64,000 bases of DNA, taken from positions 448,131 through 512,130 of the forward strand of contig QFDA01000001.1 in NCBI GenBank assembly GCA_003130815.1, in the 5' to 3' direction. A model generated the notes under the pieces. It did not search any database, was not told the origin of the DNA, and saw only the letters and a program-made list of their open reading frames with translations. This DNA comes from Bacteroidetes bacterium SCGC AAA795-G10. Lineage in GTDB: Bacteria; Bacteroidota; Bacteroidia; Flavobacteriales; Flavobacteriaceae. This document shows, in pieces, positions 1 through 64,000 of this stretch. The number at the start of each line of letters is the position of its first letter. Positions within the stretch are counted from its first letter, which is position 1. A program made the translations under genes and the position numbers.

Positions 1-76
1 CTATTGACTCTATCAAATATTCTAGCAAAATCTTACCTCCGTAAGAATGTATATAGATTGTATCTACTAAAATCAT
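1..76 (-). CDS. Partial glycosyltransferase-like protein (N-terminus only)
   Basis: An ATG at 76 on the minus strand overlaps the TGA of the upstream gene (ATGA, 73-76), the usual coupling in this operon. Twenty-five codons are visible before the window ends, reading MILVDTIYIHSYGGKILLEY and a few more residues. A short hydrophobic strand followed by a small Gly-Gly turn is common at the start of GT-B glycosyltransferases, which fits the position next to a GT2 enzyme, but the fragment is too short to prove a family. The frame is open to the edge. Translation is probably coupled to the gene at 73-903. Confidence 0.5.
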   Translation of the reverse strand, partial: MILVDTIYIHSYGGKILLEYLIESI

Positions 77-903
77 TTTTTTGAAAAAAAATAATTAAAA
101 AACTTCAGCACATATACACTGTACATCCTAAAAGTGCTCAGATCATTTATTATTACGAAGTTTTTTCTAATCTTTAAATCTCTAAAATTTTCTCTTATAA
201 AGTCTTTAATTTTTTTTGGTTTTTTATTTAGCTCTAAATATGCAATGGCACTTTTATCAATATAAAGTTCAATTTTTTTCTTTCTTAATTCAATAGAGTG
301 GAACAAATCTTCACAATAAGCTTTACCTTCAAAATCAAAAAAATATTCTTTTATTAAGTTTTTTTTATGATGCATAATACATCCTCCTACAAGCCATTCT
401 GATTTAACAAGTTCAGGAGAAATATCTGAAACTAGTGGATATGATTCAAATCCAGATAAACCTATTTTGCCTTCTGTACAAAAGATGCTAAAACCCGAAA
501 TAATGTTAAAAAGGATTTTTTTAAAATTTATTTTATAGTCGTAAATAGATCTCTTTGAACTATTTTCAAAAAGGTTTGGTGATACTGAGTAATTATTATT
601 CAGGCACAAATTTTTTGTGAGAACCTCTAGACATGATTTATGTAAAGTTATATCATCATCTAATTGCATTACAAATTTACTTTTCGCTATTTTAAACCCC
701 TGGATTCTTTGATTTACTTGACCTTTTTTATTGGCTTTAACAAATACTACATTTTTGTACTTTTTATTTATATGTTTATGAATATTGGCTTTAAGAGAAA
801 CTATTATTATTTCTTTTGGAATTAATGTCGAGTTATTTAGTGAGACTATTGTTGGTAAAATGTCTCTGTCTCCAATCGTAGGAATTACAACTGAAATTTC
901 CAA
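73..903 (-). CDS. Family 2 glycosyltransferase
   Basis: This 276-residue protein is a GT-A fold, family 2 glycosyltransferase that should transfer a sugar from a nucleotide-activated donor during assembly of the surface glycan on the cytoplasmic face of the membrane. The N-terminus ISVVIPTIGDRDIL is the standard GT2 first strand, and LDDDIT at residues 81-86 supplies the metal-binding DXD (D82-D84). A later acidic stretch near residue 195 (YCEDLFHSIELR) is in the usual place of the catalytic ED. The length is normal for the family, and no membrane segment is needed. The gene is preceded by an iron-dependent oxygenase gene and overlaps the next glycosyltransferase-like gene by four bases. Donor and acceptor cannot be read from the sequence. 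Confidence 0.88.
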   Translation of the reverse strand: MEISVVIPTIGDRDILPTIVSLNNSTLIPKEIIIVSLKANIHKHINKKYKNVVFVKANKKGQVNQRIQGFKIAKSKFVMQLDDDITLHKSCLEVLTKNLCLNNNYSVSPNLFENSSKRSIYDYKINFKKILFNIISGFSIFCTEGKIGLSGFESYPLVSDISPELVKSEWLVGGCIMHHKKNLIKEYFFDFEGKAYCEDLFHSIELRKKKIELYIDKSAIAYLELNKKPKKIKDFIRENFRDLKIRKNFVIINDLSTFRMYSVYVLKFFNYFFSKK

Positions 904-917
904 ACCTTTAATTTTAA

Positions 918-1733
918 TTATAATTTACTTTTTAGATGCTCAATTTTATATTTAATAAGGGACTTGGTGTAAGACCAATTTTTGAATTTTAAATAATCTG
1001 TGCTTTTTGGAAGAACGAATGTTGTTCCATGTTTAAACCATTTATTTGGAAAGTCTAAATCAAAATTTTCAAAAGGTTTCATCGATTCAGAATAATAATC
1101 AACATACAATGTTTTTCTTTTAAGACTTTTATTATTTTTTAATCTTTCTACACCATGAAAGCTATAGGGTGTATGAAGAAAAACTACAGCTCTATTTTTT
1201 TTGTATTTTATCTTTGAAACTATTTTTTTCCCTTTTTTATCATATAAAAGTGTTGCCCCTCCAAAATTTTCTTTCCAATCTGATGATAAGTATAAAATTA
1301 TATTCAATACATGTGGAAGACCATTACTTGGATCTGTTGAATGATCTACATGAGACCCCAAAAACCCATTTGTCCCCATTTCATGATAATTAGCTAAAAG
1401 TGTGTTCCCAACATTAGTTGATTTCAATGAGGTAATTCCTGTTAATTTTTTTAAAATTTCAATCCATTCATTTGAATTTAAGACTTTGGTAATTTTAGAA
1501 ATATATTCTGGAAGAGATTCGTTTAGGCTAATTTTTTTATTAGATTCAATTTCTGAATTAAATGATTTTCCCTTTTTTAGAATATATTTTTTTTCGGACA
1601 TTTTTTTTGTTATCTCTTCATAGAAATTTTCTTCTAGGAAATCATCTAAAACTAAATGAGGAAATGGCTTATTCATAAAAAATGTTTCCTTTTCATTTAA
1701 CAAATTGAAATATTTTGGATTTATGATTCTCAT
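918..1733 (-). CDS. 2-oxoglutarate/Fe(II)-dependent oxygenase-like protein
   Basis: This is a 271-residue protein of the 2OG-Fe(II) oxygenase superfamily (prolyl-4-hydroxylase-like cupin fold). The iron facial triad is visible as H128-x-D130 (SHVDHS) and H193 (YSFHGVER), with R206 in RKTLYV placed to bind 2-oxoglutarate. These are direct sequence observations. That it hydroxylates or otherwise oxidises a sugar or lipid intermediate of the glycan is inference from its position between two glycosyltransferase-type genes. The start at MRIINPKYF lies one base after the stop of the upstream gene. The first residues resemble those of the unknown protein encoded at 10565-11401 (both carry INPKY). 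Confidence 0.8.
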   Translation of the reverse strand: MRIINPKYFNLLNEKETFFMNKPFPHLVLDDFLEENFYEEITKKMSEKKYILKKGKSFNSEIESNKKISLNESLPEYISKITKVLNSNEWIEILKKLTGITSLKSTNVGNTLLANYHEMGTNGFLGSHVDHSTDPSNGLPHVLNIILYLSSDWKENFGGATLLYDKKGKKIVSKIKYKKNRAVVFLHTPYSFHGVERLKNNKSLKRKTLYVDYYSESMKPFENFDLDFPNKWFKHGTTFVLPKSTDYLKFKNWSYTKSLIKYKIEHLKSKL

Positions 1734-1734
1734 A

Positions 1735-3231
1735 TTATAAAAATGTTTTGACGTCTAGTTTAGTTTTATTTATAGCATACTTGTCAATATAATTGATAGA
1801 CTCACTGTATAATCTAATATTATCTTTATTACTAATTTCAGAAAAATAATTTATTGCTTTTGTGAAATCGTTGTTATTTGTGACTACTTTTTTTAGAGAT
1901 AATTTTTTATTTAGGAGTGGATCCGAGTTATAAATATCAATATTAAGATTAATTACAGGTATTTTAGCTGAAATTGCTTCGATTACTACGGAGGAAGATA
2001 TATACACTAAAATATCACACCATTTTAATTCATCGTTTAAACTTTTTTTTGAAATCGAATCTACGTTATTTGTGATCCAATTATTATAATATTTATTCAA
2101 TCCATAAATGGGAAAATCAGGATGAAATCTGAACTTTATTTTATAACTATCCAAAACTTTATTACCTGTATCTAGAAAGTTGATAGTTTTTTTTACTTCA
2201 TCATAACCAGAAGAAAAAACAAACAACAATTTTGGATTTTTTTTATCAAAGAATCTTTTCCTTAGTTTTAGTGTTCTATTTCCTCTTAAATAAACACCTG
2301 TCTTTATTATTTCTTCAGGAAAATTACCTACATCGATTAACCAATTTTTTGTTATTTCCCCGATGGTTACAATTTTTTCTGGCAAAGGGTTTATTTTAAT
2401 TTCATCTTTAGATAAAATTAAAGAGAAATGACGATGTGATACACTAGAGTGTTGATAACCTATTGTTTTTATATTACCTAATGCCAAAAGCATTAATTTT
2501 TCTAATGATTTGTTTTCAAAAGGATAAATGATTTTTTCAATTTGGCCTAATTTTGATATTCTCCTAAATGCTCTGAAAATTATTAAGTTATCTATAAATC
2601 CAGTAGTCATCTCAGAAATCATTTGTGACCTTATGATATAATTTAATTCCTTTTTTGAATTTTTAAGTCTTACATTAGAAAAGTTAATTGTTAGGAATGG
2701 AATTCTAAATAGTTGGAAAAAACACCAAAAAAAATCCTTTATGGTTAGGTAAGACAAAAGATTTATTTTTTTATTTTTTTCAAATTTTAAAGCATTATTA
2801 TTTCTAAAATAAGGCCTGTATACGTAAAATAAATAACTCACTTTTAATTCCGGATTTGATTTTATAATTTTTGTAATCAAGTCTCTAAAATATGTATCCA
2901 TATTCCCCCTTTTTCTTCCATCAACAAATGAAAATAAATGGACATTGATTTTTGATTTTTCGTTTTCTAGTGATATAAAGAAAAAATAGGTTTGAATTAA
3001 TAGGTATATGGACTTTATAAGGTTTACAAAAAACCAAATTGTGTTTTTTATGAGTGTAAGATGGGGACTTAAAAAAGTTGATTTTTTTTTGTAAAAGTAG
3101 CTGTCAAAGAAACCTGAACTTAAAGGGTTTTTTGAGGTGAAATTAAATGCCCACCAAATAATTGAATGGTTACTAATATTCAGATTTGACAATAATGATA
3201 AAATTTCTGAAAGATCCTTTTTGATAATCAT
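1735..3231 (-). CDS. GT-B-like glycosyl- or glycerophosphotransferase, surface polysaccharide
   Basis: I do not recognise a specific family for this 498-residue protein. Its second half has the layout of a GT-B transferase related to capsule (KpsS/KpsC) and CDP-glycerol glycerophosphotransferases. It has a strand LLFVFSSGYDE near residue 340, then the basic RFHPDFP motif near residue 380, and near residue 415 DILVYISSSVVIEAIS, the usual donor-binding region with Ser-Ser and a Glu. A hydrophobic stretch near residues 70-90 could associate with the membrane. It lies between a GSCFA gene and an oxygenase gene in the glycan operon. A TagD-like cytidylyltransferase is encoded at 28442-28864, so a glycerol-phosphate or similar donor is possible but unproven. 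Confidence 0.6.
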   Translation of the reverse strand: MIIKKDLSEILSLLSNLNISNHSIIWWAFNFTSKNPLSSGFFDSYFYKKKSTFLSPHLTLIKNTIWFFVNLIKSIYLLIQTYFFFISLENEKSKINVHLFSFVDGRKRGNMDTYFRDLITKIIKSNPELKVSYLFYVYRPYFRNNNALKFEKNKKINLLSYLTIKDFFWCFFQLFRIPFLTINFSNVRLKNSKKELNYIIRSQMISEMTTGFIDNLIIFRAFRRISKLGQIEKIIYPFENKSLEKLMLLALGNIKTIGYQHSSVSHRHFSLILSKDEIKINPLPEKIVTIGEITKNWLIDVGNFPEEIIKTGVYLRGNRTLKLRKRFFDKKNPKLLFVFSSGYDEVKKTINFLDTGNKVLDSYKIKFRFHPDFPIYGLNKYYNNWITNNVDSISKKSLNDELKWCDILVYISSSVVIEAISAKIPVINLNIDIYNSDPLLNKKLSLKKVVTNNNDFTKAINYFSEISNKDNIRLYSESINYIDKYAINKTKLDVKTFL

Positions 3232-3246
3232 TTTTATATTTGATTA

Positions 3247-4224
3247 TTAAAGTAGCGAATTGTCAATCAAACTCATTATTTGATTAACTTTTTTCCTTTT
3301 TATATGCATGTTGTCAGCATTAAATGAATGTGGATTGTCAGTCAGAACTGCCTCAAAAGAAGGAAAATAAAAAACATTTTCGTGTGAATTTACAACCTTA
3401 TCCACAGCCGTTTTTAATAAGCACTTAGCTGAAAAAGATTTAGAAATTATATTGTCACTTAAAAATGTTGCGTTTTGAAAAACTGGACTTACGGTAAAAA
3501 TAATTTTTAAATTTTTATTGAATTTTTTCAAAAGATCAATTGAGGTATTCAAAAAAACAATATTTTCTTCTAAAGAAAATTCAATAGGCTTTAAGGTTTT
3601 GAATTTTTTTCTCATCTCAAATGGGGGAATTCTACCCCAGACAATATCCTTCTTAAAATCATACCACGTTTCATTTTGACCTACGGTAATTATTAACAAA
3701 TCTGTATTAATGAATACCTTTTTACTATTAGCCCTATGAGATATAATTTCATTTACAAGCTCCTTTTCGCTTCTATGGAGACCTACAATCCATTCTCTTA
3801 ACGGGTCAAAATAATTTCCTTTATAAAGTTCTTTATAAATTGGGATCTTGTTAGTTAATGAATATAATAAAACTTGTTCCAAATTTTTAGTTGTGAAAAC
3901 CCTACCCCAATTGGCTGAGTAGTCAAACAAGTTTTTTTCTAAGTTTAAATAATTGTACTTAGTTTCTGAATTGAAAAACTTAGAGACCTCTTCAGCAAAA
4001 CATGTTCCAATTGATGAAATTCTAAACTCACTTTTATAATTTAAATCTTTAAGTAAGTTTTTAGATTCAATTTTAAGTAACTTATCTATATTAATACCAT
4101 AAGGATAAATTTGTGAAAAACTAATATTATTTTTCTCATCGTTTTGAAATTTACCAGGAAAAATTCTTAAAATAATTTGATGTAAGTCCTTTAAAGACTC
4201 TTTAATTTTTTTTAAAACTTTCAT
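3247..4224 (-). CDS. GSCFA domain protein
   Basis: A 325-residue protein of the GSCFA family, whose name comes from a Gly-Ser-Cys-Phe-Ala motif. Here it reads SSIGTCFAEEVSKFF near residue 70. Downstream the family features ITVGQNETWYD and VWGRIPPFEM are visible, followed by FTVSPVFQNATF. The family is common in Bacteroidota and has an SGNH-hydrolase-like character, but its biochemical role is poorly defined. The start at 4224 overlaps the tail of the KdsB gene by 23 bases. Position in a glycan operon suggests a role in modifying or attaching sugars or acyl groups, which is inference only. Confidence 0.85.
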   Translation of the reverse strand: MKVLKKIKESLKDLHQIILRIFPGKFQNDEKNNISFSQIYPYGINIDKLLKIESKNLLKDLNYKSEFRISSIGTCFAEEVSKFFNSETKYNYLNLEKNLFDYSANWGRVFTTKNLEQVLLYSLTNKIPIYKELYKGNYFDPLREWIVGLHRSEKELVNEIISHRANSKKVFINTDLLIITVGQNETWYDFKKDIVWGRIPPFEMRKKFKTLKPIEFSLEENIVFLNTSIDLLKKFNKNLKIIFTVSPVFQNATFLSDNIISKSFSAKCLLKTAVDKVVNSHENVFYFPSFEAVLTDNPHSFNADNMHIKRKKVNQIMSLIDNSLL

Positions 4225-4978
4225 TTGATATTTTTTTTAACAAGGATATTTGATTTTGATCTTCTGAAAGTATTTTTTTTACCAATCTTAATTCATCAAT
4301 ATCGTTTACTGATGGGAGACCCTCTGGGAGTTTAACCGCCTTAATTTTTATTCCATTCTCAATGGCTTTCATTTGTTCAATAGACTCTAGATATGAAAAA
4401 CTTGTATTTTTTGTATTTACTATTTTAGCTAACGTCTCTTTTTTAAATGCAATTAAGCCTTGAATTTTGAATATGTTTTTATTGTAATTAGAATTAGAAA
4501 CCGGTGATTTCCTGAAACAAAAAATTATTTGATTTTTAATATTTAAAATACATTTAACTTTATTATTATCGTCTATGTCATCAGGGTTATTTATCTCTGA
4601 AATAGCATTCCACATCATTTCATCTTTAGACTCCTTTATTGACTTGACAAATAAATCTAAATAACTTGGAATTAGCAAAGGCTCATCTCCTTGAACTAGT
4701 AAAACATGGCTACAATTAATTTTAGAAATTGCTTCAAAAACCCTAGATGTCCCATTTTGATGTATGTTATTCGTGAAAACTACTTTACCCCCAAATGACT
4801 CTACTATATCTTTGATTTCAGAATCTCCTGTGGCAATTAAAACTTCACCTATTTCCTCTGCTAATAAAACGCGCCTTCTGACATGTTCAATCATAGGAAG
4901 ACCTTCAATATTAATGAGGACTTTTCTTTTTAATCTTAAAGAATCCAAATGACATGGTATAATTACTTTTATTAACAT
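4202..4978 (-). CDS. kdsB: CMP-Kdo synthetase-like cytidylyltransferase
   Basis: This protein belongs to the 3-deoxy-manno-octulosonate cytidylyltransferase family, which activates Kdo as CMP-Kdo. The ATG at 4978, four bases after the upstream stop, gives 258 residues, the normal KdsB length. Starting earlier would add a 21-residue leader overlapping the upstream gene. Family landmarks are IIPCHLDSLRLKRKVL (counterpart of IPAR-SRLPGKPL), GTSRVFEA (counterpart of GTDRVAEA) and LLVQGDEPLL with the metal-binding Asp. The SRLPGK block is diverged, so the substrate may be a Kdo variant. It shares the operon with a KdsA homologue at 9617-10501, which supports an ulosonic acid activated for capsule rather than only for lipid A core. 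Confidence 0.85.
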   Translation of the reverse strand: MLIKVIIPCHLDSLRLKRKVLINIEGLPMIEHVRRRVLLAEEIGEVLIATGDSEIKDIVESFGGKVVFTNNIHQNGTSRVFEAISKINCSHVLLVQGDEPLLIPSYLDLFVKSIKESKDEMMWNAISEINNPDDIDDNNKVKCILNIKNQIIFCFRKSPVSNSNYNKNIFKIQGLIAFKKETLAKIVNTKNTSFSYLESIEQMKAIENGIKIKAVKLPEGLPSVNDIDELRLVKKILSEDQNQISLLKKISNESFKKN

Positions 4979-4982
4979 AATA

Positions 4983-5735
4983 TTATTGTGGTAATACTCC
5001 ACAATCAACATTAATACACTGTCCCGTAATAGCACTAGCACTTTCAGATGCTAAAAACACACATGTTTGTCCTACTTCTAAAGAAGTAGGCATTCTCAAT
5101 AGTGGTGAATTTAACCTCGTGAATTCATTTATAAATTTTTTGGGATCTCCATTTCCTGGTGAGCTTTTGTCCATTAGAGCCTCATTTAACCCTTCTGTAT
5201 TTATTAATACAGGACAAACTGCATTAACTCTTATACCTTTAGGACCTAATTCCTTTGAAAGAGATTGTGTCAAGCCATTCATGCCGAATTTTGAAGCTAC
5301 ATATGCTGAATTATTACTGCTACCCCTTTTACCTGCTAAACTTGACACATTTATAATAGTTCCTTCTTTATTTAAGTATTTTGAGGCAATCTTTGAACCC
5401 CAGAAAGCTCCTTTTAGATTTGTATCAATAATATCGGTTAAAAATTCTTCATTTATTTCTTCAATTGGCTTCCACTTTGAATATCCAGCATTATTTATGA
5501 AACAATCCAATCTTCCAAATTCATCAATTGTTGTTTCAACCAAATTTAAATGGTATTTCTCATACCTTACATCTGTATATACAAACCTCACATTGTCACC
5601 AAATTGTTTACTTAAATCTCTATCTTGTCTAGACCCGACAACTACTATATAATTATTATCAATAAACGCCTTTGTTATTCCATAGCCAATGCCTCTACTT
5701 CCTCCAGTAACAATAACAACTTTTTTGTTATTCAT
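4983..5735 (-). CDS. SDR-family oxidoreductase
   Basis: A classical short-chain dehydrogenase/reductase of 250 residues from the ATG at 5735. That start lies five bases after the upstream stop. A possible start at 5756 would overlap the upstream gene and place extra residues ahead of the Rossmann strand. The cofactor motif TGGSRGIG is at the N-terminus, NNAG follows mid-protein, and the catalytic Ser and YVASK are present (Ser in NVSSLAG). The end INVDCGVLPQ is typical of classical SDRs. It lies between a second SDR gene and the KdsB gene, so oxidation or reduction of a ulosonic acid or its precursor is plausible. Substrate is unknown. Confidence 0.87.
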   Translation of the reverse strand: MNNKKVVIVTGGSRGIGYGITKAFIDNNYIVVVGSRQDRDLSKQFGDNVRFVYTDVRYEKYHLNLVETTIDEFGRLDCFINNAGYSKWKPIEEINEEFLTDIIDTNLKGAFWGSKIASKYLNKEGTIINVSSLAGKRGSSNNSAYVASKFGMNGLTQSLSKELGPKGIRVNAVCPVLINTEGLNEALMDKSSPGNGDPKKFINEFTRLNSPLLRMPTSLEVGQTCVFLASESASAITGQCINVDCGVLPQ

Positions 5736-5740
5736 AAATT

Positions 5741-6517
5741 TTAAATTGTCATACAAGAATAACCCCCGTCAACACATATTTCAGATCCCGTCACGAAACT
5801 TGATGCATCAGACGCTAACCACAAAATAGCTCCTGTTAATTCGTTTGGGCTTCCAAATCTTTTCATCGGCGTATGCCCAAGAATTGCTTTTTTTCTATTT
5901 TCATCGATAAAGTTTTCTAAATTCCATTTTGTTGGGAAAAAACCAGGTCTTATGGCATTTACTCTAACGCCCATTGTCCCCCATTCTCTAGCTAGATTTT
6001 GAGTTAAATTTTTTATTGCTGCTTTTGAGGCTGAGTAAGTAAAGGCTTTTGAAAGCGGTGGTCCAGCTGAAGCTGAAGATATATTTATTATGCAACCGCT
6101 TTTATTTCTTACCATGTGTTCACCAAAAACTTGACATCCAAAAAAAGTGCCTTTAATTTGAGAATCCATAATTTCGTCCCACTCTTCTTCTGAAATATTA
6201 AAAAAAGGTGTTGCTCCATTTATTCCAGCACCATTTATCAGTACATCAATTTTTTTAAAGTTTGTTAAAATAATTTCTAAAACTCTCAAATGCTCTTTTT
6301 TAATTGAAACATCCATGGATAAGGATAATGTTTCGTTGAATCCTTCATTATTTATTTCATTTTCGATTTTTTTAACTTTTTCTATTTTTTTATCGACTAG
6401 GATTACTTTACATCCGCACCTTGCAAAAGATATGGCCATTTCTGAACACAAATGCCCTCCTGAACCAATTGCTACTACAACTTTATTTTTTAGATTAAAT
6501 AATTTATCTATATACAT
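5741..6517 (-). CDS. SDR-family oxidoreductase
   Basis: A 258-residue classical SDR. The nucleotide loop is slightly unusual (AIGSGGHLCSEM in place of TGxxxGIG), so cofactor affinity may differ. NGAG and the catalytic Ser and Tyr-Lys (ISSASAG and YSASK) are intact, and the C-terminus SEICVDGGYSCMTI is standard. It precedes another SDR by five bases. Paired SDRs in sugar operons often carry out sequential oxidation and reduction, and this pair sits inside the Kdo-like module. The specific reaction cannot be assigned. Confidence 0.87.
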   Translation of the reverse strand: MYIDKLFNLKNKVVVAIGSGGHLCSEMAISFARCGCKVILVDKKIEKVKKIENEINNEGFNETLSLSMDVSIKKEHLRVLEIILTNFKKIDVLINGAGINGATPFFNISEEEWDEIMDSQIKGTFFGCQVFGEHMVRNKSGCIINISSASAGPPLSKAFTYSASKAAIKNLTQNLAREWGTMGVRVNAIRPGFFPTKWNLENFIDENRKKAILGHTPMKRFGSPNELTGAILWLASDASSFVTGSEICVDGGYSCMTI

Positions 6518-6542
6518 TTTGATTTGAAAAATTAAATTATAA

Positions 6543-7433
6543 TTAACTACAAATAAGCCCTTCCAAATAAGATTTATAATATGGTAATGAATTTTTCAAA
6601 ATCTCCCAATTTTCTTTATCATTTATAAATTTTAAATTTTCCAAATCTTCTTTGAAGTTATTAATAATTCCCTCTATATCTCCAATAAAGTTTTCTTTAA
6701 AAATTACCGCCATTTTTTTATATGTTTCTTTCTGAACTATATCATTCAGTAAATTATTCCCTGAAGTAAATTTAAACTGAATCATCATTCTGTAATTTCC
6801 AAGTTCTGCTCTGTGTAAACCTGATACATCTAAAAAAATTACATCCCCAGGATTGGAATACATTTCTTCTACTTGATAATTAAATTTATTTATGTCATAT
6901 AAGCCCTGTGAAGAAATAAAAATATCTTTATGTGATTTTGAGGCATATAAGGTTCTTGTGGAAGTCTTATCTATTTTAGATAATGGGATATGAAAGGTGA
7001 ATTCTTGAAAATAATCGGTATGCCAACTACACGGAATATTATACTTAGCATTTTCTTTTATTTCAGGATTAGTTATAACAATTGATGGTGGAACTTGTAA
7101 AAAACATTTTCTTTTTAAAATATTTTCATAAAAAAACCCAAGTGTATTTTGAATTTCTTGATTACTAATTATTTCATTGACAAATTCAGAATTAATTAGT
7201 GGTAATGCTAAGTTTGATTTTGTTTTTTTAAAATTTTTTTCTTTCAAATGATAACGACTAATTATATGCTCAATCGATTCTAATGAAATTATATTTTTTG
7301 AAATCCTAAAGCCCTCTTTAACAAGAAAATTTTCCTTATTATCTGTTTTATTTGAGACAATATTTTTGTTCAATTTATTATATACTTCTCCCAAATAATT
7401 ATAAACTCTAAATGGATTAAGCATAATTCTCAC
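6543..7433 (-). CDS. Phytanoyl-CoA dioxygenase (PhyH)-like Fe(II) oxygenase
   Basis: A 296-residue protein of the PhyH-type 2-oxoglutarate oxygenase group. The iron ligands H138-x-D140 (SWHTDYF) and H207 (SGLHRAEL) are visible, and R215 (NYRMMIQF) can bind 2-oxoglutarate. The segment GDVIFLDVSGLHRA is the usual PhyH signature. The gene starts inside the end of the methyltransferase gene (17-base overlap). An internal ATG four codons in would shorten the overlap. This is the second iron oxygenase in the operon and is unrelated in detail to the one at 918-1733. A hydroxylated glycan or lipid intermediate is a reasonable guess, not shown by the sequence. Confidence 0.78.
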   Translation of the reverse strand: MRIMLNPFRVYNYLGEVYNKLNKNIVSNKTDNKENFLVKEGFRISKNIISLESIEHIISRYHLKEKNFKKTKSNLALPLINSEFVNEIISNQEIQNTLGFFYENILKRKCFLQVPPSIVITNPEIKENAKYNIPCSWHTDYFQEFTFHIPLSKIDKTSTRTLYASKSHKDIFISSQGLYDINKFNYQVEEMYSNPGDVIFLDVSGLHRAELGNYRMMIQFKFTSGNNLLNDIVQKETYKKMAVIFKENFIGDIEGIINNFKEDLENLKFINDKENWEILKNSLPYYKSYLEGLICS

Positions 7434-8352
7434 CTTTTAAATTAGTTGAAAATAATATACCACCAAAATCTCCCCTGTTAGTCATTCTTTTAATTACATA
7501 ATTAATATAGTTTCTATGAGAATTATCTGCCATGAAAAGTAGCTTTTTTAATTTTAGAGTTCTGTCATTTTTGGACCTTTTGTTAAGAAGCGCAATTTCA
7601 ATTTTATCTTGATTTAGTTTTGAAATATTCAATGTACATCTTCCAAACATCCTTTTTTTTATATTTATATCGGGAGACAAATATTGATGAGTAACAGGAT
7701 TGTGCCCGACCTTCTCATGTGCTCCGTGATAAATAATATTAATTTTATTAAAACCTTTCTCAATGGCAATTTCAATAACTTCAAAAAGATTTATGATATT
7801 AAAGAAAACAAGCTGTCCTGCCTCATGTCTATACCTAGCAATTTTCAAATCGCTAATAGTCTTTCCTTTTAAACATGACACAAATTGGCAAGAAAATGAT
7901 TTATTCGTTACCTCTAAAAGTTTTGAAAAAACTTTTAAGGGTGTCTCCATGTGGTGAACAGCAATTCTTTCAAAAACATAGTCATATTTTTTTGTGAAAG
8001 TGTGCTTAGTTAAATCAGATTGAATCCAATTTGCTTCCTGAAATTTTTTTTTGCAAAAATCAATACCTTTTTTTGAAATATCCATTCCTGTATAATCTGA
8101 ATTTTTATCCAAGGTTTTATTATGATAAAGATACCTATACGCTCCTCCCATAGCAGACCCTATTTCTAAAATACTTCCATCAATTTTTTGATTTAAATTA
8201 TCAAATGTTTGTCTACCATTAAACAATGGATAGTCATGGAAATTCCAATTTGAAAATTCATATTTGTTATAGTTCTCTTCACTCCAAGTATCTGCCAACT
8301 TAGATCTATTATAAGATTCATTTATTAAGTTTTCGGAGTTTATGTTCTTCAT
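7417..8352 (-). CDS. Class I SAM-dependent methyltransferase
   Basis: A 311-residue methyltransferase with the Rossmann-type AdoMet motif I ILEIGSAMGG near residues 61-70, an acidic residue at the end of strand 2 (YTGMDISKKG), and the motif IV region YDYVFERIAVHHMETP. These show AdoMet binding. The acceptor is unknown. O- or N-methylation of a sugar is common in such loci. The next gene downstream overlaps its 3' end, indicating translational coupling. A 78-base AT-rich spacer upstream (8353-8430) carries nothing I can name. Confidence 0.85.
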   Translation of the reverse strand: MKNINSENLINESYNRSKLADTWSEENYNKYEFSNWNFHDYPLFNGRQTFDNLNQKIDGSILEIGSAMGGAYRYLYHNKTLDKNSDYTGMDISKKGIDFCKKKFQEANWIQSDLTKHTFTKKYDYVFERIAVHHMETPLKVFSKLLEVTNKSFSCQFVSCLKGKTISDLKIARYRHEAGQLVFFNIINLFEVIEIAIEKGFNKINIIYHGAHEKVGHNPVTHQYLSPDINIKKRMFGRCTLNISKLNQDKIEIALLNKRSKNDRTLKLKKLLFMADNSHRNYINYVIKRMTNRGDFGGILFSTNLKGENYA

Positions 8353-8430
8353 GATTTAGTTATTATTATTTATACTTATTTTTTTTTATTTTATATTGTG
8401 AGTTGTTTAAAATTTTATTTAAAAAAGGAG

Positions 8431-9216
8431 CTACTTAAAGTTGGCCATGGTCCCTTTCATTTGATCTGCCCATTTCCACAAAACAAACAAGTCAGAACCT
8501 AATATAATATAGGTATAGCCTAGTTCAAACATCTTTTTAATATTCTGTTTGTTAGGATCATTCAATTGTGTTCCACAACTTTTCCCAAACTTCTTGCAGG
8601 CATTAATAACTTTTTTAGATGCTTTTATAACTTTTGGATGGTCAAGTTTCCCTGGGACACCTAAAGATCCCGAAATATCATAAGGTCCAATCATTACCGC
8701 ATCAACTTCATCAAATTTTAACAAACTCTCAATGTTTTCTACAGCCTCAATTGTTTCTATTTGAAGAATTAATGATGAAGAATTATTCCAATCTGTGATG
8801 TAATTATTAAATTCAAATCCATATCCTTGAGCTCTATTTACTCCATAACTTCTTTTCCCAATAGGAGGGAATTTAAAATGATTTATTAATTTTTTAAGTT
8901 GATCAGGAGTGTTTACCATTTGAAATAACATGCCATCAGCACCAGATTCGAGTAAAGGTTTTATATAATTATTTGAATGTGATACGGGCCTTGGTAAGCA
9001 AGGGACATCATATGACTGGCTTGCAGAAATAATCCTTTGTGCTTCTGAAAGATTAATGGTTGAATGTTCCATATCAATTGCAATAAAATCAAAGCCGGCC
9101 ATAGCAAAGGTTTCAGTTATAGAGGGATGCGAATATGAAACCCATGCCGCAAATAAAACTTCTCTTTGTCTTAATGCTGTTTTTAATTTCAATCTAGTCT
9201 TATAAATATTTTTCAT
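8431..9216 (-). CDS. HpcH/HpaI-family pyruvate aldolase
   Basis: This 261-residue protein belongs to the HpcH/HpaI class II aldolase family (2-keto-3-deoxy-glucarate and 4-hydroxy-2-oxo-heptanedioate aldolases). These cleave or form a C-C bond between pyruvate and an aldehyde. Recognisable elements are AAWVSYSHPSITETFAMAG, the catalytic-base region AIDMEHST, the metal-binding Glu in LQIETIEA and the Asp in MIGPYDISGSLG. The length is typical. It follows a CBS protein and KdsA in the same operon, so it could make or remodel a 2-keto-3-deoxy sugar acid. Family members are more often catabolic, so its direction here is inference. Confidence 0.87.
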   Translation of the reverse strand: MKNIYKTRLKLKTALRQREVLFAAWVSYSHPSITETFAMAGFDFIAIDMEHSTINLSEAQRIISASQSYDVPCLPRPVSHSNNYIKPLLESGADGMLFQMVNTPDQLKKLINHFKFPPIGKRSYGVNRAQGYGFEFNNYITDWNNSSSLILQIETIEAVENIESLLKFDEVDAVMIGPYDISGSLGVPGKLDHPKVIKASKKVINACKKFGKSCGTQLNDPNKQNIKKMFELGYTYIILGSDLFVLWKWADQMKGTMANFK

Positions 9217-9220
9217 AAAA

Positions 9221-9613
9221 TTATTCCAAAAGTTTCTTTACTGCAGGGTGTAAATGAAGTAATCCTATTAATTTTTTTTCATTATCTAACACAGGTAAAT
9301 CCCATATTTGAATTCTACCCATTTTCTCAACAACATACTTTAAGTCATCATTAGATGAACATGTTACTGGATCACGTTTTGAGTGTATTAAAACATCGTC
9401 TACTAAAAAACTTGAAAATGGTTTCTGGACCTTTAATAATTTTCTTCTTAAATCTCCGTCAGTTATAATACCAATCAATTCTTTTTTATCATTAATAATG
9501 CAAACAAGACCCAAATTGGCCATATCCATTTCAGTTAGGGCTTCTTTAAGAATCATTTTTTTACTTACTACTGGGAAATCACCAAAAGGAATCATTACAT
9601 CATTTACTGTCAT
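9221..9613 (-). CDS. Stand-alone CBS-domain pair resembling the KdsD C-terminal half
   Basis: A 130-residue protein made of two CBS domains and nothing else. The order and wording closely track the C-terminal half of arabinose-5-phosphate isomerase KdsD: VNDVM at the start, ALTEMDMANLG, GIITDGDLRRKL, a second DDVL, and the ending LIGLLHLHPAVKKLL. KdsD normally has an N-terminal SIS isomerase domain, and it is missing here. The gene starts four bases after the KdsA gene, the enzyme that uses the KdsD product. CBS pairs bind adenine or CMP-type nucleotides, so a regulatory subunit sensing nucleotide or CMP-Kdo is plausible. An isomerase subunit would have to come from elsewhere. Confidence 0.85.
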   Translation of the reverse strand: MTVNDVMIPFGDFPVVSKKMILKEALTEMDMANLGLVCIINDKKELIGIITDGDLRRKLLKVQKPFSSFLVDDVLIHSKRDPVTCSSNDDLKYVVEKMGRIQIWDLPVLDNEKKLIGLLHLHPAVKKLLE

Positions 9614-9616
9614 AAC

Positions 9617-10501
9617 TTAAGGATTTGTAGGATGAACATTATCATCCCCTAATTTATTTAAAATTTCGATACGTATTTGATGAAGCTTTTTTGCTTGATA
9701 CAAAATATTTTCCAAGTATTTTAGGTCTAAAACTGTATTTGAATCAGATAAAGCCTTGGCAGGATTGTCATGAACTTCCATAAATAATAAATTTATGCCA
9801 TTAGCAACAGCAGATCTTACCAAATAGGGTATAAATTCTCTTTGTCCTCCTGATATGTTGCCCATAGATGTTGGAAGCTGAATTGAATGAGTTGCGTCAT
9901 AACAAACCGGATAACCTGTAGAAGCCATTATAGGAAAAGAGGTCATATCATTCACTAGCATATTGTAACCCATAAAAGTTCCTCTCTCAGTTAAAATAAT
10001 TTTTTCATTACCAAAAGATTCGAGTTTTCTACAAGAATTTTTCATATTCCAAGGGCTCATAAATTGCCCTTTTTTTAATAGAATCGGCTTGTTAGTTCTA
10101 GCAGCAGCCCTCAAAATTGAGGTTTGTCTACATAAATAAGCTGGCACTTGAACTAGATCACAAACCTCTCCCGTTAAATCAGCCCAAGAAGGATCAGAAA
10201 AGTCTGACACGACCGGAACTTTGTATAGGCGTCTAACTTCAGATAAAATTTCTAGTCCCTTTTCGATACCAACACCATGAAAACTTTTGGGGGATGACCT
10301 ACAATCCTTGTCATAACAAGATTTATAAATCCACTGAATTTTTAATTTGTCACAAATTTTTTTTATAGCCCCTGCCATAAATAAAGCATGGTCTCTATTT
10401 TCAATAGCACATGGCCCACCAACAAAAACAAGTGGATTTTGGCCTCCTATTTTTATTTTTTCAACATCTCCATATCCTACTTTAACTATTTTTTTATTCA
10501 T
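9617..10501 (-). CDS. kdsA: 3-deoxy-8-phosphooctulonate (Kdo-8-P) synthase
   Basis: A 294-residue KdsA homologue that condenses phosphoenolpyruvate with arabinose-5-phosphate. Family landmarks are YKSCYDKDCRSSPKSFHG, VVSDFSDPSWA, VQVPAYLCRQT, LLKKGQFMSPWNM and YDATHSIQLP. The motif GGPCAIEN has Cys at residue 31 where the E. coli enzyme has Asn, the mark of the metal-dependent class. The other expected metal ligands are present as His in DATHS, Glu in MEVHDNP and Asp in LSDSN. It groups with the CBS protein, aldolase and KdsB. No KdsC phosphatase or full KdsD is seen, so those steps must be encoded elsewhere. It could also make a related 3-deoxy sugar acid. Confidence 0.9.
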   Translation of the reverse strand: MNKKIVKVGYGDVEKIKIGGQNPLVFVGGPCAIENRDHALFMAGAIKKICDKLKIQWIYKSCYDKDCRSSPKSFHGVGIEKGLEILSEVRRLYKVPVVSDFSDPSWADLTGEVCDLVQVPAYLCRQTSILRAAARTNKPILLKKGQFMSPWNMKNSCRKLESFGNEKIILTERGTFMGYNMLVNDMTSFPIMASTGYPVCYDATHSIQLPTSMGNISGGQREFIPYLVRSAVANGINLLFMEVHDNPAKALSDSNTVLDLKYLENILYQAKKLHQIRIEILNKLGDDNVHPTNP

Positions 10502-10564
10502 TTATTTAAAAAATTAATCTTATTTATTTCTATGGTGTTAATCTTCTACAAACCTACCATTTTT

Positions 10565-11401
10565 CTATCCATGAAAGACATCAAACGAATTTTCCATATA
10601 CTTAAACACAATTGGCCTAGCCATATAAAGTCTACTTTGAATTTTAATCACCGAATCAGTTTTATTTGAGTTTCTTTTATATGAATACTTATAAAGTCCC
10701 CTAGGCTCCATTTGGATTCTAGTTATAATTGTATTTGATTCACTTAATTCCTCAATAATCAACTTTTGTTTTCTGTTAGTGGGATTAACCCAATAGAAGT
10801 CATATGAATACCTTGTTAATAACCTATGTTGAACAAAATATTTTTTTTTGAGAAAGCTAAAATTTCCAAGTTGTTTAATATCACCTCTTGACTCCTTATA
10901 AATAGCGTCTAAATTACCATGAACATAACTTTTTATAGGCCCATAGAAATTATTTTCGTAGCCTGTATAACCTCTTTCAGATAAAAAACAGTCATAATCT
11001 TTTAACCAAATAGGTGGATTTTTGTGTATTACAGCAAATGTACCATCATGTTTAATATTCAAATGGTTTGTGATTTCATTGATATTTATTCTATGTTTTA
11101 TATCCCGAATATTTTTGATTTCAAATCTTTCAACAAGGTCACCTGAATTATTAAAAAAGATTATTTCAACTTCAAAAATTTTGTGGTTTAAATTATCATT
11201 ATCTATCAGACGGTTAACATTTAATAATTCAAAAAAAGTGGACCAATTATTTTCTATTCTATATAAAAATAGGTCACTTGTTACGGTTGAAGAGTGCTTT
11301 GGAATTTTAGACAGTACAATGCCTCTTTTGGAAATTAATTCCAAATATTTTGGATTTATATTTCTTACAGCTGAATTTTTGATTTTTTTGTAGAAATTCA
11401 T
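10565..11401 (-). CDS. Unrecognised beta-rich protein of the glycan operon
   Basis: I do not recognise this 278-residue protein. It has no signal peptide or membrane segment. It is rich in aromatic and alternating hydrophobic residues, suggesting a beta-sandwich. Notable segments are GTFAVIHKNPPIW near residue 120, YGPIKSYVHGNLD near residue 155, and a His/Tyr-rich stretch VQHRLLTRYSYDFYWVNP near residue 190. The N-terminal NINPKYLEL resembles the start of the oxygenase encoded at 918-1733. It follows a second beta-rich unknown with a one-base overlap, and the two may form a pair. A role in recognising or modifying the glycan is inferred only from location. A 63-base AT-rich gap separates it from KdsA. 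Confidence 0.72.
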   Translation of the reverse strand: MNFYKKIKNSAVRNINPKYLELISKRGIVLSKIPKHSSTVTSDLFLYRIENNWSTFFELLNVNRLIDNDNLNHKIFEVEIIFFNNSGDLVERFEIKNIRDIKHRININEITNHLNIKHDGTFAVIHKNPPIWLKDYDCFLSERGYTGYENNFYGPIKSYVHGNLDAIYKESRGDIKQLGNFSFLKKKYFVQHRLLTRYSYDFYWVNPTNRKQKLIIEELSESNTIITRIQMEPRGLYKYSYKRNSNKTDSVIKIQSRLYMARPIVFKYMENSFDVFHG

Positions 11402-12192
11402 TAAAACTTTAATTTATTAAACCAACTAGTTTTAATTCTTTTTTGAACTTGGAATCTTGATCCATGCAATGTAAAGCTAGCTGGGGGGTGAGTATGCTCT
11501 AATGATAGCATTGGTGAAGTTCTGTTAATTCCAAACCCGAATGGGATTCCTGCCATATTTCTACAAATGAATGTAGGTAACTCATTTTTACTGAATTCAT
11601 ATTTATCTAACGATATAATGTTTGCATGATTGTTATAAACTTTTACTCTGTCAATAAATTTTTTCTTGTGCGGTAAATAGATTTCAATTATTGAGTATCT
11701 CCGAATTGGAGAAGTTTCCAAGTTTACAAAAACAAAATAATTTTCAATATTAACTTGCTGAACAAAAGGATGAAAAGTGAGTAAGCTACCTTTTTCTGGA
11801 AATGGATTAATTTCACCTTGATAACTAGTTTGAGATAATCCTAGGCTAAATCCAACTGTTGCTCTCCATTCTGGTGTCTTTGTGAAAGTAAATTGAGATT
11901 TAGGAAGAAAATTCATTGTTTTTGGAACATTATCATCTTTTCTAAGTTGAAGAATTACTAAAGTAGAATCAATATTTTCATTAGAAAATTTTAGATTCTC
12001 CATTTTGACATTGAATGAGTCACCATATTTTATTTCACCTATTTTTTTTGAGTTCCAGAGATTATCTCTAAGAAAAAATAACCAGAGTTTTTTAGTTTTT
12101 TTGTGAGATTTTTCCCAATTGTTAGGAGAAAAATTGTGAACCGTACAAAAACCTTTTGTTTCTAGGATATTAAAAAGAGGAAAAAAAGACAT
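11401..12192 (-). CDS. Unrecognised beta-rich protein, possible partner of its downstream neighbour
   Basis: This 263-residue protein matches no family I can name. It lacks a signal peptide and membrane segments and looks beta-rich. Striking parts are WRATVGFSLGLSQTSY near residue 125, a strand-rich core NYFVFVNLETSPIRRYSIIE, and GIPFGFGINRTSP followed by LEHTHPPASFTLHGSRF near the C-terminus. The His and Gly pattern could hold a metal or sugar site, which is speculation. Its stop overlaps the start of the next unknown by one base and it begins two bases after a methyltransferase gene, so it is clearly a translated operon member. Confidence 0.72.
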   Translation of the reverse strand: MSFFPLFNILETKGFCTVHNFSPNNWEKSHKKTKKLWLFFLRDNLWNSKKIGEIKYGDSFNVKMENLKFSNENIDSTLVILQLRKDDNVPKTMNFLPKSQFTFTKTPEWRATVGFSLGLSQTSYQGEINPFPEKGSLLTFHPFVQQVNIENYFVFVNLETSPIRRYSIIEIYLPHKKKFIDRVKVYNNHANIISLDKYEFSKNELPTFICRNMAGIPFGFGINRTSPMLSLEHTHPPASFTLHGSRFQVQKRIKTSWFNKLKF

Positions 12193-12193
12193 A

Positions 12194-13114
12194 TTATTTC
12201 TTAAAGATTGATCTTAACCAAAGTGACTCATTTTTTTTAATTAAATGAGCATCAAAGTTTAAGAGTGCTTCGGTTGCATACCCATCATTTAAAAGCTCAT
12301 TAATTTTTTTTCTTTTTCTATGATATAGTTTAATATCGAACTTGTAGTAGAAAAAAACTCTTAATTTATTTATAAATTTAAATAGAAGATTTTTTGTTTT
12401 TTTTATAGATGTGCCATAATAGTTCATTGAAAGAATTTCTAATCCTAATACTTTTGATAATTTTTCCATCGGTTTTTTTGAAAAAAATAAAAGATGTGGC
12501 TCACAAATTTTTTTGTGCTTCCAATCATTACATGGTACTTCGATAAACAAATTCCCTTTAGATTTTAAACATTTCACGTACTGATTTAGAAATTCTACAG
12601 GTGAACATACATGTTCCAAAACATGAGAAATTACAATTAAATCAAATTTCAGGTTTATTAGATTTTTGCTTTCAATTATTTCAATATTTAAATCCTTCAG
12701 AGGTTTGTAACAACTTTTATCAGATTCTATTGCAAAGTATTTTGAATCTGGAAACTCGCTTAACCATAAAGACGCGAAATACCCTGGCCCTGGACCAACT
12801 TCGAGGACATTTATTTTACTTTCATTTAGGATATTAATATTATCCTTTATCATATTTAATCTTAATTTAGATAAACCATAAAAGAATCCTTTTGTCTTGG
12901 CATCAGTTATTATTCCCCCGTGTGCACTTTGGTGATAAGAATTATTATAATTATTAAGCTCTGATTCTTTTGGAGTTGGGTTGGCAAAATACAATTCACA
13001 TGAATTACATTTAACAATTTTACAATTACTGAAAATATCATTTTTGTATGAATATTCCTTTATCAACTCATTAGAACCTGAGTTACATAATGGACACTTT
13101 ATTAAATTCAGCAT
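12194..13114 (-). CDS. Zinc-ribbon class I SAM-dependent methyltransferase
   Basis: A 306-residue protein with an N-terminal zinc ribbon (C7-x2-C10 and C36-x2-C39) followed by a Methyltransf_23-type AdoMet domain. Motif I is VLEVGPGPGYFASLW near residue 105, and the motif IV equivalent is FDLIVISHVLEHVCSP. This architecture is common in polysaccharide loci, where members methylate sugars or act on NDP-sugar intermediates. The C-terminal 70 residues are basic and helical. The gene lies two bases from each neighbour, and the acceptor is unknown. Confidence 0.88.
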   Translation of the reverse strand: MLNLIKCPLCNSGSNELIKEYSYKNDIFSNCKIVKCNSCELYFANPTPKESELNNYNNSYHQSAHGGIITDAKTKGFFYGLSKLRLNMIKDNINILNESKINVLEVGPGPGYFASLWLSEFPDSKYFAIESDKSCYKPLKDLNIEIIESKNLINLKFDLIVISHVLEHVCSPVEFLNQYVKCLKSKGNLFIEVPCNDWKHKKICEPHLLFFSKKPMEKLSKVLGLEILSMNYYGTSIKKTKNLLFKFINKLRVFFYYKFDIKLYHRKRKKINELLNDGYATEALLNFDAHLIKKNESLWLRSIFKK

Positions 13115-13115
13115 A

Positions 13116-13682
13116 TTACCTTTTTTTTATAAACTTTGCTGGCACACCACCATACAAAGAAAATGGTGTTATATTTTTGTTAACAATTGAACCTGCAGCA
13201 ATTACTGCTCCTTTACCGATTCTTACATTTGGTAGTATGACACAATTTGCACCAATCCAAACATCATTTTCTATTATAATATCTCCAATTTTATTCCCTT
13301 GTTTCCTTATTGGAACATCTTTTAAATTCCAATTATGATTCGAAGATCTAAAAACAACATTAGGTCCAATTAAAACGTCATTCCCTATGATTATCTCTCC
13401 TCCCAAATCACCATTCAAGTGAACATTATTATTTGCAAAAAAATTATCTCCAATTTTTATTGATCCTTCAATTGCGGATATGAATGAATTGGGACCAAAA
13501 TTAACGTTAGTACCAAATTTTATGTTTTTTAAGCCGTGCAAAATAGTCCCATGGGAAATGTTAACTTTTACTAATTTCTTCATTGAAATTGAGACATATA
13601 ATATTCTCAAATACTTTCCTGTTTTTCCTGGGATTACTGAAAGTAAATACTTAATCCAATCAGAAATTTCATTAATTACCAT
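13116..13682 (-). CDS. Hexapeptide-repeat (LbH) acyltransferase
   Basis: A 188-residue left-handed parallel beta-helix protein of the WbbJ/CatB-type acetyltransferase group. Imperfect hexapeptide repeats run from about residue 65 to 175 (for example GTNVNFGPNSFI, GNDVLIGPNVVF, ENDVWIGANCVILPNVRIG). The active-site His is expected in FRSSNHNW near residue 116. The end SLYGGVPAKFIKKR is the classic end of this family. It should O- or N-acetylate a glycan sugar using acetyl-CoA. It overlaps the flippase gene by 11 bases. Confidence 0.9.
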   Translation of the reverse strand: MVINEISDWIKYLLSVIPGKTGKYLRILYVSISMKKLVKVNISHGTILHGLKNIKFGTNVNFGPNSFISAIEGSIKIGDNFFANNNVHLNGDLGGEIIIGNDVLIGPNVVFRSSNHNWNLKDVPIRKQGNKIGDIIIENDVWIGANCVILPNVRIGKGAVIAAGSIVNKNITPFSLYGGVPAKFIKKR

Positions 13683-15108
13683 TTCTAAAAATAATATTTG
13701 AAAGTGATTTCAGATATATATAAGTTCTAGTCAAAATTAAAATTGATATCACAGATAAGATTTTATAAGACAGTCTTAAAACGTAATTAATATTTGTCTC
13801 ATATAGTATAAACGAAACAAGTAATAATAATAGGACAAACAATAAATTTCTTAAAAATTTTAATGAGAAATCTATTTTTAGAAATTTTTGAGAATAATAA
13901 AAATTCAAATAAGAACTTATTATACCACTAAAAAAAGCTCCCCAAGCAGCTCCATAAAGTCCAAAGTTATAAATAACAGGTAGAGTTATAATAATATTTA
14001 TAACTAATGTTATCATAGACAGTTTACTAATTAAATAGCTTTTATTAGCAATTAAAAGTTGTTTAGTAGTACCAAAAAAATTGACTACATAAAACATTAC
14101 AAGAGGAATGATAATAGGATAAGCTTTATGAAAACCTTCAGTTGTTAATATTAATAGTAATTCCTCTGAAAACATGCCAATAGATAAACATATAAGAATA
14201 TAAAAGTTAAAATATGGATATAATAATTTGTTTGATCCTTTTTTAAAATCACAATATTTTTTTTTGTGATATAAATCGTATAGATCAGGGCCATACAAAT
14301 TTTGAAGTGAACTCAAAAAATTATTTGACGAATAAGAAATTTTTTGAGCAATATTTAGTAATCCTGTAACACCAAGAGAATTAAAATATCCTAGAAGATA
14401 CTTGTCAAACTGGGAACTTAAAGAGTTAAAAAAGACCCTCGGAGTTAAAGGGAGCCCAAAAATAAGAGCATTTTTAAGTAACAAAATATTAATTGAAAAT
14501 CCATTTTTTAAAATGTACAAGATGGATAAGAATATTAAAATTAAACTTACACCAGTCACTTGACCGGAAATGTAACCAGAGACACCTAATTTAAACTTTG
14601 AAACAAAAATAATTGAACATGTAGTTACAATTATTGTTTCTATCATTGAAATGAATGCAAATGTTGTTACCAACTTATTATTAATCATAAAAACATAAAA
14701 AAATTGGATTGAGTTTTTTAGCCCTGCAAATAGTAAGGCATAGAATAAAATTTTCCCTTCAAAATTTGTGTTAAAAAAAAGGTTTGTTATTGCATTATGA
14801 AAAAAAAATGTTATGCTCGAGAAAAAACCCAATATTAACATTGATAAAATTAAACAACTCCACATTAAGTTGATTTGATTAATTTTTTTTGTTAATTGAA
14901 AAAAATTTCTTTCAAAAGCTACAGTCAAACCTAAATTTGATAAACCTCCAAATAATATTCCATAAACACTAGCAAGAGCAAGAATTCCATAGTCTTCAGT
15001 AGAGAGAAATTTAGTAAAGATGGGCAAGCTCAAAATAGGCATTAAACTTGTTACAGCATATGGTAATTGAAGTATTAGAAATTTATTTATAAAGTTGTTC
15101 TTTTTCAC
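13672..15108 (-). CDS. Wzx-type polysaccharide flippase (MOP superfamily)
   Basis: A 478-residue polytopic membrane protein with about 12-14 hydrophobic segments across its whole length and few charged loops, the layout of Wzx/RfbX flippases. The start LQLPYAVTSLMPILSLPIFTKFLSTEDYGILALASV is the typical N-terminus of the family. It should move undecaprenyl-linked repeat units across the inner membrane. A flippase in this locus, with no ABC exporter visible, points to a Wzx/Wzy-type pathway. The polymerase is not obvious within the operon, so the ligase-like proteins at 30473-35135 are candidates. Confidence 0.88.
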   Translation of the reverse strand: MKKNNFINKFLILQLPYAVTSLMPILSLPIFTKFLSTEDYGILALASVYGILFGGLSNLGLTVAFERNFFQLTKKINQINLMWSCLILSMLILGFFSSITFFFHNAITNLFFNTNFEGKILFYALLFAGLKNSIQFFYVFMINNKLVTTFAFISMIETIIVTTCSIIFVSKFKLGVSGYISGQVTGVSLILIFLSILYILKNGFSINILLLKNALIFGLPLTPRVFFNSLSSQFDKYLLGYFNSLGVTGLLNIAQKISYSSNNFLSSLQNLYGPDLYDLYHKKKYCDFKKGSNKLLYPYFNFYILICLSIGMFSEELLLILTTEGFHKAYPIIIPLVMFYVVNFFGTTKQLLIANKSYLISKLSMITLVINIIITLPVIYNFGLYGAAWGAFFSGIISSYLNFYYSQKFLKIDFSLKFLRNLLFVLLLLLVSFILYETNINYVLRLSYKILSVISILILTRTYIYLKSLSNIIFRNGN

Positions 15109-15112
15109 TAAT

Positions 15113-16876
15113 TTACTTTAAGTTTCCATCAATTTTACTTAAATCAATATTTGAATTTTCTACTACTAATTCATTTATAATACTTGACCAATCCCCAATT
15201 TTTTTATCACCTTCTATAATTTTATTAAGTCCTATTTCAAGTGAAGGAAAAATAACTTCTGCTTTTTTATAAATTGAGTTGTGGCCATGAATATAGCCTT
15301 TTGAATTAATAAGTATTACTTTTTTATTTCTCAAAGCACATTCTAATGCAGCAGTAGCACCTATCAAATTTCCAATACAATAATCAGCATACTTTGAAAT
15401 TGACCAAGGGGTTATATCATTTCTATATTCTCCTCGACTTATTTCAAAAAATCTTTGTGTAGAAAAGGCCTGATTTATTGTTTGTGAATTATAATTCTTG
15501 ACAGTATTAAAAACAAATTGTGGCTTTAAAAGGATAGCTATATTTTCATTATTAATTACAGTTTTTGCTAATAATTCAATTTCATCTAATATTTCTTTTT
15601 GGCTAAAACACCCCCATTTATCTTTTTGAACAGATTCATCAAAATAAACTATTATCTTTTCAACTCCATTTTCTTTTAGTTTTTTCTTAATTGATTGAAA
15701 CTCTATTTTTGATTCGTTTTTGAAAATATAACCCAACGAATAAAAGTTTTTTGGCCCTATATTTTTCCAATGAAAAAGATTTTTAAATTTTTCTGAAAAA
15801 GAAAAAAATGTATCTGCTGATGTAATCATAAGCGGTACTCTTATTCCCATGTTTGTGTGTTGTATACACCTTGTTTCAACATTTATCATTTTAGATATTA
15901 ATTGAACGGCATCAGTAATTGGATCTTGTGCATCAATAAATAAGAATAGATCACATTTAATTCTCATTAAATAATTCTTTAAGCCACAAGCAAGTTTAAA
16001 AAAATCATTTAATTGGTGTTTTAAAACATATGGAATATTTTGTGAGTCAGAAAGTGTAAATCTTGAACAATTTAGACTAGAATAAATGTTATAAAAATTT
16101 TCTTCTAATGTTATTCCATTTTCAAATAATTTTTTTTTTGTAGTCTTAAGCTTTTGTCTACTTGTATTTATAATATGAAAATTTTTGAAAAGGCTTTTCT
16201 TAAACCAATTTGGAAAAGGGTTATCATTTTTATCTAATGAAATTGCATGCGATGCAACAAGAACTGTGGTTGGTTGATGCTTTTTTAAATTTACTTTGTT
16301 TTTAATTTTAAGGCCTAAAAAAAACTTTATTATTTTTTTTGTCCAAACATTTAATCTTTTAAATGAAATATTTTTTCTAAAATAAATTTCAAACTGGCTA
16401 TATTTTGATTTTAAAAATTCTTCTTTAATTGTATTACTTGATCTTAAGACTACTATAAAATTTTTTGAAACGTCCTCTTTATTTTTTATATAATTGAAGA
16501 TCTTTATATAATATTCCATTTCATCCCAAGCCCTCTTTGCAATAAATAACTTAACAACGTTAATTCCGTTTAGTTGATTTTCTCCACAATAATTTAAATT
16601 AAGTCCTTTCATCAAGATTTCTGAATACTTAAAGGCTTCTAATGAGGCTTCCCTTCTCGAACTCATATAAAGTGACTCCCCATGATTGTTTCTAATACTT
16701 CCGTAAAAAAAAGTAGGGCTGATCATACAAATTCCAATCAAATCTAAAATGGATAGAATTATTTTCCCCCTCCAGCTTAAATCATTAAGTATTATAAATT
16801 TTTCTACTGAAGGGTGTCTAAATAGAATTTTTAGTACTGAAAACAAATTTAGATCGTCTAAATAAGCCTTTGTCAT
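15113..16876 (-). CDS. Unassigned GT-B-like polysaccharide biosynthesis protein
   Basis: A 587-residue protein that I cannot place in a named family. The C-terminal half looks like a GT-B donor domain: TRCIQHTNMGIRVPLM near residue 335, a strand EKIIVYFDES near residue 405, then ISKYADYCIGNLIGATAALECALRNKKVILI near residue 515, similar in layout to capsule transferases. The N-terminal part has a short hydrophobic segment around residues 35-60 that may touch the membrane. No signal peptide is seen. It sits between the flippase gene and an asparagine-synthetase-like gene. A glycosyltransferase role is likely but the linkage is unknown. Confidence 0.6.
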   Translation of the reverse strand: MTKAYLDDLNLFSVLKILFRHPSVEKFIILNDLSWRGKIILSILDLIGICMISPTFFYGSIRNNHGESLYMSSRREASLEAFKYSEILMKGLNLNYCGENQLNGINVVKLFIAKRAWDEMEYYIKIFNYIKNKEDVSKNFIVVLRSSNTIKEEFLKSKYSQFEIYFRKNISFKRLNVWTKKIIKFFLGLKIKNKVNLKKHQPTTVLVASHAISLDKNDNPFPNWFKKSLFKNFHIINTSRQKLKTTKKKLFENGITLEENFYNIYSSLNCSRFTLSDSQNIPYVLKHQLNDFFKLACGLKNYLMRIKCDLFLFIDAQDPITDAVQLISKMINVETRCIQHTNMGIRVPLMITSADTFFSFSEKFKNLFHWKNIGPKNFYSLGYIFKNESKIEFQSIKKKLKENGVEKIIVYFDESVQKDKWGCFSQKEILDEIELLAKTVINNENIAILLKPQFVFNTVKNYNSQTINQAFSTQRFFEISRGEYRNDITPWSISKYADYCIGNLIGATAALECALRNKKVILINSKGYIHGHNSIYKKAEVIFPSLEIGLNKIIEGDKKIGDWSSIINELVVENSNIDLSKIDGNLK

Positions 16877-16894
16877 TTGACTAAGTATTTTTCA

Positions 16895-18799
16895 TCAATC
16901 GGGTTGACTAATAATCAAATAATTCCCTATGTTCAATATGTCTGTCATTTCTTGGCCATAAACATTCTCACCTTCACAATATTTTTTGACAATTCTTTCA
17001 ATGTAATTTAAATCAAAATATTCTGGACTAAATGAATCTAAATAGTTTTTTTGTTGGAAAGCGTCTTTAAATAATTTCTTAAATGAAGAGGCATTGACTA
17101 TCTCATCGGTATGGGAAAATGTTGGATTTATGTCATACAAATAAGAATGAGGGCCTGATTGATAATCAATCGGATAATCAATTTTATTAATTAACATCCA
17201 TTTTAAAGGGTACTTGGTATTATTTATATCTAGTCCCCTGCCCCAGCTTTCAGGCATTTGAGATAAAAAATCTATGACCCCTTTGTCTAGAAATGGAAGT
17301 CTGCATTTTAATCCAAAAGACTCGCATGTATGTTCAAGAGTTGCGACTGTTCCGCCTTGCCAATGAAAAGAATTATATAAATGTAGATAATGAGAATACA
17401 AATTGTCATATTCTATTTTATCCTTAAACATACTCAAATAAGTTTCTGATGCATTTATTAAGAACTTTTTTATACCACTTTCAGTTAAAAGTTGATTGTT
17501 AAACTTTGAATACAGTGGGATTCTACCACCGCTTAGAAAAAAAGATTCAAGTATTTGTAATTTTATTTCAACATCTCCTTTCTTAAGTTGATCAAATTTT
17601 GTTTTTGTATTATAGGACATAAAAATTTTCCAAACTGGATCATCTTCATATTTCCCTTCAATTAATTGTTTTAAAAATGTTGGTCCAAATAAGTATGTAG
17701 CCATTTTATCGCTATATTCTCTGAAGGCTATTGACTCAGGATGATATAAGGAAAAATATTGGCTAAATCCCAAATTATGGGCTCCATCACTAATTTCTCC
17801 TGCAAATACAACTGCCCCTTGCTTAGAAATTTTTGACGCTCCTTTTGCAAGTTGCCAATGATTATAACCTGTAAGGTTAAAAAACTCATGTGATCTAAAT
17901 AATGTTAAGACTTCATCCCTGATTTTATTTGCGTCTTTAGTATAGTCTAAATCAATTATGTGTAGTTTAACATTATAATAATCAGCAAATTTTTGAGCTC
18001 TATCTAATTCAAATTGATTAATTATTTTACTTCTTTTTGAATATCTCATCCTTCCAATAACACATTCAATTTTATCTGAACTGAATAAATGACACAAAGT
18101 AGCTAATATAGATGTAGAGTCCCATCCTGAGGATAACAAAACAATATTTTGGATTTCAGATGCCCTAGCCCTAACTGCTTCTATGAATAAATTTGAGTAA
18201 TCCTGTAATTTGGAATAATCATCTTTTTTGAATACAACTTTTGGAACAAATTGTATTTTATCAACCGAAAGTTTATTGTCATTTATTGTAAGCTTTTCAT
18301 TTATACCTAATCTGTTTAATTTTTTGTTTAGAGTATGTTTCTTAAGAGGTCTACTTCCATAAATTGATAATACTTGAGCCAATCCATTTTGATCAATAGA
18401 ACCTAAATCAACGTCGCGGGGAATCATTTCTTTTCCAGATGTTATGTAGTAAATTTCTTTTTCTAAAACCCAATATACATTTGCCCTTCCAAAATTATCA
18501 GTCCAAACTGAAATACAATTGTTTTTTGATATCTTGACAATTACAAATCTTCCTTCAAACTCTGGTATTTTTTTAAAATCTGCTAAATTTTTATAATTTT
18601 TTAATGAGGTATTAACTTTATTTTTATCTCTTCCTCCAAGCAAATCTCCTAACAATATACATACACTCCCATCTTTATCTTCCCATTCTAAATTTGCACA
18701 ATCACCTTCAATTTTTATTAAATCGTTATTGAATATAATTGGGTGTTTATCAGATATATATTTGTTTTTGCTATTTGATATTGTAATTCTGTAGTTCAT
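16895..18799 (-). CDS. Asparagine-synthetase-like amidotransferase lacking the N-terminal Cys
   Basis: A 634-residue homologue of class II asparagine synthetases. The C-terminal ATP pyrophosphatase domain starts with LLSSGWDSTS (residues 221-230), a variant of the SGGxDS PP-loop, followed by further family features such as FAGEISDGAHNLGFS and RLPFLDKGVIDFL. The N-terminal glutaminase domain is diverged. It begins MNYRITISN, so the nucleophile Cys2 is absent, although GRFVIVKISK and TDNFGRANVYW recall the fold. It should therefore activate a carboxylate with ATP but not hydrolyse glutamine, as in beta-lactam synthetase-type relatives. Beside the nonulosonic acid cassette, amidation of a uronic or ulosonic acid using free ammonia or another amine is possible. 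Confidence 0.8.
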   Translation of the reverse strand: MNYRITISNSKNKYISDKHPIIFNNDLIKIEGDCANLEWEDKDGSVCILLGDLLGGRDKNKVNTSLKNYKNLADFKKIPEFEGRFVIVKISKNNCISVWTDNFGRANVYWVLEKEIYYITSGKEMIPRDVDLGSIDQNGLAQVLSIYGSRPLKKHTLNKKLNRLGINEKLTINDNKLSVDKIQFVPKVVFKKDDYSKLQDYSNLFIEAVRARASEIQNIVLLSSGWDSTSILATLCHLFSSDKIECVIGRMRYSKRSKIINQFELDRAQKFADYYNVKLHIIDLDYTKDANKIRDEVLTLFRSHEFFNLTGYNHWQLAKGASKISKQGAVVFAGEISDGAHNLGFSQYFSLYHPESIAFREYSDKMATYLFGPTFLKQLIEGKYEDDPVWKIFMSYNTKTKFDQLKKGDVEIKLQILESFFLSGGRIPLYSKFNNQLLTESGIKKFLINASETYLSMFKDKIEYDNLYSHYLHLYNSFHWQGGTVATLEHTCESFGLKCRLPFLDKGVIDFLSQMPESWGRGLDINNTKYPLKWMLINKIDYPIDYQSGPHSYLYDINPTFSHTDEIVNASSFKKLFKDAFQQKNYLDSFSPEYFDLNYIERIVKKYCEGENVYGQEMTDILNIGNYLIISQPD

Positions 18800-18806
18800 G
18801 ATTTTT

Positions 18807-19847
18807 TTATTTATTTAATTTATCTAAAGACATTCTTGTTCCTCTTAAATAATCGTTTTTAAAAGTACATCCCAAGATATCTTGTAAATATTTTGGATGA
18901 AGCCCATAACCAGGGCGGATTGATCTTACATTTTCATTAGTAATTAATTCTCCCTTTTTTACATTTTTTGTGATGTATAAAGATCTCGAAAAATTTCTTC
19001 CCTTTTTCTGTTTACTAGTTAACTCATAGTTAATTTCACCAACACATACCTCTGCTTCTCTAATTGATTTAACCATTTCACTGAATCCATTTTTATCCAA
19101 TGAAAAGCTTGCATCTGGCCCCCCTATAGATTTATCTAGAATAAAATGTTTTTCAATAATTTTAGCCCCCAGATTAACAGCAACTATTGGGGCTGTAATA
19201 CCGAGCGTGTGATCTGAAAGACCAGTTACAACTCCATATCTTTTTTTAAGATCTGAAATCATGATCAAATTAGCTTCGTTAATAGGTGCAGGATAACTTG
19301 AAGTGCATTTTAGTAATGCTAAATTACTATTACCTACTTCTTTACATGTTGAAAGTGCCAAATCAATATCATTCATTGTTGCTATACCGGTTGAAATAAT
19401 CGTTGGCTTTCCTTTAGATGCTATGTATTGAATTAATGGTGTGTCGGTAATTTCAAATGATGCAATTTTGTATATTGGATTATCTAAATCTTCTAAAAAA
19501 TCGACTGCAGTTTTATCAAAAGGTGATGAAAAGCATAATAAACCTTCTTCATTTGCTACTCTAAACAATTCTTCATGCCATTCCCACGGAGTAAATGCAC
19601 TTTCATATAATTTGTAATAACTCTGTCCATCCCAAATTGAATTATTTTTTATTACAAAATCATTTCTTTCTGAATCTATGGTAATTGTATCAGGTCTATA
19701 TGTTTGAAGCTTTACAGCATCCGCACCTGCTTTTTTTGCAGCACATATTGTTTTTATCGCAGTTGACAAAGAACCATTATGATTAGCTGATAGCTCAGCG
19801 ACAATTAAAACTTTCTCTAATTGATTAAAATTTAAAAAATTAATCAT
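18807..19847 (-). CDS. pseI: Pseudaminic acid synthase-type NeuB protein
   Basis: A 346-residue NeuB-family synthase that condenses phosphoenolpyruvate with a 6-carbon amino sugar to give a nonulosonic acid. VAELSANHNGS near residue 17-26 is the family opening. IIEKHFILDKSIGGPDASFSL near residues 225-245 has the GGPDASFSL wording typical of PseI rather than sialic acid or legionaminic acid synthases. A C-terminal SAF (antifreeze-like) domain covers about 285-346. A second NeuB-type protein is encoded at 22644-23648, so two such acids, or two steps, are implied. The gene overlaps the small 62-residue protein gene by eight bases. Confidence 0.86.
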   Translation of the reverse strand: MINFLNFNQLEKVLIVAELSANHNGSLSTAIKTICAAKKAGADAVKLQTYRPDTITIDSERNDFVIKNNSIWDGQSYYKLYESAFTPWEWHEELFRVANEEGLLCFSSPFDKTAVDFLEDLDNPIYKIASFEITDTPLIQYIASKGKPTIISTGIATMNDIDLALSTCKEVGNSNLALLKCTSSYPAPINEANLIMISDLKKRYGVVTGLSDHTLGITAPIVAVNLGAKIIEKHFILDKSIGGPDASFSLDKNGFSEMVKSIREAEVCVGEINYELTSKQKKGRNFSRSLYITKNVKKGELITNENVRSIRPGYGLHPKYLQDILGCTFKNDYLRGTRMSLDKLNK

Positions 19848-20028
19848 TGTTCTCTGAAAGTTTCTTTAAAAGGTCTCCTATTTTTTTATCATCCTTATTG
19901 ATTTTTTTAACAATATCCCTCGCTTCAGATGGAGCATGCTTAAATGCTAACCTCAAGATATTCATCCAATTTATATTATTTTTTGTTCTAACTTTTTCTA
20001 TAGCATCTATGATCTCAAAATCTGTCAT
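19840..20028 (-). CDS. Small unknown protein between formyltransferase and PseI
   Basis: A 62-residue protein from the ATG at 20028, four bases after the formyltransferase stop. An upstream in-frame start at 20064 would overlap that gene by 32 bases. The product is a charged, helical chain MTDFEIIDAIEKVRTKNNIN followed by WMNILRLAF, an Ala/Pro break, and a Lys-rich amphipathic C-terminus ending KKLSEND-like. There is no signal peptide or membrane segment. Conservation of spacing and overlap with PseI shows it is translated. I recognise no domain. It may be a scaffold or regulator of neighbouring enzymes, which is a guess. Confidence 0.75.
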   Translation of the reverse strand: MTDFEIIDAIEKVRTKNNINWMNILRLAFKHAPSEARDIVKKINKDDKKIGDLLKKLSENND

Positions 20029-20032
20029 TTTT

Positions 20033-20566
20033 TTATATTTTATTAATTTCAATGTTCCAGTCAATATTTTTTGGCAAATCTTTTTCTTTATGAAATGACC
20101 CCGTCCCAGTTTGTGGTTTGGGAACTATCTTATTTGTAATAATTTTATTAAAAGAATTGTAAAATAAATCCTCAATTGTTTTTTTTAATTTCATGTAGCT
20201 TGATAATAAAGTATCTGTTTCCGTAAATACTTGTTTTTTCTGAACTAAAATTGGCCCTGTATCAATCCCTTCATCCATAAAATGAATTGTAACTCCTTTA
20301 GGTGTCTTTTCTTTAAAACTCCAATAATTAGGGTGAGCCCCTCTATTAAATGGTAAATAAGAAATGTGCAAATTTATAATAGGGTTTTTTAAATTATCTA
20401 TATGATTTTTTGAAATTATATGCCTGTACCCATAGGATACAATCCAATCAAACTTTTGATAGTTTAAATATTCAAGTTTTTTATTATGAAAGTATGTCTC
20501 TCCATATTTAGATAAGAATGAGAACATTTTTTTATTTTGTTTTTCACCCAAATAAAGGATATTCAC
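20033..20566 (-). CDS. Sugar N-formyltransferase-like protein
   Basis: A compact 177-residue member of the methionyl-tRNA formyltransferase fold family that uses N10-formyl-tetrahydrofolate. The catalytic trio is visible: N65 and H67 in INLHISYLP, and D102 in EGIDTGPI, with GVTIHFMDEG just before. The length covers only the Rossmann-type N-terminal domain, as in short sugar formyltransferases, and has no tRNA-binding C-terminal domain. It should formylate an amino group of a nonulosonic acid or precursor, consistent with neighbouring aminotransferases. It lies two bases downstream of the class III aminotransferase gene. Confidence 0.85.
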   Translation of the reverse strand: MNILYLGEKQNKKMFSFLSKYGETYFHNKKLEYLNYQKFDWIVSYGYRHIISKNHIDNLKNPIINLHISYLPFNRGAHPNYWSFKEKTPKGVTIHFMDEGIDTGPILVQKKQVFTETDTLLSSYMKLKKTIEDLFYNSFNKIITNKIVPKPQTGTGSFHKEKDLPKNIDWNIEINKI

Positions 20567-20567
20567 T

Positions 20568-21875
20568 TTAATTTAATCTTTGAAAACCATTATGTGCAAT
20601 TTTACTATCTAGAAGATTGTCAATATTTAACTCTCCAACAATACATTTTTTTATATTAAAAAAAATTTCGTCTAAAACTTCTGAGTAATTGTCTATAACT
20701 TTATGAGTATGTGCTGTAGATGCATAAAAACTCGTCGTTGCCAAATAACCCTTTTTCAAAAATTCTTGTATTAAATATGTTTTAAATTTTTGAGCATCTT
20801 TATTTTCAAAACTAAATGAACTGATGGATGGTAAGCCACTTATCTTAATATTCACTTCATATTTTTTTGAAGAAAATTTCCATTTTTCTTGCATGTAATT
20901 ACCTAAGGCAGTAATTATTTCCCAAGACTTTTCTCTTTCCATTATCTCTAAGGTTTTTAGGGCAGCTGTTGGACCTATCCTTTCAGTCCAAAAAGTGCTG
21001 CTTATAAATGTTTTTTGAGCTGCTTCCATAACACTTCTTTTTCCAACAACAGCAGTTATAGCATATCCATTACCTAGAGCTTTTCCGTACATAGCTATAT
21101 CAGGCTCAACATTAAACTTTTGATGAATACCTCCAAATGTTTCTCTAAATCCTGAGGTACATTCATCAAAAATTAAAACAATCCCTTTTTTTGTCGCTAA
21201 TTGTCTGACATCATCCAAAAATCTATCCTTAGGTTCGATATTTCTGACTACTTCCATTTTTATAATACCAATTTTGTGCTCTTCAATTATTTTTTTCAGG
21301 TAATCTATATCATTATAATTGAATGGAAAAACAGTATTTTCAAGACCTTTAGGAACACCTGCAGGATTCAATCCTGATAAAAGATGATTTGAAAGATCAT
21401 TTCCATTATTATGATTTGCAGAAAGATACCAATCATGCCATCCATGATAACCACATATTGCAATTTTATCATTACCCGAAGCTGCCCTAGCAATTCTTAT
21501 AGCAACAGAATTAGCCTCTCCGCCAGTTCTAGCAAATCTAACCATGTCTGCCCATGGATTAATTTCAATCAATCTCTCAGCTAATAAAACTTCCTCTGGG
21601 CAATTTAATGTACTCATATTACCTAGTTTTAAAATTTCATTAACTGCGTTATCTACCTCATTATTCCTATACCCAAGAGCATTTGTACCCACACTCATTG
21701 TAGAACAATCAAAATATTTTACCCCATCTAAATCCCAGACTTCACATCCAATAGCCTTATTAAAGTATGACGGCCATAAATCTGGTAAAAACATTTCAGG
21801 TCTTTTAGATAAAAGCATTGTTCCTCCAGGTATTAATTTTTTTGCTTTATTGTATAAGTTTTGTCCTTTAAACAT
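20568..21875 (-). CDS. Class III (GSA-like) PLP aminotransferase
   Basis: A 435-residue aminotransferase of the glutamate-1-semialdehyde aminomutase/class III group. FDECTSGFRETFGG holds the Asp that contacts the pyridoxal ring, MYGKALGNGYAITAVVG the Schiff-base Lys (about residue 268), and FARTGGEANSVAIRIARA the phosphate-binding region. Although it resembles HemL, its place in a sugar operon between a CMP-sugar synthetase and a formyltransferase argues for amination of a sugar carbonyl rather than haem synthesis. Such GSA-like enzymes recur in nonulosonic acid loci. The exact sugar is unknown. Confidence 0.87.
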   Translation of the reverse strand: MFKGQNLYNKAKKLIPGGTMLLSKRPEMFLPDLWPSYFNKAIGCEVWDLDGVKYFDCSTMSVGTNALGYRNNEVDNAVNEILKLGNMSTLNCPEEVLLAERLIEINPWADMVRFARTGGEANSVAIRIARAASGNDKIAICGYHGWHDWYLSANHNNGNDLSNHLLSGLNPAGVPKGLENTVFPFNYNDIDYLKKIIEEHKIGIIKMEVVRNIEPKDRFLDDVRQLATKKGIVLIFDECTSGFRETFGGIHQKFNVEPDIAMYGKALGNGYAITAVVGKRSVMEAAQKTFISSTFWTERIGPTAALKTLEIMEREKSWEIITALGNYMQEKWKFSSKKYEVNIKISGLPSISSFSFENKDAQKFKTYLIQEFLKKGYLATTSFYASTAHTHKVIDNYSEVLDEIFFNIKKCIVGELNIDNLLDSKIAHNGFQRLN

Positions 21876-21889
21876 TTTATCAAAATAAT

Positions 21890-22642
21890 TTATTTGTACA
21901 TACTTTCATAGCCTTTTAAAGTAAATGGGTAAACCAATTCTTTTAGGCTTTTATTTTCATCTAAAAAACCTATTACATCTTCTAGAATTATGTTAGGGGC
22001 TTGGTGACAAAATTCCTTATAGATCTTTCTACAAACAACAAGATCTTCCGGATTATCAACAGTCAATCTAAGATCTTTGCGATTTAATCGCTTTGGGGCC
22101 ATAATTTTTTTTACTTTAAATGAGTGATAGTTTTCCCTTATAAATAATGTGCACATTTCCGAACGATGTCTGCTATTACCTTTTTTGTGTGATAGTTCTA
22201 AAGCATTTAATTTGATAAATTCAAATCCACACCCATCAATTATTTCATCATAAAAAGTTGCATCATTATCATCATTACAATGTGTTACCCATGATTTTTC
22301 TACTGCCTTGTAATATAAAAAGGGAGATTCACTAGTTACTCTAAAAACATCAGTACCTTCTACCTCCTTACATGCGAGAATAAGCCTAGATAAAACATCT
22401 ATCTCATCTCCAGTTATGTATTTAATTCTTTTCTCTTTTGCTATTTTTTTAAAAATGTCATTTTCCTTACCCTCACTAATAGCTAAAACAATTGAATTAA
22501 TTGATTTGATTGTCTTCAAACAATCGATTATATTATCAATTACTCTAATTCCTTTGTCTATATCCAAGTTCTGGATAGGTTTCCCAAACAAACGTGAACC
22601 TTGATTTCTGCATGCTAATACAGCTACTAATTTTCTACTCAT
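21890..22642 (-). CDS. CMP-sugar cytidylyltransferase (SpsF/PseF-like)
   Basis: A 250-residue nucleotidyltransferase of the acylneuraminate cytidylyltransferase/SpsF group. The first strand LVAVLACRNQGSRLFGKPI is the CTP-binding N-terminus. ITGDEIDVLSRLILAC and VFRVTSESPFLYY correspond to the nucleotide and sugar regions, and RLTVDNPEDLVVCRKIY is an SpsF-type hallmark. It should activate a nonulosonic acid made by one of the two NeuB-type neighbours as a CMP-sugar. It is followed by the class III aminotransferase gene after 14 bases. Alternative names are PseF or NeuA, and only the family level is secure. Confidence 0.82.
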   Translation of the reverse strand: MSRKLVAVLACRNQGSRLFGKPIQNLDIDKGIRVIDNIIDCLKTIKSINSIVLAISEGKENDIFKKIAKEKRIKYITGDEIDVLSRLILACKEVEGTDVFRVTSESPFLYYKAVEKSWVTHCNDDNDATFYDEIIDGCGFEFIKLNALELSHKKGNSRHRSEMCTLFIRENYHSFKVKKIMAPKRLNRKDLRLTVDNPEDLVVCRKIYKEFCHQAPNIILEDVIGFLDENKSLKELVYPFTLKGYESMYK

Positions 22643-22643
22643 A

Positions 22644-23648
22644 TTAACTAAAATGATCTTTTAATATGGGTTGATTACATTTTAATTTTTTTTTGACAAT
22701 TTTACCTAAAACCAAATCAAGTTTTTTAATTGATTTAATGTTGGATGTTCTTTTAAGTGTAATATTTTGGAAAGTTAACATTTCACCTGGTGAAATGTCT
22801 TTTGATGCAACTATGTCTCTTCTAATATTTTCCCTATATTTTTTTTCTGAATCACTCATCTTAAAATCATTTTCTTTATTAATTATCCCTAAAGCCTTTT
22901 GACCCAAATTCACTTCATTTACGAAACATGAAAACTCATCTGGGTTTAATGCAGATTCAAAATCCTCTAATTCCATTATTCTTCCCAATGTTATATGTTT
23001 TTCGATTGTTTTTGCACCTGCTCCAATAGCAACTAGTGATACAATAGATGATAATTTTTCGTCTACAGCATGGTCCGCAAATCCCATCTCGAAATTTAAT
23101 CGCAATTTTGAAGCCATTTCCCTAATAGCTTCTATTCTAAAGACTTGATTGTCCAGAATTTCTGTGGGATATCCTTGAAAGCCGCACATTAAAACTAAAG
23201 CCTTTGATTTAAGAATTTTCAAAGCTTTTTCAATTTCCATCCAATAAGCACCACCTACACCCAATATGACTTTTTTGATTGAAGAATTTGCAATTGATTC
23301 TAATAAGCTAATATTTGTGATATCGGTCCCATGAACTTTAATAGTATTTAATCCTGCTTTTTCAGCAGTACAAAGACTCTTAGCTCCAAATACATCTACA
23401 ATAAAATCTAATCCAAGTGAAATTGCATAATCATTTAATTGTTTCCACTTACCTTCCTCCATTTCTAAGTTTTTGAAAAGATTATAATATTTATAATCTT
23501 TAGTCGCAAGTTCATCAGCGTAAACAAGTTGAAATTTCACTGCATTTGAACTTGATTTGGATGCTGCTTTTATTAATAATTTTGATTGGTTAAATTTTCC
23601 TTCAAAACCTTGAGCAACCTCTGCTATTATGTATACATTATTTTTCAT
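22644..23648 (-). CDS. Second NeuB-family nonulosonic acid synthase
   Basis: A 334-residue NeuB-family protein from the ATG at 23648, which overlaps the upstream TAA as TAATG. The longer frame begins with TTG and is less likely. The TIM-barrel opening reads IIAEVAQGFEGKFNQ, and TIEKHITLGR holds the conserved Lys-His. The GGPD-type segment of PseI is replaced by RIMELEDFESALNPDEF. A SAF domain (VASKDISPGEMLTFQNI) ends the protein. It differs clearly from the PseI-like protein at 18807-19847, so it probably uses a different amino sugar or aldehyde. Confidence 0.85.
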   Translation of the reverse strand: MKNNVYIIAEVAQGFEGKFNQSKLLIKAASKSSSNAVKFQLVYADELATKDYKYYNLFKNLEMEEGKWKQLNDYAISLGLDFIVDVFGAKSLCTAEKAGLNTIKVHGTDITNISLLESIANSSIKKVILGVGGAYWMEIEKALKILKSKALVLMCGFQGYPTEILDNQVFRIEAIREMASKLRLNFEMGFADHAVDEKLSSIVSLVAIGAGAKTIEKHITLGRIMELEDFESALNPDEFSCFVNEVNLGQKALGIINKENDFKMSDSEKKYRENIRRDIVASKDISPGEMLTFQNITLKRTSNIKSIKKLDLVLGKIVKKKLKCNQPILKDHFS

Positions 23649-24490
23649 TACCAATTAACAGGATTTAGAATAAAAATATCTTTTATTTTAATCTTTCTAA
23701 TATCTTCAAAAACCTTTAATGGCAGATTAGACGAATATGAATTCAAAATTGAACATAATTGTTCTTGTGTTTCAACTCCAATAATTATCCGGTCTATGGC
23801 CTTATTCATTTTTACAAAACCTAAAGCCAAATCAAGAATAGAAAAACCATATTTTGCCTTAATTAGATCTAACTCCTTAAAAGCTGCCCTTAAACTTTTA
23901 AACTTTTCGCCTAATTCAGAAATTTTTTTAAAATAAAGGCCTTGTAGAAAAATTGATCTTACATGAATTTCAATTTTCTTTTCCTTTAAAAAATTTAAAT
24001 AAGACTCAAACTTTCTATCTAATAAACTGTAAGGAATTTGAACAATATCAGGGATCATTTTTTTATTAATAAGAATTTCTAGCTCATTAGGTTCATAGAC
24101 TGAGTAACCAATTTTTTTTGTCATTCCACTAAGTTTTAACATTTTCATATCTTCCCATAAATAGTTATTATTCAATAAAATTTCCGGTTTATGGAAAAGA
24201 TATCCGTAAATGTTAGAACTTTTTAACCTCTTCAAAGATCTTAACAGTGATGTTTTAAGACTATCTCCATTAAGTTCTCCAACTTTTGTAACTATTTTTC
24301 TCTTATTAGAATAATTGTCTCCTAATCTTAATTCAGAATTGCCATATATAGATGATGTATCAAAAACCGAAATATCATTTTGATCTGCTTTTGAAAGAAT
24401 TAATCTTAATTCTTTGTCTGATGGTATACCGTTTATGTTTGAAATACCATAATCTAGTCCCCATTGAACTGTACCTAATGCAATTCTCAT
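23648..24490 (-). CDS. Aldo/keto reductase family protein
   Basis: A 280-residue aldo/keto reductase (NADPH-dependent TIM barrel). ALGTVQWGLDYG begins the barrel, and FDTSSIYGNSE carries the catalytic Asp and Tyr. The Lys is in KIVTKVGEL and the His in YGYLFHKPE, completing the tetrad in order. Members of this group recur beside NeuB/SpsF genes in nonulosonic acid loci. It overlaps the acetyltransferase gene by four bases at its start and shares a TAATG junction with the NeuB gene, so translation is coupled. Substrate not known. Confidence 0.87.
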   Translation of the reverse strand: MRIALGTVQWGLDYGISNINGIPSDKELRLILSKADQNDISVFDTSSIYGNSELRLGDNYSNKRKIVTKVGELNGDSLKTSLLRSLKRLKSSNIYGYLFHKPEILLNNNYLWEDMKMLKLSGMTKKIGYSVYEPNELEILINKKMIPDIVQIPYSLLDRKFESYLNFLKEKKIEIHVRSIFLQGLYFKKISELGEKFKSLRAAFKELDLIKAKYGFSILDLALGFVKMNKAIDRIIIGVETQEQLCSILNSYSSNLPLKVFEDIRKIKIKDIFILNPVNW

Positions 24491-25041
24491 GTTAAATTAT
24501 TATTAAAAATCGCCATCCTAATTATATCCTCAAAATTCCCCCTATGAAAAATATGTTTTTTAAATTTCCCCTCAACTGAAAACCCCAATGACTTATAAAG
24601 ATTTATTGCATTTTTATTTTTTACCATAACTCCTAAGTTGATTTTACGTAAATAAAGTTTTTCAAAACAAAATTTTATGACAAGCCTTGAAGCTTCAGAA
24701 GCAAATCCCTTACCTTGAAAATTTCTGTCCCCTAGCATTATCCCGTACTCTCCAAACCTATTTTTGTTATCTACAGGATCAATTTTTATATTTCCTATGT
24801 GAGTATTGCTTTTTTTAGAAACTATTGCCCAGAAATATTGTGGTTCATTTTCAACTTTTTCTAAATAATTTTTAAGCTTTTCTAATGTGTAATCTCCACC
24901 GCTGTTCATAAACTTAATTACATCAAAATCATTCATCCAATTGACATAATCTTTTGATATAAATGCCTTATTAAGAGGCTTTAAAATTATTCTTCTAGAC
25001 TCTAATATTGGAATATAAAGTCCTTTTTGAGGTTTATCCAT
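24487..25041 (-). CDS. GNAT acetyltransferase (RimJ/RimL type, PseH-like position)
   Basis: A 184-residue GNAT N-acetyltransferase. The acetyl-CoA loop is visible as RNFQGKGFASEASR (Q/RxxGxG/A pattern) near residue 110, and VMVKNKNAINLYKSLGF is the standard helix after strand 5. In pseudaminic acid synthesis PseH N-acetylates the amino group installed by PseC. The PseC-like gene lies directly upstream with a one-base overlap, so this is a good PseH candidate. Sequence alone does not separate PseH from other sugar GNATs. Confidence 0.85.
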   Translation of the reverse strand: MDKPQKGLYIPILESRRIILKPLNKAFISKDYVNWMNDFDVIKFMNSGGDYTLEKLKNYLEKVENEPQYFWAIVSKKSNTHIGNIKIDPVDNKNRFGEYGIMLGDRNFQGKGFASEASRLVIKFCFEKLYLRKINLGVMVKNKNAINLYKSLGFSVEGKFKKHIFHRGNFEDIIRMAIFNNNLT

Positions 25042-26213
25042 TAAAAAAGATTTTGAAATCCTTCAGGTTTAATTATGGTATTGAACACAAATCTCTGTTC
25101 TTCATTTTTAAGGCCAGGATAAATAGGTATGCTGATAGCTTCAGAGTAATATTTCTCAGAGTTAAAAAATTCATTATAATCGAAATTAAATTTCTTATAA
25201 AACGGTTGTCTGTAAATTGGAATATAATGAATATTTACTCCTACTCCGTTATCTTTAAGTTTTTTAAATATTTCATTTCTTGAAAATTTATTTCCCTTAT
25301 TCGGTATTCTGATTATGTATAGGTGGAATGAAGAATAGTTATGTTTTAATACTTTTGGTGTAATTACATCAACATTTTTAAACAATTCATCATAATACTT
25401 TGCAATTTCATTTCGTTTTTTGACAAATTGGTTTATTTTTTTTAACTGGCTTATTCCTAATGCACTCATCAGATCATTTAGCCTAAAATTAAATCCTAGA
25501 TCTAATTGTTCATAATACCATGACCCGTCTGGTTTCTTAGTCATTTCCTTTTCATGACGTGTAACACCATGGCTCCTGTATCTACATAATTTATTGTAAA
25601 TTTCATGTGAATTTGTTGTACAAATTCCACCCTCACAAGTAGTTATGATTTTTACAGGATGGAAACTAAAAACAGTAATATCACTGTATTTACAGCTTCC
25701 CACTTTCTGATCATGATATTTTGCACCAATGGCATGAGATGCATCTTCAATTATAAAAAAACCATACTTTTTTGAAAGTTTAAAAATCTCTTTCATATCA
25801 GAACTTTGACCTGAAAGGTGAACAGGTATTAATACTTTTGGTAATCTCCCGATCTTTTCAGCTTGACGAAGTTTTTCCTCTAATTTAATTGGAGATATAT
25901 TGTACGATTCTAAATCAATATCCACAAAATCAATATTTGCATCACAATGTAAAGCACAATTAGATGAAGCAACAAACGAAATTGGTGAGGTCCAAACCCA
26001 GTCTCCTTTTTTTACCCCAAGAGCAAGACATGATATGTGGAGGGCACTACTTGCAGAATTAACAGCGCAAGAATATTTTGATCCACAATAGTTTGAAATT
26101 GCTATTTCGAATTCAGGAGTAACAGGACCTTGTGTCAAAAAATCAGAATTAAGAACTTCTACAACAGCTTTAATGTCTGACTTATCTATATTTTGTTTAC
26201 CGTATGGTATCAT
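25041..26213 (-). CDS. pseC: PseC-type DegT/DnrJ/EryC1 aminotransferase
   Basis: A 390-residue sugar aminotransferase of the DegT/DnrJ/EryC1/StrS family. IPYGKQNIDKSDIKAVVEVL and LTQGPVTPEFE are PseC-like openings, and the PLP Lys lies in FSFHPVKIITTCEGG near residue 189. LDLGFNFRLNDLMSALG and the C-terminal ISIPIYPGL complete the family pattern. It should aminate the 4-keto carbon of a UDP-4-keto-6-deoxy amino sugar. The PseB dehydratase that makes this substrate is not encoded in the window. The gene overlaps the RmlD-like gene by four bases. Confidence 0.88.
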   Translation of the reverse strand: MIPYGKQNIDKSDIKAVVEVLNSDFLTQGPVTPEFEIAISNYCGSKYSCAVNSASSALHISCLALGVKKGDWVWTSPISFVASSNCALHCDANIDFVDIDLESYNISPIKLEEKLRQAEKIGRLPKVLIPVHLSGQSSDMKEIFKLSKKYGFFIIEDASHAIGAKYHDQKVGSCKYSDITVFSFHPVKIITTCEGGICTTNSHEIYNKLCRYRSHGVTRHEKEMTKKPDGSWYYEQLDLGFNFRLNDLMSALGISQLKKINQFVKKRNEIAKYYDELFKNVDVITPKVLKHNYSSFHLYIIRIPNKGNKFSRNEIFKKLKDNGVGVNIHYIPIYRQPFYKKFNFDYNEFFNSEKYYSEAISIPIYPGLKNEEQRFVFNTIIKPEGFQNLF

Positions 26214-27085
26214 CTATTAATTTTTAAATAGCTTATTTGTTTTTCTATTGGCATTATTTTAATCCCTGTAGTTTTAACTACTTTCTTGTTTGATAAACTC
26301 ATATCCAAAGGCCTTTTTACAAGGTCTTTTCTTCTAACTAATTTGTCTCTTATTATCAAATTCTTTGCAAATTTAAAATTCTTTGCAATCATTATTCCAA
26401 AATCATATTTTGAAATTCTCTCGTTACTTGATACATTAAAAATTCCAGAACTATTACCCTCTATCAATTTCAATACTACTTTTGAAAGTTCGTTTATTAT
26501 GATAGGCGTGTAGTAAACATCCGAAAAAAGCTTTATTCTTCTGCCATCTTTTAATGATTTTATAATTGTATCTGAAAATGAATTTTTATAATCTGGGCCA
26601 TTACCAAAAAAATTTGTCCTTATAACTAATGATTTAGGGTTTGCATTTAAAACAGAAACTTCACCTTTTTCTTTGGTAGATGCATAAATATTTAAAGGAT
26701 TAGTAACATGGTTTTCTTCGTATAAAAATTTTTCCCCATCAAACAAATGATCTGTAGAAATATGAACAAAGGATATATTAAGTTGATTACTTACTCTAGC
26801 TATCTGACTTGGTAAAAAAGTATTAAGCTCATATGCCATAATTTTGTTTTTTTCACATTCCTCTACTGAAGTTAACCCTGAACAATTGATAATAGTATCA
26901 ATTTTTCTAGATATTAAAATTTCCTTGAGTCTTTTTGAATTATTACTAATTCTAAGAGAATGTGTGCCCGTTCCTTCAACCCATTTTTTATTTAATCCTA
27001 AATATATTTTATATCTACTTTTTAACTCATTTACCCACATGAAGGATAAAAGACTTGCACCTCCATAAAAAAGAATATTTTTCAT
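26210..27085 (-). CDS. RmlD-like NDP-sugar reductase
   Basis: A 291-residue extended SDR related to dTDP-4-dehydrorhamnose reductase. A short Gly-rich loop FYGGAS lies at the N-terminus. The catalytic residues are S110-T111 (VHISTDHLFDG) and Y134-x3-K138 (IYASTKEK), and INCSGLTSVEECE is the usual RmlD segment. It should reduce an NDP-4-keto sugar. No RmlA/B/C genes are nearby, so dTDP-rhamnose is not supported, and a UDP- or CMP-linked keto sugar is equally possible. It starts four bases inside the end of the UDP-sugar dehydrogenase gene. Confidence 0.85.
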   Translation of the reverse strand: MKNILFYGGASLLSFMWVNELKSRYKIYLGLNKKWVEGTGTHSLRISNNSKRLKEILISRKIDTIINCSGLTSVEECEKNKIMAYELNTFLPSQIARVSNQLNISFVHISTDHLFDGEKFLYEENHVTNPLNIYASTKEKGEVSVLNANPKSLVIRTNFFGNGPDYKNSFSDTIIKSLKDGRRIKLFSDVYYTPIIINELSKVVLKLIEGNSSGIFNVSSNERISKYDFGIMIAKNFKFAKNLIIRDKLVRRKDLVKRPLDMSLSNKKVVKTTGIKIMPIEKQISYLKINR

Positions 27086-28440
27086 AAAGAATAGTATTCA
27101 TAATTTTTGTTAGGAACTTTTAAAAGTAAGTTCCTTCCATCAAATACTACTTTACCCTTAAAATCAATCTCTTTAAACTCATCCCATTCTGTCAAAATAA
27201 CACAAACATCATAAGATTTGATATCAAATTTTTGGTTTCCAAGTACTGAAATGTCTGTCACTATTTTTTTGAAATTTTTACTTTTTTTCCAATATGTTTT
27301 AATGTCATTTATAACTTTATCTTTTTCAACTAAGGGATCATAAATTGATAAACTAGCATTTGCTAAGTATAATTGCTCTGCTACATATATAGATGGGGAC
27401 TCCCTCGAATCGTTTGTGTTTGCTTTAAATGCCCATCCCAAAATAATAATTTCAATTTTTGATAAGTCATTTGAGAATTTATTTACTATTCTAGATGCAA
27501 AATCTTTTATTTTATGATCATTAATAAGGACTACTTGATTCCAATATTCTGCAACTTCGTAAAGACCATAATATTGACATAAATAAACTAAATTTAAAAT
27601 ATCTTTTTTGAAACAACTGCCTCCAAATCCAACTGATGGCTCCAAAAAATGGGGGCCTATCCTATGATCAAGGCCAATTGCCTTTGAAAGTTCATTAATT
27701 TTTGCCCCTGTTTTTTGACATAGTGATGATAAGCTATTTATTGAAGATATTCTTTGGGCTAACATGGCATTTGAAGCAAGTTTTGAAAGTTCAGAAGACC
27801 ATATATTAGTTGTTAAAATTTTCCCTTTAGGCACCCATCTTGTATAAATTTCAACAAGAGCCTTAATTGCTTTTCGTCCTTTAGGAGTTGGATCTCCACC
27901 TATCAATATTCTATCGGATTTAAATAAATCTTGAATTGCGGTCCCCTCTGCTAAAAATTCAGGATTAGAAAGAATTTCAAAATGAACATGGCTGTTTTCT
28001 TTAATAAGAATTTCTTTAATTTTTTCAGCTGTACGAACTGGTAGTGTTGATTTTTCGACAATTATTTTATTATTGTTTGAATACTTGGCTATATCTAAAG
28101 CACAAGATTCTACATTTTTTAAATCGGCAGCCATTCCTGCACCTTTTCCAGATGTTCTTGTGGGTGTGTTGACTGCTACAAATATCATTTGTGCCTGTTG
28201 TATGGAGTCTTTGATATTGTTTGAAAAAAATAAATTTCTACCTCTTACTTTTTTTACTATTTCAGATAGTCCTGGTTCATAAACTGGTAGTTTATCAATA
28301 GGACCATTCCAAGCTTTAATTTTTTCAGGACTAGAATCAACAACTGTGATTTTTATTTCTGGACATTTAAATGCGATAACAGACATTGTTGGTCCTCCAA
28401 CATATCCTGCTCCTATACAACAAATATTTTTTATCCTCAT
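27082..28440 (-). CDS. ugd: UDP-glucose 6-dehydrogenase
   Basis: A 452-residue UDP-glucose/GDP-mannose dehydrogenase family protein that oxidises a sugar C6 alcohol to the acid with two NAD+. CCIGAGYVGGPTMS is the N-terminal Rossmann loop, FVAVNTPT and EKSTLPVRTAEKI are family blocks, and VGFGGSCFKKDILNL carries the catalytic Cys near residue 270. The wording (PEIKITVVDSSPEKI, long N-terminal insert) resembles the eukaryote-type UGDH found in several bacteria, so UDP-glucose is the likely substrate and UDP-glucuronic acid the product. The uronic acid could serve the asparagine-synthetase-like protein or a transferase. Confidence 0.9.
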   Translation of the reverse strand: MRIKNICCIGAGYVGGPTMSVIAFKCPEIKITVVDSSPEKIKAWNGPIDKLPVYEPGLSEIVKKVRGRNLFFSNNIKDSIQQAQMIFVAVNTPTRTSGKGAGMAADLKNVESCALDIAKYSNNNKIIVEKSTLPVRTAEKIKEILIKENSHVHFEILSNPEFLAEGTAIQDLFKSDRILIGGDPTPKGRKAIKALVEIYTRWVPKGKILTTNIWSSELSKLASNAMLAQRISSINSLSSLCQKTGAKINELSKAIGLDHRIGPHFLEPSVGFGGSCFKKDILNLVYLCQYYGLYEVAEYWNQVVLINDHKIKDFASRIVNKFSNDLSKIEIIILGWAFKANTNDSRESPSIYVAEQLYLANASLSIYDPLVEKDKVINDIKTYWKKSKNFKKIVTDISVLGNQKFDIKSYDVCVILTEWDEFKEIDFKGKVVFDGRNLLLKVPNKNYEYYSL

Positions 28441-28441
28441 A

Positions 28442-28864
28442 TCAATTTTTAAGAAGCCATGAAGAAGATTGGATTTTATCTCCTAAACCATCTATTAAAC
28501 CAATATTTAATTCTTTACAAATTTTAACTTCTGAAATACTTTTATTGCTTTGATCTCCTCCATTTGCAAAATAAAGGTCATACTTTGATCCTAAATTAGT
28601 ATGTATTTTCTGTAGGCTCATTTTTACAGTTGGATCTTTGTCTATAGATAAATAAACCTTATCAGTTATTGAAAGCTCATTTATAATTAAGGTTCTCTCA
28701 TCTTCATCCATAAATTGTTTTGACCCCTTTAGCTCTCTTTGTAAATCATTATTTACAATTACAATAAGTTCATCACCAAATTTTTTAGCATTTTTAAAAA
28801 GCTCAATATGTCCTTTATGAAGAGGATTAAAATATCCTGAAACAATTATCCCTTTTAATTTCAT
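28442..28864 (-). CDS. TagD/RfaE-like cytidylyltransferase
   Basis: A 140-residue nucleotidyltransferase of the HxGH superfamily (glycerol-3-phosphate cytidylyltransferase TagD, RfaE C-domain). The nucleotide motif HKGH is in GYFNPLHKGHIEL near residue 18, ANGGDQSNKSI is the sugar-phosphate region, and IQSSSWLL is the counterpart of the ISSTxI motif. The length matches TagD. It could make CDP-glycerol or an ADP/CDP-sugar. A GT-B protein that may use CDP-glycerol lies at 1735-3231, which is suggestive only. The start overlaps the cupin gene stop by one base. Confidence 0.85.
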   Translation of the reverse strand: MKLKGIIVSGYFNPLHKGHIELFKNAKKFGDELIVIVNNDLQRELKGSKQFMDEDERTLIINELSITDKVYLSIDKDPTVKMSLQKIHTNLGSKYDLYFANGGDQSNKSISEVKICKELNIGLIDGLGDKIQSSSWLLKN

Positions 28865-29214
28865 TAAATTCTATTATAATCGTCATCAATTCTAACAATA
28901 TCGTCTTCACCGAAATATGATCCTAACTGGACTTCAATAAAAACAACTTTTTTTTGTTTTTCATTTTGGATTCGATGTTTTGCTCTTTTTGGAATTAATA
29001 TTGTATCTCCTGTTTTGTATTCTTTTACCTTTCCTTCAACGGTTACAATTGCTTCACCTTCCACTATTGTCCAAACCTCTGATCTTCTATTGTGATATTG
29101 ATAAGATAATCTCTCACCAGAATCAACTTCAATTCTTTTCAGTTTATAGTTTGGCTCATCATGAATTACAAAAAACCGTCCCCATGGTCTTTCTACTTTT
29201 TCTATTGACTTCAT
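28864..29214 (-). CDS. Mannose-6-phosphate isomerase type II-like cupin
   Basis: A 116-residue single cupin domain matching the isomerase end of bifunctional ManC/AlgA proteins. The start VERPWGRFFVIHDEPNYKLKRIEV, the metal ligands in SYQYHNRRSEVWTIVEG, and GDTILIPKRAKHRIQN are all conserved. It should interconvert fructose-6-phosphate and mannose-6-phosphate or a related sugar. The nucleotidyltransferase half is absent here, so it is a stand-alone domain. It overlaps the regulator gene by four bases, making it the first metabolic gene of the operon. Confidence 0.88.
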   Translation of the reverse strand: MKSIEKVERPWGRFFVIHDEPNYKLKRIEVDSGERLSYQYHNRRSEVWTIVEGEAIVTVEGKVKEYKTGDTILIPKRAKHRIQNEKQKKVVFIEVQLGSYFGEDDIVRIDDDYNRI

Positions 29215-29729
29215 TTTACTTTTGAATTAAATAGTACTATGTGATCTCTATTTGATATAAATTTTGAAGCTAAATAAAATCCAACTTTTCTTCCAATTAA
29301 TTTTTCGATTTTATCCTCTAGCTGAGCTATGTAATTCATGTTAAGGTCTTGACCTATCAAAAAGATCTCTATAAATCCGGAGTCTATACCCTTGGCATAA
29401 TCACCAACCAAAATTATCTGATTTACTTCACCCATACGATCTAAAACAGTATCAACTATGTCTTCAAGTCCAAGATGTTTTAATACAACTTTTCTTAAGA
29501 CATCATATAAAGGATGTTTAATATTAGCTTTGTATTCAACTTTATTATTGACCTTTATTTTATTTAAATAACCAGCACCTTGAAGATGATTAAGCTCCCT
29601 TCTTATAGCATTTGTTGATTCCCCCATTTCAATAGCAAGACCATTTAAATGACCTTTGTTGGCTTGAGAAATAAAAAATTTGATTAACAGCCTTAATCGG
29701 GTTTTTGATGTTATTAATTCTCCTAACAT
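29211..29729 (-). CDS. Winged-helix regulator with nucleotidyltransferase-like domain
   Basis: A 172-residue protein with an N-terminal ArsR-like winged helix (residues 1-70, GESTNAIRRELNHLQGAGYLNKIKV as recognition helix and wing) and a C-terminal domain resembling the MNT nucleotidyltransferase fold, with GDYAKGIDSGFIEIFLIG near residue 110. The catalytic GS and DxD motifs are replaced (GDYAKG; FIEIF), so the enzyme activity is probably lost. This architecture often follows a UpxY-like gene at the front of Bacteroidota polysaccharide loci, so it likely helps control expression. It is separated from the antiterminator gene by an 81-base structured gap. Confidence 0.85.
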   Translation of the reverse strand: MLGELITSKTRLRLLIKFFISQANKGHLNGLAIEMGESTNAIRRELNHLQGAGYLNKIKVNNKVEYKANIKHPLYDVLRKVVLKHLGLEDIVDTVLDRMGEVNQIILVGDYAKGIDSGFIEIFLIGQDLNMNYIAQLEDKIEKLIGRKVGFYLASKFISNRDHIVLFNSKVK

Positions 29730-29748
29730 AATTTAATTTTGCATTTTA

Positions 29749-29765
29749 ACACGGCTCCGCCATGT
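29749..29765 (-). promoter_or_regulatory. ops-like hairpin in the operon leader
   Basis: Read on the minus strand, ACATGGC-GGA-GCCGTGT forms a 7-bp stem (one G-T pair) with a 3-base loop. It contains GGCGGAGCCGTG (29750-29761), which matches the enterobacterial ops sequence GGCGGTAGCGTG at nine of twelve positions. It lies about 20 bases upstream of the regulator start and downstream of the UpxY-like gene. This is where an RfaH-type factor would be loaded onto RNA polymerase. A second small hairpin (29767-29778) precedes it. Function is inferred, and no T-run follows, so it is not a normal terminator. Confidence 0.45.
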
Positions 29766-29810
29766 CTGTCACACGACAAACGGTGAAATGAGGTTATTAT
29801 CGGAATTTAA

Positions 29811-30281
29811 TTAAGCCTTATTTTTCTTAAGCGTTATTAAGACACCTAGAGTATTTAAAGCCAATTTAATGTTGCTTTTATCCAAACTAACTACTTCTCC
29901 TGTTATCCCTTTGAATGGCCCTGATTTGATTTTATAATTAGAATTTAATTCAATTTTTTCCATGGTAAAATCATCATAAAATTGATTTAGATGATTTCGC
30001 ATTTCAGTAATCTCAATAGGGCGGATTTTTGCTGGTTTGCCAAGCCAGTAAACATATCTTAAAACTCCGTTAACTGTAAAAACCTTTTCTCTATTTAAGG
30101 AATTAACTCTTGTAAACACATAGTTAGGTAACAAAACTTTTTCAACTTTTTTTCTTCTGTCTGAATATTGCTTATATGTTTTAAATGTTGGGCAAAAAGC
30201 CTCAATATTTTTGTCCAAAAGGCTTGTGACTACCTTTTTTTCAAAATTTGATTTAGTATATAAAGCGAACCAGTTATCCAT
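29811..30281 (-). CDS. UpxY/RfaH-like transcription antiterminator (NusG family)
   Basis: A 156-residue NusG paralogue from the ATG at 30281 (MDNWFALYTKS); an earlier in-frame start at 30311 lies inside the leader hairpin and is unlikely. The N-terminal NGN domain is clear (WFALYTKSNFEKKVVTSL, FCPTFKTYKQYSDRRKKVEK, LLPNYVFTRV), and the C-terminal KOW motif is IKSGPFKGITGEVVSLD. Family members in Bacteroidota are locus-specific elongation factors that prevent early termination in the long capsule operon they head. About 30 same-strand genes follow. It has its own promoter at 30365-30394 and a strong hairpin in its leader. Confidence 0.92.
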   Translation of the reverse strand: MDNWFALYTKSNFEKKVVTSLLDKNIEAFCPTFKTYKQYSDRRKKVEKVLLPNYVFTRVNSLNREKVFTVNGVLRYVYWLGKPAKIRPIEITEMRNHLNQFYDDFTMEKIELNSNYKIKSGPFKGITGEVVSLDKSNIKLALNTLGVLITLKKNKA

Positions 30282-30300
30282 TATACTTATTATGTGATGA

Positions 30301-30330
30301 TTAAGCTGCAAAATAATTTTTGCAGCTTAA
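30301..30330 (-). promoter_or_regulatory. Perfect 13-bp hairpin in the UpxY leader
   Basis: TTAAGCTGCAAAA pairs perfectly with TTTTGCAGCTTAA around a 4-base TAAT or ATTA loop. It sits 20 bases upstream of the UpxY-like ATG, inside the leader predicted from the promoter at 30365-30394. There is no T-run after it on the minus strand, so simple intrinsic termination is not supported. A pausing, antitermination loading or RNA-stability role is possible, or it may end transcripts coming from the ligase genes. It is the strongest hairpin in this part of the window. Confidence 0.65.
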
Positions 30331-30364
30331 TTTGTAAATTTTAAAAAGGTTTAATATCAAGTAA

Positions 30365-30394
30365 CAAATGTACTTGTTTTTTTATAAATAACAA
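30365..30394 (-). promoter_or_regulatory. Bacteroidota-type promoter for the glycan operon
   Basis: On the minus strand TTG (30394-30392), a 19-base spacer and TACATTTG (30372-30365) match the Bacteroidota -33 and -7 (TAnnTTTG) elements with good spacing. The start point would be near 30358, leaving a leader of about 78 bases before the UpxY-like ATG at 30281 with the 13-bp hairpin inside. The surrounding 30312-30472 gap contains no open frame of note. This promoter probably drives the whole minus-strand locus to beyond position 1. Confidence 0.65.
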
Positions 30395-30472
30395 TAATAA
30401 AAACAAATAATTTTTTTGCTATGTTTTATATTATTTAAGCATTTTCTAACTAGAAATAATTACCTTTTGATT

Positions 30473-32803
30473 CTAAAGACCCTGACTACAATACTTTTCG
30501 ATTAGAGAATCTGATTGAGAAAATCCGGATTTAGTGGATATGTCTAATAAATGACAAGCGCCAATCGGATCACCCATTCTTATGAAAATTAATGCTTTTA
30601 TATATTCACATTTCCCATTTAATGGATTTAAGTCATTAATTACTTTATCGATATAATCTAAAGCTTTATTTAAGTTACCTGTCATATAAAATGAAGTAGC
30701 TGCATTTTCATAATAAGCATAATCAAGGGGGTTAATTTTTATCGCATTTTCAAATTCAACAGCTGCATTCTCATAGTCCAAATTGTTAAAATACTCTAAC
30801 CCTTTATTTGAAAAATTTCTAGCCTCAATAATTTTATCTTCTCCAAGGTATATTTGTCTATATAAGGCTTCAAACTCCTGATCTCCTTGAAAAGTTTTTC
30901 TTGCAATATCAGCTTTTTCAATTAAAGAGTCATCTCCAGGAAGATATAAACTACTAGCAATGATTAAATAATTTTTCCAGTTATTTACTTTATTATTCAA
31001 GATCAAAGTTTCAAATGCTTCATCCAATGCTTGTTTGTCCCTTGTCTTACTTATGAGATTAAGATAAGTCGATGAATGAAGATCATTATTTGGAAGTCCA
31101 TAAAAGGCTTTTTTAGCATAATATTTTGCACTGTCTAATTTGCCAAGTTCTTGGTAAATTTGACTTTTTAGTATTTCACTATAAAATAAATACGGATTGG
31201 CTTTTATGCCCTCATCTATAAGTTCAATTGCCTTTCTATATTTTTTAGCTTTAAAATAATATCTAGCTTTTATGGATTTAATTGGTATTGTCGTAACTGT
31301 AATGTTAGGTATGCTAGGGACGATATTTTCTAATTGGTTTATTGGAAGATTGTATTGATTAGAATTAAAATCTTGAAGTAAAAACATTTGTCCTTTTAAT
31401 GACTTGTATACAAGATTAGTTACATATGCACTTGGTACAATAATTAATATTCCAAGAATTAAAAATATCTTATTTAATTTAACTTTTGATGATTTAGGCT
31501 TTACAAGAATTTCTTTATGTTTTTGATTGTAAACTGTGATTAGAGCCAAAACGCAACTCCAAACCACTAGTACTTGAGGTCTAGCTATAGGAAAATTTAA
31601 ATTTGCATCAACTGAGTATACGCCTAATGACAATAAAATTAAAAAGATGAAAATCTTCTCTTTTTCTGATAATTTTGAATTTCTAATGATGTTGTAAGAA
31701 AAATAAATTGCTAAAAGAAAAATAGATAAATACAACGTAAAGCCAATAATACCTAGTTCAGCACCTAACTGAATAAAATCACTATGAGCGTGATACGGCA
31801 CAACATAACCAAGAATATCATTTGCATCATATTCAATTGATTTTAATTTCCAATTCCCCAAACCTACACCAAAGATTGGATTAGATGAAAGGTGTGTTAA
31901 AACATGCTCATAGTATCTGAGCCTCTGATTTACAGAACCATCATTTGTACTTAATGAAATTGTAGCTGCCCTTGATATTGCGTCAGCTCCTCTAGAAGAA
32001 AGATAAACTTGATTGATAAAAATAGCCAACAACATTGGTACTAAAAAAAATAAATTCCTTAATAGATGTAGATATCTTTTATCGTTTATGTAAAGTGATA
32101 GATTCATCACTACAAAACCAATAAAAATAAAAATTATCCCTACAAAAGACGCTCTAGATTGTATCATTGATAAACACAACAAAGCCAAAAAAATCAATAT
32201 TGTAAGCATTATTTTGTATAATTTTTTACTGATTGTTTGAATTAAATAAAGTAAGAACGGAATTTTTATGGCAATTGAAAATGCAGTTATATTTCTATTT
32301 GCAGTAACCCCTTTTAATTCTCCTGATGAAATTGTTCCTGTTAGGTTAATCATTGACTGAGCTTCAATAATCACAGCATAAACCTCTATTCCTAGAATTA
32401 TGGTAATTACCCAGCATATAAATTTGATTTTATTTTCAAAAATAAATAAGAAAATTCCCATTACGAGGTACATTAATAAAACATTTGCTTGCCTCGTAAT
32501 ATTTACAATAACTTCAGTTGGATTAATTGCATAAAAATAGGATAAGGAAGCCCATAAAATAAAAACAATATACACAATCGATATTGGTGATCTTAAGGTA
32601 GATGAAATTGAAAAAGAAAAGTATTTAATATTGTAGGCCAAATAAAGAATACTTATTCCATTTAAAATTGTCATTGAAATCCATTGTGGAGCAATTTTAT
32701 CAACTGCACTTAAATTTGGAACAAACCCTATACACAAATAACAGATAAGAATTAATCCTGAAGTAATTGACAATAAATTTAATTTTTGCAAACTTTTATT
32801 CAT
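30473..32803 (-). CDS. O-antigen ligase/polymerase-like membrane protein with TPR tail
   Basis: A 776-residue protein with about ten membrane segments in residues 1-450 and a soluble tail with tetratricopeptide repeats from about 510 to the end (for example FSNKGLEYFNNLDYENAAVEFENAIKINP-type units). The large periplasmic loop has the Wzy_C/WaaL signature GVGLGNWKLKSIEYD and PYHAHSDFIQLGAELGIIGF. It should ligate or polymerise undecaprenyl-linked glycan at the periplasmic face. It is a close paralogue of the next gene upstream (32814-35135). With no other Wzy in the locus, one of the pair may be the polymerase and the other the ligase. The TPRs may bind partners or acceptor protein. Confidence 0.85.
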   Translation of the reverse strand: MNKSLQKLNLLSITSGLILICYLCIGFVPNLSAVDKIAPQWISMTILNGISILYLAYNIKYFSFSISSTLRSPISIVYIVFILWASLSYFYAINPTEVIVNITRQANVLLMYLVMGIFLFIFENKIKFICWVITIILGIEVYAVIIEAQSMINLTGTISSGELKGVTANRNITAFSIAIKIPFLLYLIQTISKKLYKIMLTILIFLALLCLSMIQSRASFVGIIFIFIGFVVMNLSLYINDKRYLHLLRNLFFLVPMLLAIFINQVYLSSRGADAISRAATISLSTNDGSVNQRLRYYEHVLTHLSSNPIFGVGLGNWKLKSIEYDANDILGYVVPYHAHSDFIQLGAELGIIGFTLYLSIFLLAIYFSYNIIRNSKLSEKEKIFIFLILLSLGVYSVDANLNFPIARPQVLVVWSCVLALITVYNQKHKEILVKPKSSKVKLNKIFLILGILIIVPSAYVTNLVYKSLKGQMFLLQDFNSNQYNLPINQLENIVPSIPNITVTTIPIKSIKARYYFKAKKYRKAIELIDEGIKANPYLFYSEILKSQIYQELGKLDSAKYYAKKAFYGLPNNDLHSSTYLNLISKTRDKQALDEAFETLILNNKVNNWKNYLIIASSLYLPGDDSLIEKADIARKTFQGDQEFEALYRQIYLGEDKIIEARNFSNKGLEYFNNLDYENAAVEFENAIKINPLDYAYYENAATSFYMTGNLNKALDYIDKVINDLNPLNGKCEYIKALIFIRMGDPIGACHLLDISTKSGFSQSDSLIEKYCSQGL

Positions 32804-32813
32804 TTAATGAATT

Positions 32814-35135
32814 TTAATTAATGCAAAATTGTTTTTGCGTAACAAAAGCATCTTGATAATTTAACTCGATTGCCTTTGATATGAAATTACACCCCCCTTG
32901 AAGGTCTCCCATGGCAATTTTAGATATACCATGGAGGTATTCAGACTTTCCTGTACCTGGGTTAAGACTATTTATAACTTTAGAAGAATATAGCATAGAA
33001 TTCCCATAATCTTTTAACTGGTAAAAGCATGTTGCGGCATTCTCTAGATACGAATATTCCATAGGATCTTCTTTTGCTGCCTCAAGATAATATGATGCAG
33101 CTTTTGCATATTGTTTATTTTGAAAATACGGTAATGCTTCTTTTGCTAAATTTACACCACTTCGAATCTTTGAAGGATTTATAAATGCTAACTTTCTCAG
33201 AAGTAGAAAGTTTTGATTTTTTGGGAAAAGTTCTACTGCACGATTAGTTAACTTCATAAGGTCCGGATTTTCCGCACCAACAATATCTATATAAGCAGTA
33301 ATTATATTTTGCCAATTTGCTTGAGATTGATTGTCAAGCAGCTGATCGGCAGCCTTTTTTATATAAATAGTATCTTTTTTTTCCATAGCTAATTTTACAA
33401 AATTGGCTACATGCAAACTATTATTTGGCAATCCAAAAAAAGCAATTTTAGAATAGTAATAAGCACTATCAGTATTCCCTTTAGCTTGAAAAATTCTACT
33501 TTTCATATTTTCAGTAAAATATAAAAAGGGGTTTGGCTTACTACTTCCTTCTAGTGATTTTAAAGCTTTATCATACTGCTTGTTATTAAGGTAGTATCTT
33601 GCTTTTATTGATTTTAAGGGAATGGTAGTTACTGTGACATTTGGAATTTCTAAATCCATAGCCTCTATTCGGCTAATTTTAGTATTGTAGTTGTTAGTAT
33701 TAAAATCTGAAAGTAGAAAAATTTGGTTCTTTAATGATTCATATACTTTTATTGAAATAAATAAACTGGGAAGACTTAATAACAAAATTGAACTTAGAAT
33801 TATTAGATTAAATTTTTTGCTATCATTTATTTTTGTCTTTTTAGATCCTGAATTATAATAATATGTTATGAGTGCAATTATTAATGACCAAAGAATTATT
33901 ACTTGAGGTCTTGCAATTGGAAAGTTTAGATTTGCATCAATAAAATATACCCCTAAACTTGTAAGAGTAAAATAAAGAAATAGCCTTTTCTCTTTTTTAA
34001 TATTTTTTTTGAAAAGTATCTTTAATGAAAAAAATAAAGCTAATAAAAATATACCCAAATATGAGCAAAAACCTAATATACCTAGTTCAGCTCCTAATTG
34101 AATAAAATCACTATGTGCATGATATGGAACAACATATCCTGACATATTTTTTTTATCATATTCTATAGATTTAAATTTCCAATTTCCTAAACCAACTCCC
34201 AAAATTGGATTTGCTGTTAAATGTGACAATACATGACTATAATATCTTAAACGTTGATTTACTGAACCATCATTTGTAGAGAAAGAAATTGTAGATGCTC
34301 TAGATACAGCATCAGCTCCTTTCGATGCGAAAAAAAGTTGGTTAAAAGAAATGGAAAGAATTAAAGGGATGAATATTAACAAAATCATTTTTACTTTAAA
34401 TGCATTATTCTTCTCTTTATAAAACAAAAAGGGAGTCAAAAAATACATTATTGCTACTAGACCAATTGCCAAGTATGATGCTCTAGATTGAATGGTTGAT
34501 AGCGCAGTTATTGCTAATGTTATTATTATTATACCCAAAACTTTAATTTTTATTTTTTTTGCTTTGGTTAATAGGAATAAAACAAAAGGTATTTTTAAAG
34601 CAATTGAAAATGCTGCAATATTTCTATTTGCTGTAACTCCTTTTAAATTTCCAGAAATAATTTCACCTGAAGTATTAATCATATCTAATGCTTGGTCAAA
34701 AACAAAATATGTTTCTAATGCAAGTATTATCGTCAATACATAAGAAAAAAAATTTTCTTTATTATCAATTGAAGACAATAAGATAAACATATTGGTATAC
34801 ATAAAGAAAACGTTAAACTGTCGTGAAATATTAACTAAAACTTCGGTTGGATTTATTGCGTAGAAAAACGAAAGTCCACCCCAAATAATAAAAAAGGAGT
34901 AAAGTATAGTTAACCATGACTTAAAATGAAGTGAAATTTTTTCATCAAAGCGAGCTCTATTTTTTAAAATAAAAATTACAGTAATAATGTTCAAAGACCC
35001 CATAAATAGCCATTGGGGTGCAATTTTATCAATTGCCTGGAGATTTGGTATAAATCCAATACACAGGTAAAGAATACAAATTATTGATTCATAAAATGAG
35101 AATTTAATAGGTATGTTTTGGTTCTTATCACTCAT
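32814..35135 (-). CDS. O-antigen ligase/polymerase-like membrane protein with TPR tail (paralogue)
   Basis: A 773-residue paralogue of the neighbouring 30473-32803 protein, with the same order: multiple membrane helices, a Wzy_C loop (GVGLGNWKFKSIEYD, PYHAHSDFIQLGAELGILGF), then a C-terminal TPR region. The two align almost end to end, and blocks such as LSTNDGSVNQRLRYY/FSTNDGSVNQRLRYY and VTTIPLKSIKARYY/VTTIPIKSIKARYY are nearly identical, which shows tandem duplication. The 10-base gap between them indicates one transcript. It probably acts at the inner membrane on lipid-linked glycan. Divergence in the tails may separate acceptor choice. Confidence 0.85.
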   Translation of the reverse strand: MSDKNQNIPIKFSFYESIICILYLCIGFIPNLQAIDKIAPQWLFMGSLNIITVIFILKNRARFDEKISLHFKSWLTILYSFFIIWGGLSFFYAINPTEVLVNISRQFNVFFMYTNMFILLSSIDNKENFFSYVLTIILALETYFVFDQALDMINTSGEIISGNLKGVTANRNIAAFSIALKIPFVLFLLTKAKKIKIKVLGIIIITLAITALSTIQSRASYLAIGLVAIMYFLTPFLFYKEKNNAFKVKMILLIFIPLILSISFNQLFFASKGADAVSRASTISFSTNDGSVNQRLRYYSHVLSHLTANPILGVGLGNWKFKSIEYDKKNMSGYVVPYHAHSDFIQLGAELGILGFCSYLGIFLLALFFSLKILFKKNIKKEKRLFLYFTLTSLGVYFIDANLNFPIARPQVIILWSLIIALITYYYNSGSKKTKINDSKKFNLIILSSILLLSLPSLFISIKVYESLKNQIFLLSDFNTNNYNTKISRIEAMDLEIPNVTVTTIPLKSIKARYYLNNKQYDKALKSLEGSSKPNPFLYFTENMKSRIFQAKGNTDSAYYYSKIAFFGLPNNSLHVANFVKLAMEKKDTIYIKKAADQLLDNQSQANWQNIITAYIDIVGAENPDLMKLTNRAVELFPKNQNFLLLRKLAFINPSKIRSGVNLAKEALPYFQNKQYAKAASYYLEAAKEDPMEYSYLENAATCFYQLKDYGNSMLYSSKVINSLNPGTGKSEYLHGISKIAMGDLQGGCNFISKAIELNYQDAFVTQKQFCIN

Positions 35136-35198
35136 TTTTATATGATTTATAACAAAGAAAGAAATTTTAAATCCAAAAATTGCTTTTTTATTTTGGTT

Positions 35199-35206
35199 TA
35201 TATTTG
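35199..35206 (+). promoter_or_regulatory. TAnnTTTG box upstream of the WecA-like gene
   Basis: TATATTTG ends four bases before the ATG at 35211, so transcription would begin at or next to the start codon, giving a leaderless or near-leaderless message. A TTG lies at 35180-35182 with a 16-base spacer, shorter than usual. In AT-rich DNA such boxes can occur by chance, so support is modest. Confidence 0.35.
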
Positions 35207-35210
35207 ATCT

Positions 35211-36140
35211 ATGGAATTATCGATTATTTTTCTTGCATTAGTTTCATCCATTATTTTTCATACAGCTACTCAGTATATATTTATCAAATTAAAACGCTTT
35301 GATGATTTTAATCATCGTACTTCCCATAAAACCGTTGCAACTAGATCTGGGGGAATTAGTATTTTTTGTTCTTTATTTTTAATATCTCTAATATATTATT
35401 TTTTAAAAATAGAGCTTTTCGATTATTCGCTTTTTGTTCCGCTTGGAATTCTTTTCATTATTGGTGTTTACGATGATTTATATCAAGCAGACTTTAAATT
35501 AAAGTTTTTGATGCAACTTATTGTTGCAAAAATTCTAATCGATCAGGGTTATGTAATTACAAATCTTTATGGGTTTTTAGGAATAAATGAAATCCCATGG
35601 ATAATTTCACAATTTTTTACTGGCCTAACTTTTATTATCATTGTTAATGCATATAATTTTATAGATGGAATTGATGGTTTGGCAATAAGTGAGACATTAA
35701 AAAATCTTTGTTTTTTTCTGTTTTTATTACCCCCAAACGATTCATTTTACAATCTAGCATATGTTTTAGTTTTTATAAGCTTCCCCTTTTATTTTTTTAA
35801 TTTAAAGAAACGAAAAAAGGTTTTTTTGGGAGATGCGGGATCACTATTCTTGGGGGGTGTAAATATAGTTTTCCTTTTTCATTTTTTAAATCCTAATACC
35901 ACTGTTAATATTGTGATTGGCATTAAGAAAATTTTGTTTGGTACAATTCTTTTGTCCTATCCTTTAATAGACTTAACTAGGGTTGTTATAATTAGAATAA
36001 TAAACAGAAGATCCCCATTCACGGCTGATCAAAATCATATTCACCATTGGTTTATTTCAAAAGGATTCAGTCATATCAAAACTACATTTATTGTCCTTTT
36101 GGGAGGAACAATCCTTTTATTTTTTACTTTTTGGATATAA
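35211..36140 (+). CDS. WecA/MraY-type polyprenyl-phosphate sugar-1-phosphate transferase
   Basis: A 309-residue integral membrane enzyme of the PNPT superfamily that starts lipid-linked glycan synthesis by moving a sugar-1-phosphate from a UDP-sugar to undecaprenyl phosphate. About ten membrane segments are spread over its length. Signature residues are D88-D89 (GVYDDLYQAD), NAYNFIDGIDGLA near 146-157, VFLGDAGSLFLGG near residue 205, and NHIHHWFISKGF (the HIHH motif) near residue 280. The HIHH motif is WecA-like rather than MraY-like. It is transcribed away from the ligase pair and ends at the terminator at 36142-36168. Confidence 0.9.
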   Translation: MELSIIFLALVSSIIFHTATQYIFIKLKRFDDFNHRTSHKTVATRSGGISIFCSLFLISLIYYFLKIELFDYSLFVPLGILFIIGVYDDLYQADFKLKFLMQLIVAKILIDQGYVITNLYGFLGINEIPWIISQFFTGLTFIIIVNAYNFIDGIDGLAISETLKNLCFFLFLLPPNDSFYNLAYVLVFISFPFYFFNLKKRKKVFLGDAGSLFLGGVNIVFLFHFLNPNTTVNIVIGIKKILFGTILLSYPLIDLTRVVIIRIINRRSPFTADQNHIHHWFISKGFSHIKTTFIVLLGGTILLFFTFWI

Positions 36141-36141
36141 A

Positions 36142-36168
36142 AAAACCCTCTCAAATTGAGAGGGTTTT
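36142..36168. terminator. Bidirectional intrinsic terminator
   Basis: AAAACCCTCTCAA and TTGAGAGGGTTTT form a perfect 13-bp inverted repeat around one base. A run of A precedes it and T follows, so it can terminate in both directions. It lies between the stop of the WecA-like gene (36140) and the stop of the minus-strand lipoprotein gene (36200), the expected place for a shared terminator of convergent genes. Confidence 0.85.
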
Positions 36169-36199
36169 AAGTTAGATAATGCTAACGATAAATTAAAAA

Positions 36200-38332
36200 T
36201 TATTGAATAAGTGCTAATTCGTTTTTAGTATCTACACCATTTGCTCCGTTAGAAGCATCATCAGCAGTATTATCAGTTGCATCTAAACCTTGGTTTACTG
36301 CAGCATCAACAGCAACAGATAATGCGTCTGATAATGTATCAGTAGTAGTTCCTCCGGTAATAGTTACAACATCAACATTCATATCATATGTGATAGTTGG
36401 GTATCCTGAAGTTGCAGAAGCACTTCCAGAAGCTGTCCTATCAGTTTGAGCTGCATATGCCTCAATAAATGTTTTGAAACCTGCAAGTTCAGTTGATGTA
36501 ATAGCGGCTTGAGCGTAAGGTGTTGTCTCAGAACCTGCAACAGCCTTGGTGTATTCTCCAGTTAATGCATTTCCTTTTAAAATAACAGAAATAGCTGCAA
36601 CCGGCTCTGCCAAGACAGTTGATGATGGCGGAGTAACACTAGCCAATTTAGTATTACCAGCAAGATAAACAGTCTTAACTTTAGTAAGTGAACTCATGTC
36701 AAGAGATGTTATTCCAGTTACATCACTAACAGTAACAGTAGCTGCTGTGTCACCTGATATAAATGTGTGACCAAATTCAATTGAAGTAATAGTTTGAGTA
36801 CTAGCTACAGTAAAGTCAGTAATTTCTCCAGCAGTAGTTAGAGATGTCAACTTCGCAGCACCTGAAACAGAAAGAGTATTAGTAGTTCCATCTACTGTTA
36901 AATCCGCTAATACAGTTGAACTTTGAGTAACAGTAACAGCATAAGCCGTTGATTTAGTACCCGCCATTGTAAGAGTAGCAGATTTAAGTCCTGGGAAGAA
37001 ACCTAAGTCAATACTTTTAGCCTGCGCCTTTGCAATTAAGGTTTCAAACGTTCCAGATGTAGTGTAGTTATTGTAATCATTTACACTTTTAACTTCAATA
37101 GACGCTGTTGTGGAAGTCGTAATAGAAGCCGCATCAATAAGAAGAGGTGCGCTAAAAGTACCAGCTAAAGCAGCACTAATAGGACCACCTTGATTAACAA
37201 GTGCTGGTAAACTAGCAGAAGCCACACCGTCAATAACTAACGTACCTGAAGAGGTCGCTAATACAGAGAGATCTATTGCTTTAGCAGGGTTAGTAAATGT
37301 AACATTTGGTCCGATTGTTTTAAGAGCACCAAAGTGACCTTCAGAACCATCACCTCCATTATTAAGAGTTATAGTTGCCGTTGTTGATGGCAAACTGTTA
37401 ATAAAAACTTTAGCAGTTGGTGAAACTGTGATTACAAGAGATGTTGTTTGTGCAGCATCGAATCCCCAAGAGAATGTTCCAGCTTTAGGAGCGTTAAAAG
37501 ATGTTGTAAGAGCAATATCGCCTAACGAAACATCTGTAGCAATAGCATAATCTCTTGTAAGTAGTGTACCAGTAAGGTTACCTATATTTAAAGTAGTAAT
37601 ACTAGCAGCGTTAGATAAAGTAAGAGACGAAGCAGTAACTAAAATAGATAAATCAATATCTCCATAATGTCCAAGACTTAATTCTTTACTTACAGTAGCT
37701 AATTTAGAAATATCAACACCGTGAGATATTGTTGCTTGTCCATCAATAAATCCAAGTGTAGATGCGTCAATAGTAGCAGAAGCAGTAATGGTTACAGCAC
37801 CAATCACAGTTCTTATTTTTGATACAACTGCATTCACACGAGCTGCAAGAGCATCTGTACTTAAAGTTGTGTTGTTAACATCAAGGGCACCGCTAATGAT
37901 AACAGTTGGGTCATCATCCTCAGTACCAATTAATGATTCAACATACTCTAATTCAGCCTCATTAGTTATTTTTATGTTTTGTGTAATAACTGCATTAGCT
38001 TCTAATAGCTCTCCAAGAGCTTCTAAAATTTCGTCAACCTCTTCATTAAGATTGTCAACCTCTTCACCAACGCTCGCAAGACCGTCAATTTGAGTTTTTA
38101 TAGCATCAACTTGACTGGTAACACTAGCTAGATCAGCTGCTGATATTTGTCCAGCTAAAGCTGAAACCTGAGTAGCCAGTGCGGATAAGTCACTTTGAAC
38201 TTGAGTAATTGCACTAGCTTGAGCCGCCAATGCATTAATTTGCTGTTCAAGGCTGTCAAATTGATCATCGTAATTTTGACATCCCACTACAAGTAGTGCT
38301 CCAGCCAAAATTGATAATAAACCTTTTTTCAT
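36200..38332 (-). CDS. Large Ala/Ser/Thr-rich surface lipoprotein
   Basis: A 710-residue lipoprotein. The signal peptide MKKGLLSILAGALLVVGC ends in a lipobox with Cys18, and QNYDDQFD follows. Residues about 20-115 form a heptad coiled coil (LEQQINALAAQASAITQVQ and repeats, then EEVDNLNEEVDEILEALGEL). From about 120 to 600 there are repetitive short beta segments rich in Thr, Ser, Ala and Val, with units like LTSLTTAGEITDFTVAS, resembling a leucine-rich or beta-solenoid surface domain. Cys and Lys are scarce. Codons are richer in G and C than the neighbours, as for highly expressed genes. It may be an abundant envelope protein or a glycan acceptor; both are inferences. Confidence 0.8.
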   Translation of the reverse strand: MKKGLLSILAGALLVVGCQNYDDQFDSLEQQINALAAQASAITQVQSDLSALATQVSALAGQISAADLASVTSQVDAIKTQIDGLASVGEEVDNLNEEVDEILEALGELLEANAVITQNIKITNEAELEYVESLIGTEDDDPTVIISGALDVNNTTLSTDALAARVNAVVSKIRTVIGAVTITASATIDASTLGFIDGQATISHGVDISKLATVSKELSLGHYGDIDLSILVTASSLTLSNAASITTLNIGNLTGTLLTRDYAIATDVSLGDIALTTSFNAPKAGTFSWGFDAAQTTSLVITVSPTAKVFINSLPSTTATITLNNGGDGSEGHFGALKTIGPNVTFTNPAKAIDLSVLATSSGTLVIDGVASASLPALVNQGGPISAALAGTFSAPLLIDAASITTSTTASIEVKSVNDYNNYTTSGTFETLIAKAQAKSIDLGFFPGLKSATLTMAGTKSTAYAVTVTQSSTVLADLTVDGTTNTLSVSGAAKLTSLTTAGEITDFTVASTQTITSIEFGHTFISGDTAATVTVSDVTGITSLDMSSLTKVKTVYLAGNTKLASVTPPSSTVLAEPVAAISVILKGNALTGEYTKAVAGSETTPYAQAAITSTELAGFKTFIEAYAAQTDRTASGSASATSGYPTITYDMNVDVVTITGGTTTDTLSDALSVAVDAAVNQGLDATDNTADDASNGANGVDTKNELALIQ

Positions 38333-38362
38333 TTGATTAAATTTTGATTAATAATTATTAAC

Positions 38363-38399
38363 GTGCATTTTGCACAACCACACAGGAGCAAATTCTGTG
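38363..38399 (-). promoter_or_regulatory. Two small hairpins in the lipoprotein leader
   Basis: GTGCA-TTT-TGCAC (38363-38375) is a perfect 5-bp stem about 30 bases upstream of the lipoprotein ATG, and CACAG/CTGTG (38381-38399) forms another 5-bp stem around nine bases. They lie in the 38333-38519 gap, whose remainder is very AT-rich. They could stabilise the 5' end of a highly expressed message. I found no clean TAnnTTTG box on the minus strand here, so the promoter is unassigned. Confidence 0.35.
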
Positions 38400-38519
38400 C
38401 CAAAGTGTTAGAATTGTTAAAAATTAATATTTATTGATATTTTAACAATTGTAAATACTTGATAATCATATTTTTAAATTTTTAACATTCTCTAGACCAT
38501 ATTTGTTCTAAAAAGATAA

Positions 38520-39809
38520 TTATTTAGTTACAAGTTTTTTCTTGACCTTTTTAAGAAGTTGGGTAATGCCTTTTTGTATTTCAATTTTACTGTCGGCATA
38601 ATGATTCACCATTATTGAGAAGAATAATATCTCACCACTTTTTTTAAGAATATATCCTGATAGATTATGATTTTGCCTTAATGACCCTGTTTTTGCAAAA
38701 ATTCCACTTAGGTTTGAATATGGCGAAGAAGTATTCAAATTATCACTTTTAGGAAATAACTTCTCAATTTCATTCCAACTAACTTCATGTTTTATCATTT
38801 TTAGGATACTAGTTAAAGTCCTAGCAGTGAACATATTATATCTTGAAACACCTGACCCATCAACCCAAAAAAGTGAATCTAATAATTGACCCTTCCATTT
38901 ATTTTTAAAATAATTAATTGCTTTATCAGTACTAAATTCATCAAAGATTTCTTTAGAAATCATAAGAAGTAAACTTTCTGCTATTCCATTATCACTATCA
39001 TGTAGTAAGGCTTTGTACAATGACTTCTCATGATTTGTATAAAGTTTATCCCAATGTATTTCGCCATCTGATTTTTCAAGAATTATAATGTTCTTGGTAG
39101 CCTTTGAAAGAAGTTTTACAAATAAAGAGTCACTAGTAATAAATGATCTGTAAAGCGTGTCTTTTGTTTGCCATTTTTTTGGATTAGAATAAAATCTATT
39201 ATAATTAACATCCCTTTCTAAAGAACTATGAAAAGTATCAATTTGAAGCTCAAAATGCGGAACCAACCCCTCACCCTTGATCGCTTTTACAGTGTTACCA
39301 TATATAGGGAAAATACTTTTTTCAGAAGAATAGTAAAACATATAATCATCCCACATCCATCCGGTACCTAATGGATCTAATTTGTTATTGCTCAAAGAAT
39401 ATTTCCAGGTCTTATTTTGTGATAAGAAATCAAATAATGTCGTATCAGGATAAAAGGGATGCAGTAACAGTGGATATCCTGTTGAACTAAATTTAATAAG
39501 GCTATCATTTACAGTTTTATATTCTAGAGCTGGTAATGAATCAAAAGTCTGTATAGCTGCAAGGAATGTTAAAAGTTTTGTATTTGACGCAGGGGTCATG
39601 TATTTTGACCCATTATAATCTGCGTAAACATTTACCATATCTTCAACTCTTATTGCTACATGAGCTTCATTAAAAGCAGGAATTTCTTCTATCCATTTTT
39701 TTAATTTTTTTTCTTTTATAATCTGGCTCTGAGCATTTGAAGTGACTAGAATAATGAGTAAGTATTTACAAATTTTTTTAGGATAACAATAGTTTTTTCT
39801 TAAAAACAT
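38520..39809 (-). CDS. dacB: D-alanyl-D-alanine carboxypeptidase/endopeptidase, S13 family
   Basis: A 429-residue PBP4-type (DacB) peptidase. The N-terminus is a signal peptide (ICKYLLIILVTSNAQSQ). The active-site SxxK is S75-N-T-K78 (TPASNTKLL), the second motif is within VDGSGVSRYNMFT near residue 315, and KTG is in IFAKTGSLRQNHNLSG near residue 375. It acts in the periplasm on peptidoglycan stem peptides. The length is near the family norm. A 26-base gap separates it from the TonB receptor gene, so the two may be cotranscribed. Confidence 0.9.
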   Translation of the reverse strand: MFLRKNYCYPKKICKYLLIILVTSNAQSQIIKEKKLKKWIEEIPAFNEAHVAIRVEDMVNVYADYNGSKYMTPASNTKLLTFLAAIQTFDSLPALEYKTVNDSLIKFSSTGYPLLLHPFYPDTTLFDFLSQNKTWKYSLSNNKLDPLGTGWMWDDYMFYYSSEKSIFPIYGNTVKAIKGEGLVPHFELQIDTFHSSLERDVNYNRFYSNPKKWQTKDTLYRSFITSDSLFVKLLSKATKNIIILEKSDGEIHWDKLYTNHEKSLYKALLHDSDNGIAESLLLMISKEIFDEFSTDKAINYFKNKWKGQLLDSLFWVDGSGVSRYNMFTARTLTSILKMIKHEVSWNEIEKLFPKSDNLNTSSPYSNLSGIFAKTGSLRQNHNLSGYILKKSGEILFFSIMVNHYADSKIEIQKGITQLLKKVKKKLVTK

Positions 39810-39835
39810 TTTTTAATTTACTTAAGAGAATAATT

Positions 39836-41851
39836 TTAAATGCCTATTTGTAAACCTAAGTAGGCATTTCTCCCAGGAGCTGGTTCATAATATCTCCTAC
39901 CAAATGCATTAAGCCTAATATTATCAAAATATTGCTCATTAAAAAGATTATTAATTCCTCCCGAAAAACTAATCTCCAGCTTATCAAAGTTTAAGGTTTT
40001 CCCAATTTGAAACCTTACCCTTCGAAAAGACTCAACTTTTACAGCATTAGAATTATCAGCAAATAGATCTCCTATGTGTTCTGCTGATAATAAGAATTGT
40101 AAACTGTTAGTTAGTGTATAACCTAACTGAAGAAATATTTGGCTATTTGGTATACCAGGTAGAGCATTACCTAGGTTATTGTTACTGTCCTTAAATAAAT
40201 ATTTAGCTTGAGTAACACTTAAACTTGCGTCCCACTTTGCATATTTATATAGAGCAGTAACTTCAAGGCCATATCTTTTTGTAGCTCCAGTATTTCTATA
40301 AAATGAACGCCCTGGGAACTCCTCTAATTCGTAGGGTAAAATCTCGTTAGAACTTTCTATCAAAAATAAATTTGACTCGATCTTAAATTTTTGCCATTGC
40401 CCCTTCCATCCTAATTCATAGGATATTGCTTCTGAAGGGCTCAATTCTAAATTAAATCCTTCTGAACCAGAGGGATTCGCTGACAGTTCTGATAAAGCTG
40501 GAGTTTCAAAACTAGTAGAAAAATTAGCATATAGATATTGATAGGGTGCAAGCTCAAGACTTACTCCTAAACTTGGATTAACTACCTGATAGAATTGATC
40601 TTGGGAAAAACCATCTGTGCCTAAACGCATATCGTCATAACGTAAGCTTAGGCGAAAGAATAGTTTGCCCAATTTTAGCTCATCCAAAATAGAAAAACTT
40701 AAATTTTGAAATTTTTCTTTTTGAGAGAAACTAATTGATCCCTGAGAACCCAAAATATTAAGGTATCTGTCTCGTTGATCTGACTGATTTAATAATTCAG
40801 CTGCAACTTGCAAATCATTCTTTCCTATTTTGTAATTCAAACGACTGCCTAATCCAAAGTAATTTCTTGTTAGGTCAATAATTCCTCCATTTTCAAATGG
40901 AAGTTTCCCATAAAAATCTCGAAAAGAATAAAAACCATATGTACTTAAAATTAACTTATCAGTCCAGTTTTTATCCCAATTTAGTCCAATCTTAAAATGA
41001 TTAACGCTCTCATAAGTATCATAATCTAAATTACGTTGTCTAGCCTGAGACCTATCCTCTTCTGAATCTTCTAAAGTTATTCCCCCTGCGTCCTCCGCTC
41101 TTGGGCTATCAGTAAAATTCATTTGAAACTGAATTTTTGACGAGGGATTTGATTTATGTTTTATTTTGAGATTGAAAAGATTCTGTTCTAAACCACTATT
41201 ATTTCTAAATCCATCTGTAAGTAAACGGTTAGCATGTATCAATGCAGTTGTTTTATCATTTTTAACAGACCCTGTTAATTGATAAGATTGTAATCCAAAG
41301 GCACCTAGACGAGTTCGGAATTGAAAATTTTTCCCTTCAATATAATCTATTGTGTTCAGATAGATAACACCACCTGAGGCATTTCCATACAAACTTGCAG
41401 ACGGTCCCCTAAGGATTTCTAGGTTTTTGATAAGTCCCAACGGGATATTATCTATTTGGCCCTGTCCATCTGGTGTTGTTTCTGGAATTCCATCAACAAT
41501 GATCTTAACTCCTCTTATTCCAAAAGCTGATCTCGCACCAAAACCTCTTAAAGAAACCCTTAAATCTTGTGCATAATTATTTGCATTTTGAGTGAAAAGC
41601 CCTGGTACTACTCTTAAATAATCTTGTAGAGTTATTTGCTGAAATATGTTTTGATATTGCTCCACTTCTTGAAAACTTACTGCAAGGGGTAGTTCACTTA
41701 AAGTAGAAGAGGTTTTAGGAGAGTTTAGCACTACTTCTTTGAGTGTAACTGTTACAGTATTTGAATTATTTTGTGCTTTAGAAAAGAAAGAGTTTAAAAA
41801 AAAAGAAGCTACAATGATGATGTTAGAAATTCTTTTCTCTAATATGGTCAT
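39836..41851 (-). CDS. TonB-dependent outer-membrane receptor
   Basis: A 671-residue TonB-dependent receptor. A signal peptide (SNIIIVASFFLNSFFSKAQ) is followed by a plug domain beginning near residue 55 (FQQITLQDYLRVVPGLFTQ, GFGARSAFGIRGVKIIVDG, LEILRGPSASLYGNASGG) and a C-terminal 22-strand barrel ending ...GRNAYLGLQIGI with the terminal aromatic-hydrophobic pattern. No carboxypeptidase-like N-terminal extension and no SusD partner are present, so a siderophore, cofactor or metal substrate is more likely than a polysaccharide. The ligand is not evident. Confidence 0.9.
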   Translation of the reverse strand: MTILEKRISNIIIVASFFLNSFFSKAQNNSNTVTVTLKEVVLNSPKTSSTLSELPLAVSFQEVEQYQNIFQQITLQDYLRVVPGLFTQNANNYAQDLRVSLRGFGARSAFGIRGVKIIVDGIPETTPDGQGQIDNIPLGLIKNLEILRGPSASLYGNASGGVIYLNTIDYIEGKNFQFRTRLGAFGLQSYQLTGSVKNDKTTALIHANRLLTDGFRNNSGLEQNLFNLKIKHKSNPSSKIQFQMNFTDSPRAEDAGGITLEDSEEDRSQARQRNLDYDTYESVNHFKIGLNWDKNWTDKLILSTYGFYSFRDFYGKLPFENGGIIDLTRNYFGLGSRLNYKIGKNDLQVAAELLNQSDQRDRYLNILGSQGSISFSQKEKFQNLSFSILDELKLGKLFFRLSLRYDDMRLGTDGFSQDQFYQVVNPSLGVSLELAPYQYLYANFSTSFETPALSELSANPSGSEGFNLELSPSEAISYELGWKGQWQKFKIESNLFLIESSNEILPYELEEFPGRSFYRNTGATKRYGLEVTALYKYAKWDASLSVTQAKYLFKDSNNNLGNALPGIPNSQIFLQLGYTLTNSLQFLLSAEHIGDLFADNSNAVKVESFRRVRFQIGKTLNFDKLEISFSGGINNLFNEQYFDNIRLNAFGRRYYEPAPGRNAYLGLQIGI

Positions 41852-41867
41852 AGTGTATGCTATTATT

Positions 41868-41875
41868 TAAATTTG
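41868..41875 (+). promoter_or_regulatory. TAnnTTTG box before a small membrane protein gene
   Basis: TAAATTTG on the plus strand lies 17 bases before the ATG at 41893, giving a short leader. No clear TTTG is found at the -33 position. It sits in the 41-base gap between the divergent TonB receptor gene and the small gene, and supports the latter being expressed. Confidence 0.4.
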
Positions 41876-41892
41876 TACGAAGATAATCAATT

Positions 41893-42135
41893 ATGTATCT
41901 CTCCGAAACAGAGGAAATTATTGCTTTTGTAATCTGCATAGCTATTGTTATAGGTTTCGCAGTGAGTACTTATCTTGAAATTAAAAATACTATCTCTGAA
42001 GAAAAAAATAAACAAAAAGAAAAGACAGAAAATGAGGCAAAAATTAAAACTTTAATTAAATATTTCGATGCCAAAAAAAACCTCATAGACAGAATTACTG
42101 AAACTAAGAAATCTCTAGAAAACAGAAATAAATAA
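41893..42135 (+). CDS. Small single-span membrane protein with coiled-coil tail
   Basis: An 80-residue protein with one membrane helix (EIIAFVICIAIVIGFAVSTYL, about residues 7-27) and a highly charged Lys/Glu-rich C-terminal helix that may form a coiled coil. No domain is recognised. A TAnnTTTG box precedes it and the next gene begins 37 bases later in the same direction. The opposite strand carries a frame over part of this stretch, but its Phe/Leu-rich product is what antisense reading of Lys/Glu codons gives. I consider the plus-strand gene the real one. Confidence 0.6.
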   Translation: MYLSETEEIIAFVICIAIVIGFAVSTYLEIKNTISEEKNKQKEKTENEAKIKTLIKYFDAKKNLIDRITETKKSLENRNK

Positions 42136-42172
42136 GGTGATAAAAAATAATTCATTAAATCAATTTTAAAGA

Positions 42173-42880
42173 ATGAAAAAAATATTCCATAGTTCAAATT
42201 CCAGAGGAGGAGCTGACCACGGTTGGTTAAAGGCCAAACATTCCTTTAGTTTTGCTAATTATTTCAATCCTGAGAGGATACAATTTGGGGCTCTCAGAGT
42301 ATTGAACGATGATATAATTGCACCTGGAAGAGGTTTTGGTTCTCATCCGCACGACAATATGGAAATAATTACTATTCCATTGGAAGGCAGTTTGGAACAC
42401 AAAGATAGCATGGAAAACAAGGGTGTGATTGAGAAAGATGAAATACAAGTAATGAGTGCTGGAACTGGTATTTCTCATAGTGAATACAATAAAAGTGATG
42501 AAAAACCAGTAAGTCTTCTTCAAATTTGGATACTCCCAAAAGAACAAAATATTACTCCACGTTACGAACAAAAAAGTCTTAAGGAGCTGCAAAAAACAAA
42601 TAACCTCTATCCAATAGTAACTCCCGACAAAAATGGTCCAGAAATGTGGATTAATCAGGATGCCTGGTTGCATATGGGTGATTTTAACAAACCAACCTCC
42701 TTTGAATATAAAATAAATAAAAAAGGAAATGGGGTTTATATCTTTGTTATTAAGGGCCGTGCAACAATTTCAGAAAACACACTTGATAAGAGAGATGCCC
42801 TTGGTATTTGGGACACAGAAAATTTTAATATATCTGTGGATAAAAACACAAAACTTTTATTAATCGAAGTACCTGTATAA
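42173..42880 (+). CDS. Pirin family protein (YhhW-like)
   Basis: A 235-residue bicupin of the pirin family. The N-terminal signature is SRGGADHGWLKAKHSFSFANYF, and the metal ligands H58 and H60 (GSHPHDNME), H102 and E104 (GISHSEYN) are all present, with RVLNDDIIAPGRGF between. Some bacterial pirins are quercetin dioxygenases, and others have regulatory roles. Sequence alone does not decide. It is followed after nine bases by a 46-residue reading frame. Confidence 0.9.
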   Translation: MKKIFHSSNSRGGADHGWLKAKHSFSFANYFNPERIQFGALRVLNDDIIAPGRGFGSHPHDNMEIITIPLEGSLEHKDSMENKGVIEKDEIQVMSAGTGISHSEYNKSDEKPVSLLQIWILPKEQNITPRYEQKSLKELQKTNNLYPIVTPDKNGPEMWINQDAWLHMGDFNKPTSFEYKINKKGNGVYIFVIKGRATISENTLDKRDALGIWDTENFNISVDKNTKLLLIEVPV

Positions 42881-42889
42881 GTTATTGAA

Positions 42890-43030
42890 ATGTCAAAACC
42901 ATCAGCAAAAGAACTTTTAATATACATTGAAAAAAAAATTAAAAACGGTGATTACAAAGACAGTGTTCACAAAATAACACTCATGACTACAAGAAATGTT
43001 ATCCAAAAAATCTTAGAGGAAGAACTTTGA
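42890..43030 (+). CDS. Possible 46-residue protein after pirin
   Basis: An ATG at 42890, nine bases after the pirin stop, opens 46 codons ending with TGA at 43028-43030. The product MSKPSAKELLIYIEKKIKNG continues with a charged helical stretch ending KILEEEL. It has the composition of a small soluble helical protein and no signal peptide. The remaining gap to the next gene (43031-43120) is AT-rich with nothing recognisable. Existence needs comparative support, as chance frames of this length are common. Confidence 0.45.
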   Translation: MSKPSAKELLIYIEKKIKNGDYKDSVHKITLMTTRNVIQKILEEEL

Positions 43031-43120
43031 TTTCAGTTAAGTTATTGAAAAGATTTAAAGTGCTTGGGTAAATTATTTGCATGAAAATGATTCCTTAACT
43101 TTATCAAATAAATGTGAATT

Positions 43121-44440
43121 ATGGAATTAATTCCAGTTAGTGGCTTTTCTTTTTTCTCGCTTTTAAGAGGCTTCTTAGGTATTTCCGTTTTGATTTTACT
43201 TGCATTCCTTTTGAGCAATAATCGAAAAGCAATTTCATGGAAGACCGTTGGTGTTGGCCTATTTGTACAGTTTATTGTTGCCTTTGGGGTACTTAAAGTA
43301 AAACTTATTAAAAATATTTTTGAAACAGCAGGCAATTTTTTTATTAAAATTCTAGAGTACACTGGAGAAGGGTCGAAAATGCTTCTAGGAGAATTTGGGG
43401 ATGTAGATGAATATGGTTTTATTTTTGTTTTTCAAGCCCTGCCTGTTATCATTTTCTTTTCAGCCTTAAGTTCAATTCTTTATTATTTTGGAATTATTCA
43501 AAAATTGGTTGGCTTTTTGGCAAAAGCCCTTACAAAAGTTTTTAAAATTTCAGGAGCAGAAAGCCTATCAGTTGCTGGAAATATATTTTTGGGTCAGACC
43601 GAAGCACCTCTTCTTATCAAGGCATATTTAGAGAAAATGAATCGCTCTGAAATTTTTTTAGTAATGGTTGGTGGAATGGCAACTGTGGCTGGAAGTGTAC
43701 TTGGGGCTTACATTGGTTTTCTTGGTGGGAATGACCCTATTAAACAATTAGAATTTGCAAAAAGTCTTCTAGCAGCATCTGTAATGGCTGCTCCTGGTGC
43801 CATTGTGATTGCTAAAATCATATATCCACAAAATGAAGTGATTTCAAATGAAGTTAAAGTTTCAAAAAATAAAATTGGTTCTAATTTACTTTCAGCTATT
43901 TCTATAGGAACAAGTGAAGGGATAAGAATGGCAGTAAATGTAGCGGCAATGTTATTAGTCTTTATAGCATTAATAGCAATGCTAAGTAGTATACTTGGAG
44001 GTTTTGGAAATGTTACTGGTATTAATTCTTGGATTGCTTCAAATACTATTTACAAAAGCCTTTCTATTGAATTTATTTTAGGCTATTTATTTTCTCCATT
44101 GATGTGGATTATAGGTGTTGCAAAACAGGATATTGCACTTATGGGACAATTATTAGGTGTTAAATTAGTTGCTAGTGAATTTGTAGGTTATACTCAACTT
44201 GTAGAATTAAAAAATGGTTTGAATCCACTTCATTTTAATTATGAAAAATCAGTAATAATGGCAACCTACATGCTTTGCGGATTTGCAAATTTTGCATCAA
44301 TTGGTATACAAATTGGTGGCATTGGGATTATAGCACCTAAAATCAAAAAACATTTGACCGAATTAGGCCTAAAAGCAATGATTGCAGGCTCAATAGTTTC
44401 CCTAATGTCAGCAACAATGGCAGGTATTATTTTAGGATAA
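43121..44440 (+). CDS. NupC-type concentrative nucleoside transporter
   Basis: A 439-residue CNT-family symporter that imports nucleosides with sodium or protons. About ten membrane segments are present. Family blocks are SVAGNIFLGQTEAPLLIKAYLEKMNRSE with the nucleoside-binding GQTEAP, MATVAGSVLGAYIGFLG, and the C-terminal ANFASIGIQIGGIGIIAPKIK. The length matches NupC. It converges with a sodium/solute symporter gene with a 5-base gap between stops and no visible terminator hairpin. Confidence 0.9.
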   Translation: MELIPVSGFSFFSLLRGFLGISVLILLAFLLSNNRKAISWKTVGVGLFVQFIVAFGVLKVKLIKNIFETAGNFFIKILEYTGEGSKMLLGEFGDVDEYGFIFVFQALPVIIFFSALSSILYYFGIIQKLVGFLAKALTKVFKISGAESLSVAGNIFLGQTEAPLLIKAYLEKMNRSEIFLVMVGGMATVAGSVLGAYIGFLGGNDPIKQLEFAKSLLAASVMAAPGAIVIAKIIYPQNEVISNEVKVSKNKIGSNLLSAISIGTSEGIRMAVNVAAMLLVFIALIAMLSSILGGFGNVTGINSWIASNTIYKSLSIEFILGYLFSPLMWIIGVAKQDIALMGQLLGVKLVASEFVGYTQLVELKNGLNPLHFNYEKSVIMATYMLCGFANFASIGIQIGGIGIIAPKIKKHLTELGLKAMIAGSIVSLMSATMAGIILG

Positions 44441-44445
44441 ACTTG

Positions 44446-46254
44446 TTATAAGACATTTACTTTTATTTTCCCCCAAATTTTAATAAGTAAGTAGCATGAA
44501 ACTATCGCCAAAGCAAGAAGCGGAAATGCTAATCTGAGATTTCCATAAATAAAATATCCGGTGCAAAACATAATGCTGTAGATCATTGAACAACCAAGTA
44601 ACATAGCAATAATTCCAGCAGGAACGCTCCAAGTTTTATTATCATCTAAAAGTTCCACGCCCTCTTTTTGAGCTTTGCCAACAATTTTTGCCCAACCTGG
44701 TCCCCCAGGTTGTGTTTTTTTATAGAATGCTCTTAATACAGACTCATCTTCTGAAGGTGTAATAAATGTAATGAGTAACCATAAAATTGTTGTCACTGCG
44801 ACTACAAAGGGAAATTCTGCCCAACTCGGCATGATCCCCTCAAGACCGAAAAGGGTTGCTTTAATTGAGGGTATTGTCAGTGTTAAAGAAATTAATCCTG
44901 AAGCAACCATTGCAGTAATTTCACTCCATGCATTTATTCTCCACCAAAACCATCTCAGGATAAAGATAAGGCCTGTTCCAGCTCCAAATACTAATAAAAG
45001 ATTAAATAATTGCATTGCATTTTGCAGAAGCAGTGCTAATAGGGTACTTAGAACCATAAGTAAGACAGTTGAAATTCTTCCAACAGCTACTAGCTGTTTT
45101 TGAGAAGCGCTTGGATTAATTTGGGTTTGATAAAAGTCATAAACAATATATGAAGATCCCCAATTGAGTTGAGTAGAAATAGTACTCATATAAGCTGAAA
45201 TCAATGAGGCCAAAACAAGTCCTAAAAGTCCCGTAGGCAATTTGGTCAGCATTGCTGGATAAGCAAGATCATTACCCAATTTATCTTCAGTTATATTTGG
45301 AAAAGCTTGTTGGATACTATCAAGATCAGGGAAAACAATAAGTGATGCAAGTGCAACTAAAATCCAAGGCCATGGTCTTAAAGCATAGTGCATAATGTTA
45401 AAAAAGAATGTTGCACCAATAGCATGGTTTTCATTTTTAGCTGCAAACATTCTCTGAGCAATATATCCTCCTCCTCCTGGTTCTGCACCTGGATACCAAG
45501 AACTCCACCATTGCACTGCAAGCGGTATTATAAGTAAAGCTATAAGTGCATTAGTATCAGAAAAATCTGGAAGAATAGAAATTTTTCCTGATACATTTTC
45601 ATTTGACAAAAGAGCCTCAATTCCACCTACCTCGGGTAAGTTAACTAGATAAAATGCCGCGCCAATTGCTCCTCCCATCGCAACAAAAAATAAAATGACA
45701 TCAGTATAGACAACCCCCTTAAACCCCCCAATTGCACTAAAAGTAACCGTAACTAAACCAGCAGTAATAACAGTTTGCCAAGGTTCTAGTCCTAGCATTA
45801 TGCCTCCAATTTTAATAGCTGCCAAAGTAACCGCTGACATTGTTATAACATTGAAAATTATCCCCAAATAAATAGCTCTAAATTTTCTTAAAAATCTTGC
45901 AGGTTTACCGCCGTACCTTAATTCGTAAAATTCTAAATCAGTGCTAACATTTGATTTACGCCAAAGTTTCGCATAAACGAAAACTGTTAAAAGTCCTGTT
46001 ATCAAAAAAGCCCACCAAACCCAATTACCAGATACGCCGTTCGATCTTACGATATCAGTAACCAAATTTGGCGTATCAGTTGAAAATGTTGTTGCAACCA
46101 TTGATAAGCCTAAGAGCCACCATGGCATACTTCGGCCTGATAAAAAATATTCATTAGCACTTTTCCCTGAAGACTTGGAAACATAAATTCCTATTCCAAG
46201 GGATACTGCAAAAAATAAAAATATGATTAGCCAATCTAAAGTTGTAATCTGCAT
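44446..46254 (-). CDS. Sodium:solute symporter (SSS family)
   Basis: A 602-residue membrane protein of the SSS/SGLT family with about 13-15 helices. SANEYFLSGRSMPWWLLGLSMVATTFSTDTPNLV is the signature N-terminal stretch including the Na+-site region, and GGFKGVVYTDVILFFVAMGG is another family block. The C-terminal 80 residues hold a soluble segment and two extra helices. SSS members carry sugars, amino acids, vitamins or ions. Substrate is not clear from the sequence. Confidence 0.9.
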   Translation of the reverse strand: MQITTLDWLIIFLFFAVSLGIGIYVSKSSGKSANEYFLSGRSMPWWLLGLSMVATTFSTDTPNLVTDIVRSNGVSGNWVWWAFLITGLLTVFVYAKLWRKSNVSTDLEFYELRYGGKPARFLRKFRAIYLGIIFNVITMSAVTLAAIKIGGIMLGLEPWQTVITAGLVTVTFSAIGGFKGVVYTDVILFFVAMGGAIGAAFYLVNLPEVGGIEALLSNENVSGKISILPDFSDTNALIALLIIPLAVQWWSSWYPGAEPGGGGYIAQRMFAAKNENHAIGATFFFNIMHYALRPWPWILVALASLIVFPDLDSIQQAFPNITEDKLGNDLAYPAMLTKLPTGLLGLVLASLISAYMSTISTQLNWGSSYIVYDFYQTQINPSASQKQLVAVGRISTVLLMVLSTLLALLLQNAMQLFNLLLVFGAGTGLIFILRWFWWRINAWSEITAMVASGLISLTLTIPSIKATLFGLEGIMPSWAEFPFVVAVTTILWLLITFITPSEDESVLRAFYKKTQPGGPGWAKIVGKAQKEGVELLDDNKTWSVPAGIIAMLLGCSMIYSIMFCTGYFIYGNLRLAFPLLALAIVSCYLLIKIWGKIKVNVL

Positions 46255-46324
46255 AATTTAAATCATTTGGTCTTTCTAAAGGTAAAAAAAAACCTAATCC
46301 CAAATTAATTTATTCAAAAAACAC

Positions 46325-46355
46325 TTGAGATTCAACTTATTAACTACTAGGTTTG
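46325..46355 (+). promoter_or_regulatory. Bacteroidota-type promoter before a secreted protein gene
   Basis: TTG (46325-46327), a 20-base spacer and TAGGTTTG (46348-46355) match the -33/-7 pattern on the plus strand. The predicted start point near 46362 lies inside the longest open frame (which begins with TTG at 46325), so translation cannot begin there from this promoter and a downstream start is needed. Confidence 0.55.
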
Positions 46356-46375
46356 CAATAGAAAATAAAATTGCT

Positions 46376-47035
46376 GTGCTAAAAAAAGTTGTTTCATTTT
46401 TTTCCTTTTTTTGCTTTATATGCATATATGGGCAAAAGCCAACGGAACTTGTGAGTCCCCCAAAGCTTGTTGTGCCAAAGTCTGAAAGTGAAAAACCAAA
46501 ATTATTAAAACCAAAAGAAAATAAATCCTTATTATCTGAGGATTACTTTAACCCAGATATAGACCTTCCAAACCTGAACAATAAAAAAAATCCAAACCTA
46601 ATGTTTGGTGAAAATGAAAAATTTTTGGACCCTGGAAAAAGATATGAAAACAAGCTAAATCGTAAATCTGAAAAAGATAAAAATCCAAATCAATTTCAAA
46701 CAGATCAGTATTTAGGTGATTTTCGTAATAATGGGAAATTTGTACAAATAGCATTAAGGGACCATGAATCTCCAGACGGTGATCTAATACGCATAATGTT
46801 AAATGATAAAGAAGTTGTGTCAAGAGTCTTACTTCAAGAGCGATTCAAGACAGTTGCCATAGACCTTGTCATGGGCTTTAATAAAATAGATTTTGTTGCA
46901 TTAAACCAAGGGACTTCAGGGCCAAATACTGCAGAGGTCAGAGTATTTGATGACGATGGTAAACTTGTAGGTTCCAATCGCTGGAATCTTGCTACTGGAG
47001 TAAAAGCTACTTATATAATTGTTAAGGAAAAATAA
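46376..47035 (+). CDS. Secreted or periplasmic protein of unknown function
   Basis: No ATG is available near the N-terminus. The GTG at 46376 gives a 219-residue protein starting with a signal peptide (LKKVVSFFSFFCFICIYGQ), and a promoter box ends 20 bases before it; a TTG at 46325 is the longer alternative. After the signal comes a Pro/Lys/Glu/Asn-rich linker to about residue 110, then a compact beta domain with VQIALRDHESPDGDLIRIML and GFNKIDFVALNQGTSGPNTAEVRVFDDDG. The domain resembles small periplasmic beta-sandwiches seen in flavobacteria, but I cannot name a family. The gene converges with the aminotransferase gene. Confidence 0.75.
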   Translation: MLKKVVSFFSFFCFICIYGQKPTELVSPPKLVVPKSESEKPKLLKPKENKSLLSEDYFNPDIDLPNLNNKKNPNLMFGENEKFLDPGKRYENKLNRKSEKDKNPNQFQTDQYLGDFRNNGKFVQIALRDHESPDGDLIRIMLNDKEVVSRVLLQERFKTVAIDLVMGFNKIDFVALNQGTSGPNTAEVRVFDDDGKLVGSNRWNLATGVKATYIIVKEK

Positions 47036-47038
47036 TAA

Positions 47039-48151
47039 TTATCCTTCATATACTTCCAACATACTTTTTGTGAAAAGATCAACTTCTTCAAGAGTTCCCG
47101 TACTAATTCTACACCAATCATAGAATGGAGGAAAAGGTCTTCCAATTCGTATCCCTTTTTCTAACATTGTTTTTCCCAACTTCCGTATATCTTTTTTCGA
47201 GTGAAAAAAAACAAAGTTAGTGTGTGAGGTAACATAGTCTAGCTTTAGATGATCTAAAATCGCGTAAATTCTATTTTTTGCCTCTTTATTTTTAGACAAT
47301 GAGAACCGATAAAATCCTTCGTCCTTAAGGGCTTCTTTTGCTGCTTCTATAGCAAGTACATTACTCATAGCGACAACATTTTTACGAATTTTATTTGCAA
47401 TTTCAGGTTTGGCAACTAAATACCCTATTCTTAAACCTGCCATACCATAAACTTTTGAAAATGTTTTTGAAACAATTACGTTGTCACCTTTTTTAACAGC
47501 ACTTATCATACTTGGATAATTAGGCTTTTCTATATAATCATAGTACGCTTCATCTGAAAAAACTATAGTTTTTTTACTCGCTGTATCACAGAAATCAACA
47601 AGTTTCCTTGCAGGAACAAGTGTTCCAGTAGGGTTATTAGGATTACAAAGAAATATAAGTTTTGTTTTAGAAGAGATTCTTTTTTCGATTTCATTTAAAT
47701 CATAACCTTTGTCGGCACCAACAGGGACCCAATTGATTGTTGCCCCCCACTGTTTGGCATAATCCATCATTGCAAGAAAAGTGGGTTGTCCAGATATAAT
47801 TTCTCCTCCATTAGATGCAAACGTAAGACCAGTAATTCTTAATCCCTCAGTGGATCCACCAGTAATTATAATTGACTCTTCAGAGACACCGTGTTTTTTA
47901 GCTAAAATCGAAGCTAAGCCGTCGGAATAGGCATACGGATATCTACATCCGTGATTAAATGAATTTTTTATCCGTTGTTGTACATTTTTTGAGGGTCCAT
48001 AAGGGTTTTCATTTGAACTTAAGCGAATTGTAGATTCTAGTGCTCTTGGATTATATTGTATTTTCTCTTGAGCACTTAAAATACTAGGTGGTGTCAAAAG
48101 TATCCCTCCTATTCCCATTGAAGCTTTAAGCCAATCTCTTCTTGTTTGCAT
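47039..48151 (-). CDS. Tat-targeted histidinol-phosphate-type aminotransferase
   Basis: A 370-residue fold-type I PLP aminotransferase similar to HisC. An N-terminal Tat signal MQTRRDWLKASMGIGGILLT carries a twin arginine (R4-R5), so the folded enzyme is probably exported to the periplasm, which is unusual for an amino-acid aminotransferase. PLP-fold features include LSSNENPYGPS, FLCNPNNPTGTLV, FSDEAYYDY and the Schiff-base Lys in SKTFSKVYGMAGLRIGYL. A histidine-biosynthesis role is unlikely without his neighbours. An Na+/alanine-type symporter gene diverges upstream, suggesting amino-acid metabolism. Confidence 0.85.
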   Translation of the reverse strand: MQTRRDWLKASMGIGGILLTPPSILSAQEKIQYNPRALESTIRLSSNENPYGPSKNVQQRIKNSFNHGCRYPYAYSDGLASILAKKHGVSEESIIITGGSTEGLRITGLTFASNGGEIISGQPTFLAMMDYAKQWGATINWVPVGADKGYDLNEIEKRISSKTKLIFLCNPNNPTGTLVPARKLVDFCDTASKKTIVFSDEAYYDYIEKPNYPSMISAVKKGDNVIVSKTFSKVYGMAGLRIGYLVAKPEIANKIRKNVVAMSNVLAIEAAKEALKDEGFYRFSLSKNKEAKNRIYAILDHLKLDYVTSHTNFVFFHSKKDIRKLGKTMLEKGIRIGRPFPPFYDWCRISTGTLEEVDLFTKSMLEVYEG

Positions 48152-48282
48152 TTCTTATGTTTTTATTAAAGTTTCTGCTTTTTTTTTATATGACAAAATT
48201 TTATTAAAAAAATGTTTGATTATTAGATATATGATTTGGTTTATGTTACTTATAAAATGAAAATTAATCCCTAATTTTCGCT

Positions 48283-49632
48283 ATGGGTGAATTTATTACT
48301 TTATTAGATTCCTATCTACAATTTTCCATAAAACAGCTTGAGTGGGTGATGCTTTTCACTATAATTGGAGGCGGTTTTTACCTTTTTTTTATAAGCAAAG
48401 GGCATCCATTACTAAAAATTAAATCTGCTTTTAAACTTCTTTTTACAGTTGAACAAAACAAAGGAATTTCTAGATTTCAAGCACTTTCAGCTGTTCTAGC
48501 TGCAACTGTGGGTCTTGGGAATATTTCTGGAGTTGCTATTGCTATACATATGGGTGGCCCCGGTGTATTAGTTTGGATGTGGATAACAGCCATAATAGGA
48601 ATGATAATTAAGTTTTATTCATCATCACTATCTGTCATATTAAGAGAAAAACAAAAAAATGGAGATCCCTTAGGCGGTCCTATGTATTATATGAGTTTGG
48701 GTATCAAAAGATGGGGTAAGCCTCTTGCTATTTGGTTTTCAATAGCTGGGCTTTTTGGAGTTCTTCCTGCTTTTACTGCTAATCAATTATCACAAACTTT
48801 TATGGATGTTTTAAAACCGAACAATTATTTGATTATTGGCGATCTACAGTGGAAATTTATAATTGGTATACTGCTTTCCATAGCAAGTGGTTTTGTAATA
48901 TTCGGAGGTTTAAAGTCAATTGTAAAAGTTACTTCAAATTTGGTTCCTGTAATGGTAGCTTTATATTTTTTCATGGGGCTTTTCATGATTTTCTCAAATT
49001 TTGAAGAGGTAATTCCAACATTTAAACTAATTATTTTTGAAGCATTTAATTTAAAAACTGCAGTTACTGGAGGCTTTTGGGGTCTTGTTATACTTGGTGT
49101 CCGTAGAGCTGTTTTTTCTAATGAAAGTGGAGTAGGAAATGCACCTATGTATCATGGACAATCTCAAAGTAAAAATGGGACTGATGAAGGTTTAGTAGCA
49201 ATGCTTGGTCCGCTACTTGATACAATACTGGTGTGTACAATTACTGGTCTAGTTGTAATTATTAGTGGAGCTTACAAAGTTGAAAATCTAAATGGTATTG
49301 TTCTAACTCTAGAAGCATTTAGGCGTTTGTTTTTTGGCCTAGGTGATATTTTACTACTTCTTATGGTTTTTGTATTTGGAATATCAACTTTGTTTACATA
49401 TTCCTATTATGGTGTGAAATGTTTTGGCTATTTAACAAAACACAGCTGGGGTAAATACTACAATTATTTTTATGTAATAAGTATCGTTTTTTCTGCACTA
49501 GCGACAGTAGATATTGTGGTCGGAATTATTGACCTTTCTTTTGCCCTTATGTGCATCCCAAATATGATTGCAATAATTTATCTATCTTCTTATGTAAACA
49601 AAGAAATGCAGAAAAGAAAATGGATAAAATAA
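48283..49632 (+). CDS. Sodium:alanine symporter (AGCS family)
   Basis: A 449-residue membrane protein of the AGCS family that imports alanine or glycine with sodium. Family blocks are LSAVLAATVGLGNISGVAIAIHMGGPG, DPLGGPMYYMSLGI and RRAVFSNESGVGNAPMYHG, with about ten membrane segments. The 131-base gap upstream (48152-48282) separates it from the divergent Tat-aminotransferase gene, and I could not place a clean TAnnTTTG box in it. The opposite gene ends 20 bases downstream. Confidence 0.9.
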   Translation: MGEFITLLDSYLQFSIKQLEWVMLFTIIGGGFYLFFISKGHPLLKIKSAFKLLFTVEQNKGISRFQALSAVLAATVGLGNISGVAIAIHMGGPGVLVWMWITAIIGMIIKFYSSSLSVILREKQKNGDPLGGPMYYMSLGIKRWGKPLAIWFSIAGLFGVLPAFTANQLSQTFMDVLKPNNYLIIGDLQWKFIIGILLSIASGFVIFGGLKSIVKVTSNLVPVMVALYFFMGLFMIFSNFEEVIPTFKLIIFEAFNLKTAVTGGFWGLVILGVRRAVFSNESGVGNAPMYHGQSQSKNGTDEGLVAMLGPLLDTILVCTITGLVVIISGAYKVENLNGIVLTLEAFRRLFFGLGDILLLLMVFVFGISTLFTYSYYGVKCFGYLTKHSWGKYYNYFYVISIVFSALATVDIVVGIIDLSFALMCIPNMIAIIYLSSYVNKEMQKRKWIK

Positions 49633-49651
49633 TTTTAATTTGACTTCTTTA

Positions 49652-51109
49652 TTATAAAGTTGGAGGTCCAGGGTCAATACGGGGTACGTATTTATTTGGA
49701 CTTTTATTTTTCCTGTAATCTTCTTTTACAGCTTCAACAAGTTTTGGTTCCTTAAATAAATCCGCCATAGTCATGGACAGGGCTTTGGCTGCATAAATCA
49801 TCCCTTTGTGGCCAATAGACATCCCTGTGCACGCAACAACAGCCCAAGAGTGCCAAGGCCCGTCTTTAGCTGCAACTGTTGCTGACATACGTATCACTGG
49901 AACAACTTGGCTCACATCACCAACATCAGTTGATCCTCCTGTTGCTGGAAGTGTTGGCATTAGTGGCTTTAATTTACCATCAAGACCAATTTGTGGTTTC
50001 CCACTTTCTTTTAAAATCGTATTAGCATAAGATACTTCATCATTTGAAAATGAAATATCCCCTAAAGTTTCCATATTATCTTGCATTATTGCGGCCCCTG
50101 TTCTGTTAACTAGAATTTCATAAATACCTGAAATCAGTTTTGTTTCATAAGTTGTGCCAGTCATCATTGCTGCTGCTTTTGCAATATCTAAAGCTCTATC
50201 ATATAACACGTTTACATGCTCCACGCTATTACCACGTAATCGAGTCCATATTTTAGCATAATCCGGGACTACATTTACCACATCACCGGCAGCTTCAAAC
50301 TGATAATGAATTCTAGAGGTAGGTAATATATGTTCGCGATAATAATTTAATCCTGTTGTGTAAAGTTCCATTGCATCAACTGCACTCCTTCCATTCCAAG
50401 GATCCGATGAAGCGTGAGAAGAACTACCATTAAATGAAACTCTAAAGTCGACAAGAGCCTTACTAGATTGAGTCCCTGATTCGGTTGTGTCTCCTGGATG
50501 CCAATCCATACAAACATCAAGTTTGTCAAAAACACCTTCTCTCACCATCCAAACCTTTGCGAAAATTGTTTCTTCTGCAGGAGTCCCGTAAAATATTACC
50601 GTTCCTTTAAGATTCCCTTTTTCTATTTGTTCTTTGATTGCTACAGCTGCACCTAAACTAGCTGTTCCAAATAAGTTGTGGCCACATCCGTGCCCAGCAC
50701 CACCTTTAACTCTCGCTTCTTTTGTTGGTTGCCGCTTTTGAGATATCCCTGCATTTGCGTCAAACTCTCCTAAAATTCCAATTACAGGTTTACCTGAACC
50801 ATAAGTTGCCATAAAAGCTGTTGATATGTCAGCAACATTTTCCGTAACCTCAAAACCATTTGCTCGTGCATAATCTATAAGAAGCTTTGATGACTTGAAT
50901 TCTTCTAAAGAGGTCTCTGCAGCTTCCCAAATGCCATCACTGATCGTAATCAAATTATTCTTCTGATCTTCAATAGAAGTAATTATTTGATCTTTAATTG
51001 GTTTTAAATTTTTCTTTCTGAGTGATATGATTTTTGATATTTCTTGGTTTTGGCCAAACGCAAAAAACGAAACAAAAAATATCAAAAAGGCGCTAACAAA
51101 ATTTTTCAT
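49652..51109 (-). CDS. Secreted M20 amidohydrolase (AbgB-like)
   Basis: A 485-residue M20/amidohydrolase protein similar to the p-aminobenzoyl-glutamate hydrolase B subunit. MKNFVSAFLIFFVSFFAFGQ is a clear signal peptide, so it is exported. Metal-site segments include GILGEFDANAG, GGAGHGCGHNLFGTASLG and CMDWHPGDTTESG, and the dimerisation-domain block SSSHASSDPWNGRSAVDAMELYTTG follows. The C-terminal TGGSTDVGDVSQVVPV region carries a further ligand. It should hydrolyse an amide bond to an amino acid, for example folate breakdown products or N-acyl amino acids, in the periplasm. Confidence 0.9.
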   Translation of the reverse strand: MKNFVSAFLIFFVSFFAFGQNQEISKIISLRKKNLKPIKDQIITSIEDQKNNLITISDGIWEAAETSLEEFKSSKLLIDYARANGFEVTENVADISTAFMATYGSGKPVIGILGEFDANAGISQKRQPTKEARVKGGAGHGCGHNLFGTASLGAAVAIKEQIEKGNLKGTVIFYGTPAEETIFAKVWMVREGVFDKLDVCMDWHPGDTTESGTQSSKALVDFRVSFNGSSSHASSDPWNGRSAVDAMELYTTGLNYYREHILPTSRIHYQFEAAGDVVNVVPDYAKIWTRLRGNSVEHVNVLYDRALDIAKAAAMMTGTTYETKLISGIYEILVNRTGAAIMQDNMETLGDISFSNDEVSYANTILKESGKPQIGLDGKLKPLMPTLPATGGSTDVGDVSQVVPVIRMSATVAAKDGPWHSWAVVACTGMSIGHKGMIYAAKALSMTMADLFKEPKLVEAVKEDYRKNKSPNKYVPRIDPGPPTL

Positions 51110-51180
51110 AATAATTTTTTAAAGAATTTATTTTAATGTGAATTTATAACAAAGATTGGAATATCAATTATAAAGTTATT

Positions 51181-51188
51181 TATTTTTG
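51181..51188 (+). promoter_or_regulatory. TAnnTTTG box abutting a small gene start
   Basis: TATTTTTG ends three bases before the ATG at 51192, with TTG at 51156-51158 (22-base spacer). If real, the message of the 51192 gene would be nearly leaderless, as at 35199-35206. The region is AT-rich, so chance is possible. Confidence 0.35.
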
Positions 51189-51191
51189 AAC

Positions 51192-51428
51192 ATGCTACGC
51201 CATTACTTTATTGGAATTGTAATTTTAATAGGTGCCATTTTAGCTAACTTATTAGCTTCCAAAATACAATGCAAAAGCTGGTACGATTTACTACAAGGTT
51301 TATATCAAAACAAGTCGTATTGGAATCAAATAACATTTAAAGACGCTATTTGGTTAATCATTTTGTACCCTTTAATACTTGGCTTTATAGCGTATGCTGG
51401 AAATTATATTTATCAAAAATTGTTTTAA
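51192..51428 (+). CDS. Small two-span membrane protein
   Basis: A 78-residue protein from the ATG at 51192; a TTG two codons earlier is the alternative. It has two hydrophobic segments, about residues 5-22 (HYFIGIVILIGAILANLLAS) and 53-72 (IWLIILYPLILGFIAYAGN), joined by a polar loop. Domain unknown. It precedes the OsmC gene by two bases, which suggests a two-gene unit, and its tail overlaps no other frame likely to be coding. It may be a conserved flavobacterial membrane protein. Confidence 0.65.
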   Translation: MLRHYFIGIVILIGAILANLLASKIQCKSWYDLLQGLYQNKSYWNQITFKDAIWLIILYPLILGFIAYAGNYIYQKLF

Positions 51429-51430
51429 TT

Positions 51431-51835
51431 ATGACAAGTATTGTAACATATGAAGGAGATCTAAGAACTAAAAGCATTCATCTAGCCTCAAAAGACTCAT
51501 TTATAACGGACGCCCCAATTGATAATAATGGAAAAGGACAAGCCTTTTCACCTACAGATACAGTAGCTAGTGCTCTAGCCTCGTGTATTTTAACAATAAT
51601 GGGGATTAAGGCAAAAAATCTAGATCTTGATCTTAGAGGTACTAAAGCACAGGTTACAAAAGTTATGGCCCCAGAGCCTAGGAGGATTGAAGAAATTAAA
51701 ATTGAAATTAACGTTAATAAGTCCTTTGACATCAAAATTCAAAGACTTTTAGAGCGTGCTGCTCTTAACTGCCCTGTAGCAAAATCACTTCATCCGGATC
51801 TAAAGCAAAATATTACTTTTAATTGGCCTGCGTAA
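51431..51835 (+). CDS. OsmC/Ohr family peroxiredoxin-like protein
   Basis: A 134-residue OsmC-family protein from the ATG at 51431, since an upstream frame start lies inside the previous gene. The two conserved redox Cys are in ALASCILTIMG near residue 57 and AALNCPVAKSL near residue 117. PTDTVASALASCIL is the family core. Such proteins reduce organic hydroperoxides as cytosolic dimers. The C-terminus overlaps the convergent ABA4-like gene by 17 bases. Confidence 0.9.
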   Translation: MTSIVTYEGDLRTKSIHLASKDSFITDAPIDNNGKGQAFSPTDTVASALASCILTIMGIKAKNLDLDLRGTKAQVTKVMAPEPRRIEEIKIEINVNKSFDIKIQRLLERAALNCPVAKSLHPDLKQNITFNWPA

Positions 51836-52250
51836 AATATTTAACGCCAAAATAGATAATACTATAAAACAAAATTCCTACTGGCCCCAACATGAAAGTA
51901 GCGAGAAGAGGTAGAATAACTAGATAGTGTTTAATTTTATGTTTCTTGCTATGTCTTATAATCCAGGAACCAACCCAAAAATCAAAAGCTAGATAATGTA
52001 GCCATCCTGCTGCTGCTGACTCTGGTGAAGCGTTTCTAAATAAAGTTACTATCCCCTCCAAAGAAGAAAAATCAGCATCTGAAATACCTCCTGAAATAAA
52101 AATGAAATAAGTATAAAAAAAGCTAATTATAAGTGGAACCCACGGGTACGTGATAAGACGATTAGATATTTTACTATTTGGAAAAATAATAATTGACCCC
52201 CAAACTAACAGAATAAAGGTGTTACAAAAGTTAAAAAGTAGAACTGTCAT
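51819..52250 (-). CDS. ABA4-like membrane protein (DUF4281)
   Basis: A 143-residue membrane protein from the ATG at 52250; a TTG nine codons earlier is less likely. Four hydrophobic segments cover most of the chain, and the family hallmark AAGWLHYLAFDFWVGSWIIR is present. ABA4 in plants is needed for neoxanthin synthesis, and bacterial homologues occur with carotenoid genes, though none are seen here. Function in bacteria is unsettled. It converges on OsmC with overlapping 3' ends. Confidence 0.85.
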   Translation of the reverse strand: MTVLLFNFCNTFILLVWGSIIIFPNSKISNRLITYPWVPLIISFFYTYFIFISGGISDADFSSLEGIVTLFRNASPESAAAGWLHYLAFDFWVGSWIIRHSKKHKIKHYLVILPLLATFMLGPVGILFYSIIYFGVKYFTQAN

Positions 52251-52307
52251 AAATTTAAAATTAATACCATTTACCAAAATAGTATTTTTAAATTAGTCTG
52301 ATTTATT

Positions 52308-52757
52308 ATGCTTTTATTCAAAAACATCAAAGGGGATAGATTGGATCCCGTTCAGCACACCATTGAAGTTCTTAAAAATTATCCTTATGCAGAAATTCAT
52401 ATAGGTACAGACTCACAAAATATTAACAAACAGACTCATTACACAACCGTTATTGCATATCGTTTAGGAACAAGAGGTGTGCACTACATTTTTAATAAAT
52501 CCAATAGAAAATTAATCACTGATATGTGGACTCGCCTTTGGAAAGAAGCAGAGTTGAGTATTGATGTCGCCGAGTGGCTAACTCAAAAAATTACCCTTAA
52601 AGTAGAGATTGATATGGACTACAATAGTGATGAAAGTTTCAAATCGCATAAGTTAATTTCAGCAGCCCAAGGTTGGGCAAACTCTCTAGGTTATAAAGTA
52701 AATATTAAGCCCAACAATCAAATTGCAACTCGTGCTGCAGACTACCATTGCAAATAA
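52308..52757 (+). CDS. YkuK-like RNase H-fold protein (DUF458)
   Basis: A 149-residue protein matching the YkuK/DUF458 group, with an RNase H-like fold. AEIHIGTDSQN carries the first Asp of the active site, DMDYNSDESFKSHK and KVEIDMDYN provide further acidic residues, and AAQGWANSLGYKVNIKPN is a family block ending with ATRAADYHCK. Nuclease activity has been proposed for the family but the substrate is not known. The gene stands alone between two minus-strand genes. Confidence 0.85.
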   Translation: MLLFKNIKGDRLDPVQHTIEVLKNYPYAEIHIGTDSQNINKQTHYTTVIAYRLGTRGVHYIFNKSNRKLITDMWTRLWKEAELSIDVAEWLTQKITLKVEIDMDYNSDESFKSHKLISAAQGWANSLGYKVNIKPNNQIATRAADYHCK

Positions 52758-52758
52758 A

Positions 52759-53319
52759 TTAAGGTACACGAAAAACTTGAGTAAAATAGGCTATACTATC
52801 ATTTGTAAAAGTAACTCCAACTCCTAACTGATCAAATTCTCCAATCATATTTGCATAGTGGCCAGGAGAATTTCTCCACCCTTCAACTACGCACTCTGAA
52901 ATTGATTCCGCGGACCTAGTATTACCACACTTTAAAACATTTTCATGCCAAGGAACTTGTGCAATATTTTCAGCTATTCTTCTCCACCCAAAATTTAAAT
53001 CATCAGCACGTTGAGAAGGCGATTTTCCTTGATGATCAATATGAGAATAAAAATTGTGTTCTACCATGTTGTCGCTATGAAGCTGGGCTAATTGATCCAT
53101 ATCATCATTTTGAGCCAATTCAGAAAGTCCCCGACTAGTTCGAATAGCATTAGTTTTCTCAAAAATATTTTGGGTAATTATTTGCTGGAGGCTTGAATCA
53201 ATTTCTGAATTAAGGTCTACATTATCAGCTGCAGTTGAAATAGAATCGTTTTCACAACCAATATGTAAACTTAGTAATAGAAAAAAAGATATTTGCTGAA
53301 TTATTCTTAGACAAAGCAT
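52759..53319 (-). CDS. CAP (SCP/PR1)-domain lipoprotein
   Basis: A 186-residue lipoprotein with signal LCLRIIQQISFFLLLSLHIGC and lipobox Cys22. The CAP domain runs from about residue 45: NAIRTSRGLSEL, AQLHSDNMVEHNFYSHID (metal/cavity His), SQRADDLNFGWRRIAENIAQ (the conserved Glu), and WRNSPGHYANMIGEFDQLGVG. Bacterial CAP proteins of this type are cell-envelope proteins of uncertain activity. It starts directly next to the divergent dehydrogenase gene, with a short spacer up to 53385 holding AT-rich sequence only. Confidence 0.88.
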   Translation of the reverse strand: MLCLRIIQQISFFLLLSLHIGCENDSISTAADNVDLNSEIDSSLQQIITQNIFEKTNAIRTSRGLSELAQNDDMDQLAQLHSDNMVEHNFYSHIDHQGKSPSQRADDLNFGWRRIAENIAQVPWHENVLKCGNTRSAESISECVVEGWRNSPGHYANMIGEFDQLGVGVTFTNDSIAYFTQVFRVP

Positions 53320-53385
53320 TTGTATTTATTTTGCCTAAAAATACAAATTCTAACTATCTTTAAATGGCTACTTAAATCTCAATTT

Positions 53386-54306
53386 ATGCATTTTGCTATC
53401 ATTGCGCCTCCTACACCTACAAAAAATTGGAAAGAGAATTTTCAAAAAATTGCTCCCCACATAAATCTTGAAATAGGATTAGAACCAAACCATCCTGAGA
53501 AGGTAGTTTGCGCAATGGTATGGAATCAACCTAAAGGAGCTTTAACACCTTTTAAAAATTTAAAACTGATCTTTGCCATGGGAGCTGGTGTAGACCATAT
53601 TTTAAAAGATGAAACTATTCCAAAGCATATTCCTATTTGCAGAGTTATCGATTATCAAATGGCTTTTTCGATGAGTAATTATATTTTGATGGCGGTTTTA
53701 AATTATCACCGTTCATTTTATGAATTTCAAGATGCACAATCCAAAAAGCATTGGTCTCAATTTGAGTTTATTGAGCGCCCTGTAAAAGTTGGTGTTTTAG
53801 GAATTGGGCATTTAGGCATGGATGCAGCAAAAAAAATTCATCACATGGGCTTCCCTGTTTTTGGATATTCGAATAGTCAAAAAAAAGCTGATTTTAAAAC
53901 TTATTATGGAGATCAATTTGATGAATTTTTAGAACAAATTAATGTTCTCATATGCACTGTCCCATACACTCCCAAGACACATGGCCTTTTGAACTATAAA
54001 CTTTTTAAAAAATTTAAATCTCCTACATATCTCATTAATGTATCAAGAGGAAATGTTCAGGTTGAAAAAGATATAATTAAAGCTATAGATGAAGGCCTAT
54101 TGACAGGTGCATTCCTTGATGTTTTTGAACAAGAGCCTCTGCCTGAATCAAGCCCTCTTTGGACTCACAAAAAAGTAAAAATTACCCCCCATGTAGCAAG
54201 CTTGACCTATCCCGAAGAAAGCATTAAACAAGTCTTAAATTGTTATGACCGACTCACAAAAGGACAACCACTTCTACAACAGGTTAGTCGAGAAAAAATG
54301 TATTAA
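53386..54306 (+). CDS. D-2-hydroxyacid dehydrogenase (GhrA-like)
   Basis: A 306-residue NAD(P)-dependent D-2-hydroxyacid dehydrogenase from the ATG at 53386, where MHFAIIAPPTPTK begins the first domain; a longer frame starting at 53320 adds a non-homologous leader. The cofactor loop is GVLGIGHLGMDAAKKI near residue 144. The catalytic Arg is in LINVSRGNVQ, Glu in DVFEQEPLP and His in ITPHVASL. It should reduce glyoxylate, hydroxypyruvate or another 2-oxoacid. Its 3' end overlaps the convergent DgcN-like gene by four bases. Confidence 0.88.
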   Translation: MHFAIIAPPTPTKNWKENFQKIAPHINLEIGLEPNHPEKVVCAMVWNQPKGALTPFKNLKLIFAMGAGVDHILKDETIPKHIPICRVIDYQMAFSMSNYILMAVLNYHRSFYEFQDAQSKKHWSQFEFIERPVKVGVLGIGHLGMDAAKKIHHMGFPVFGYSNSQKKADFKTYYGDQFDEFLEQINVLICTVPYTPKTHGLLNYKLFKKFKSPTYLINVSRGNVQVEKDIIKAIDEGLLTGAFLDVFEQEPLPESSPLWTHKKVKITPHVASLTYPEESIKQVLNCYDRLTKGQPLLQQVSREKMY

Positions 54307-55340
54307 TCTTTTAAAAGAACTTTCAAAATTTCATTAACGCCAAATCTAACTGGATCCGTAACAGGAATACCTGTTTCTTTGGATAAACTCTTTATGTAAG
54401 ATTCTGCTTCCCCTTGGCTTAGCATTGATGTATTAGTACAAATGCCAATAACTTTTGCATTAGGATAAACTCCAAAGACCGAGACAAGAGATTCATTTAA
54501 AGCTATGAACTTTTTCAAATCTGGAATTTTAATATTTTCTGGACTGCGCAATACTTTTTTGTCCGCTCTTAAACAAAGAACTAAATGAGTAGGACAACTA
54601 CCTCGCATAAGAGGTAATGTCGCAGAACTTCCAGGATGTAATATAGACCCTTGACCTTCAATAATTACTACATCCTTATCTGCCTGTTCAACAACTACTT
54701 TTTCAACAGCACCACATGCATGATCAATCTTGAAGGCATCAAGAGGTATTCCATTACCTGTCAAAGTAATTCCAATTTGCCCTGTAGCAACAAAACCTAC
54801 ATTAATATCCATTTTTTTTAGGTCTTCATAAAATTCAAGGGCAGAGGTCATTTTCCCAACCGCCATATCGGTTCCTATAAAAAGAACCCTTTTATTAGAA
54901 AGTGAAGCTGCTTTTCCTGTTGCTATTGCAGGAGTAAATTGAGGTAGCCTTACATCCCATATCCATTGATCTTTACTCTTGATTTTTTTTTGCCATTTAG
55001 GACTTAACAAATCATGAAGACCGTTAACTATACTTAACCCCGCCTCAAGTGCCTTTTCAATAATTGGGTTCCAAGACTCTGGAATTCTTCCTCCAGAAGG
55101 TGCTATACCAAGTATTAAAACCTCTGCCCCTTGGTCGATAACATCTTGAAGATTTCCATAAATTTTAATATCCCTAGAAATATTAATAAACTCTTTCATA
55201 GCTCTACCTTCAAAGGCTTTGTCAACAACACCCACTATTGGATTTTTTAAATAACGAACAACACCCATACCCATTTTACCATAGTCACTATCAATGTGAC
55301 CTTCCATGTAGACAGCAACTTTTGAATTGGAATTAAGCAT
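54303..55340 (-). CDS. dgcN: DgcN-like DUF1611 protein, probable D-glutamate N-acetyltransferase
   Basis: A 345-residue DUF1611 protein. The N-terminal domain has a Rossmann-like pattern (VLILGIAPSGGRIP near residue 75), and the C-terminal domain has a nucleotide-like loop FIGTDMAVGKMTS near residue 157 and VVIIEGQGSILHPG. Family members paired with DgcA-type epimerases have been characterised in marine bacteria as D-glutamate N-acetyltransferases. Here the epimerase gene lies immediately upstream with an 8-base overlap, so the same pair is likely. Older annotations call it a P-loop domain protein. It is the last gene of a minus-strand run. Confidence 0.8.
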   Translation of the reverse strand: MLNSNSKVAVYMEGHIDSDYGKMGMGVVRYLKNPIVGVVDKAFEGRAMKEFINISRDIKIYGNLQDVIDQGAEVLILGIAPSGGRIPESWNPIIEKALEAGLSIVNGLHDLLSPKWQKKIKSKDQWIWDVRLPQFTPAIATGKAASLSNKRVLFIGTDMAVGKMTSALEFYEDLKKMDINVGFVATGQIGITLTGNGIPLDAFKIDHACGAVEKVVVEQADKDVVIIEGQGSILHPGSSATLPLMRGSCPTHLVLCLRADKKVLRSPENIKIPDLKKFIALNESLVSVFGVYPNAKVIGICTNTSMLSQGEAESYIKSLSKETGIPVTDPVRFGVNEILKVLLKD

Positions 55341-56382
55341 AAAACTCTTTTTTCAATTCCCCCCCATGTCCAGGAATATCTGGAGGCAAAGTAACCCCAT
55401 CAACCATTGGAGCTCCAGTGGAAGGATCAGGTGCCAAATTATAATGAGAATCAAGATCGATATGGTCAATACCTCCACTTAGTGCAGCTGCAGCTGCAAT
55501 TGATACTGAAGATTCACTCATACAACCAATCATTGTTTTTAATTTATATTTTCTTGCAGTTTTAATAATTTTAAGTGCCTCTGTTATGCCCCCACACTTC
55601 ATTAATTTCATATTTACCCCATCAACACAGTGAGCAAAACTAGAAATGTTTTCTGAAAAACGACAAGTCTCATCAAGATAAATAGGAACAGGTCTATTTT
55701 CATAAAGTTCCTCTAAATTAAATTCTTCTCCTTCTTTAAGTGGTTGCTCTACATAATCCACTTCTCGGTCTGCTAGCCACTGCATCATATGTTTAGCATC
55801 AGCAATATTCCAACCTCCATTCGCGTCTACACGAATCTTTACATTGTAATTTTTTGTGCTTTTAACTACCTGCTCAAACATTAATTTATCGGCTTGGATT
55901 CCATCAACAGATCCCAATTTAATTTTTAAAGATTTCACTGTTGTACCCTCAAGTAGAATTGGAATTCGCTCTTTAACTACCTCAGGGGGATTAATTCCAA
56001 TGGTAACAGATGTAGGTGTTTTGGGCCTCGGAAAACCTAAAAGTTTATATAATGGTAAACCTTCTTTTTTTGCTTGCCAATCCCAAAGTGCAGTGTCTAA
56101 ACCAACGTAGGCGCATGGAGGTGTTTTCAACTCTCTTGAACGATCATAAAGCTCTTGGATAGAGAAATTATTAATCCCTGTTGAAATAAACTTTTCAAGA
56201 GCCTGTTTCACTTTCATTACACTTTCAGCTCCTTCTGACTTTCCAGGTGCAGCTTCTCCCCACCCTGTAATACCCTCTTTATCATATTTTACAAAAAGGT
56301 TTTCTGAGTCATAACGAACCCCCCTGCTTATTGCTAAAGGAAATCTTTTTTTTAATCGTACTTTATAAAAAGTAATCTTCAT
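55333..56382 (-). CDS. dgcA: Enolase-superfamily epimerase, DgcA-like
   Basis: A 349-residue muconate-lactonising/dipeptide epimerase subgroup protein. The KxK acid-base pair is in SLKIKLGSVDG (about residue 160), the metal ligands in VRVDANGG-like VDANGGWNI, YVEQPL and YLDETCR, and the second Lys in NMKLMKCGG. The C-terminus PDIPGHGGEL is typical. With the adjacent DUF1611 gene it fits N-acetyl-D-glutamate racemase (DgcA); alternative is L-Ala-D/L-Glu epimerase acting on murein peptides. The gene begins 35 bases after the fructanase gene. Confidence 0.85.
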   Translation of the reverse strand: MKITFYKVRLKKRFPLAISRGVRYDSENLFVKYDKEGITGWGEAAPGKSEGAESVMKVKQALEKFISTGINNFSIQELYDRSRELKTPPCAYVGLDTALWDWQAKKEGLPLYKLLGFPRPKTPTSVTIGINPPEVVKERIPILLEGTTVKSLKIKLGSVDGIQADKLMFEQVVKSTKNYNVKIRVDANGGWNIADAKHMMQWLADREVDYVEQPLKEGEEFNLEELYENRPVPIYLDETCRFSENISSFAHCVDGVNMKLMKCGGITEALKIIKTARKYKLKTMIGCMSESSVSIAAAAALSGGIDHIDLDSHYNLAPDPSTGAPMVDGVTLPPDIPGHGGELKKEFYA

Positions 56383-56417
56383 AAGTTAACAAGGGTATTC
56401 AATCAGCTTAAAATTAT

Positions 56418-58016
56418 TTATTCAGTTTTTATTTCTTGGAGTTTGAAATTTCTCAAACTTGATCCTGAGCCTAAACAGTTTAAAGATAATGTTTCAAAAG
56501 GCGAATTAGAAAAGAAAATCTCAGTCATTACTGAAATTCCGTCATCATAAAACAATTCTATCGAAGACTTATCTAAAATAAGTTTCATTTTTAGGTTTGC
56601 GTCTCTTATTATACGCGGAGCAATTGAAGGTTTTATCGCAAAGTTTTTTGAAAAATTAATATCCCCTACCCTACTTCTGTCAACAAAAAATAATTTTTCT
56701 TTATGGTCATAGCCAAAGCTTAAAGAATCTCCATTCTTGTTTGAAAGAATGAAGTTATACTTTGTTTCATTCATATTTTGAATCTCAAGTTCAACCTTTG
56801 CAGACGAAAAATCTATCTCATCTTCAGATATTAGAATATTATTTTTATTTAAATCAATTTTTTCTTTTTCAATAGTTTGAGTTGTATATTTTTCAAAAGA
56901 GTTAATGTTTTTTGATCGCAAACGATAAAGCCCTTTTTTTGATTTGAATAATTCGAGCTCTCGTGGAAGCGTCATTGCACTTCTCCAAGTTGTTGTAGGA
57001 ACGATCCCTGCGTATTGCCAGTTGGACATCCAGCCTTGAAATAGTACCCCTTTTTTTTCACTTTTCCAATTAGAATATGTAACTCCAGCATAATTATCTT
57101 TCCCAAAATCAGTCCAAAAATTGTGATTGATTTTCATTTGCTTTTCAAAGTAGAAATCAACAAAAAAGTTTGTTCCGTCAAAGTCACCAATAAAATATTG
57201 TGTTGCACTTCCCCCATTTGGTCCACCAGGATTAATGCTGACTAAGTGAACCCACTTAGTCTCATTAGAACCTTCAACTGGAAGCTCAAAAAAATCTGGA
57301 CACTCCCAAACTCCTTTATGGTTTCCAATCCCTTTTCCAAAAGATGATAAATAGCTCCAATTTTTTAAATCTTTAGATTCATAAAATTGTGTTTGTTGTC
57401 CAGCTGCCAGAGTAAGTACCCACTTATTTTGTCTTTCATACCAAAAGACTTTAGGATCGCGAAAATCGATCATTCCTGGGTTTTTAATCACGGGATTTTG
57501 ATTGTATTTAGTCCAGCTCTGCCCTTCATCTAAAGAATATGCAATACTTTGATTTTGAAATTTTTTTGATCCATTTTTTTCTTCTTTCGAATTATGATTT
57601 GTATAAATAGCAACTATTGGTGGGTTTTCTTTTGTGCCAAAACCAGAAGTATTTTTAAGATCTACAACGGCACTTCCTGAAAAAATTGTTCCAAGATCAT
57701 CCGGAAAGAGTGCTATAGGCTGCTGTTCCCATGAAACTAAATCCTCACTTATAGCATGACCCCAATGCATGGGTCCCCAGACGTTTGCATTTGGGTTATG
57801 CTGGAAGTAAAGGTGATATTTCCCTTTGTAATAAAACATTCCATTAGGGTCATTCATCCAGTTTTCCTTTGGTGAAAAATGAATTTGAGGGCGGTATTTT
57901 ATTTCATCTTGGTTTTTTTTATTCATGGAAATTTTGTCTGATGATTTTTTAAAATTATTGCAAGCTGAAAAAATAAAAAAAGTTAAAACTACTATTAAGC
58001 TTACCCTGTTAATCAT
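56418..58016 (-). CDS. GH32 fructanase lipoprotein (levanase/invertase family)
   Basis: A 532-residue glycoside hydrolase of family 32, anchored as a lipoprotein (signal MINRVSLIVVLTFFIFSAC, Cys19). The catalytic nucleophile D56 lies in ENWMNDPNGM, RDP in DFRDPKVF near residue 183, and the acid/base Glu in VWECPDFFELP near residue 238. A C-terminal beta-sandwich follows from about 380. It should release fructose from levan, inulin or sucrose. It lies four bases downstream of a sugar porter gene. There is no SusC/SusD pair, so larger fructans would need other uptake. Confidence 0.92.
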   Translation of the reverse strand: MINRVSLIVVLTFFIFSACNNFKKSSDKISMNKKNQDEIKYRPQIHFSPKENWMNDPNGMFYYKGKYHLYFQHNPNANVWGPMHWGHAISEDLVSWEQQPIALFPDDLGTIFSGSAVVDLKNTSGFGTKENPPIVAIYTNHNSKEEKNGSKKFQNQSIAYSLDEGQSWTKYNQNPVIKNPGMIDFRDPKVFWYERQNKWVLTLAAGQQTQFYESKDLKNWSYLSSFGKGIGNHKGVWECPDFFELPVEGSNETKWVHLVSINPGGPNGGSATQYFIGDFDGTNFFVDFYFEKQMKINHNFWTDFGKDNYAGVTYSNWKSEKKGVLFQGWMSNWQYAGIVPTTTWRSAMTLPRELELFKSKKGLYRLRSKNINSFEKYTTQTIEKEKIDLNKNNILISEDEIDFSSAKVELEIQNMNETKYNFILSNKNGDSLSFGYDHKEKLFFVDRSRVGDINFSKNFAIKPSIAPRIIRDANLKMKLILDKSSIELFYDDGISVMTEIFFSNSPFETLSLNCLGSGSSLRNFKLQEIKTE

Positions 58017-58019
58017 TTT

Positions 58020-59333
58020 TCAGGATACTAACTTCTTACTTAGTTCTTCCAAAGAAATTCCCTTGGTTTCAGGCATCATAAAATGGACGAACATGAGCTG
58101 TAATACCATAAATCCAGCAAAAATGGAAAATACAACACCAGGCCCAATACTGGCAAATAAAAGAGGTACCAAAGAAGGAATAATAGCAGCTAACACCCAG
58201 TGCACACTTACCCCAAATGATTGTCCAGAGTTACGCAGGTGATTTGGAAAAATTTCTGAAATATATACCCAAATGATCGCACCCTGTCCAATAGCATGTG
58301 ATGCAATAAAAACAAATAGAAAAATAGGAATTAAGATCCCTTCCCATTTAAAAAAGAATGCAAAAGCCACTAGAGAAAGAGAAATTATATAACCAAAAGA
58401 GCCATAATACATTAATTTTCTTCTACCTAGCTTATCTATAAGAGAGACTCCAATTAAAGTAAATATTAAGTTTGTGAGTCCAATACCAATACTACTTAGT
58501 AGTGATGTACTTTCGCCCAGTCCTCCTTCTTCAAAAATACGAGGAGCATAATACAAAAAAGCATTAATTCCTGAAAGCTGATTAAAAAAAGCAACCAAAA
58601 AAGCCAGCTTTAGGGGTAAGCTATATTTTTTATCAAAGATAGATTCAGAGGTGTTTTTAGCATCAGTATTTTCATTTATCTCATTAACCAAATTATCGAA
58701 AGAGCCATTAGGATCAATTTGTTGAAATATTAATTTAGCCTCATCTAAATGGCCTTTGGTAATTAACCACCTTGGGCTTTTTGGAATTACAAAACATAAA
58801 AACGTATACAGAAAAGCTGGAAATGCCTCAACTCCCATCATCCATCTCCAGGCATTTTCCCCTATATCGCTTAAAAGATAGTTGGAAATAAATGCAAGTA
58901 AAATACCTAAAACCAAGCTAGATTGATAAAGTCCTACTAGTCGCCCTCGGCTATTAGCAGGTGCAATTTCAGAAATGTATGCTGGAACTGCAATCCCTGA
59001 TGCTCCAACTCCTAATCCTCCGATGAATCGAAAAGCAGCAAAGCTAATCGGATCATTTGCAAGAGCAGATCCAACTGCTGAGACTGTGTAGAGTACTCCA
59101 ACCCAGATTAATGTTTTTTTCCGCCCTAATTTTTGTGAGGGATATCCTCCAAAAAGAGCGCCTACAACAGTACCCCAGAGTGCCATTGCCATAACTACAC
59201 TCCCATGAAAGGCATCTGAAGATTGCCATAAATTTTGAAGTTTTTTATCTGCACCTGAAATGACCACAGTGTCAAAACCAAATAGCAGTCCAGCTAGTGC
59301 GGCCACAAGTGACCAAAAGAAAATTTGTCTCAT
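58020..59333 (-). CDS. Sugar porter family MFS transporter
   Basis: A 437-residue major facilitator of the sugar porter family, with twelve membrane segments. Hallmarks are LFGFDTVVISGA at the first helix, GALFGGYPSQKLGRKKTLI (the D/G-R-x-G-R-R/K signature between helices 2 and 3), RFIGGLGVGASGIAVPAYISEIAPANSRGRL, IGVSLIDKLGRRK after helix 8 and PETKGISLEEL at the C-terminus. It probably imports fructose or another hexose released by the adjacent GH32 enzyme. The 173-base divergent gap upstream (59334-59506) shows no clean promoter box. Confidence 0.92.
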   Translation of the reverse strand: MRQIFFWSLVAALAGLLFGFDTVVISGADKKLQNLWQSSDAFHGSVVMAMALWGTVVGALFGGYPSQKLGRKKTLIWVGVLYTVSAVGSALANDPISFAAFRFIGGLGVGASGIAVPAYISEIAPANSRGRLVGLYQSSLVLGILLAFISNYLLSDIGENAWRWMMGVEAFPAFLYTFLCFVIPKSPRWLITKGHLDEAKLIFQQIDPNGSFDNLVNEINENTDAKNTSESIFDKKYSLPLKLAFLVAFFNQLSGINAFLYYAPRIFEEGGLGESTSLLSSIGIGLTNLIFTLIGVSLIDKLGRRKLMYYGSFGYIISLSLVAFAFFFKWEGILIPIFLFVFIASHAIGQGAIIWVYISEIFPNHLRNSGQSFGVSVHWVLAAIIPSLVPLLFASIGPGVVFSIFAGFMVLQLMFVHFMMPETKGISLEELSKKLVS

Positions 59334-59506
59334 CTTTTACCTTATCCTTGTTATAAATTCAATTGTTTTGTGTCTTCAAGATAGTTATTTAAATAAAAAA
59401 GGAAAGCTTGATGAGTTATTAAAATTTATTCCTTCTTACTTTAACTAAAGCTTTTTATTGAATTGCCTTTGAAAGTTTTATCTTTAAATTAAATCATTTT
59501 AATACT

Positions 59507-61063
59507 ATGCGTTTTTTAATTAGACATTCTCCATTATTTTTTGTTCTTATTTTAATATTCTCTTGCCAGTCAACCGCATTAAAACCTAAAATTGCGATAG
59601 CAGGTTTGGCAATTGAGTCCAGTACTTTTTCTCCTGCAAAGACTGATGCTTCAGCATTTTTAGCAAGGCAAGGCGAAAAAGTTTTTGATTATTATCCCTT
59701 TTTGAGTGAGGAAAGTCCACAAAGAAAGGCTGCGGATTGGGCTCCTACGCTAAGAGGCCATGCTCTACCTGGAGGTATTGTAACAAAAAAAGCTTATGAT
59801 TCACTTGTTGGAAAAACACTCTCCCTTTTAGAAAAAGAATTGCCTTTAGATGGACTTTTCTTTGATATTCATGGAGCTATGAGCGTAGAAGGAGTTGATG
59901 ATCCTGAGGGAGATTTTATTAAAAAAGTACGTGATTTAATTGGCACTAAAACCCTTATTTCAACTTCTATGGATCTTCACGGTAATGTCTCAAAGCGCCT
60001 AGCAGAGCACAGTGACCTTATTACATGCTATCGCCTAGCACCTCATGAAGATGCCCTTGAATCAAAGCAACGTGCTGTTGATAATCTATTGGAGCGATTA
60101 ATAAGCGGAAAAGGGAAACCAAAATATAAGGCATGGATTCCAATTCCTATTTTATTGCCAGGTGAAAAAACCAGTACAAGAATAGAACCTGGAAAAAGTC
60201 TATATGCAAAAGTTCAACCTGTGACAGAAAAAGAAGGTATTATTGATGCTGCTATATGGGTAGGATATGCCTGGGCGGACGAGCCTAGAAATCATGCTGT
60301 TGTCATGGTTACTGGTGATAATAAGGAAGCTGTGAGTAGTAATGCAGAAAGTTTAGCAAAAGCCTTTTGGGATGTTCGACATGAATTTGCATTTGTAGCA
60401 CCAACAGCAGATCTTGAAACGAGTCTTTCTTATGCTTTAAAATCAGATAAAAAACCCTACATCATAAGTGACATGGGTGACAATCCAACAGCTGGAGGTG
60501 CAGGAGACGTTACATGGACACTGCGTGAGCTTTTAAAAAAGAAGGTATTTAAAAAATCCTCAGGTCCAGAACTTATTTATGCGTCAATCCCTGGCCCTGA
60601 TATGGTTAAAAAGGCAATGGCGGTTGGTATAGGAAACAAAGTTTCTGCCTATGTTGGTGCCGAAGTAGACGATAGGTATTCCCCTCCAGTATTATTGAAG
60701 GGTGTTGTAGAGGCAATTCATCAAGGTGATATTCATGCGGAAACTGAAGTAGTTATAAAAACGGGTAGCTTAAAAGTAATTGTTACCAAAAAAAGAAAGC
60801 CCTACCACAGAGAAAAGGATTTTACACAGTTGGGGTTAAACCCAAGAGAAACTGACATTCTTGTTGTAAAAATCGGTTATCTAGTGCCTGAACTTTATAA
60901 CATCCGAGGAGACTGGATTATGGCTCTTACCCCAGGTGGTGTTGATCAAGATTTAGAACGTCTAGATTACAAAAGAATTAAAAGACCAATGTTTCCCTTA
61001 GACAAGGATATGGAAAATGTTGATTTAACTACAAGATTTATAAAAGCTTCTGATGCGCTTTAA
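59507..61063 (+). CDS. M81 (MlrC-like) metallopeptidase lipoprotein
   Basis: A 518-residue protein of family M81, related to the microcystin-degradation protein MlrC. The signal RHSPLFFVLILIFSC has a lipobox Cys20, so it is an envelope lipoprotein, unlike cytosolic family members. The conserved IAIAGLAIESSTFSP opening is followed by LFFDIHGAMSVEG and STSMDLHGNVSKR (likely zinc ligands Asp and His) and CYRLAPHEDALE (further His). It should hydrolyse small peptide or amide substrates; microcystin itself is not implied. Its stop lies one base before, or inside, the start of the acylase gene. Confidence 0.88.
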   Translation: MRFLIRHSPLFFVLILIFSCQSTALKPKIAIAGLAIESSTFSPAKTDASAFLARQGEKVFDYYPFLSEESPQRKAADWAPTLRGHALPGGIVTKKAYDSLVGKTLSLLEKELPLDGLFFDIHGAMSVEGVDDPEGDFIKKVRDLIGTKTLISTSMDLHGNVSKRLAEHSDLITCYRLAPHEDALESKQRAVDNLLERLISGKGKPKYKAWIPIPILLPGEKTSTRIEPGKSLYAKVQPVTEKEGIIDAAIWVGYAWADEPRNHAVVMVTGDNKEAVSSNAESLAKAFWDVRHEFAFVAPTADLETSLSYALKSDKKPYIISDMGDNPTAGGAGDVTWTLRELLKKKVFKKSSGPELIYASIPGPDMVKKAMAVGIGNKVSAYVGAEVDDRYSPPVLLKGVVEAIHQGDIHAETEVVIKTGSLKVIVTKKRKPYHREKDFTQLGLNPRETDILVVKIGYLVPELYNIRGDWIMALTPGGVDQDLERLDYKRIKRPMFPLDKDMENVDLTTRFIKASDAL

Positions 61064-63452
61064 TATGCGAAGTATTTTTTTATTAAGCCTTTTTTATTTC
61101 TGCATTAGTTGCTTAAAAACTGAGCCCTATCCCAAAGAAAAAATAAAAGTTGACGGCCTTAAACAGTCTGTTGAAGTGTATCGTGATAAATGGGGTATTA
61201 ATCATATTTATGCCCAAAATCAACACGACCTTTTTTTTTCACAGGGGTATACCGCCGCTAGAGACAGGTTATTTCAATTTGAGATTTGGCGTCGACAAGC
61301 TACAGGATCCGTTGCTGAAATATTAGGGCCTGACGAAATTAAAAGAGATATAGGTACAAGGCTTTTTATGTACAGAGGAGATATAAATAAGGAGCTTAAC
61401 CATTATCATCCTCAGGGAAAAGAAATTATTGAAGCCTATGTAAAAGGAGTAAATAAGTATATTTCAGATATTTTAAAGACCCCAGAAAAACTTCCACTTC
61501 CATTTAAAATGTTGGATATTATTCCTGAAAAATGGACACCAGAAGTCGTTATTTCTCGTCATCAAGGACTTCTCGGAAATATTGAAGATGAATTAGAAAT
61601 TGGCAGAACAGTGGCTCTAATTGGTGAAAAAAAGGTAAAAGACTTAATGTGGTTTCATCCTAAAGATCCAGAGATCAAATTAGACCCAAAAATTGATCGT
61701 TCTCTTCTATTTGAAGACCTCTTAGGGCTTTATAATGCCTATAGAAACCCTGTTGAATTTAAACCAAAACATCTGATAGAAAAATATAGAAATAAAAAGG
61801 CTGTTTCATTTATTAATAGATTTAATGATTTGTCTTCAAAGTCTTTAGATATTGGAAGCAATAATTGGGTTTTAAGTGGTAAAAAAACTATCGATGGAAA
61901 TACCTATATGGCTAATGATCCTCATCGTACCATAGCAGTTCCTTCCCTAAGATACATGGCTCATTTGGTAGCCCCGGGATGGAATGTTATTGGAGGAGGT
62001 GAGCCTGAAATCCCAGGAATTTCTATTGGCCATAATGAATATGGAGCTTGGGGATTAACTGTTTTTAGAACTGATGGAGAAGATTTATATCAGTATGACT
62101 TAAATCCAAAAAACCCTCTTCAGTATATGCATAACGGCAAGTGGAAAGACATAAAAATTATTAAAGAAACCCTAAGTGTTAAAGGTGAGCCTGATAGAGA
62201 AATTGAACTCCACTATACCCATCATGGCCCTATTACATACCTTAATAAAAAGGCTCTTAAAGCTTATGCTGTTAGATGTGCATGGTTGGAACCTGGAGGT
62301 TCTCCCTATCTTGCTTCACTGAGGATGGACCAGGCAAAAAACTGGCAAGAGTTCAGAGAAGCTTGTTCATATAGCAATATCCCAGGGGAAAATATGATTT
62401 GGGCTGATGTTAAAGGAGACATTGGATGGCAAGCTGTGGGTATCGCTCCAATAAGAAAAAACTTTAGTGGCCTGGTGCCTGTTCTTGGAAACGGAAAATA
62501 TGAATGGAGTGGATATTTACCTATTGTTGAAAAGCCAAATTCTTTTAATCCCAAAAAAGGATTCATTGCAACGGCAAATCAAAACCTTACCCCTTCAGAT
62601 TATAAAAATTGGGATGCCATAGGATTCACTTGGTCCGACCCTTATAGAGGTGACAGGGTGAATGAATTTTTAGGCTCCAGTGATAGTCTAACTATGGGGG
62701 ATATGAAAAAGCTTCAAGTTGATGTGACTTCATTACCGGCAAAAAGTTTAGTGCCTTATCTAGAAAAAATTTCATTCAAAGATTTTGAAAATAAACAAAA
62801 ACTAAAGCTATTAGATTGGGATTTTAGATTGACACCCAATTCTGTTGAAGCTGCAATTTATGTAGCCTGGGAAAATGAAATAATGAGTCATGCTTTTGAT
62901 AGGTTTGTTCCCGATAAAGCAAAATCAATTTTTACTTCACTACAATTAAAAACAGTTATCGATTGGATTGAGTCACCTGGAAATATGTTTTTAAATGCAA
63001 AACAAAGAGATCTGTTTGTTAAAAAAACTTTTACCTCTGCAATAGCGGACTTGAAAAAACGTCTGGGTGAGGATACTAAAAATTGGATGTACGGTCAAAA
63101 AAATAACAAACATAGCTATATGGTTCATGCTCTAGGAGAAGTATCAAAAAAAGAATTCTCTGAAAAATTAAACTTAGGGCCACTCCCAAGAGGAGGGAAT
63201 AGTTACACCCCTGGATCAACTGGATCAGATTACAGACAAAGTAGTGGTGGAAGTTTTCGAATGATCGTCAACACAGGAGACTGGGATAGTAGTATAGGAA
63301 CAAATGCACCCGGTCAATCGGGAAATCCTGATAGTCCATTCTATGGAAACTTGTTTAAAGATTGGTCGGAGGACAAATACTTCCCTGTTTATTTTTCTAA
63401 AGAAAAAATTGAATCTGCTACTTACAATAAGACTATTTTGTCTCCAAACTAG
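61053..63452 (+). CDS. Penicillin acylase family (S45) lipoprotein
   Basis: A 799-residue Ntn-hydrolase of the penicillin acylase/PvdQ family. The lipobox is FCISC with Cys20; the ATG at 61053 overlaps the previous gene by 11 bases, and a second ATG at 61065 would begin one base after its stop. The alpha subunit opens VEVYRDKWGINHIYAQN. The self-cleavage site is before S269 in DIGSNNWVLSG, with S269 as nucleophile, and later blocks NDPHRTIAVPS and YTPGSTGSDYRQSSGGSFR are family-typical. It should cleave amide bonds of N-acyl compounds, possibly acyl amino acids or acyl-homoserine lactones; the specificity is unknown. Confidence 0.9.
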   Translation: MRFNMRSIFLLSLFYFCISCLKTEPYPKEKIKVDGLKQSVEVYRDKWGINHIYAQNQHDLFFSQGYTAARDRLFQFEIWRRQATGSVAEILGPDEIKRDIGTRLFMYRGDINKELNHYHPQGKEIIEAYVKGVNKYISDILKTPEKLPLPFKMLDIIPEKWTPEVVISRHQGLLGNIEDELEIGRTVALIGEKKVKDLMWFHPKDPEIKLDPKIDRSLLFEDLLGLYNAYRNPVEFKPKHLIEKYRNKKAVSFINRFNDLSSKSLDIGSNNWVLSGKKTIDGNTYMANDPHRTIAVPSLRYMAHLVAPGWNVIGGGEPEIPGISIGHNEYGAWGLTVFRTDGEDLYQYDLNPKNPLQYMHNGKWKDIKIIKETLSVKGEPDREIELHYTHHGPITYLNKKALKAYAVRCAWLEPGGSPYLASLRMDQAKNWQEFREACSYSNIPGENMIWADVKGDIGWQAVGIAPIRKNFSGLVPVLGNGKYEWSGYLPIVEKPNSFNPKKGFIATANQNLTPSDYKNWDAIGFTWSDPYRGDRVNEFLGSSDSLTMGDMKKLQVDVTSLPAKSLVPYLEKISFKDFENKQKLKLLDWDFRLTPNSVEAAIYVAWENEIMSHAFDRFVPDKAKSIFTSLQLKTVIDWIESPGNMFLNAKQRDLFVKKTFTSAIADLKKRLGEDTKNWMYGQKNNKHSYMVHALGEVSKKEFSEKLNLGPLPRGGNSYTPGSTGSDYRQSSGGSFRMIVNTGDWDSSIGTNAPGQSGNPDSPFYGNLFKDWSEDKYFPVYFSKEKIESATYNKTILSPN

Positions 63453-63461
63453 TCTTTGCAA

Positions 63462-64000
63462 TTATGCTGCGTTTTGTTTTTTTATCAGATTTAGTGCTGA
63501 ACCCTCCTTAAACCATTCGATTTGTTGAGCGTTATAGGAATGGTTTGCTTTAATTAGATCTTTAGAGCCATCGGTATGAACTACTTCAATTGTAATCTGT
63601 CTACCAGGAGCAAAATCTTTTAAATCGATAAAATTAAAAGTATCGTCCTCCTTAATTAAATCATAATCAGATTCGTTGTCAAAAGTAATTCCGAGCATTC
63701 CTTGTTTTTTCAGATTGGTTTCATGGATCCTAGCAAAAGATTTCACAATTACCACTTTCACTCCTAAAAATCTCGGTTCCATTGCAGCGTGTTCCCTAGA
63801 TGATCCTTCTCCATAATTATGATCGCCTACAACAACTGTTTCTATACCTGCCTGTTTATATTGACGTTGTACTTCAGGAACACCACCGTACTGACCTGTT
63901 AGTTGGTTTTTTACAAAATTTGTTTTTTGGTTAAATGCATTCACTGCTCCTATAAGACAATTATTTGAAATATTATCTAAGTGGCCACGGAATCTAAGCC
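63462..64000 (-). CDS. acn: Aconitate hydratase, C-terminal part (partial)
   Basis: The 3' portion of an aconitase gene that runs past the right edge. The frame is open to 64000, and the first visible residues read [19 protein letters not shown], the block before the swivel domain. [19 protein letters not shown] carries the SRE motif and active-site residues, and [14 protein letters not shown] follows. It interconverts citrate and isocitrate in the TCA cycle. Only the C-terminal swivel domain is seen, so the iron-sulfur Cys are outside the window. It ends nine bases from the converging acylase gene. Confidence 0.93.

Follow-up and report, generated by a model that had tools for sequence, protein, structure and literature searches.

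The window (the whole stretch of DNA analysed, 64,000 nucleotides) comes from the genome of a marine member of the Flavobacteriaceae (assembly 1.93 Mb, 88.7% complete) and holds the gene cassette listed in Table 1. One of its products, 130 residues long, had been described from the sequence as a KdsD-type CBS pair without the SIS domain, and the searches confirm this. Pfam finds CBS domains in two stretches (PF00571, 57.3 bits; cut-off 24), which makes the protein a Bateman module in the sense of two CBS domains above the Pfam cut-off. The top NCBIfam model, that of kpsF/GutQ (TIGR00393), reaches 55.9 bits against a cut-off of 203.7, and its match is confined to model positions 157-268, the CBS half; the SIS domain that lies N-terminal to the CBS pair in KdsD, KpsF and GutQ is missing from the open reading frame. 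CBS pairs of A5P isomerases (4o9k, 3k2v, 3fna) are among the top PDB sequence matches, and 4o9k, whose ligand we take to be CMP-Kdo, is also the closest fold (Z 19.7, rmsd 1.7 over 125 residues) to the AlphaFold2 model of the protein, itself predicted at a mean pLDDT of 94.4. The nearest relatives of the orphan CBS pair are the C-terminal halves of KdsD.

The orphan gene is separated by 3 bases from the end, at 9617, of a KdsA homologue on its own strand (the four bases originally counted agree within counting). We have coined the name KdsA2 for the KdsA homologue beside the orphan. Upstream of it in the window are hexapeptide-transferase-like and polysaccharide-flippase-like genes, and the two proteins without Pfam match that precede it accompany KdsA2 in several unrelated loci, e.g. 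L089, L101, L105 and L108. On the other side of the pair, the KdsB-like synthetase scores 186.6 bits with PRK13368 (cut-off 255) and 111.8 with TIGR00466 (155.2), and the HxD motif of the protein lacking any family match suggests a PhyH-like dioxygenase.

Table 1. Genes of the cassette in the window, with the basis of each assignment
Feature	Position	Strand	Basis
Two proteins preceding KdsA2	10565-11401, 11401-12192		No Pfam match
KdsA2, variant 3-deoxy-8-phosphooctulonate synthase homologue, 294 aa	9617..10501	(-)	TIGR01362, 318.3 bits; cut-off 314
Orphan CBS pair (KdsD-type Bateman module)	9221..9613	(-)	ATG start, 130-aa ORF
HpcH/HpaI-family aldolase	8431..9216	(-)	Pfam PF03328, 102 bits
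Methyltransferase-fold protein, variable cargo in related loci	7417..8352	(-)	Pfam and locus comparison
Protein without Pfam or NCBIfam match	6543..7433	(-)	HxD motif
Short-chain dehydrogenase SDRa, D-mannonate oxidoreductase/KduD-like	5741..6517	(-)	NCBIfam
Short-chain dehydrogenase SDRb	4983..5756	(-)	NCBIfam
KdsB-like CMP-sugar synthetase	4202..5041	(-)	PF02348; below NCBIfam cut-offs
GSCFA-family protein, cassette end, likewise in G017 and G024	3247..4224	(-)	PF08885

For comparison of the orphans with other CBS pairs, a profile was built from 77 of the 79 CBS sequences found beside KdsA2 plus that of the window, 78 in all; L092 (start rule failed, frame open) and L151 (cut by the contig end) were dropped for length. 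With this profile 39 of 44 KdsD CBS pairs score 60-100 bits and the other five 27-52, 25 of the 44 KdsDs having been chosen earlier by similarity, and the CBS domains of IMPDH (n=15) score 43-53. CBS pairs fused to nucleotidyltransferases (10 places), presumably those of the PtmE type, score 24-51 bits, below most KdsD CBS pairs, and we rejected them as the source of the orphans. Q63, K64, P65, W104 and D105 are near-invariant among the orphans and are not at those places in the 44 KdsD pairs; D72 is also an orphan-own residue. In the first CBS domain, orphans and KdsD have the T-D-G-D-x-R-R segment in common, conservation that is presumably what a ligand site would show. The tree of these sequences is poorly resolved, with 135 columns for 147 rows and many open forks. 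A branch (support 92/78) separates KdsD from the orphans, so that, as far as so few columns allow, recent truncation of a host KdsD is unsupported; IMPDH arises from within the orphans, which may be an effect of long-branch attraction, and the tree thus does not show a single origin for them. The CBS frame is open throughout in 77 of 79 loci, the exceptions being L151 and L148, where only the second half is matched.

KdsA2 and canonical KdsA

The KdsA neighbour is itself unusual, a point missed in the original prediction. Its family score just passes the KDO-8-phosphate synthase threshold, and some relatives fall just below, but its acceptor site departs from the canonical KANRS: the window KdsA2 reads KDCRSS where canonical KdsA reads KANRSS. 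Over the 79 loci scored the site is K-D-[C/S/G]-R-S, with C in 74, S in 4 and G in 1; its two middle positions, A in 21/22 and N in 22/22 canonical references, never show N in KdsA2 and show D in 79/79. KANR is present in three PDB alignments of KdsA. Phe 122 is replaced by Tyr in all 79 KdsA2 sequences, the TD-x-H segment of the canonical enzyme is SDFS, and V184N is a further difference; altogether 27 alignment columns separate KdsA2 from the 22 canonical sequences, a narrow set made up of 20 Flavobacteriales, one viral contig and one second copy in L136. The metal ligands, which we take from the Aquifex enzyme to be C31, H205, E242 and D253, are kept. In a computational study of Neisseria KdsA, Asn57 and Arg58 contact ligands and an inhibitor in the A5P pocket meets Pro110, Phe112 and Leu113 (PMC6650799). 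By our own mapping, Asn57 is the Asn of KANRS and Phe112 the F of PAFLCRQ; both are replaced in KdsA2, so two residues of the acceptor pocket differ.

The C-terminal tail of KdsA2, measured between the E-T-H motif and the stop, is longer, at 49-54 residues (75 scored) compared with 36-48 in the canonical set (n=22). In the KdsA2 monomer model it is poorly predicted, the last block having a pLDDT of 49. In the window this C-terminus (9617-9670) carries a conserved GEDNVH-like tail past the canonical end. The tail is a possible docking arm for the CBS protein.

One locus offers a natural side-by-side comparison: in L136 (5343-12519), a MAG labelled Acetobacteraceae, a group of canonical KdsA, KdsB-like and KdsD genes lies a few kilobases from a KdsA2-CBS-KdsB group.

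Distribution of the pair and of KdsD

Three aligned KdsA homologues were the query for a scan of 84,980 species genomes, made with the patterns WIYKSCY and QFMSPWN, which adjoin the KDCRSS motif but exclude it; 84 relatives were obtained and 80 loci kept, relatives with neither pattern being missed by this design. Their labelled hosts include Flavobacteriaceae, Cytophagaceae, Balneolaceae, alpha-, beta-, gamma- and deltaproteobacteria, Nitrospirae, Leptospiraceae, Verrucomicrobiales, Prochlorococcus and others. A CBS gene directly follows KdsA2 in 79 of the 80, and in the remaining one, L143, the contig ends 23 bases past the KdsA stop. Spacings are mostly -20 to +14 bases (+40 in L097 and L098), figures that lean short because CBS starts were picked by nearness to the KdsA stop. 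No fused KdsA-CBS protein occurs among the 80 loci. The remaining cassette genes are less constant at the score thresholds we set, contig ends being ignored: aldolase in 45 loci, SDRa in 41, SDRb in 36 and KdsB in 49. KdsC, present in 20 (one weak), was rejected as a constant partner. The distance-matrix correlation for KdsA2-CBS (0.82) is no higher than those of other cassette pairs (0.76-0.89), so co-variation does not single the pair out.

Close homologues in unrelated operons would have argued against a link to Kdo genes, and at the thresholds used no free-standing one was found away from KdsA2 in any of four sets: 395 genomes of the window's phylum (one orphan, the window's own, E 1e-18), 385 of an alphaproteobacterial class (one, in the centre genome, E 1e-22), 266 of a Prochlorococcus genus (5, E 1e-15) and 136 of a SAR116 order (11, one of them partial, at the same E). 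A clean gap separates orphans from KdsD in the last two sets: the full orphans reach 176-198 bits and the partial one 95, and no full-length KdsD exceeds 74. All 16 of these Prochlorococcus and SAR116 orphan places, most of them already among the 80 loci, adjoin KdsA2, although that of L229 is cut by the contig end and that of L230 split in two frames. Viral carriers of the pair were also considered and rejected: the CBS queries have no relative among viral contigs, and of three relatives of the KdsA query two are 21% identical, the third, L163, grouping with the canonical references by residues and score. The L163 homologue, at position 7968 of a 332-kb viral contig, has KdsB-like and NeuB-like genes nearby. 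KdsA2-CBS is a recurrent, widely spread two-gene unit, near-obligate and tightly spaced; the original description of the free-standing CBS module as unusual holds for its frequency.

A search of the window genome for a SIS-only A5P isomerase, as had been proposed, found no KdsD-type SIS domain in the 1.93-Mb, 88.7% complete assembly. TIGR00393 matches the orphan and, weakly, two other CBS sequences, nothing else; the sole SIS match in Pfam is an unrelated, sugar-isomerase-like protein of 238 aa that is not KdsD-like. Within the genus the orphan occurs in 3/38 genomes (G000, G017, G024), and a full-score KDO8P-synthase homologue (37 genomes searched) in the same three. G017 and G024, the closest members, correspond to L083 (Bacteroidetes AG-920-B11) and L086 (Flavobacteriaceae TMED179); in G024 the order is NeuB-like, KdsA, CBS, methyltransferase, HpcH, SDR, SDR, KdsB, GSCFA. 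Across the genus the ordinary Kdo route looks lost: canonical KdsA is absent from the 37 genomes searched (G001-G037) and full-length KdsD is found in one of 38 (G023), though a KdsC-family phosphatase is found in 30 of 38, the window genome included.

KdsD was surveyed more widely in the genomes of 48 of the 80 loci, chosen by us mainly for longer contigs, with 32 left out. It is over the cut-off in 24, weaker or partial in 3 and absent from 21, including all 7 Prochlorococcus. Most of these are single-cell or metagenome assemblies, so that a single absence means little and it is the overall pattern that counts. A second, canonical KdsA accompanies KdsD in 24 of 27 genomes, compared with 6 of 21 lacking it, one of the six being a fragment (Fisher p 2.3e-5). 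The association is imperfect, since the isolate Anianabacter salinae (G498, L092) has canonical KdsA and no KdsD match. In the Prochlorococcus genus the two arrangements are mutually distinct: KANR-type KdsA lies beside full-length KdsD at 16 of 19 loci (within the short stretch fetched), the KdsA genes near KdsD being KANR in 16/16, and the orphan lies beside KDCR-type KdsA2 in 5/5; one further KdsD match, L214, is an unrelated longer protein and was set aside. KdsD is dispensable for the KdsA2-CBS pair.

Proposed function and relation to known systems

The pairing, the spacing and the orphans' own conserved residues make KdsA2 the likely target of the CBS protein, and we think it fairly probable that this protein serves KdsA2, a variant 3-deoxy-ulosonate-phosphate synthase, as its dedicated regulatory subunit. 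Three readings had been offered at the outset. A sensor acting directly on KdsA is favoured by the adjacency seen from either gene (79/80 loci from KdsA2, 16/16 from the CBS side), and the 21 of 48 genomes without KdsD contradict both a split enzyme and a subunit that acts on a KdsD from elsewhere.

Precedent for feedback at the pathway's first step comes from the A5P isomerase of structure 3ETN, for which CMP-Kdo is recorded as inhibitor (PMC9587256), and DarB is a stand-alone CBS pair that binds and controls Rel, the apo form binding and the ligand causing release (PMC7900238). With KdsA2 as likely target, these two cases lead us to propose that the end product feeds back on KdsA2 by way of the free CBS protein. 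The CBS pair would bind the cytidine-activated end product of the cassette's KdsB-like enzyme, or else an adenine nucleotide; by analogy the CMP-activated product is probably the one sensed. The ligand-responsive protein would then contact KdsA2 and slow the first committed step. In the usual pathway the A5P isomerase is the point of feedback; where KdsD is lacking, as here, its sensor may have been kept and moved onto the next enzyme. KdsA2 itself would condense PEP with an aldose phosphate whose supply needs no KdsD, yielding a Kdo-like sugar destined for a surface polysaccharide; stereochemistry could be adjusted by the two SDRs (KduD/mannonate-oxidoreductase-like). The altered acceptor pocket and the KdsD-less genomes suggest that the acceptor is perhaps other than A5P; ribose 5-phosphate is our guess. 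In the 27 surveyed genomes with a KdsD-like gene, A5P would be available.

Operon genes sit close together anyway, and this tells against the regulatory-subunit reading. The CBS protein might instead serve another cassette member (the KdsB-like synthetase, the aldolase or a glycosyltransferase), its place beside KdsA2 being operon history. The KdsB-like gene is indeed common at our threshold (49/80) and the distance correlations are alike for all cassette pairs; only the CBS gene, however, is always present and always beside KdsA2, HpcH, the SDRs and KdsB being variable or apart (e.g. L092, L093, L099, L131, L145), and we regard this explanation as unlikely while still giving it some weight. 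Strong pairing would be expected of any obligate subunit, and so also of a structural or chaperone-like one with no sensing role, but the retention of T-D-G-D-x-R-R in both orphans and KdsD leads us to think this quite unlikely.

Kinship with the KdsD CBS pair and the KdsD-like gene in 27 of the 48 pair-bearing genomes would fit a protein that regulates KdsD or a SIS enzyme from another locus, or that makes up half of a split KdsD. The KdsDs over the cut-off, however, already have a CBS pair of their own, the orphan adjoins KdsA2 and not KdsD, and the many pair-bearing genomes without KdsD, that of the window among them, together with the dichotomy in Prochlorococcus, make both forms very improbable. 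A decaying remnant of a KdsD that lost its SIS part would likewise be KdsD-type in sequence; the open frames, the orphans' own conserved residues and the separate KdsD branch of the tree, which on its few columns gives no indication of repeated recent truncation, leave that idea scarcely credible.

The regulatory-subunit reading may be carried further. The occurrence of the two-gene pair in many unrelated bacteria, often without the isomerase, points to a rewired pathway, perhaps a new one, for making an acidic sugar of the cell surface. KdsA2 with its free CBS protein might be an unrecognised, laterally spread, feedback-controlled synthase that joins PEP and a non-A5P aldose phosphate into a Kdo-like 3-deoxy-ulosonic acid for which no gene has yet been assigned, often in bacteria lacking KdsD, such as the pair-bearing Prochlorococcus; we advance this tentatively, leaning slightly against rather than for it. 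Should KdsA2 not use A5P, Kdo has been over-called in many marine genomes, since family libraries label KdsA2 as 3-deoxy-8-phosphooctulonate synthase and Kdo would be inferred from it, and a sugar on the surface of some Prochlorococcus, SAR11, SAR116 and marine Flavobacteria has yet to be named. The pair would also be a clear example of how a sensor module that most bacteria carry on one pathway enzyme can stand free beside the next.

In the open-access literature (subscription papers being outside the scope), 'CBS domain-containing protein' is never joined with '3-deoxy-8-phosphooctulonate synthase', nor CMP-Kdo with CBS and A5P isomerase; CBS domain, kdsA and kdsB come together in one paper, on a Brachyspira genome. 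Among known proteins the CBS pairs of KdsD, KpsF and GutQ (4o9k, 3k2v, 3fna) resemble the orphan most, with two CBS domains, the best match in sequence and fold, and the TDGDxRR segment and final H in common; the orphan differs in having no SIS domain, in its QKP and WD residues and in having a KdsA variant as partner gene. KdsA2 in turn is homologous to KdsA (TIGR01362) over its whole length and just over the cut-off, but has KD[C/S/G]RS, SDFS, F122Y, V184N and the longer C-terminal tail. SIS-only A5P isomerases of the 3etn type also show the KdsD halves parted, the half that is missing being the opposite one. A parallel to the proposed mode of action is DarB/CbpB, a free CBS pair that controls a metabolic enzyme by binding (PMC7900238); DarB is also treated in PMC9848473 and PMC8822347. 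The folds are alike (Z about 17 for 6yj8 and 8acu with the orphan model), whereas identity in the structural alignment is 16%, and the ligand of DarB is c-di-AMP, its targets Rel and pyruvate carboxylase.

Follow-up and report, generated by a model that had tools for sequence, protein, structure and literature searches.

A pseudaminic acid-type gene cassette with a divergent NeuB-fold protein and a putative amination module in a flavobacterial polysaccharide locus

The window analysed here is a stretch of 64,000 nucleotides from Bacteroidetes bacterium SCGC AAA795-G10 (Flavobacteriaceae), lying on a contig of 1.06 Mb. A nonulosonic acid cassette occupies 18807-26213 on the minus strand, where most of the genes overlap or abut, and all of the genes named in the original prediction were found there. 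Two ORFs were missing from that list, a 62-aa ORF at about 19842-20027 and an RmlD-like gene at 26210-27085, which extends the cassette to 18807-27085. In the direction of transcription, all on the minus strand, it comprises an RmlD-like SDR (291 aa, 26210-27085; RmlD 153 bits, cut-off 224), the PseC aminotransferase (390 aa, 25041-26213; TIGR03588 526 bits, cut-off 424), a PseH-like N-acetyltransferase of the GNAT type (184 aa, 24487-25041; PseH 62 bits, cut-off 93) and an aldo/keto reductase, AKR (280 aa, 23648-24490; Aldo_ket_red 92 bits). These are followed by NeuB2, a divergent NeuB-fold enzyme with a SAF domain (22644-23654; 336 aa, counted from the TTG start given in the ORF list; Pfam NeuB 125 bits), CTPt-N, an SpsF-like cytidylyltransferase of a NeuB2-linked clade (250 aa, 21890-22642; CTP_transf_3 34 bits), AT3, a class III PLP aminotransferase of the GSA-aminomutase type (435 aa, 20568-21875; Aminotran_3 127 bits), and a short sugar N-formyltransferase-like protein (177 aa, 20033-20566; Formyl_trans_N 72 bits). 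The 62-aa ORF (19842-20027), which matches no Pfam family above cut-off and was seen only in this organism and at locus L012, separates the formyltransferase from the pseudaminic acid synthase PseI (346 aa, 18807-19847; TIGR03586 493 bits, cut-off 340). Profile searches thus confirmed the Aminotran_3, Aldo_ket_red, GNAT and Formyl_trans_N assignments, and equivalog cut-offs were reached by PseI and PseC and by none of NeuB2, the cytidylyltransferase and the formyltransferase.

The cassette is part of a large polysaccharide locus that also carries Kdo genes, genes for sugar nucleotides and one for a flippase-like membrane protein. A search of the host genome (1.93 Mb, a MAG 88.7% complete) gave no flagellin gene, so the destination of the sugar is probably a surface polysaccharide. 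Elsewhere in the window, Kdo-type genes (KdsB-like and a KdsA-like DAHP_synth_1 protein) share positions 4202-10501 with an HpcH/HpaI aldolase, a CBS-domain protein that stands alone and two short-chain dehydrogenases, and no SIS-domain arabinose-5-phosphate isomerase was seen beside the Kdo-type genes. PseI is followed, at 15113-18799, by an asparagine-synthase-like protein and by a 587-aa protein that is uncharacterised; relatives of the former also follow PseI in L016 and L030, and relatives of the latter in L016. A second genome, G806 (locus L012), from a nearly identical organism, holds a copy of the cassette that is 97-99% identical. Comparison with this copy gives pN/pS values of 0.04-0.21 for most cassette genes, showing purifying selection, and a value of 0.47 for NeuB2 that derives from 17 differences only. 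Synteny across about 20 loci excludes a chance grouping of the genes.

The absence of PseB and PseG from the window, noted in the original prediction, was borne out by a search of the genome with the family models. For PseB (TIGR03589), the best match reached 320 bits, under the cut-off of 408, and scored higher as FnlA (507). It sits 0.9 kb beyond the window edge beside WecB-like and RmlD-like genes, an arrangement which we take to be that of UDP-L-FucNAc synthesis. This FnlA-like gene was rejected as the missing PseB because of its better FnlA score and its WecB-like and RmlD-like neighbours. The PseB result in G806 was similar, with the best match under the cut-off and better as FnlA. PseG (TIGR03590) had no match in the host genome (G000, 88.7% complete) or in G806, nor in the other cassette-bearing Bacteroidota and Pelagibacter genomes examined; the genomes with a PseI-type synthase yet without a PseG match are G000, G806, G404, G405 and G408. 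Aeromonas subgroups ID and IE likewise lack PseG (PMC7874193). Nor did any other clear UDP-sugar hydrolase turn up, and a metallophosphoesterase, present in L026, L030, L083 and L085, fails as a PseG substitute here since there is none in the cassette. PseF (TIGR03584) also had no match in the host genome at E<=1e-5, and the SpsF-like CTPt-N is present instead.

NeuB2 is rare, occurring in 2/395 genomes of the phylum, but widely distributed: 19 loci come from Bacteroidota, Pseudomonadota, Desulfobulbaceae, Nitrospirae, Chloroflexi and Omnitrophota, and 21 loci from several phyla supplied the NeuB2 proteins whose residues are compared below. In most loci the order AKR-NeuB2-CTPt-AT3 is accompanied by PseB, PseC and PseI, often with RmlD and PseG, and related loci repeatedly have an RmlD-like gene placed between PseB and PseC. 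All 19 NeuB2 loci of sufficient extent have a PseI/SpsE-type partner. Neither viral contigs nor phage records yielded a close NeuB2, CTPt or AKR, and plasmid records yielded distant NeuB only. A recurring block near PseI, with genes for methyltransferase, SDR, ATP-grasp and metallophosphatase proteins, was observed at L011 (1727-5111), and similarly in L020, L026 and L029, across several phyla.

AT3 copies with 63-69% identity occur in 10 further genera of this family (11/397 genomes, including the window's own), where the typical order is PseB-PseC-GNAT-AKR-CTPt-AT3-PseI with no NeuB2. AKR-CTPt-AT3 therefore recurs with PseC and PseI both with and without NeuB2, and is a core tailoring module of Pse clusters in which NeuB2 is an optional insert. 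The enzymes originally singled out as extra to the pathway are thus better described as this AKR, cytidylyltransferase and aminotransferase module. The reverse case is seen in L029, where NeuB2 and CTPt-N are present and AKR and AT3 absent, indicating that the NeuB2/CTPt-N and AKR/AT3 modules are separable. Both enzymes of the latter keep their catalytic residues: the PLP lysine and the aspartate are retained in 33/33 AT3 proteins, and the Asp-Tyr-Lys-His tetrad in 28-29 of 29 AKR proteins. Direct fusions of CTPt and AT3 occur in L028 (10402-13152) and in L043 (8992-11025, on a Pseudosulfitobacter plasmid), one with NeuB2 nearby and one without. In a related architecture, EpaA, a fusion of CTP_transf_3 and AKR domains, acts with EpaB to convert Pse into 8-epi-Pse, as shown by NMR (PMC12053666), and a similar CTP_transf_3-AKR fusion is located in a Vibrio Pse cluster where NeuA would be expected (PMC7371886). 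By analogy, the AKR/cytidylyltransferase/AT3 module probably adds a third amine, and since an aminotransferase stands in place of the EpaB short-chain dehydrogenase, the most likely position of this amine is C8. The marine bacterium Flexibacter maritimus is known to contain an 8-amino-3,5,7,8,9-pentadeoxy nonulosonic acid, and Pseudoalteromonas distincta to contain 7-formamido-Pse (PMC3210612). The genes for the F. maritimus 8-amino acid were not found in the open-licence literature.

Addition of an amine by AT3 would lead one to expect a second N-acyltransferase, and one is present in most of the inspected AT3 loci. Either a GNAT with a formyltransferase or two GNATs were found in the window and in L017, L022, L023, L026, L030, L043, L078, L079 and L081-L086, as counted, unblinded, with local models and inspection. 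Formyltransferases occur in the AT3 loci L017, L019 (fused), L022, L023, L078, L081 and L082. The fused case, at 13692-15956 in the Desulfobulbaceae NeuB2 locus L019, is a triple fusion of PseG, GNAT and formyltransferase. No clear second N-acyltransferase was recognised by the local models in L018 and some other loci; an ATP-grasp protein could fill that role in L011 and L020. In the control Pse clusters L088-L090, AKR and AT3 are missing and the GNAT is fused to PseG, the control being imperfect in that L090 carries an extra GNAT-like ORF. The N-formylated variant originally predicted is plausible in view of the N-formyltransferases and second GNATs that recur in AT3 loci, with formyltransferases in such clusters of other phyla as well.

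The claim that the cassette encodes two unlike NeuB proteins was upheld. One is PseI, which groups with C. jejuni PseI, and the other falls in a separate deep clade. In a tree of 61 proteins, built by a quick method and containing some long branches, the NeuB2 clade sits on a fully supported long branch, separate from PseI, NnaB and SpsE. Against the synthase equivalogs (NeuB/NnaB and PseI), NeuB2 scores 164 and 128 bits, under the respective cut-offs of 400 and 340. Its predicted structure (AF2, pLDDT 90) is a TIM barrel with a SAF domain, and the top structural matches are NeuB and PseI (Z 30-33). The PEP side of the pocket is changed throughout the clade, with T110D, N184Q and G131H each in 21/21 members, and with its serines rarely kept (Ser132 in 2/21, Ser154 in 4/21 and Ser213 in 1/21, position 213 being Ala or Met in 20/21). 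Residues 110, 129, 131, 132, 182 and 184 surround PEP according to one paper (PMC7371886), whose numbering at residue 132 is possibly one off from that used here, and the ligand contacts given in another include 110, 184 and 213 (PMC6795526). In contrast, Lys53, Lys129, Arg314 and the metal histidines His215 and His236 are each retained in 21/21, along with Gln55, Glu234, Asp247 and, with one gap, Glu25. The label of "second synthase" is therefore not secure for NeuB2, given that the PEP-side residues are altered and the metal, lysine and sugar-side residues kept. The pattern suggests, short of proof, that the donor or the reaction of NeuB2 has changed, although the retained residues mean that it may still take PEP in a different pose. 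No description of NeuB2 or of the cassette was found in the open-licence literature.

The cytidylyltransferase is more closely tied to NeuB2 than was first thought. A single SpsF-like enzyme is present, as predicted, but to call it shared between two synthases understates the link, because its clade is seen only beside NeuB2: 20/20 cytidylyltransferases adjoining NeuB2 fall in a single clade with full support, and 19 other cytidylyltransferases lie outside it, among them the second copy in L014, which pairs with PseI. Members of the NeuB2-linked clade lack the REH motif, and in their DCP motif the Asp is replaced by Glu in 17/17 cases, compared with Asp in 16/16 of the others. The host genome yielded no second CMP-nonulosonate synthetase; KdsB is the only CTP_transf_3 match among those listed by the genome search, for whose first look CTPt-N itself is too divergent. 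It is quite possible, if somewhat short of probable, that NeuB2 and CTPt-N form a co-inherited pair whose activity is so far undescribed, in which a NeuB-fold enzyme with unusual PEP use would modify a nonulosonic acid or join it to another donor, and CTPt-N would be adapted to the product.

Taken together, we tentatively propose, as close to an even call, that the cassette makes one CMP-activated nonulosonic acid of the pseudaminic type, that this acid bears an additional amino group and is destined for a surface polysaccharide, and that NeuB2 is neofunctionalised. In the step order envisaged, the diamino hexose would be formed by a dehydratase that inverts C5 (probably encoded here by the FnlA-like gene beside the window), by PseC and by the GNAT, and PseI would extend it by three carbons from PEP. 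AKR would then oxidise a side-chain hydroxyl, most likely at C8, AT3 would convert the ketone into an amine, the formyltransferase would N-formylate one amine (on C8 or C7), and CTPt-N would yield the CMP-sugar. NeuB2 would be a neofunctionalised NeuB acting with CTPt-N on this same acid rather than an ordinary PEP-dependent synthase.

The original prediction also allowed for two acids. On such a reading, PseI would make a pseudaminic acid, NeuB2 would use PEP and a different hexose (supplied for example via the RmlD-like reductase) to make a second nonulosonic acid, and CTPt-N would activate both or the second only. The complete NeuB fold of NeuB2 with its SAF domain, the retained metal histidine pair, both lysines and Arg314, the recurrent RmlD-like gene in the PseB/PseC interval and the PseI/SpsE-type partner in every locus reaching far enough are all consistent with a second synthase. 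However, the remodelling of the PEP side in every member of the clade makes a second acid doubtful, and the host genome offered neither a second CMP-nonulosonate synthetase nor a PseG or other hydrolase to release a second hexose, so that this reading appears unlikely, if still a serious one. The kept residues bear also on whether NeuB2 could be a non-catalytic partner, forming a heterodimer in which it exchanges SAF domains with PseI and adjusts PseI specificity. NeuB dimers place Arg314 in the active site of the other subunit (PMC6795526), and Arg314 is invariant in NeuB2; but the metal and lysine residues of the barrel are just as conserved, and the new pocket residues are equally invariant, which suggests catalysis and renders a purely structural role very improbable.

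A different doubt concerns where the module acts. AKR, AT3 and the formyltransferase might serve to make or transfer an unusual N-acyl group, or might work at C4 of the acid or on the hexose ahead of PseI, instead of at C8 of the finished acid. Genes for ATP-grasp, methyltransferase and nitrilase proteins near AT3 in several loci could make acyl groups, and in L082 the formyltransferase occupies the position of the GNAT between PseC and AKR. On the other hand, the CTPt-AT3 fusions and the EpaA-type CTPt-AKR fusions link these enzymes to the CMP-activation step, and a marine flavobacterium already provides an example of an 8-amino acid. A role away from C8 is accordingly judged rather unlikely, and amination at C8 of a single pseudaminic-type acid is retained as the preferred reading.

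The cassette offers candidate genes for 8-amino nonulosonic acids, which are known in marine bacterial polysaccharides, and because several phyla share the operon order, the idea could be tested in a cultured host. It also carries a caution for annotation, since a clade annotated as "N-acetylneuraminate synthase family" has a rebuilt PEP pocket, and predictions of products from the number of NeuB genes could mislead there.

Comparison with known systems places the cassette near several of them. It shares with the Pse5Ac7Ac pathway (PseB-C-H-G-I-F) PseC and PseI over curated cut-offs, a PseH-like GNAT and a cytidylyltransferase, but differs in that the genome has no PseB over cut-off, PseG or PseF, and in the additional AKR, AT3, formyltransferase and NeuB2. 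Similarly, the prophage-encoded EpaA and EpaB of Acinetobacter, which act on Pse, combine an SpsF-type CTP_transf_3 enzyme with an aldo/keto reductase. In the cassette, however, these are separate genes, two apart, and a class III aminotransferase replaces the EpaB short-chain dehydrogenase; no EpaB-type dehydrogenase is found in the cassette, and two adh_short_C2 proteins lie at 4983-6517. The Shewanella sfmABCDE genes were considered as a similar cluster and rejected, as their gene content differs. Compared with the NeuB, PseI and SpsE synthases, NeuB2 has the same fold, SAF domain, metal histidines, Lys53, Lys129 and Arg314, but its clade has Asp110, Gln184 and His131, and has mostly lost the serines at 132, 154 and 213. 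The group I flagellin glycosylation islands of Aeromonas (PMC7874193) have the order pseB-pseC-AKR-pseF-class III aminotransferase-(pseG)-pseI, and in the cassette AKR, the cytidylyltransferase and AT3 likewise all lie between PseC and PseI. NeuB2 and the formyltransferase are not reported from those islands, which serve flagellin, whereas no flagellin was found in the host genome. Finally, the O-antigen acid of Flexibacter (Tenacibaculum) maritimus, whose N-acyl groups are acetyl and 3-hydroxybutyryl, is of the type predicted here as the product: a Pse-like acid with a third amine, from a marine member of the Bacteroidota.
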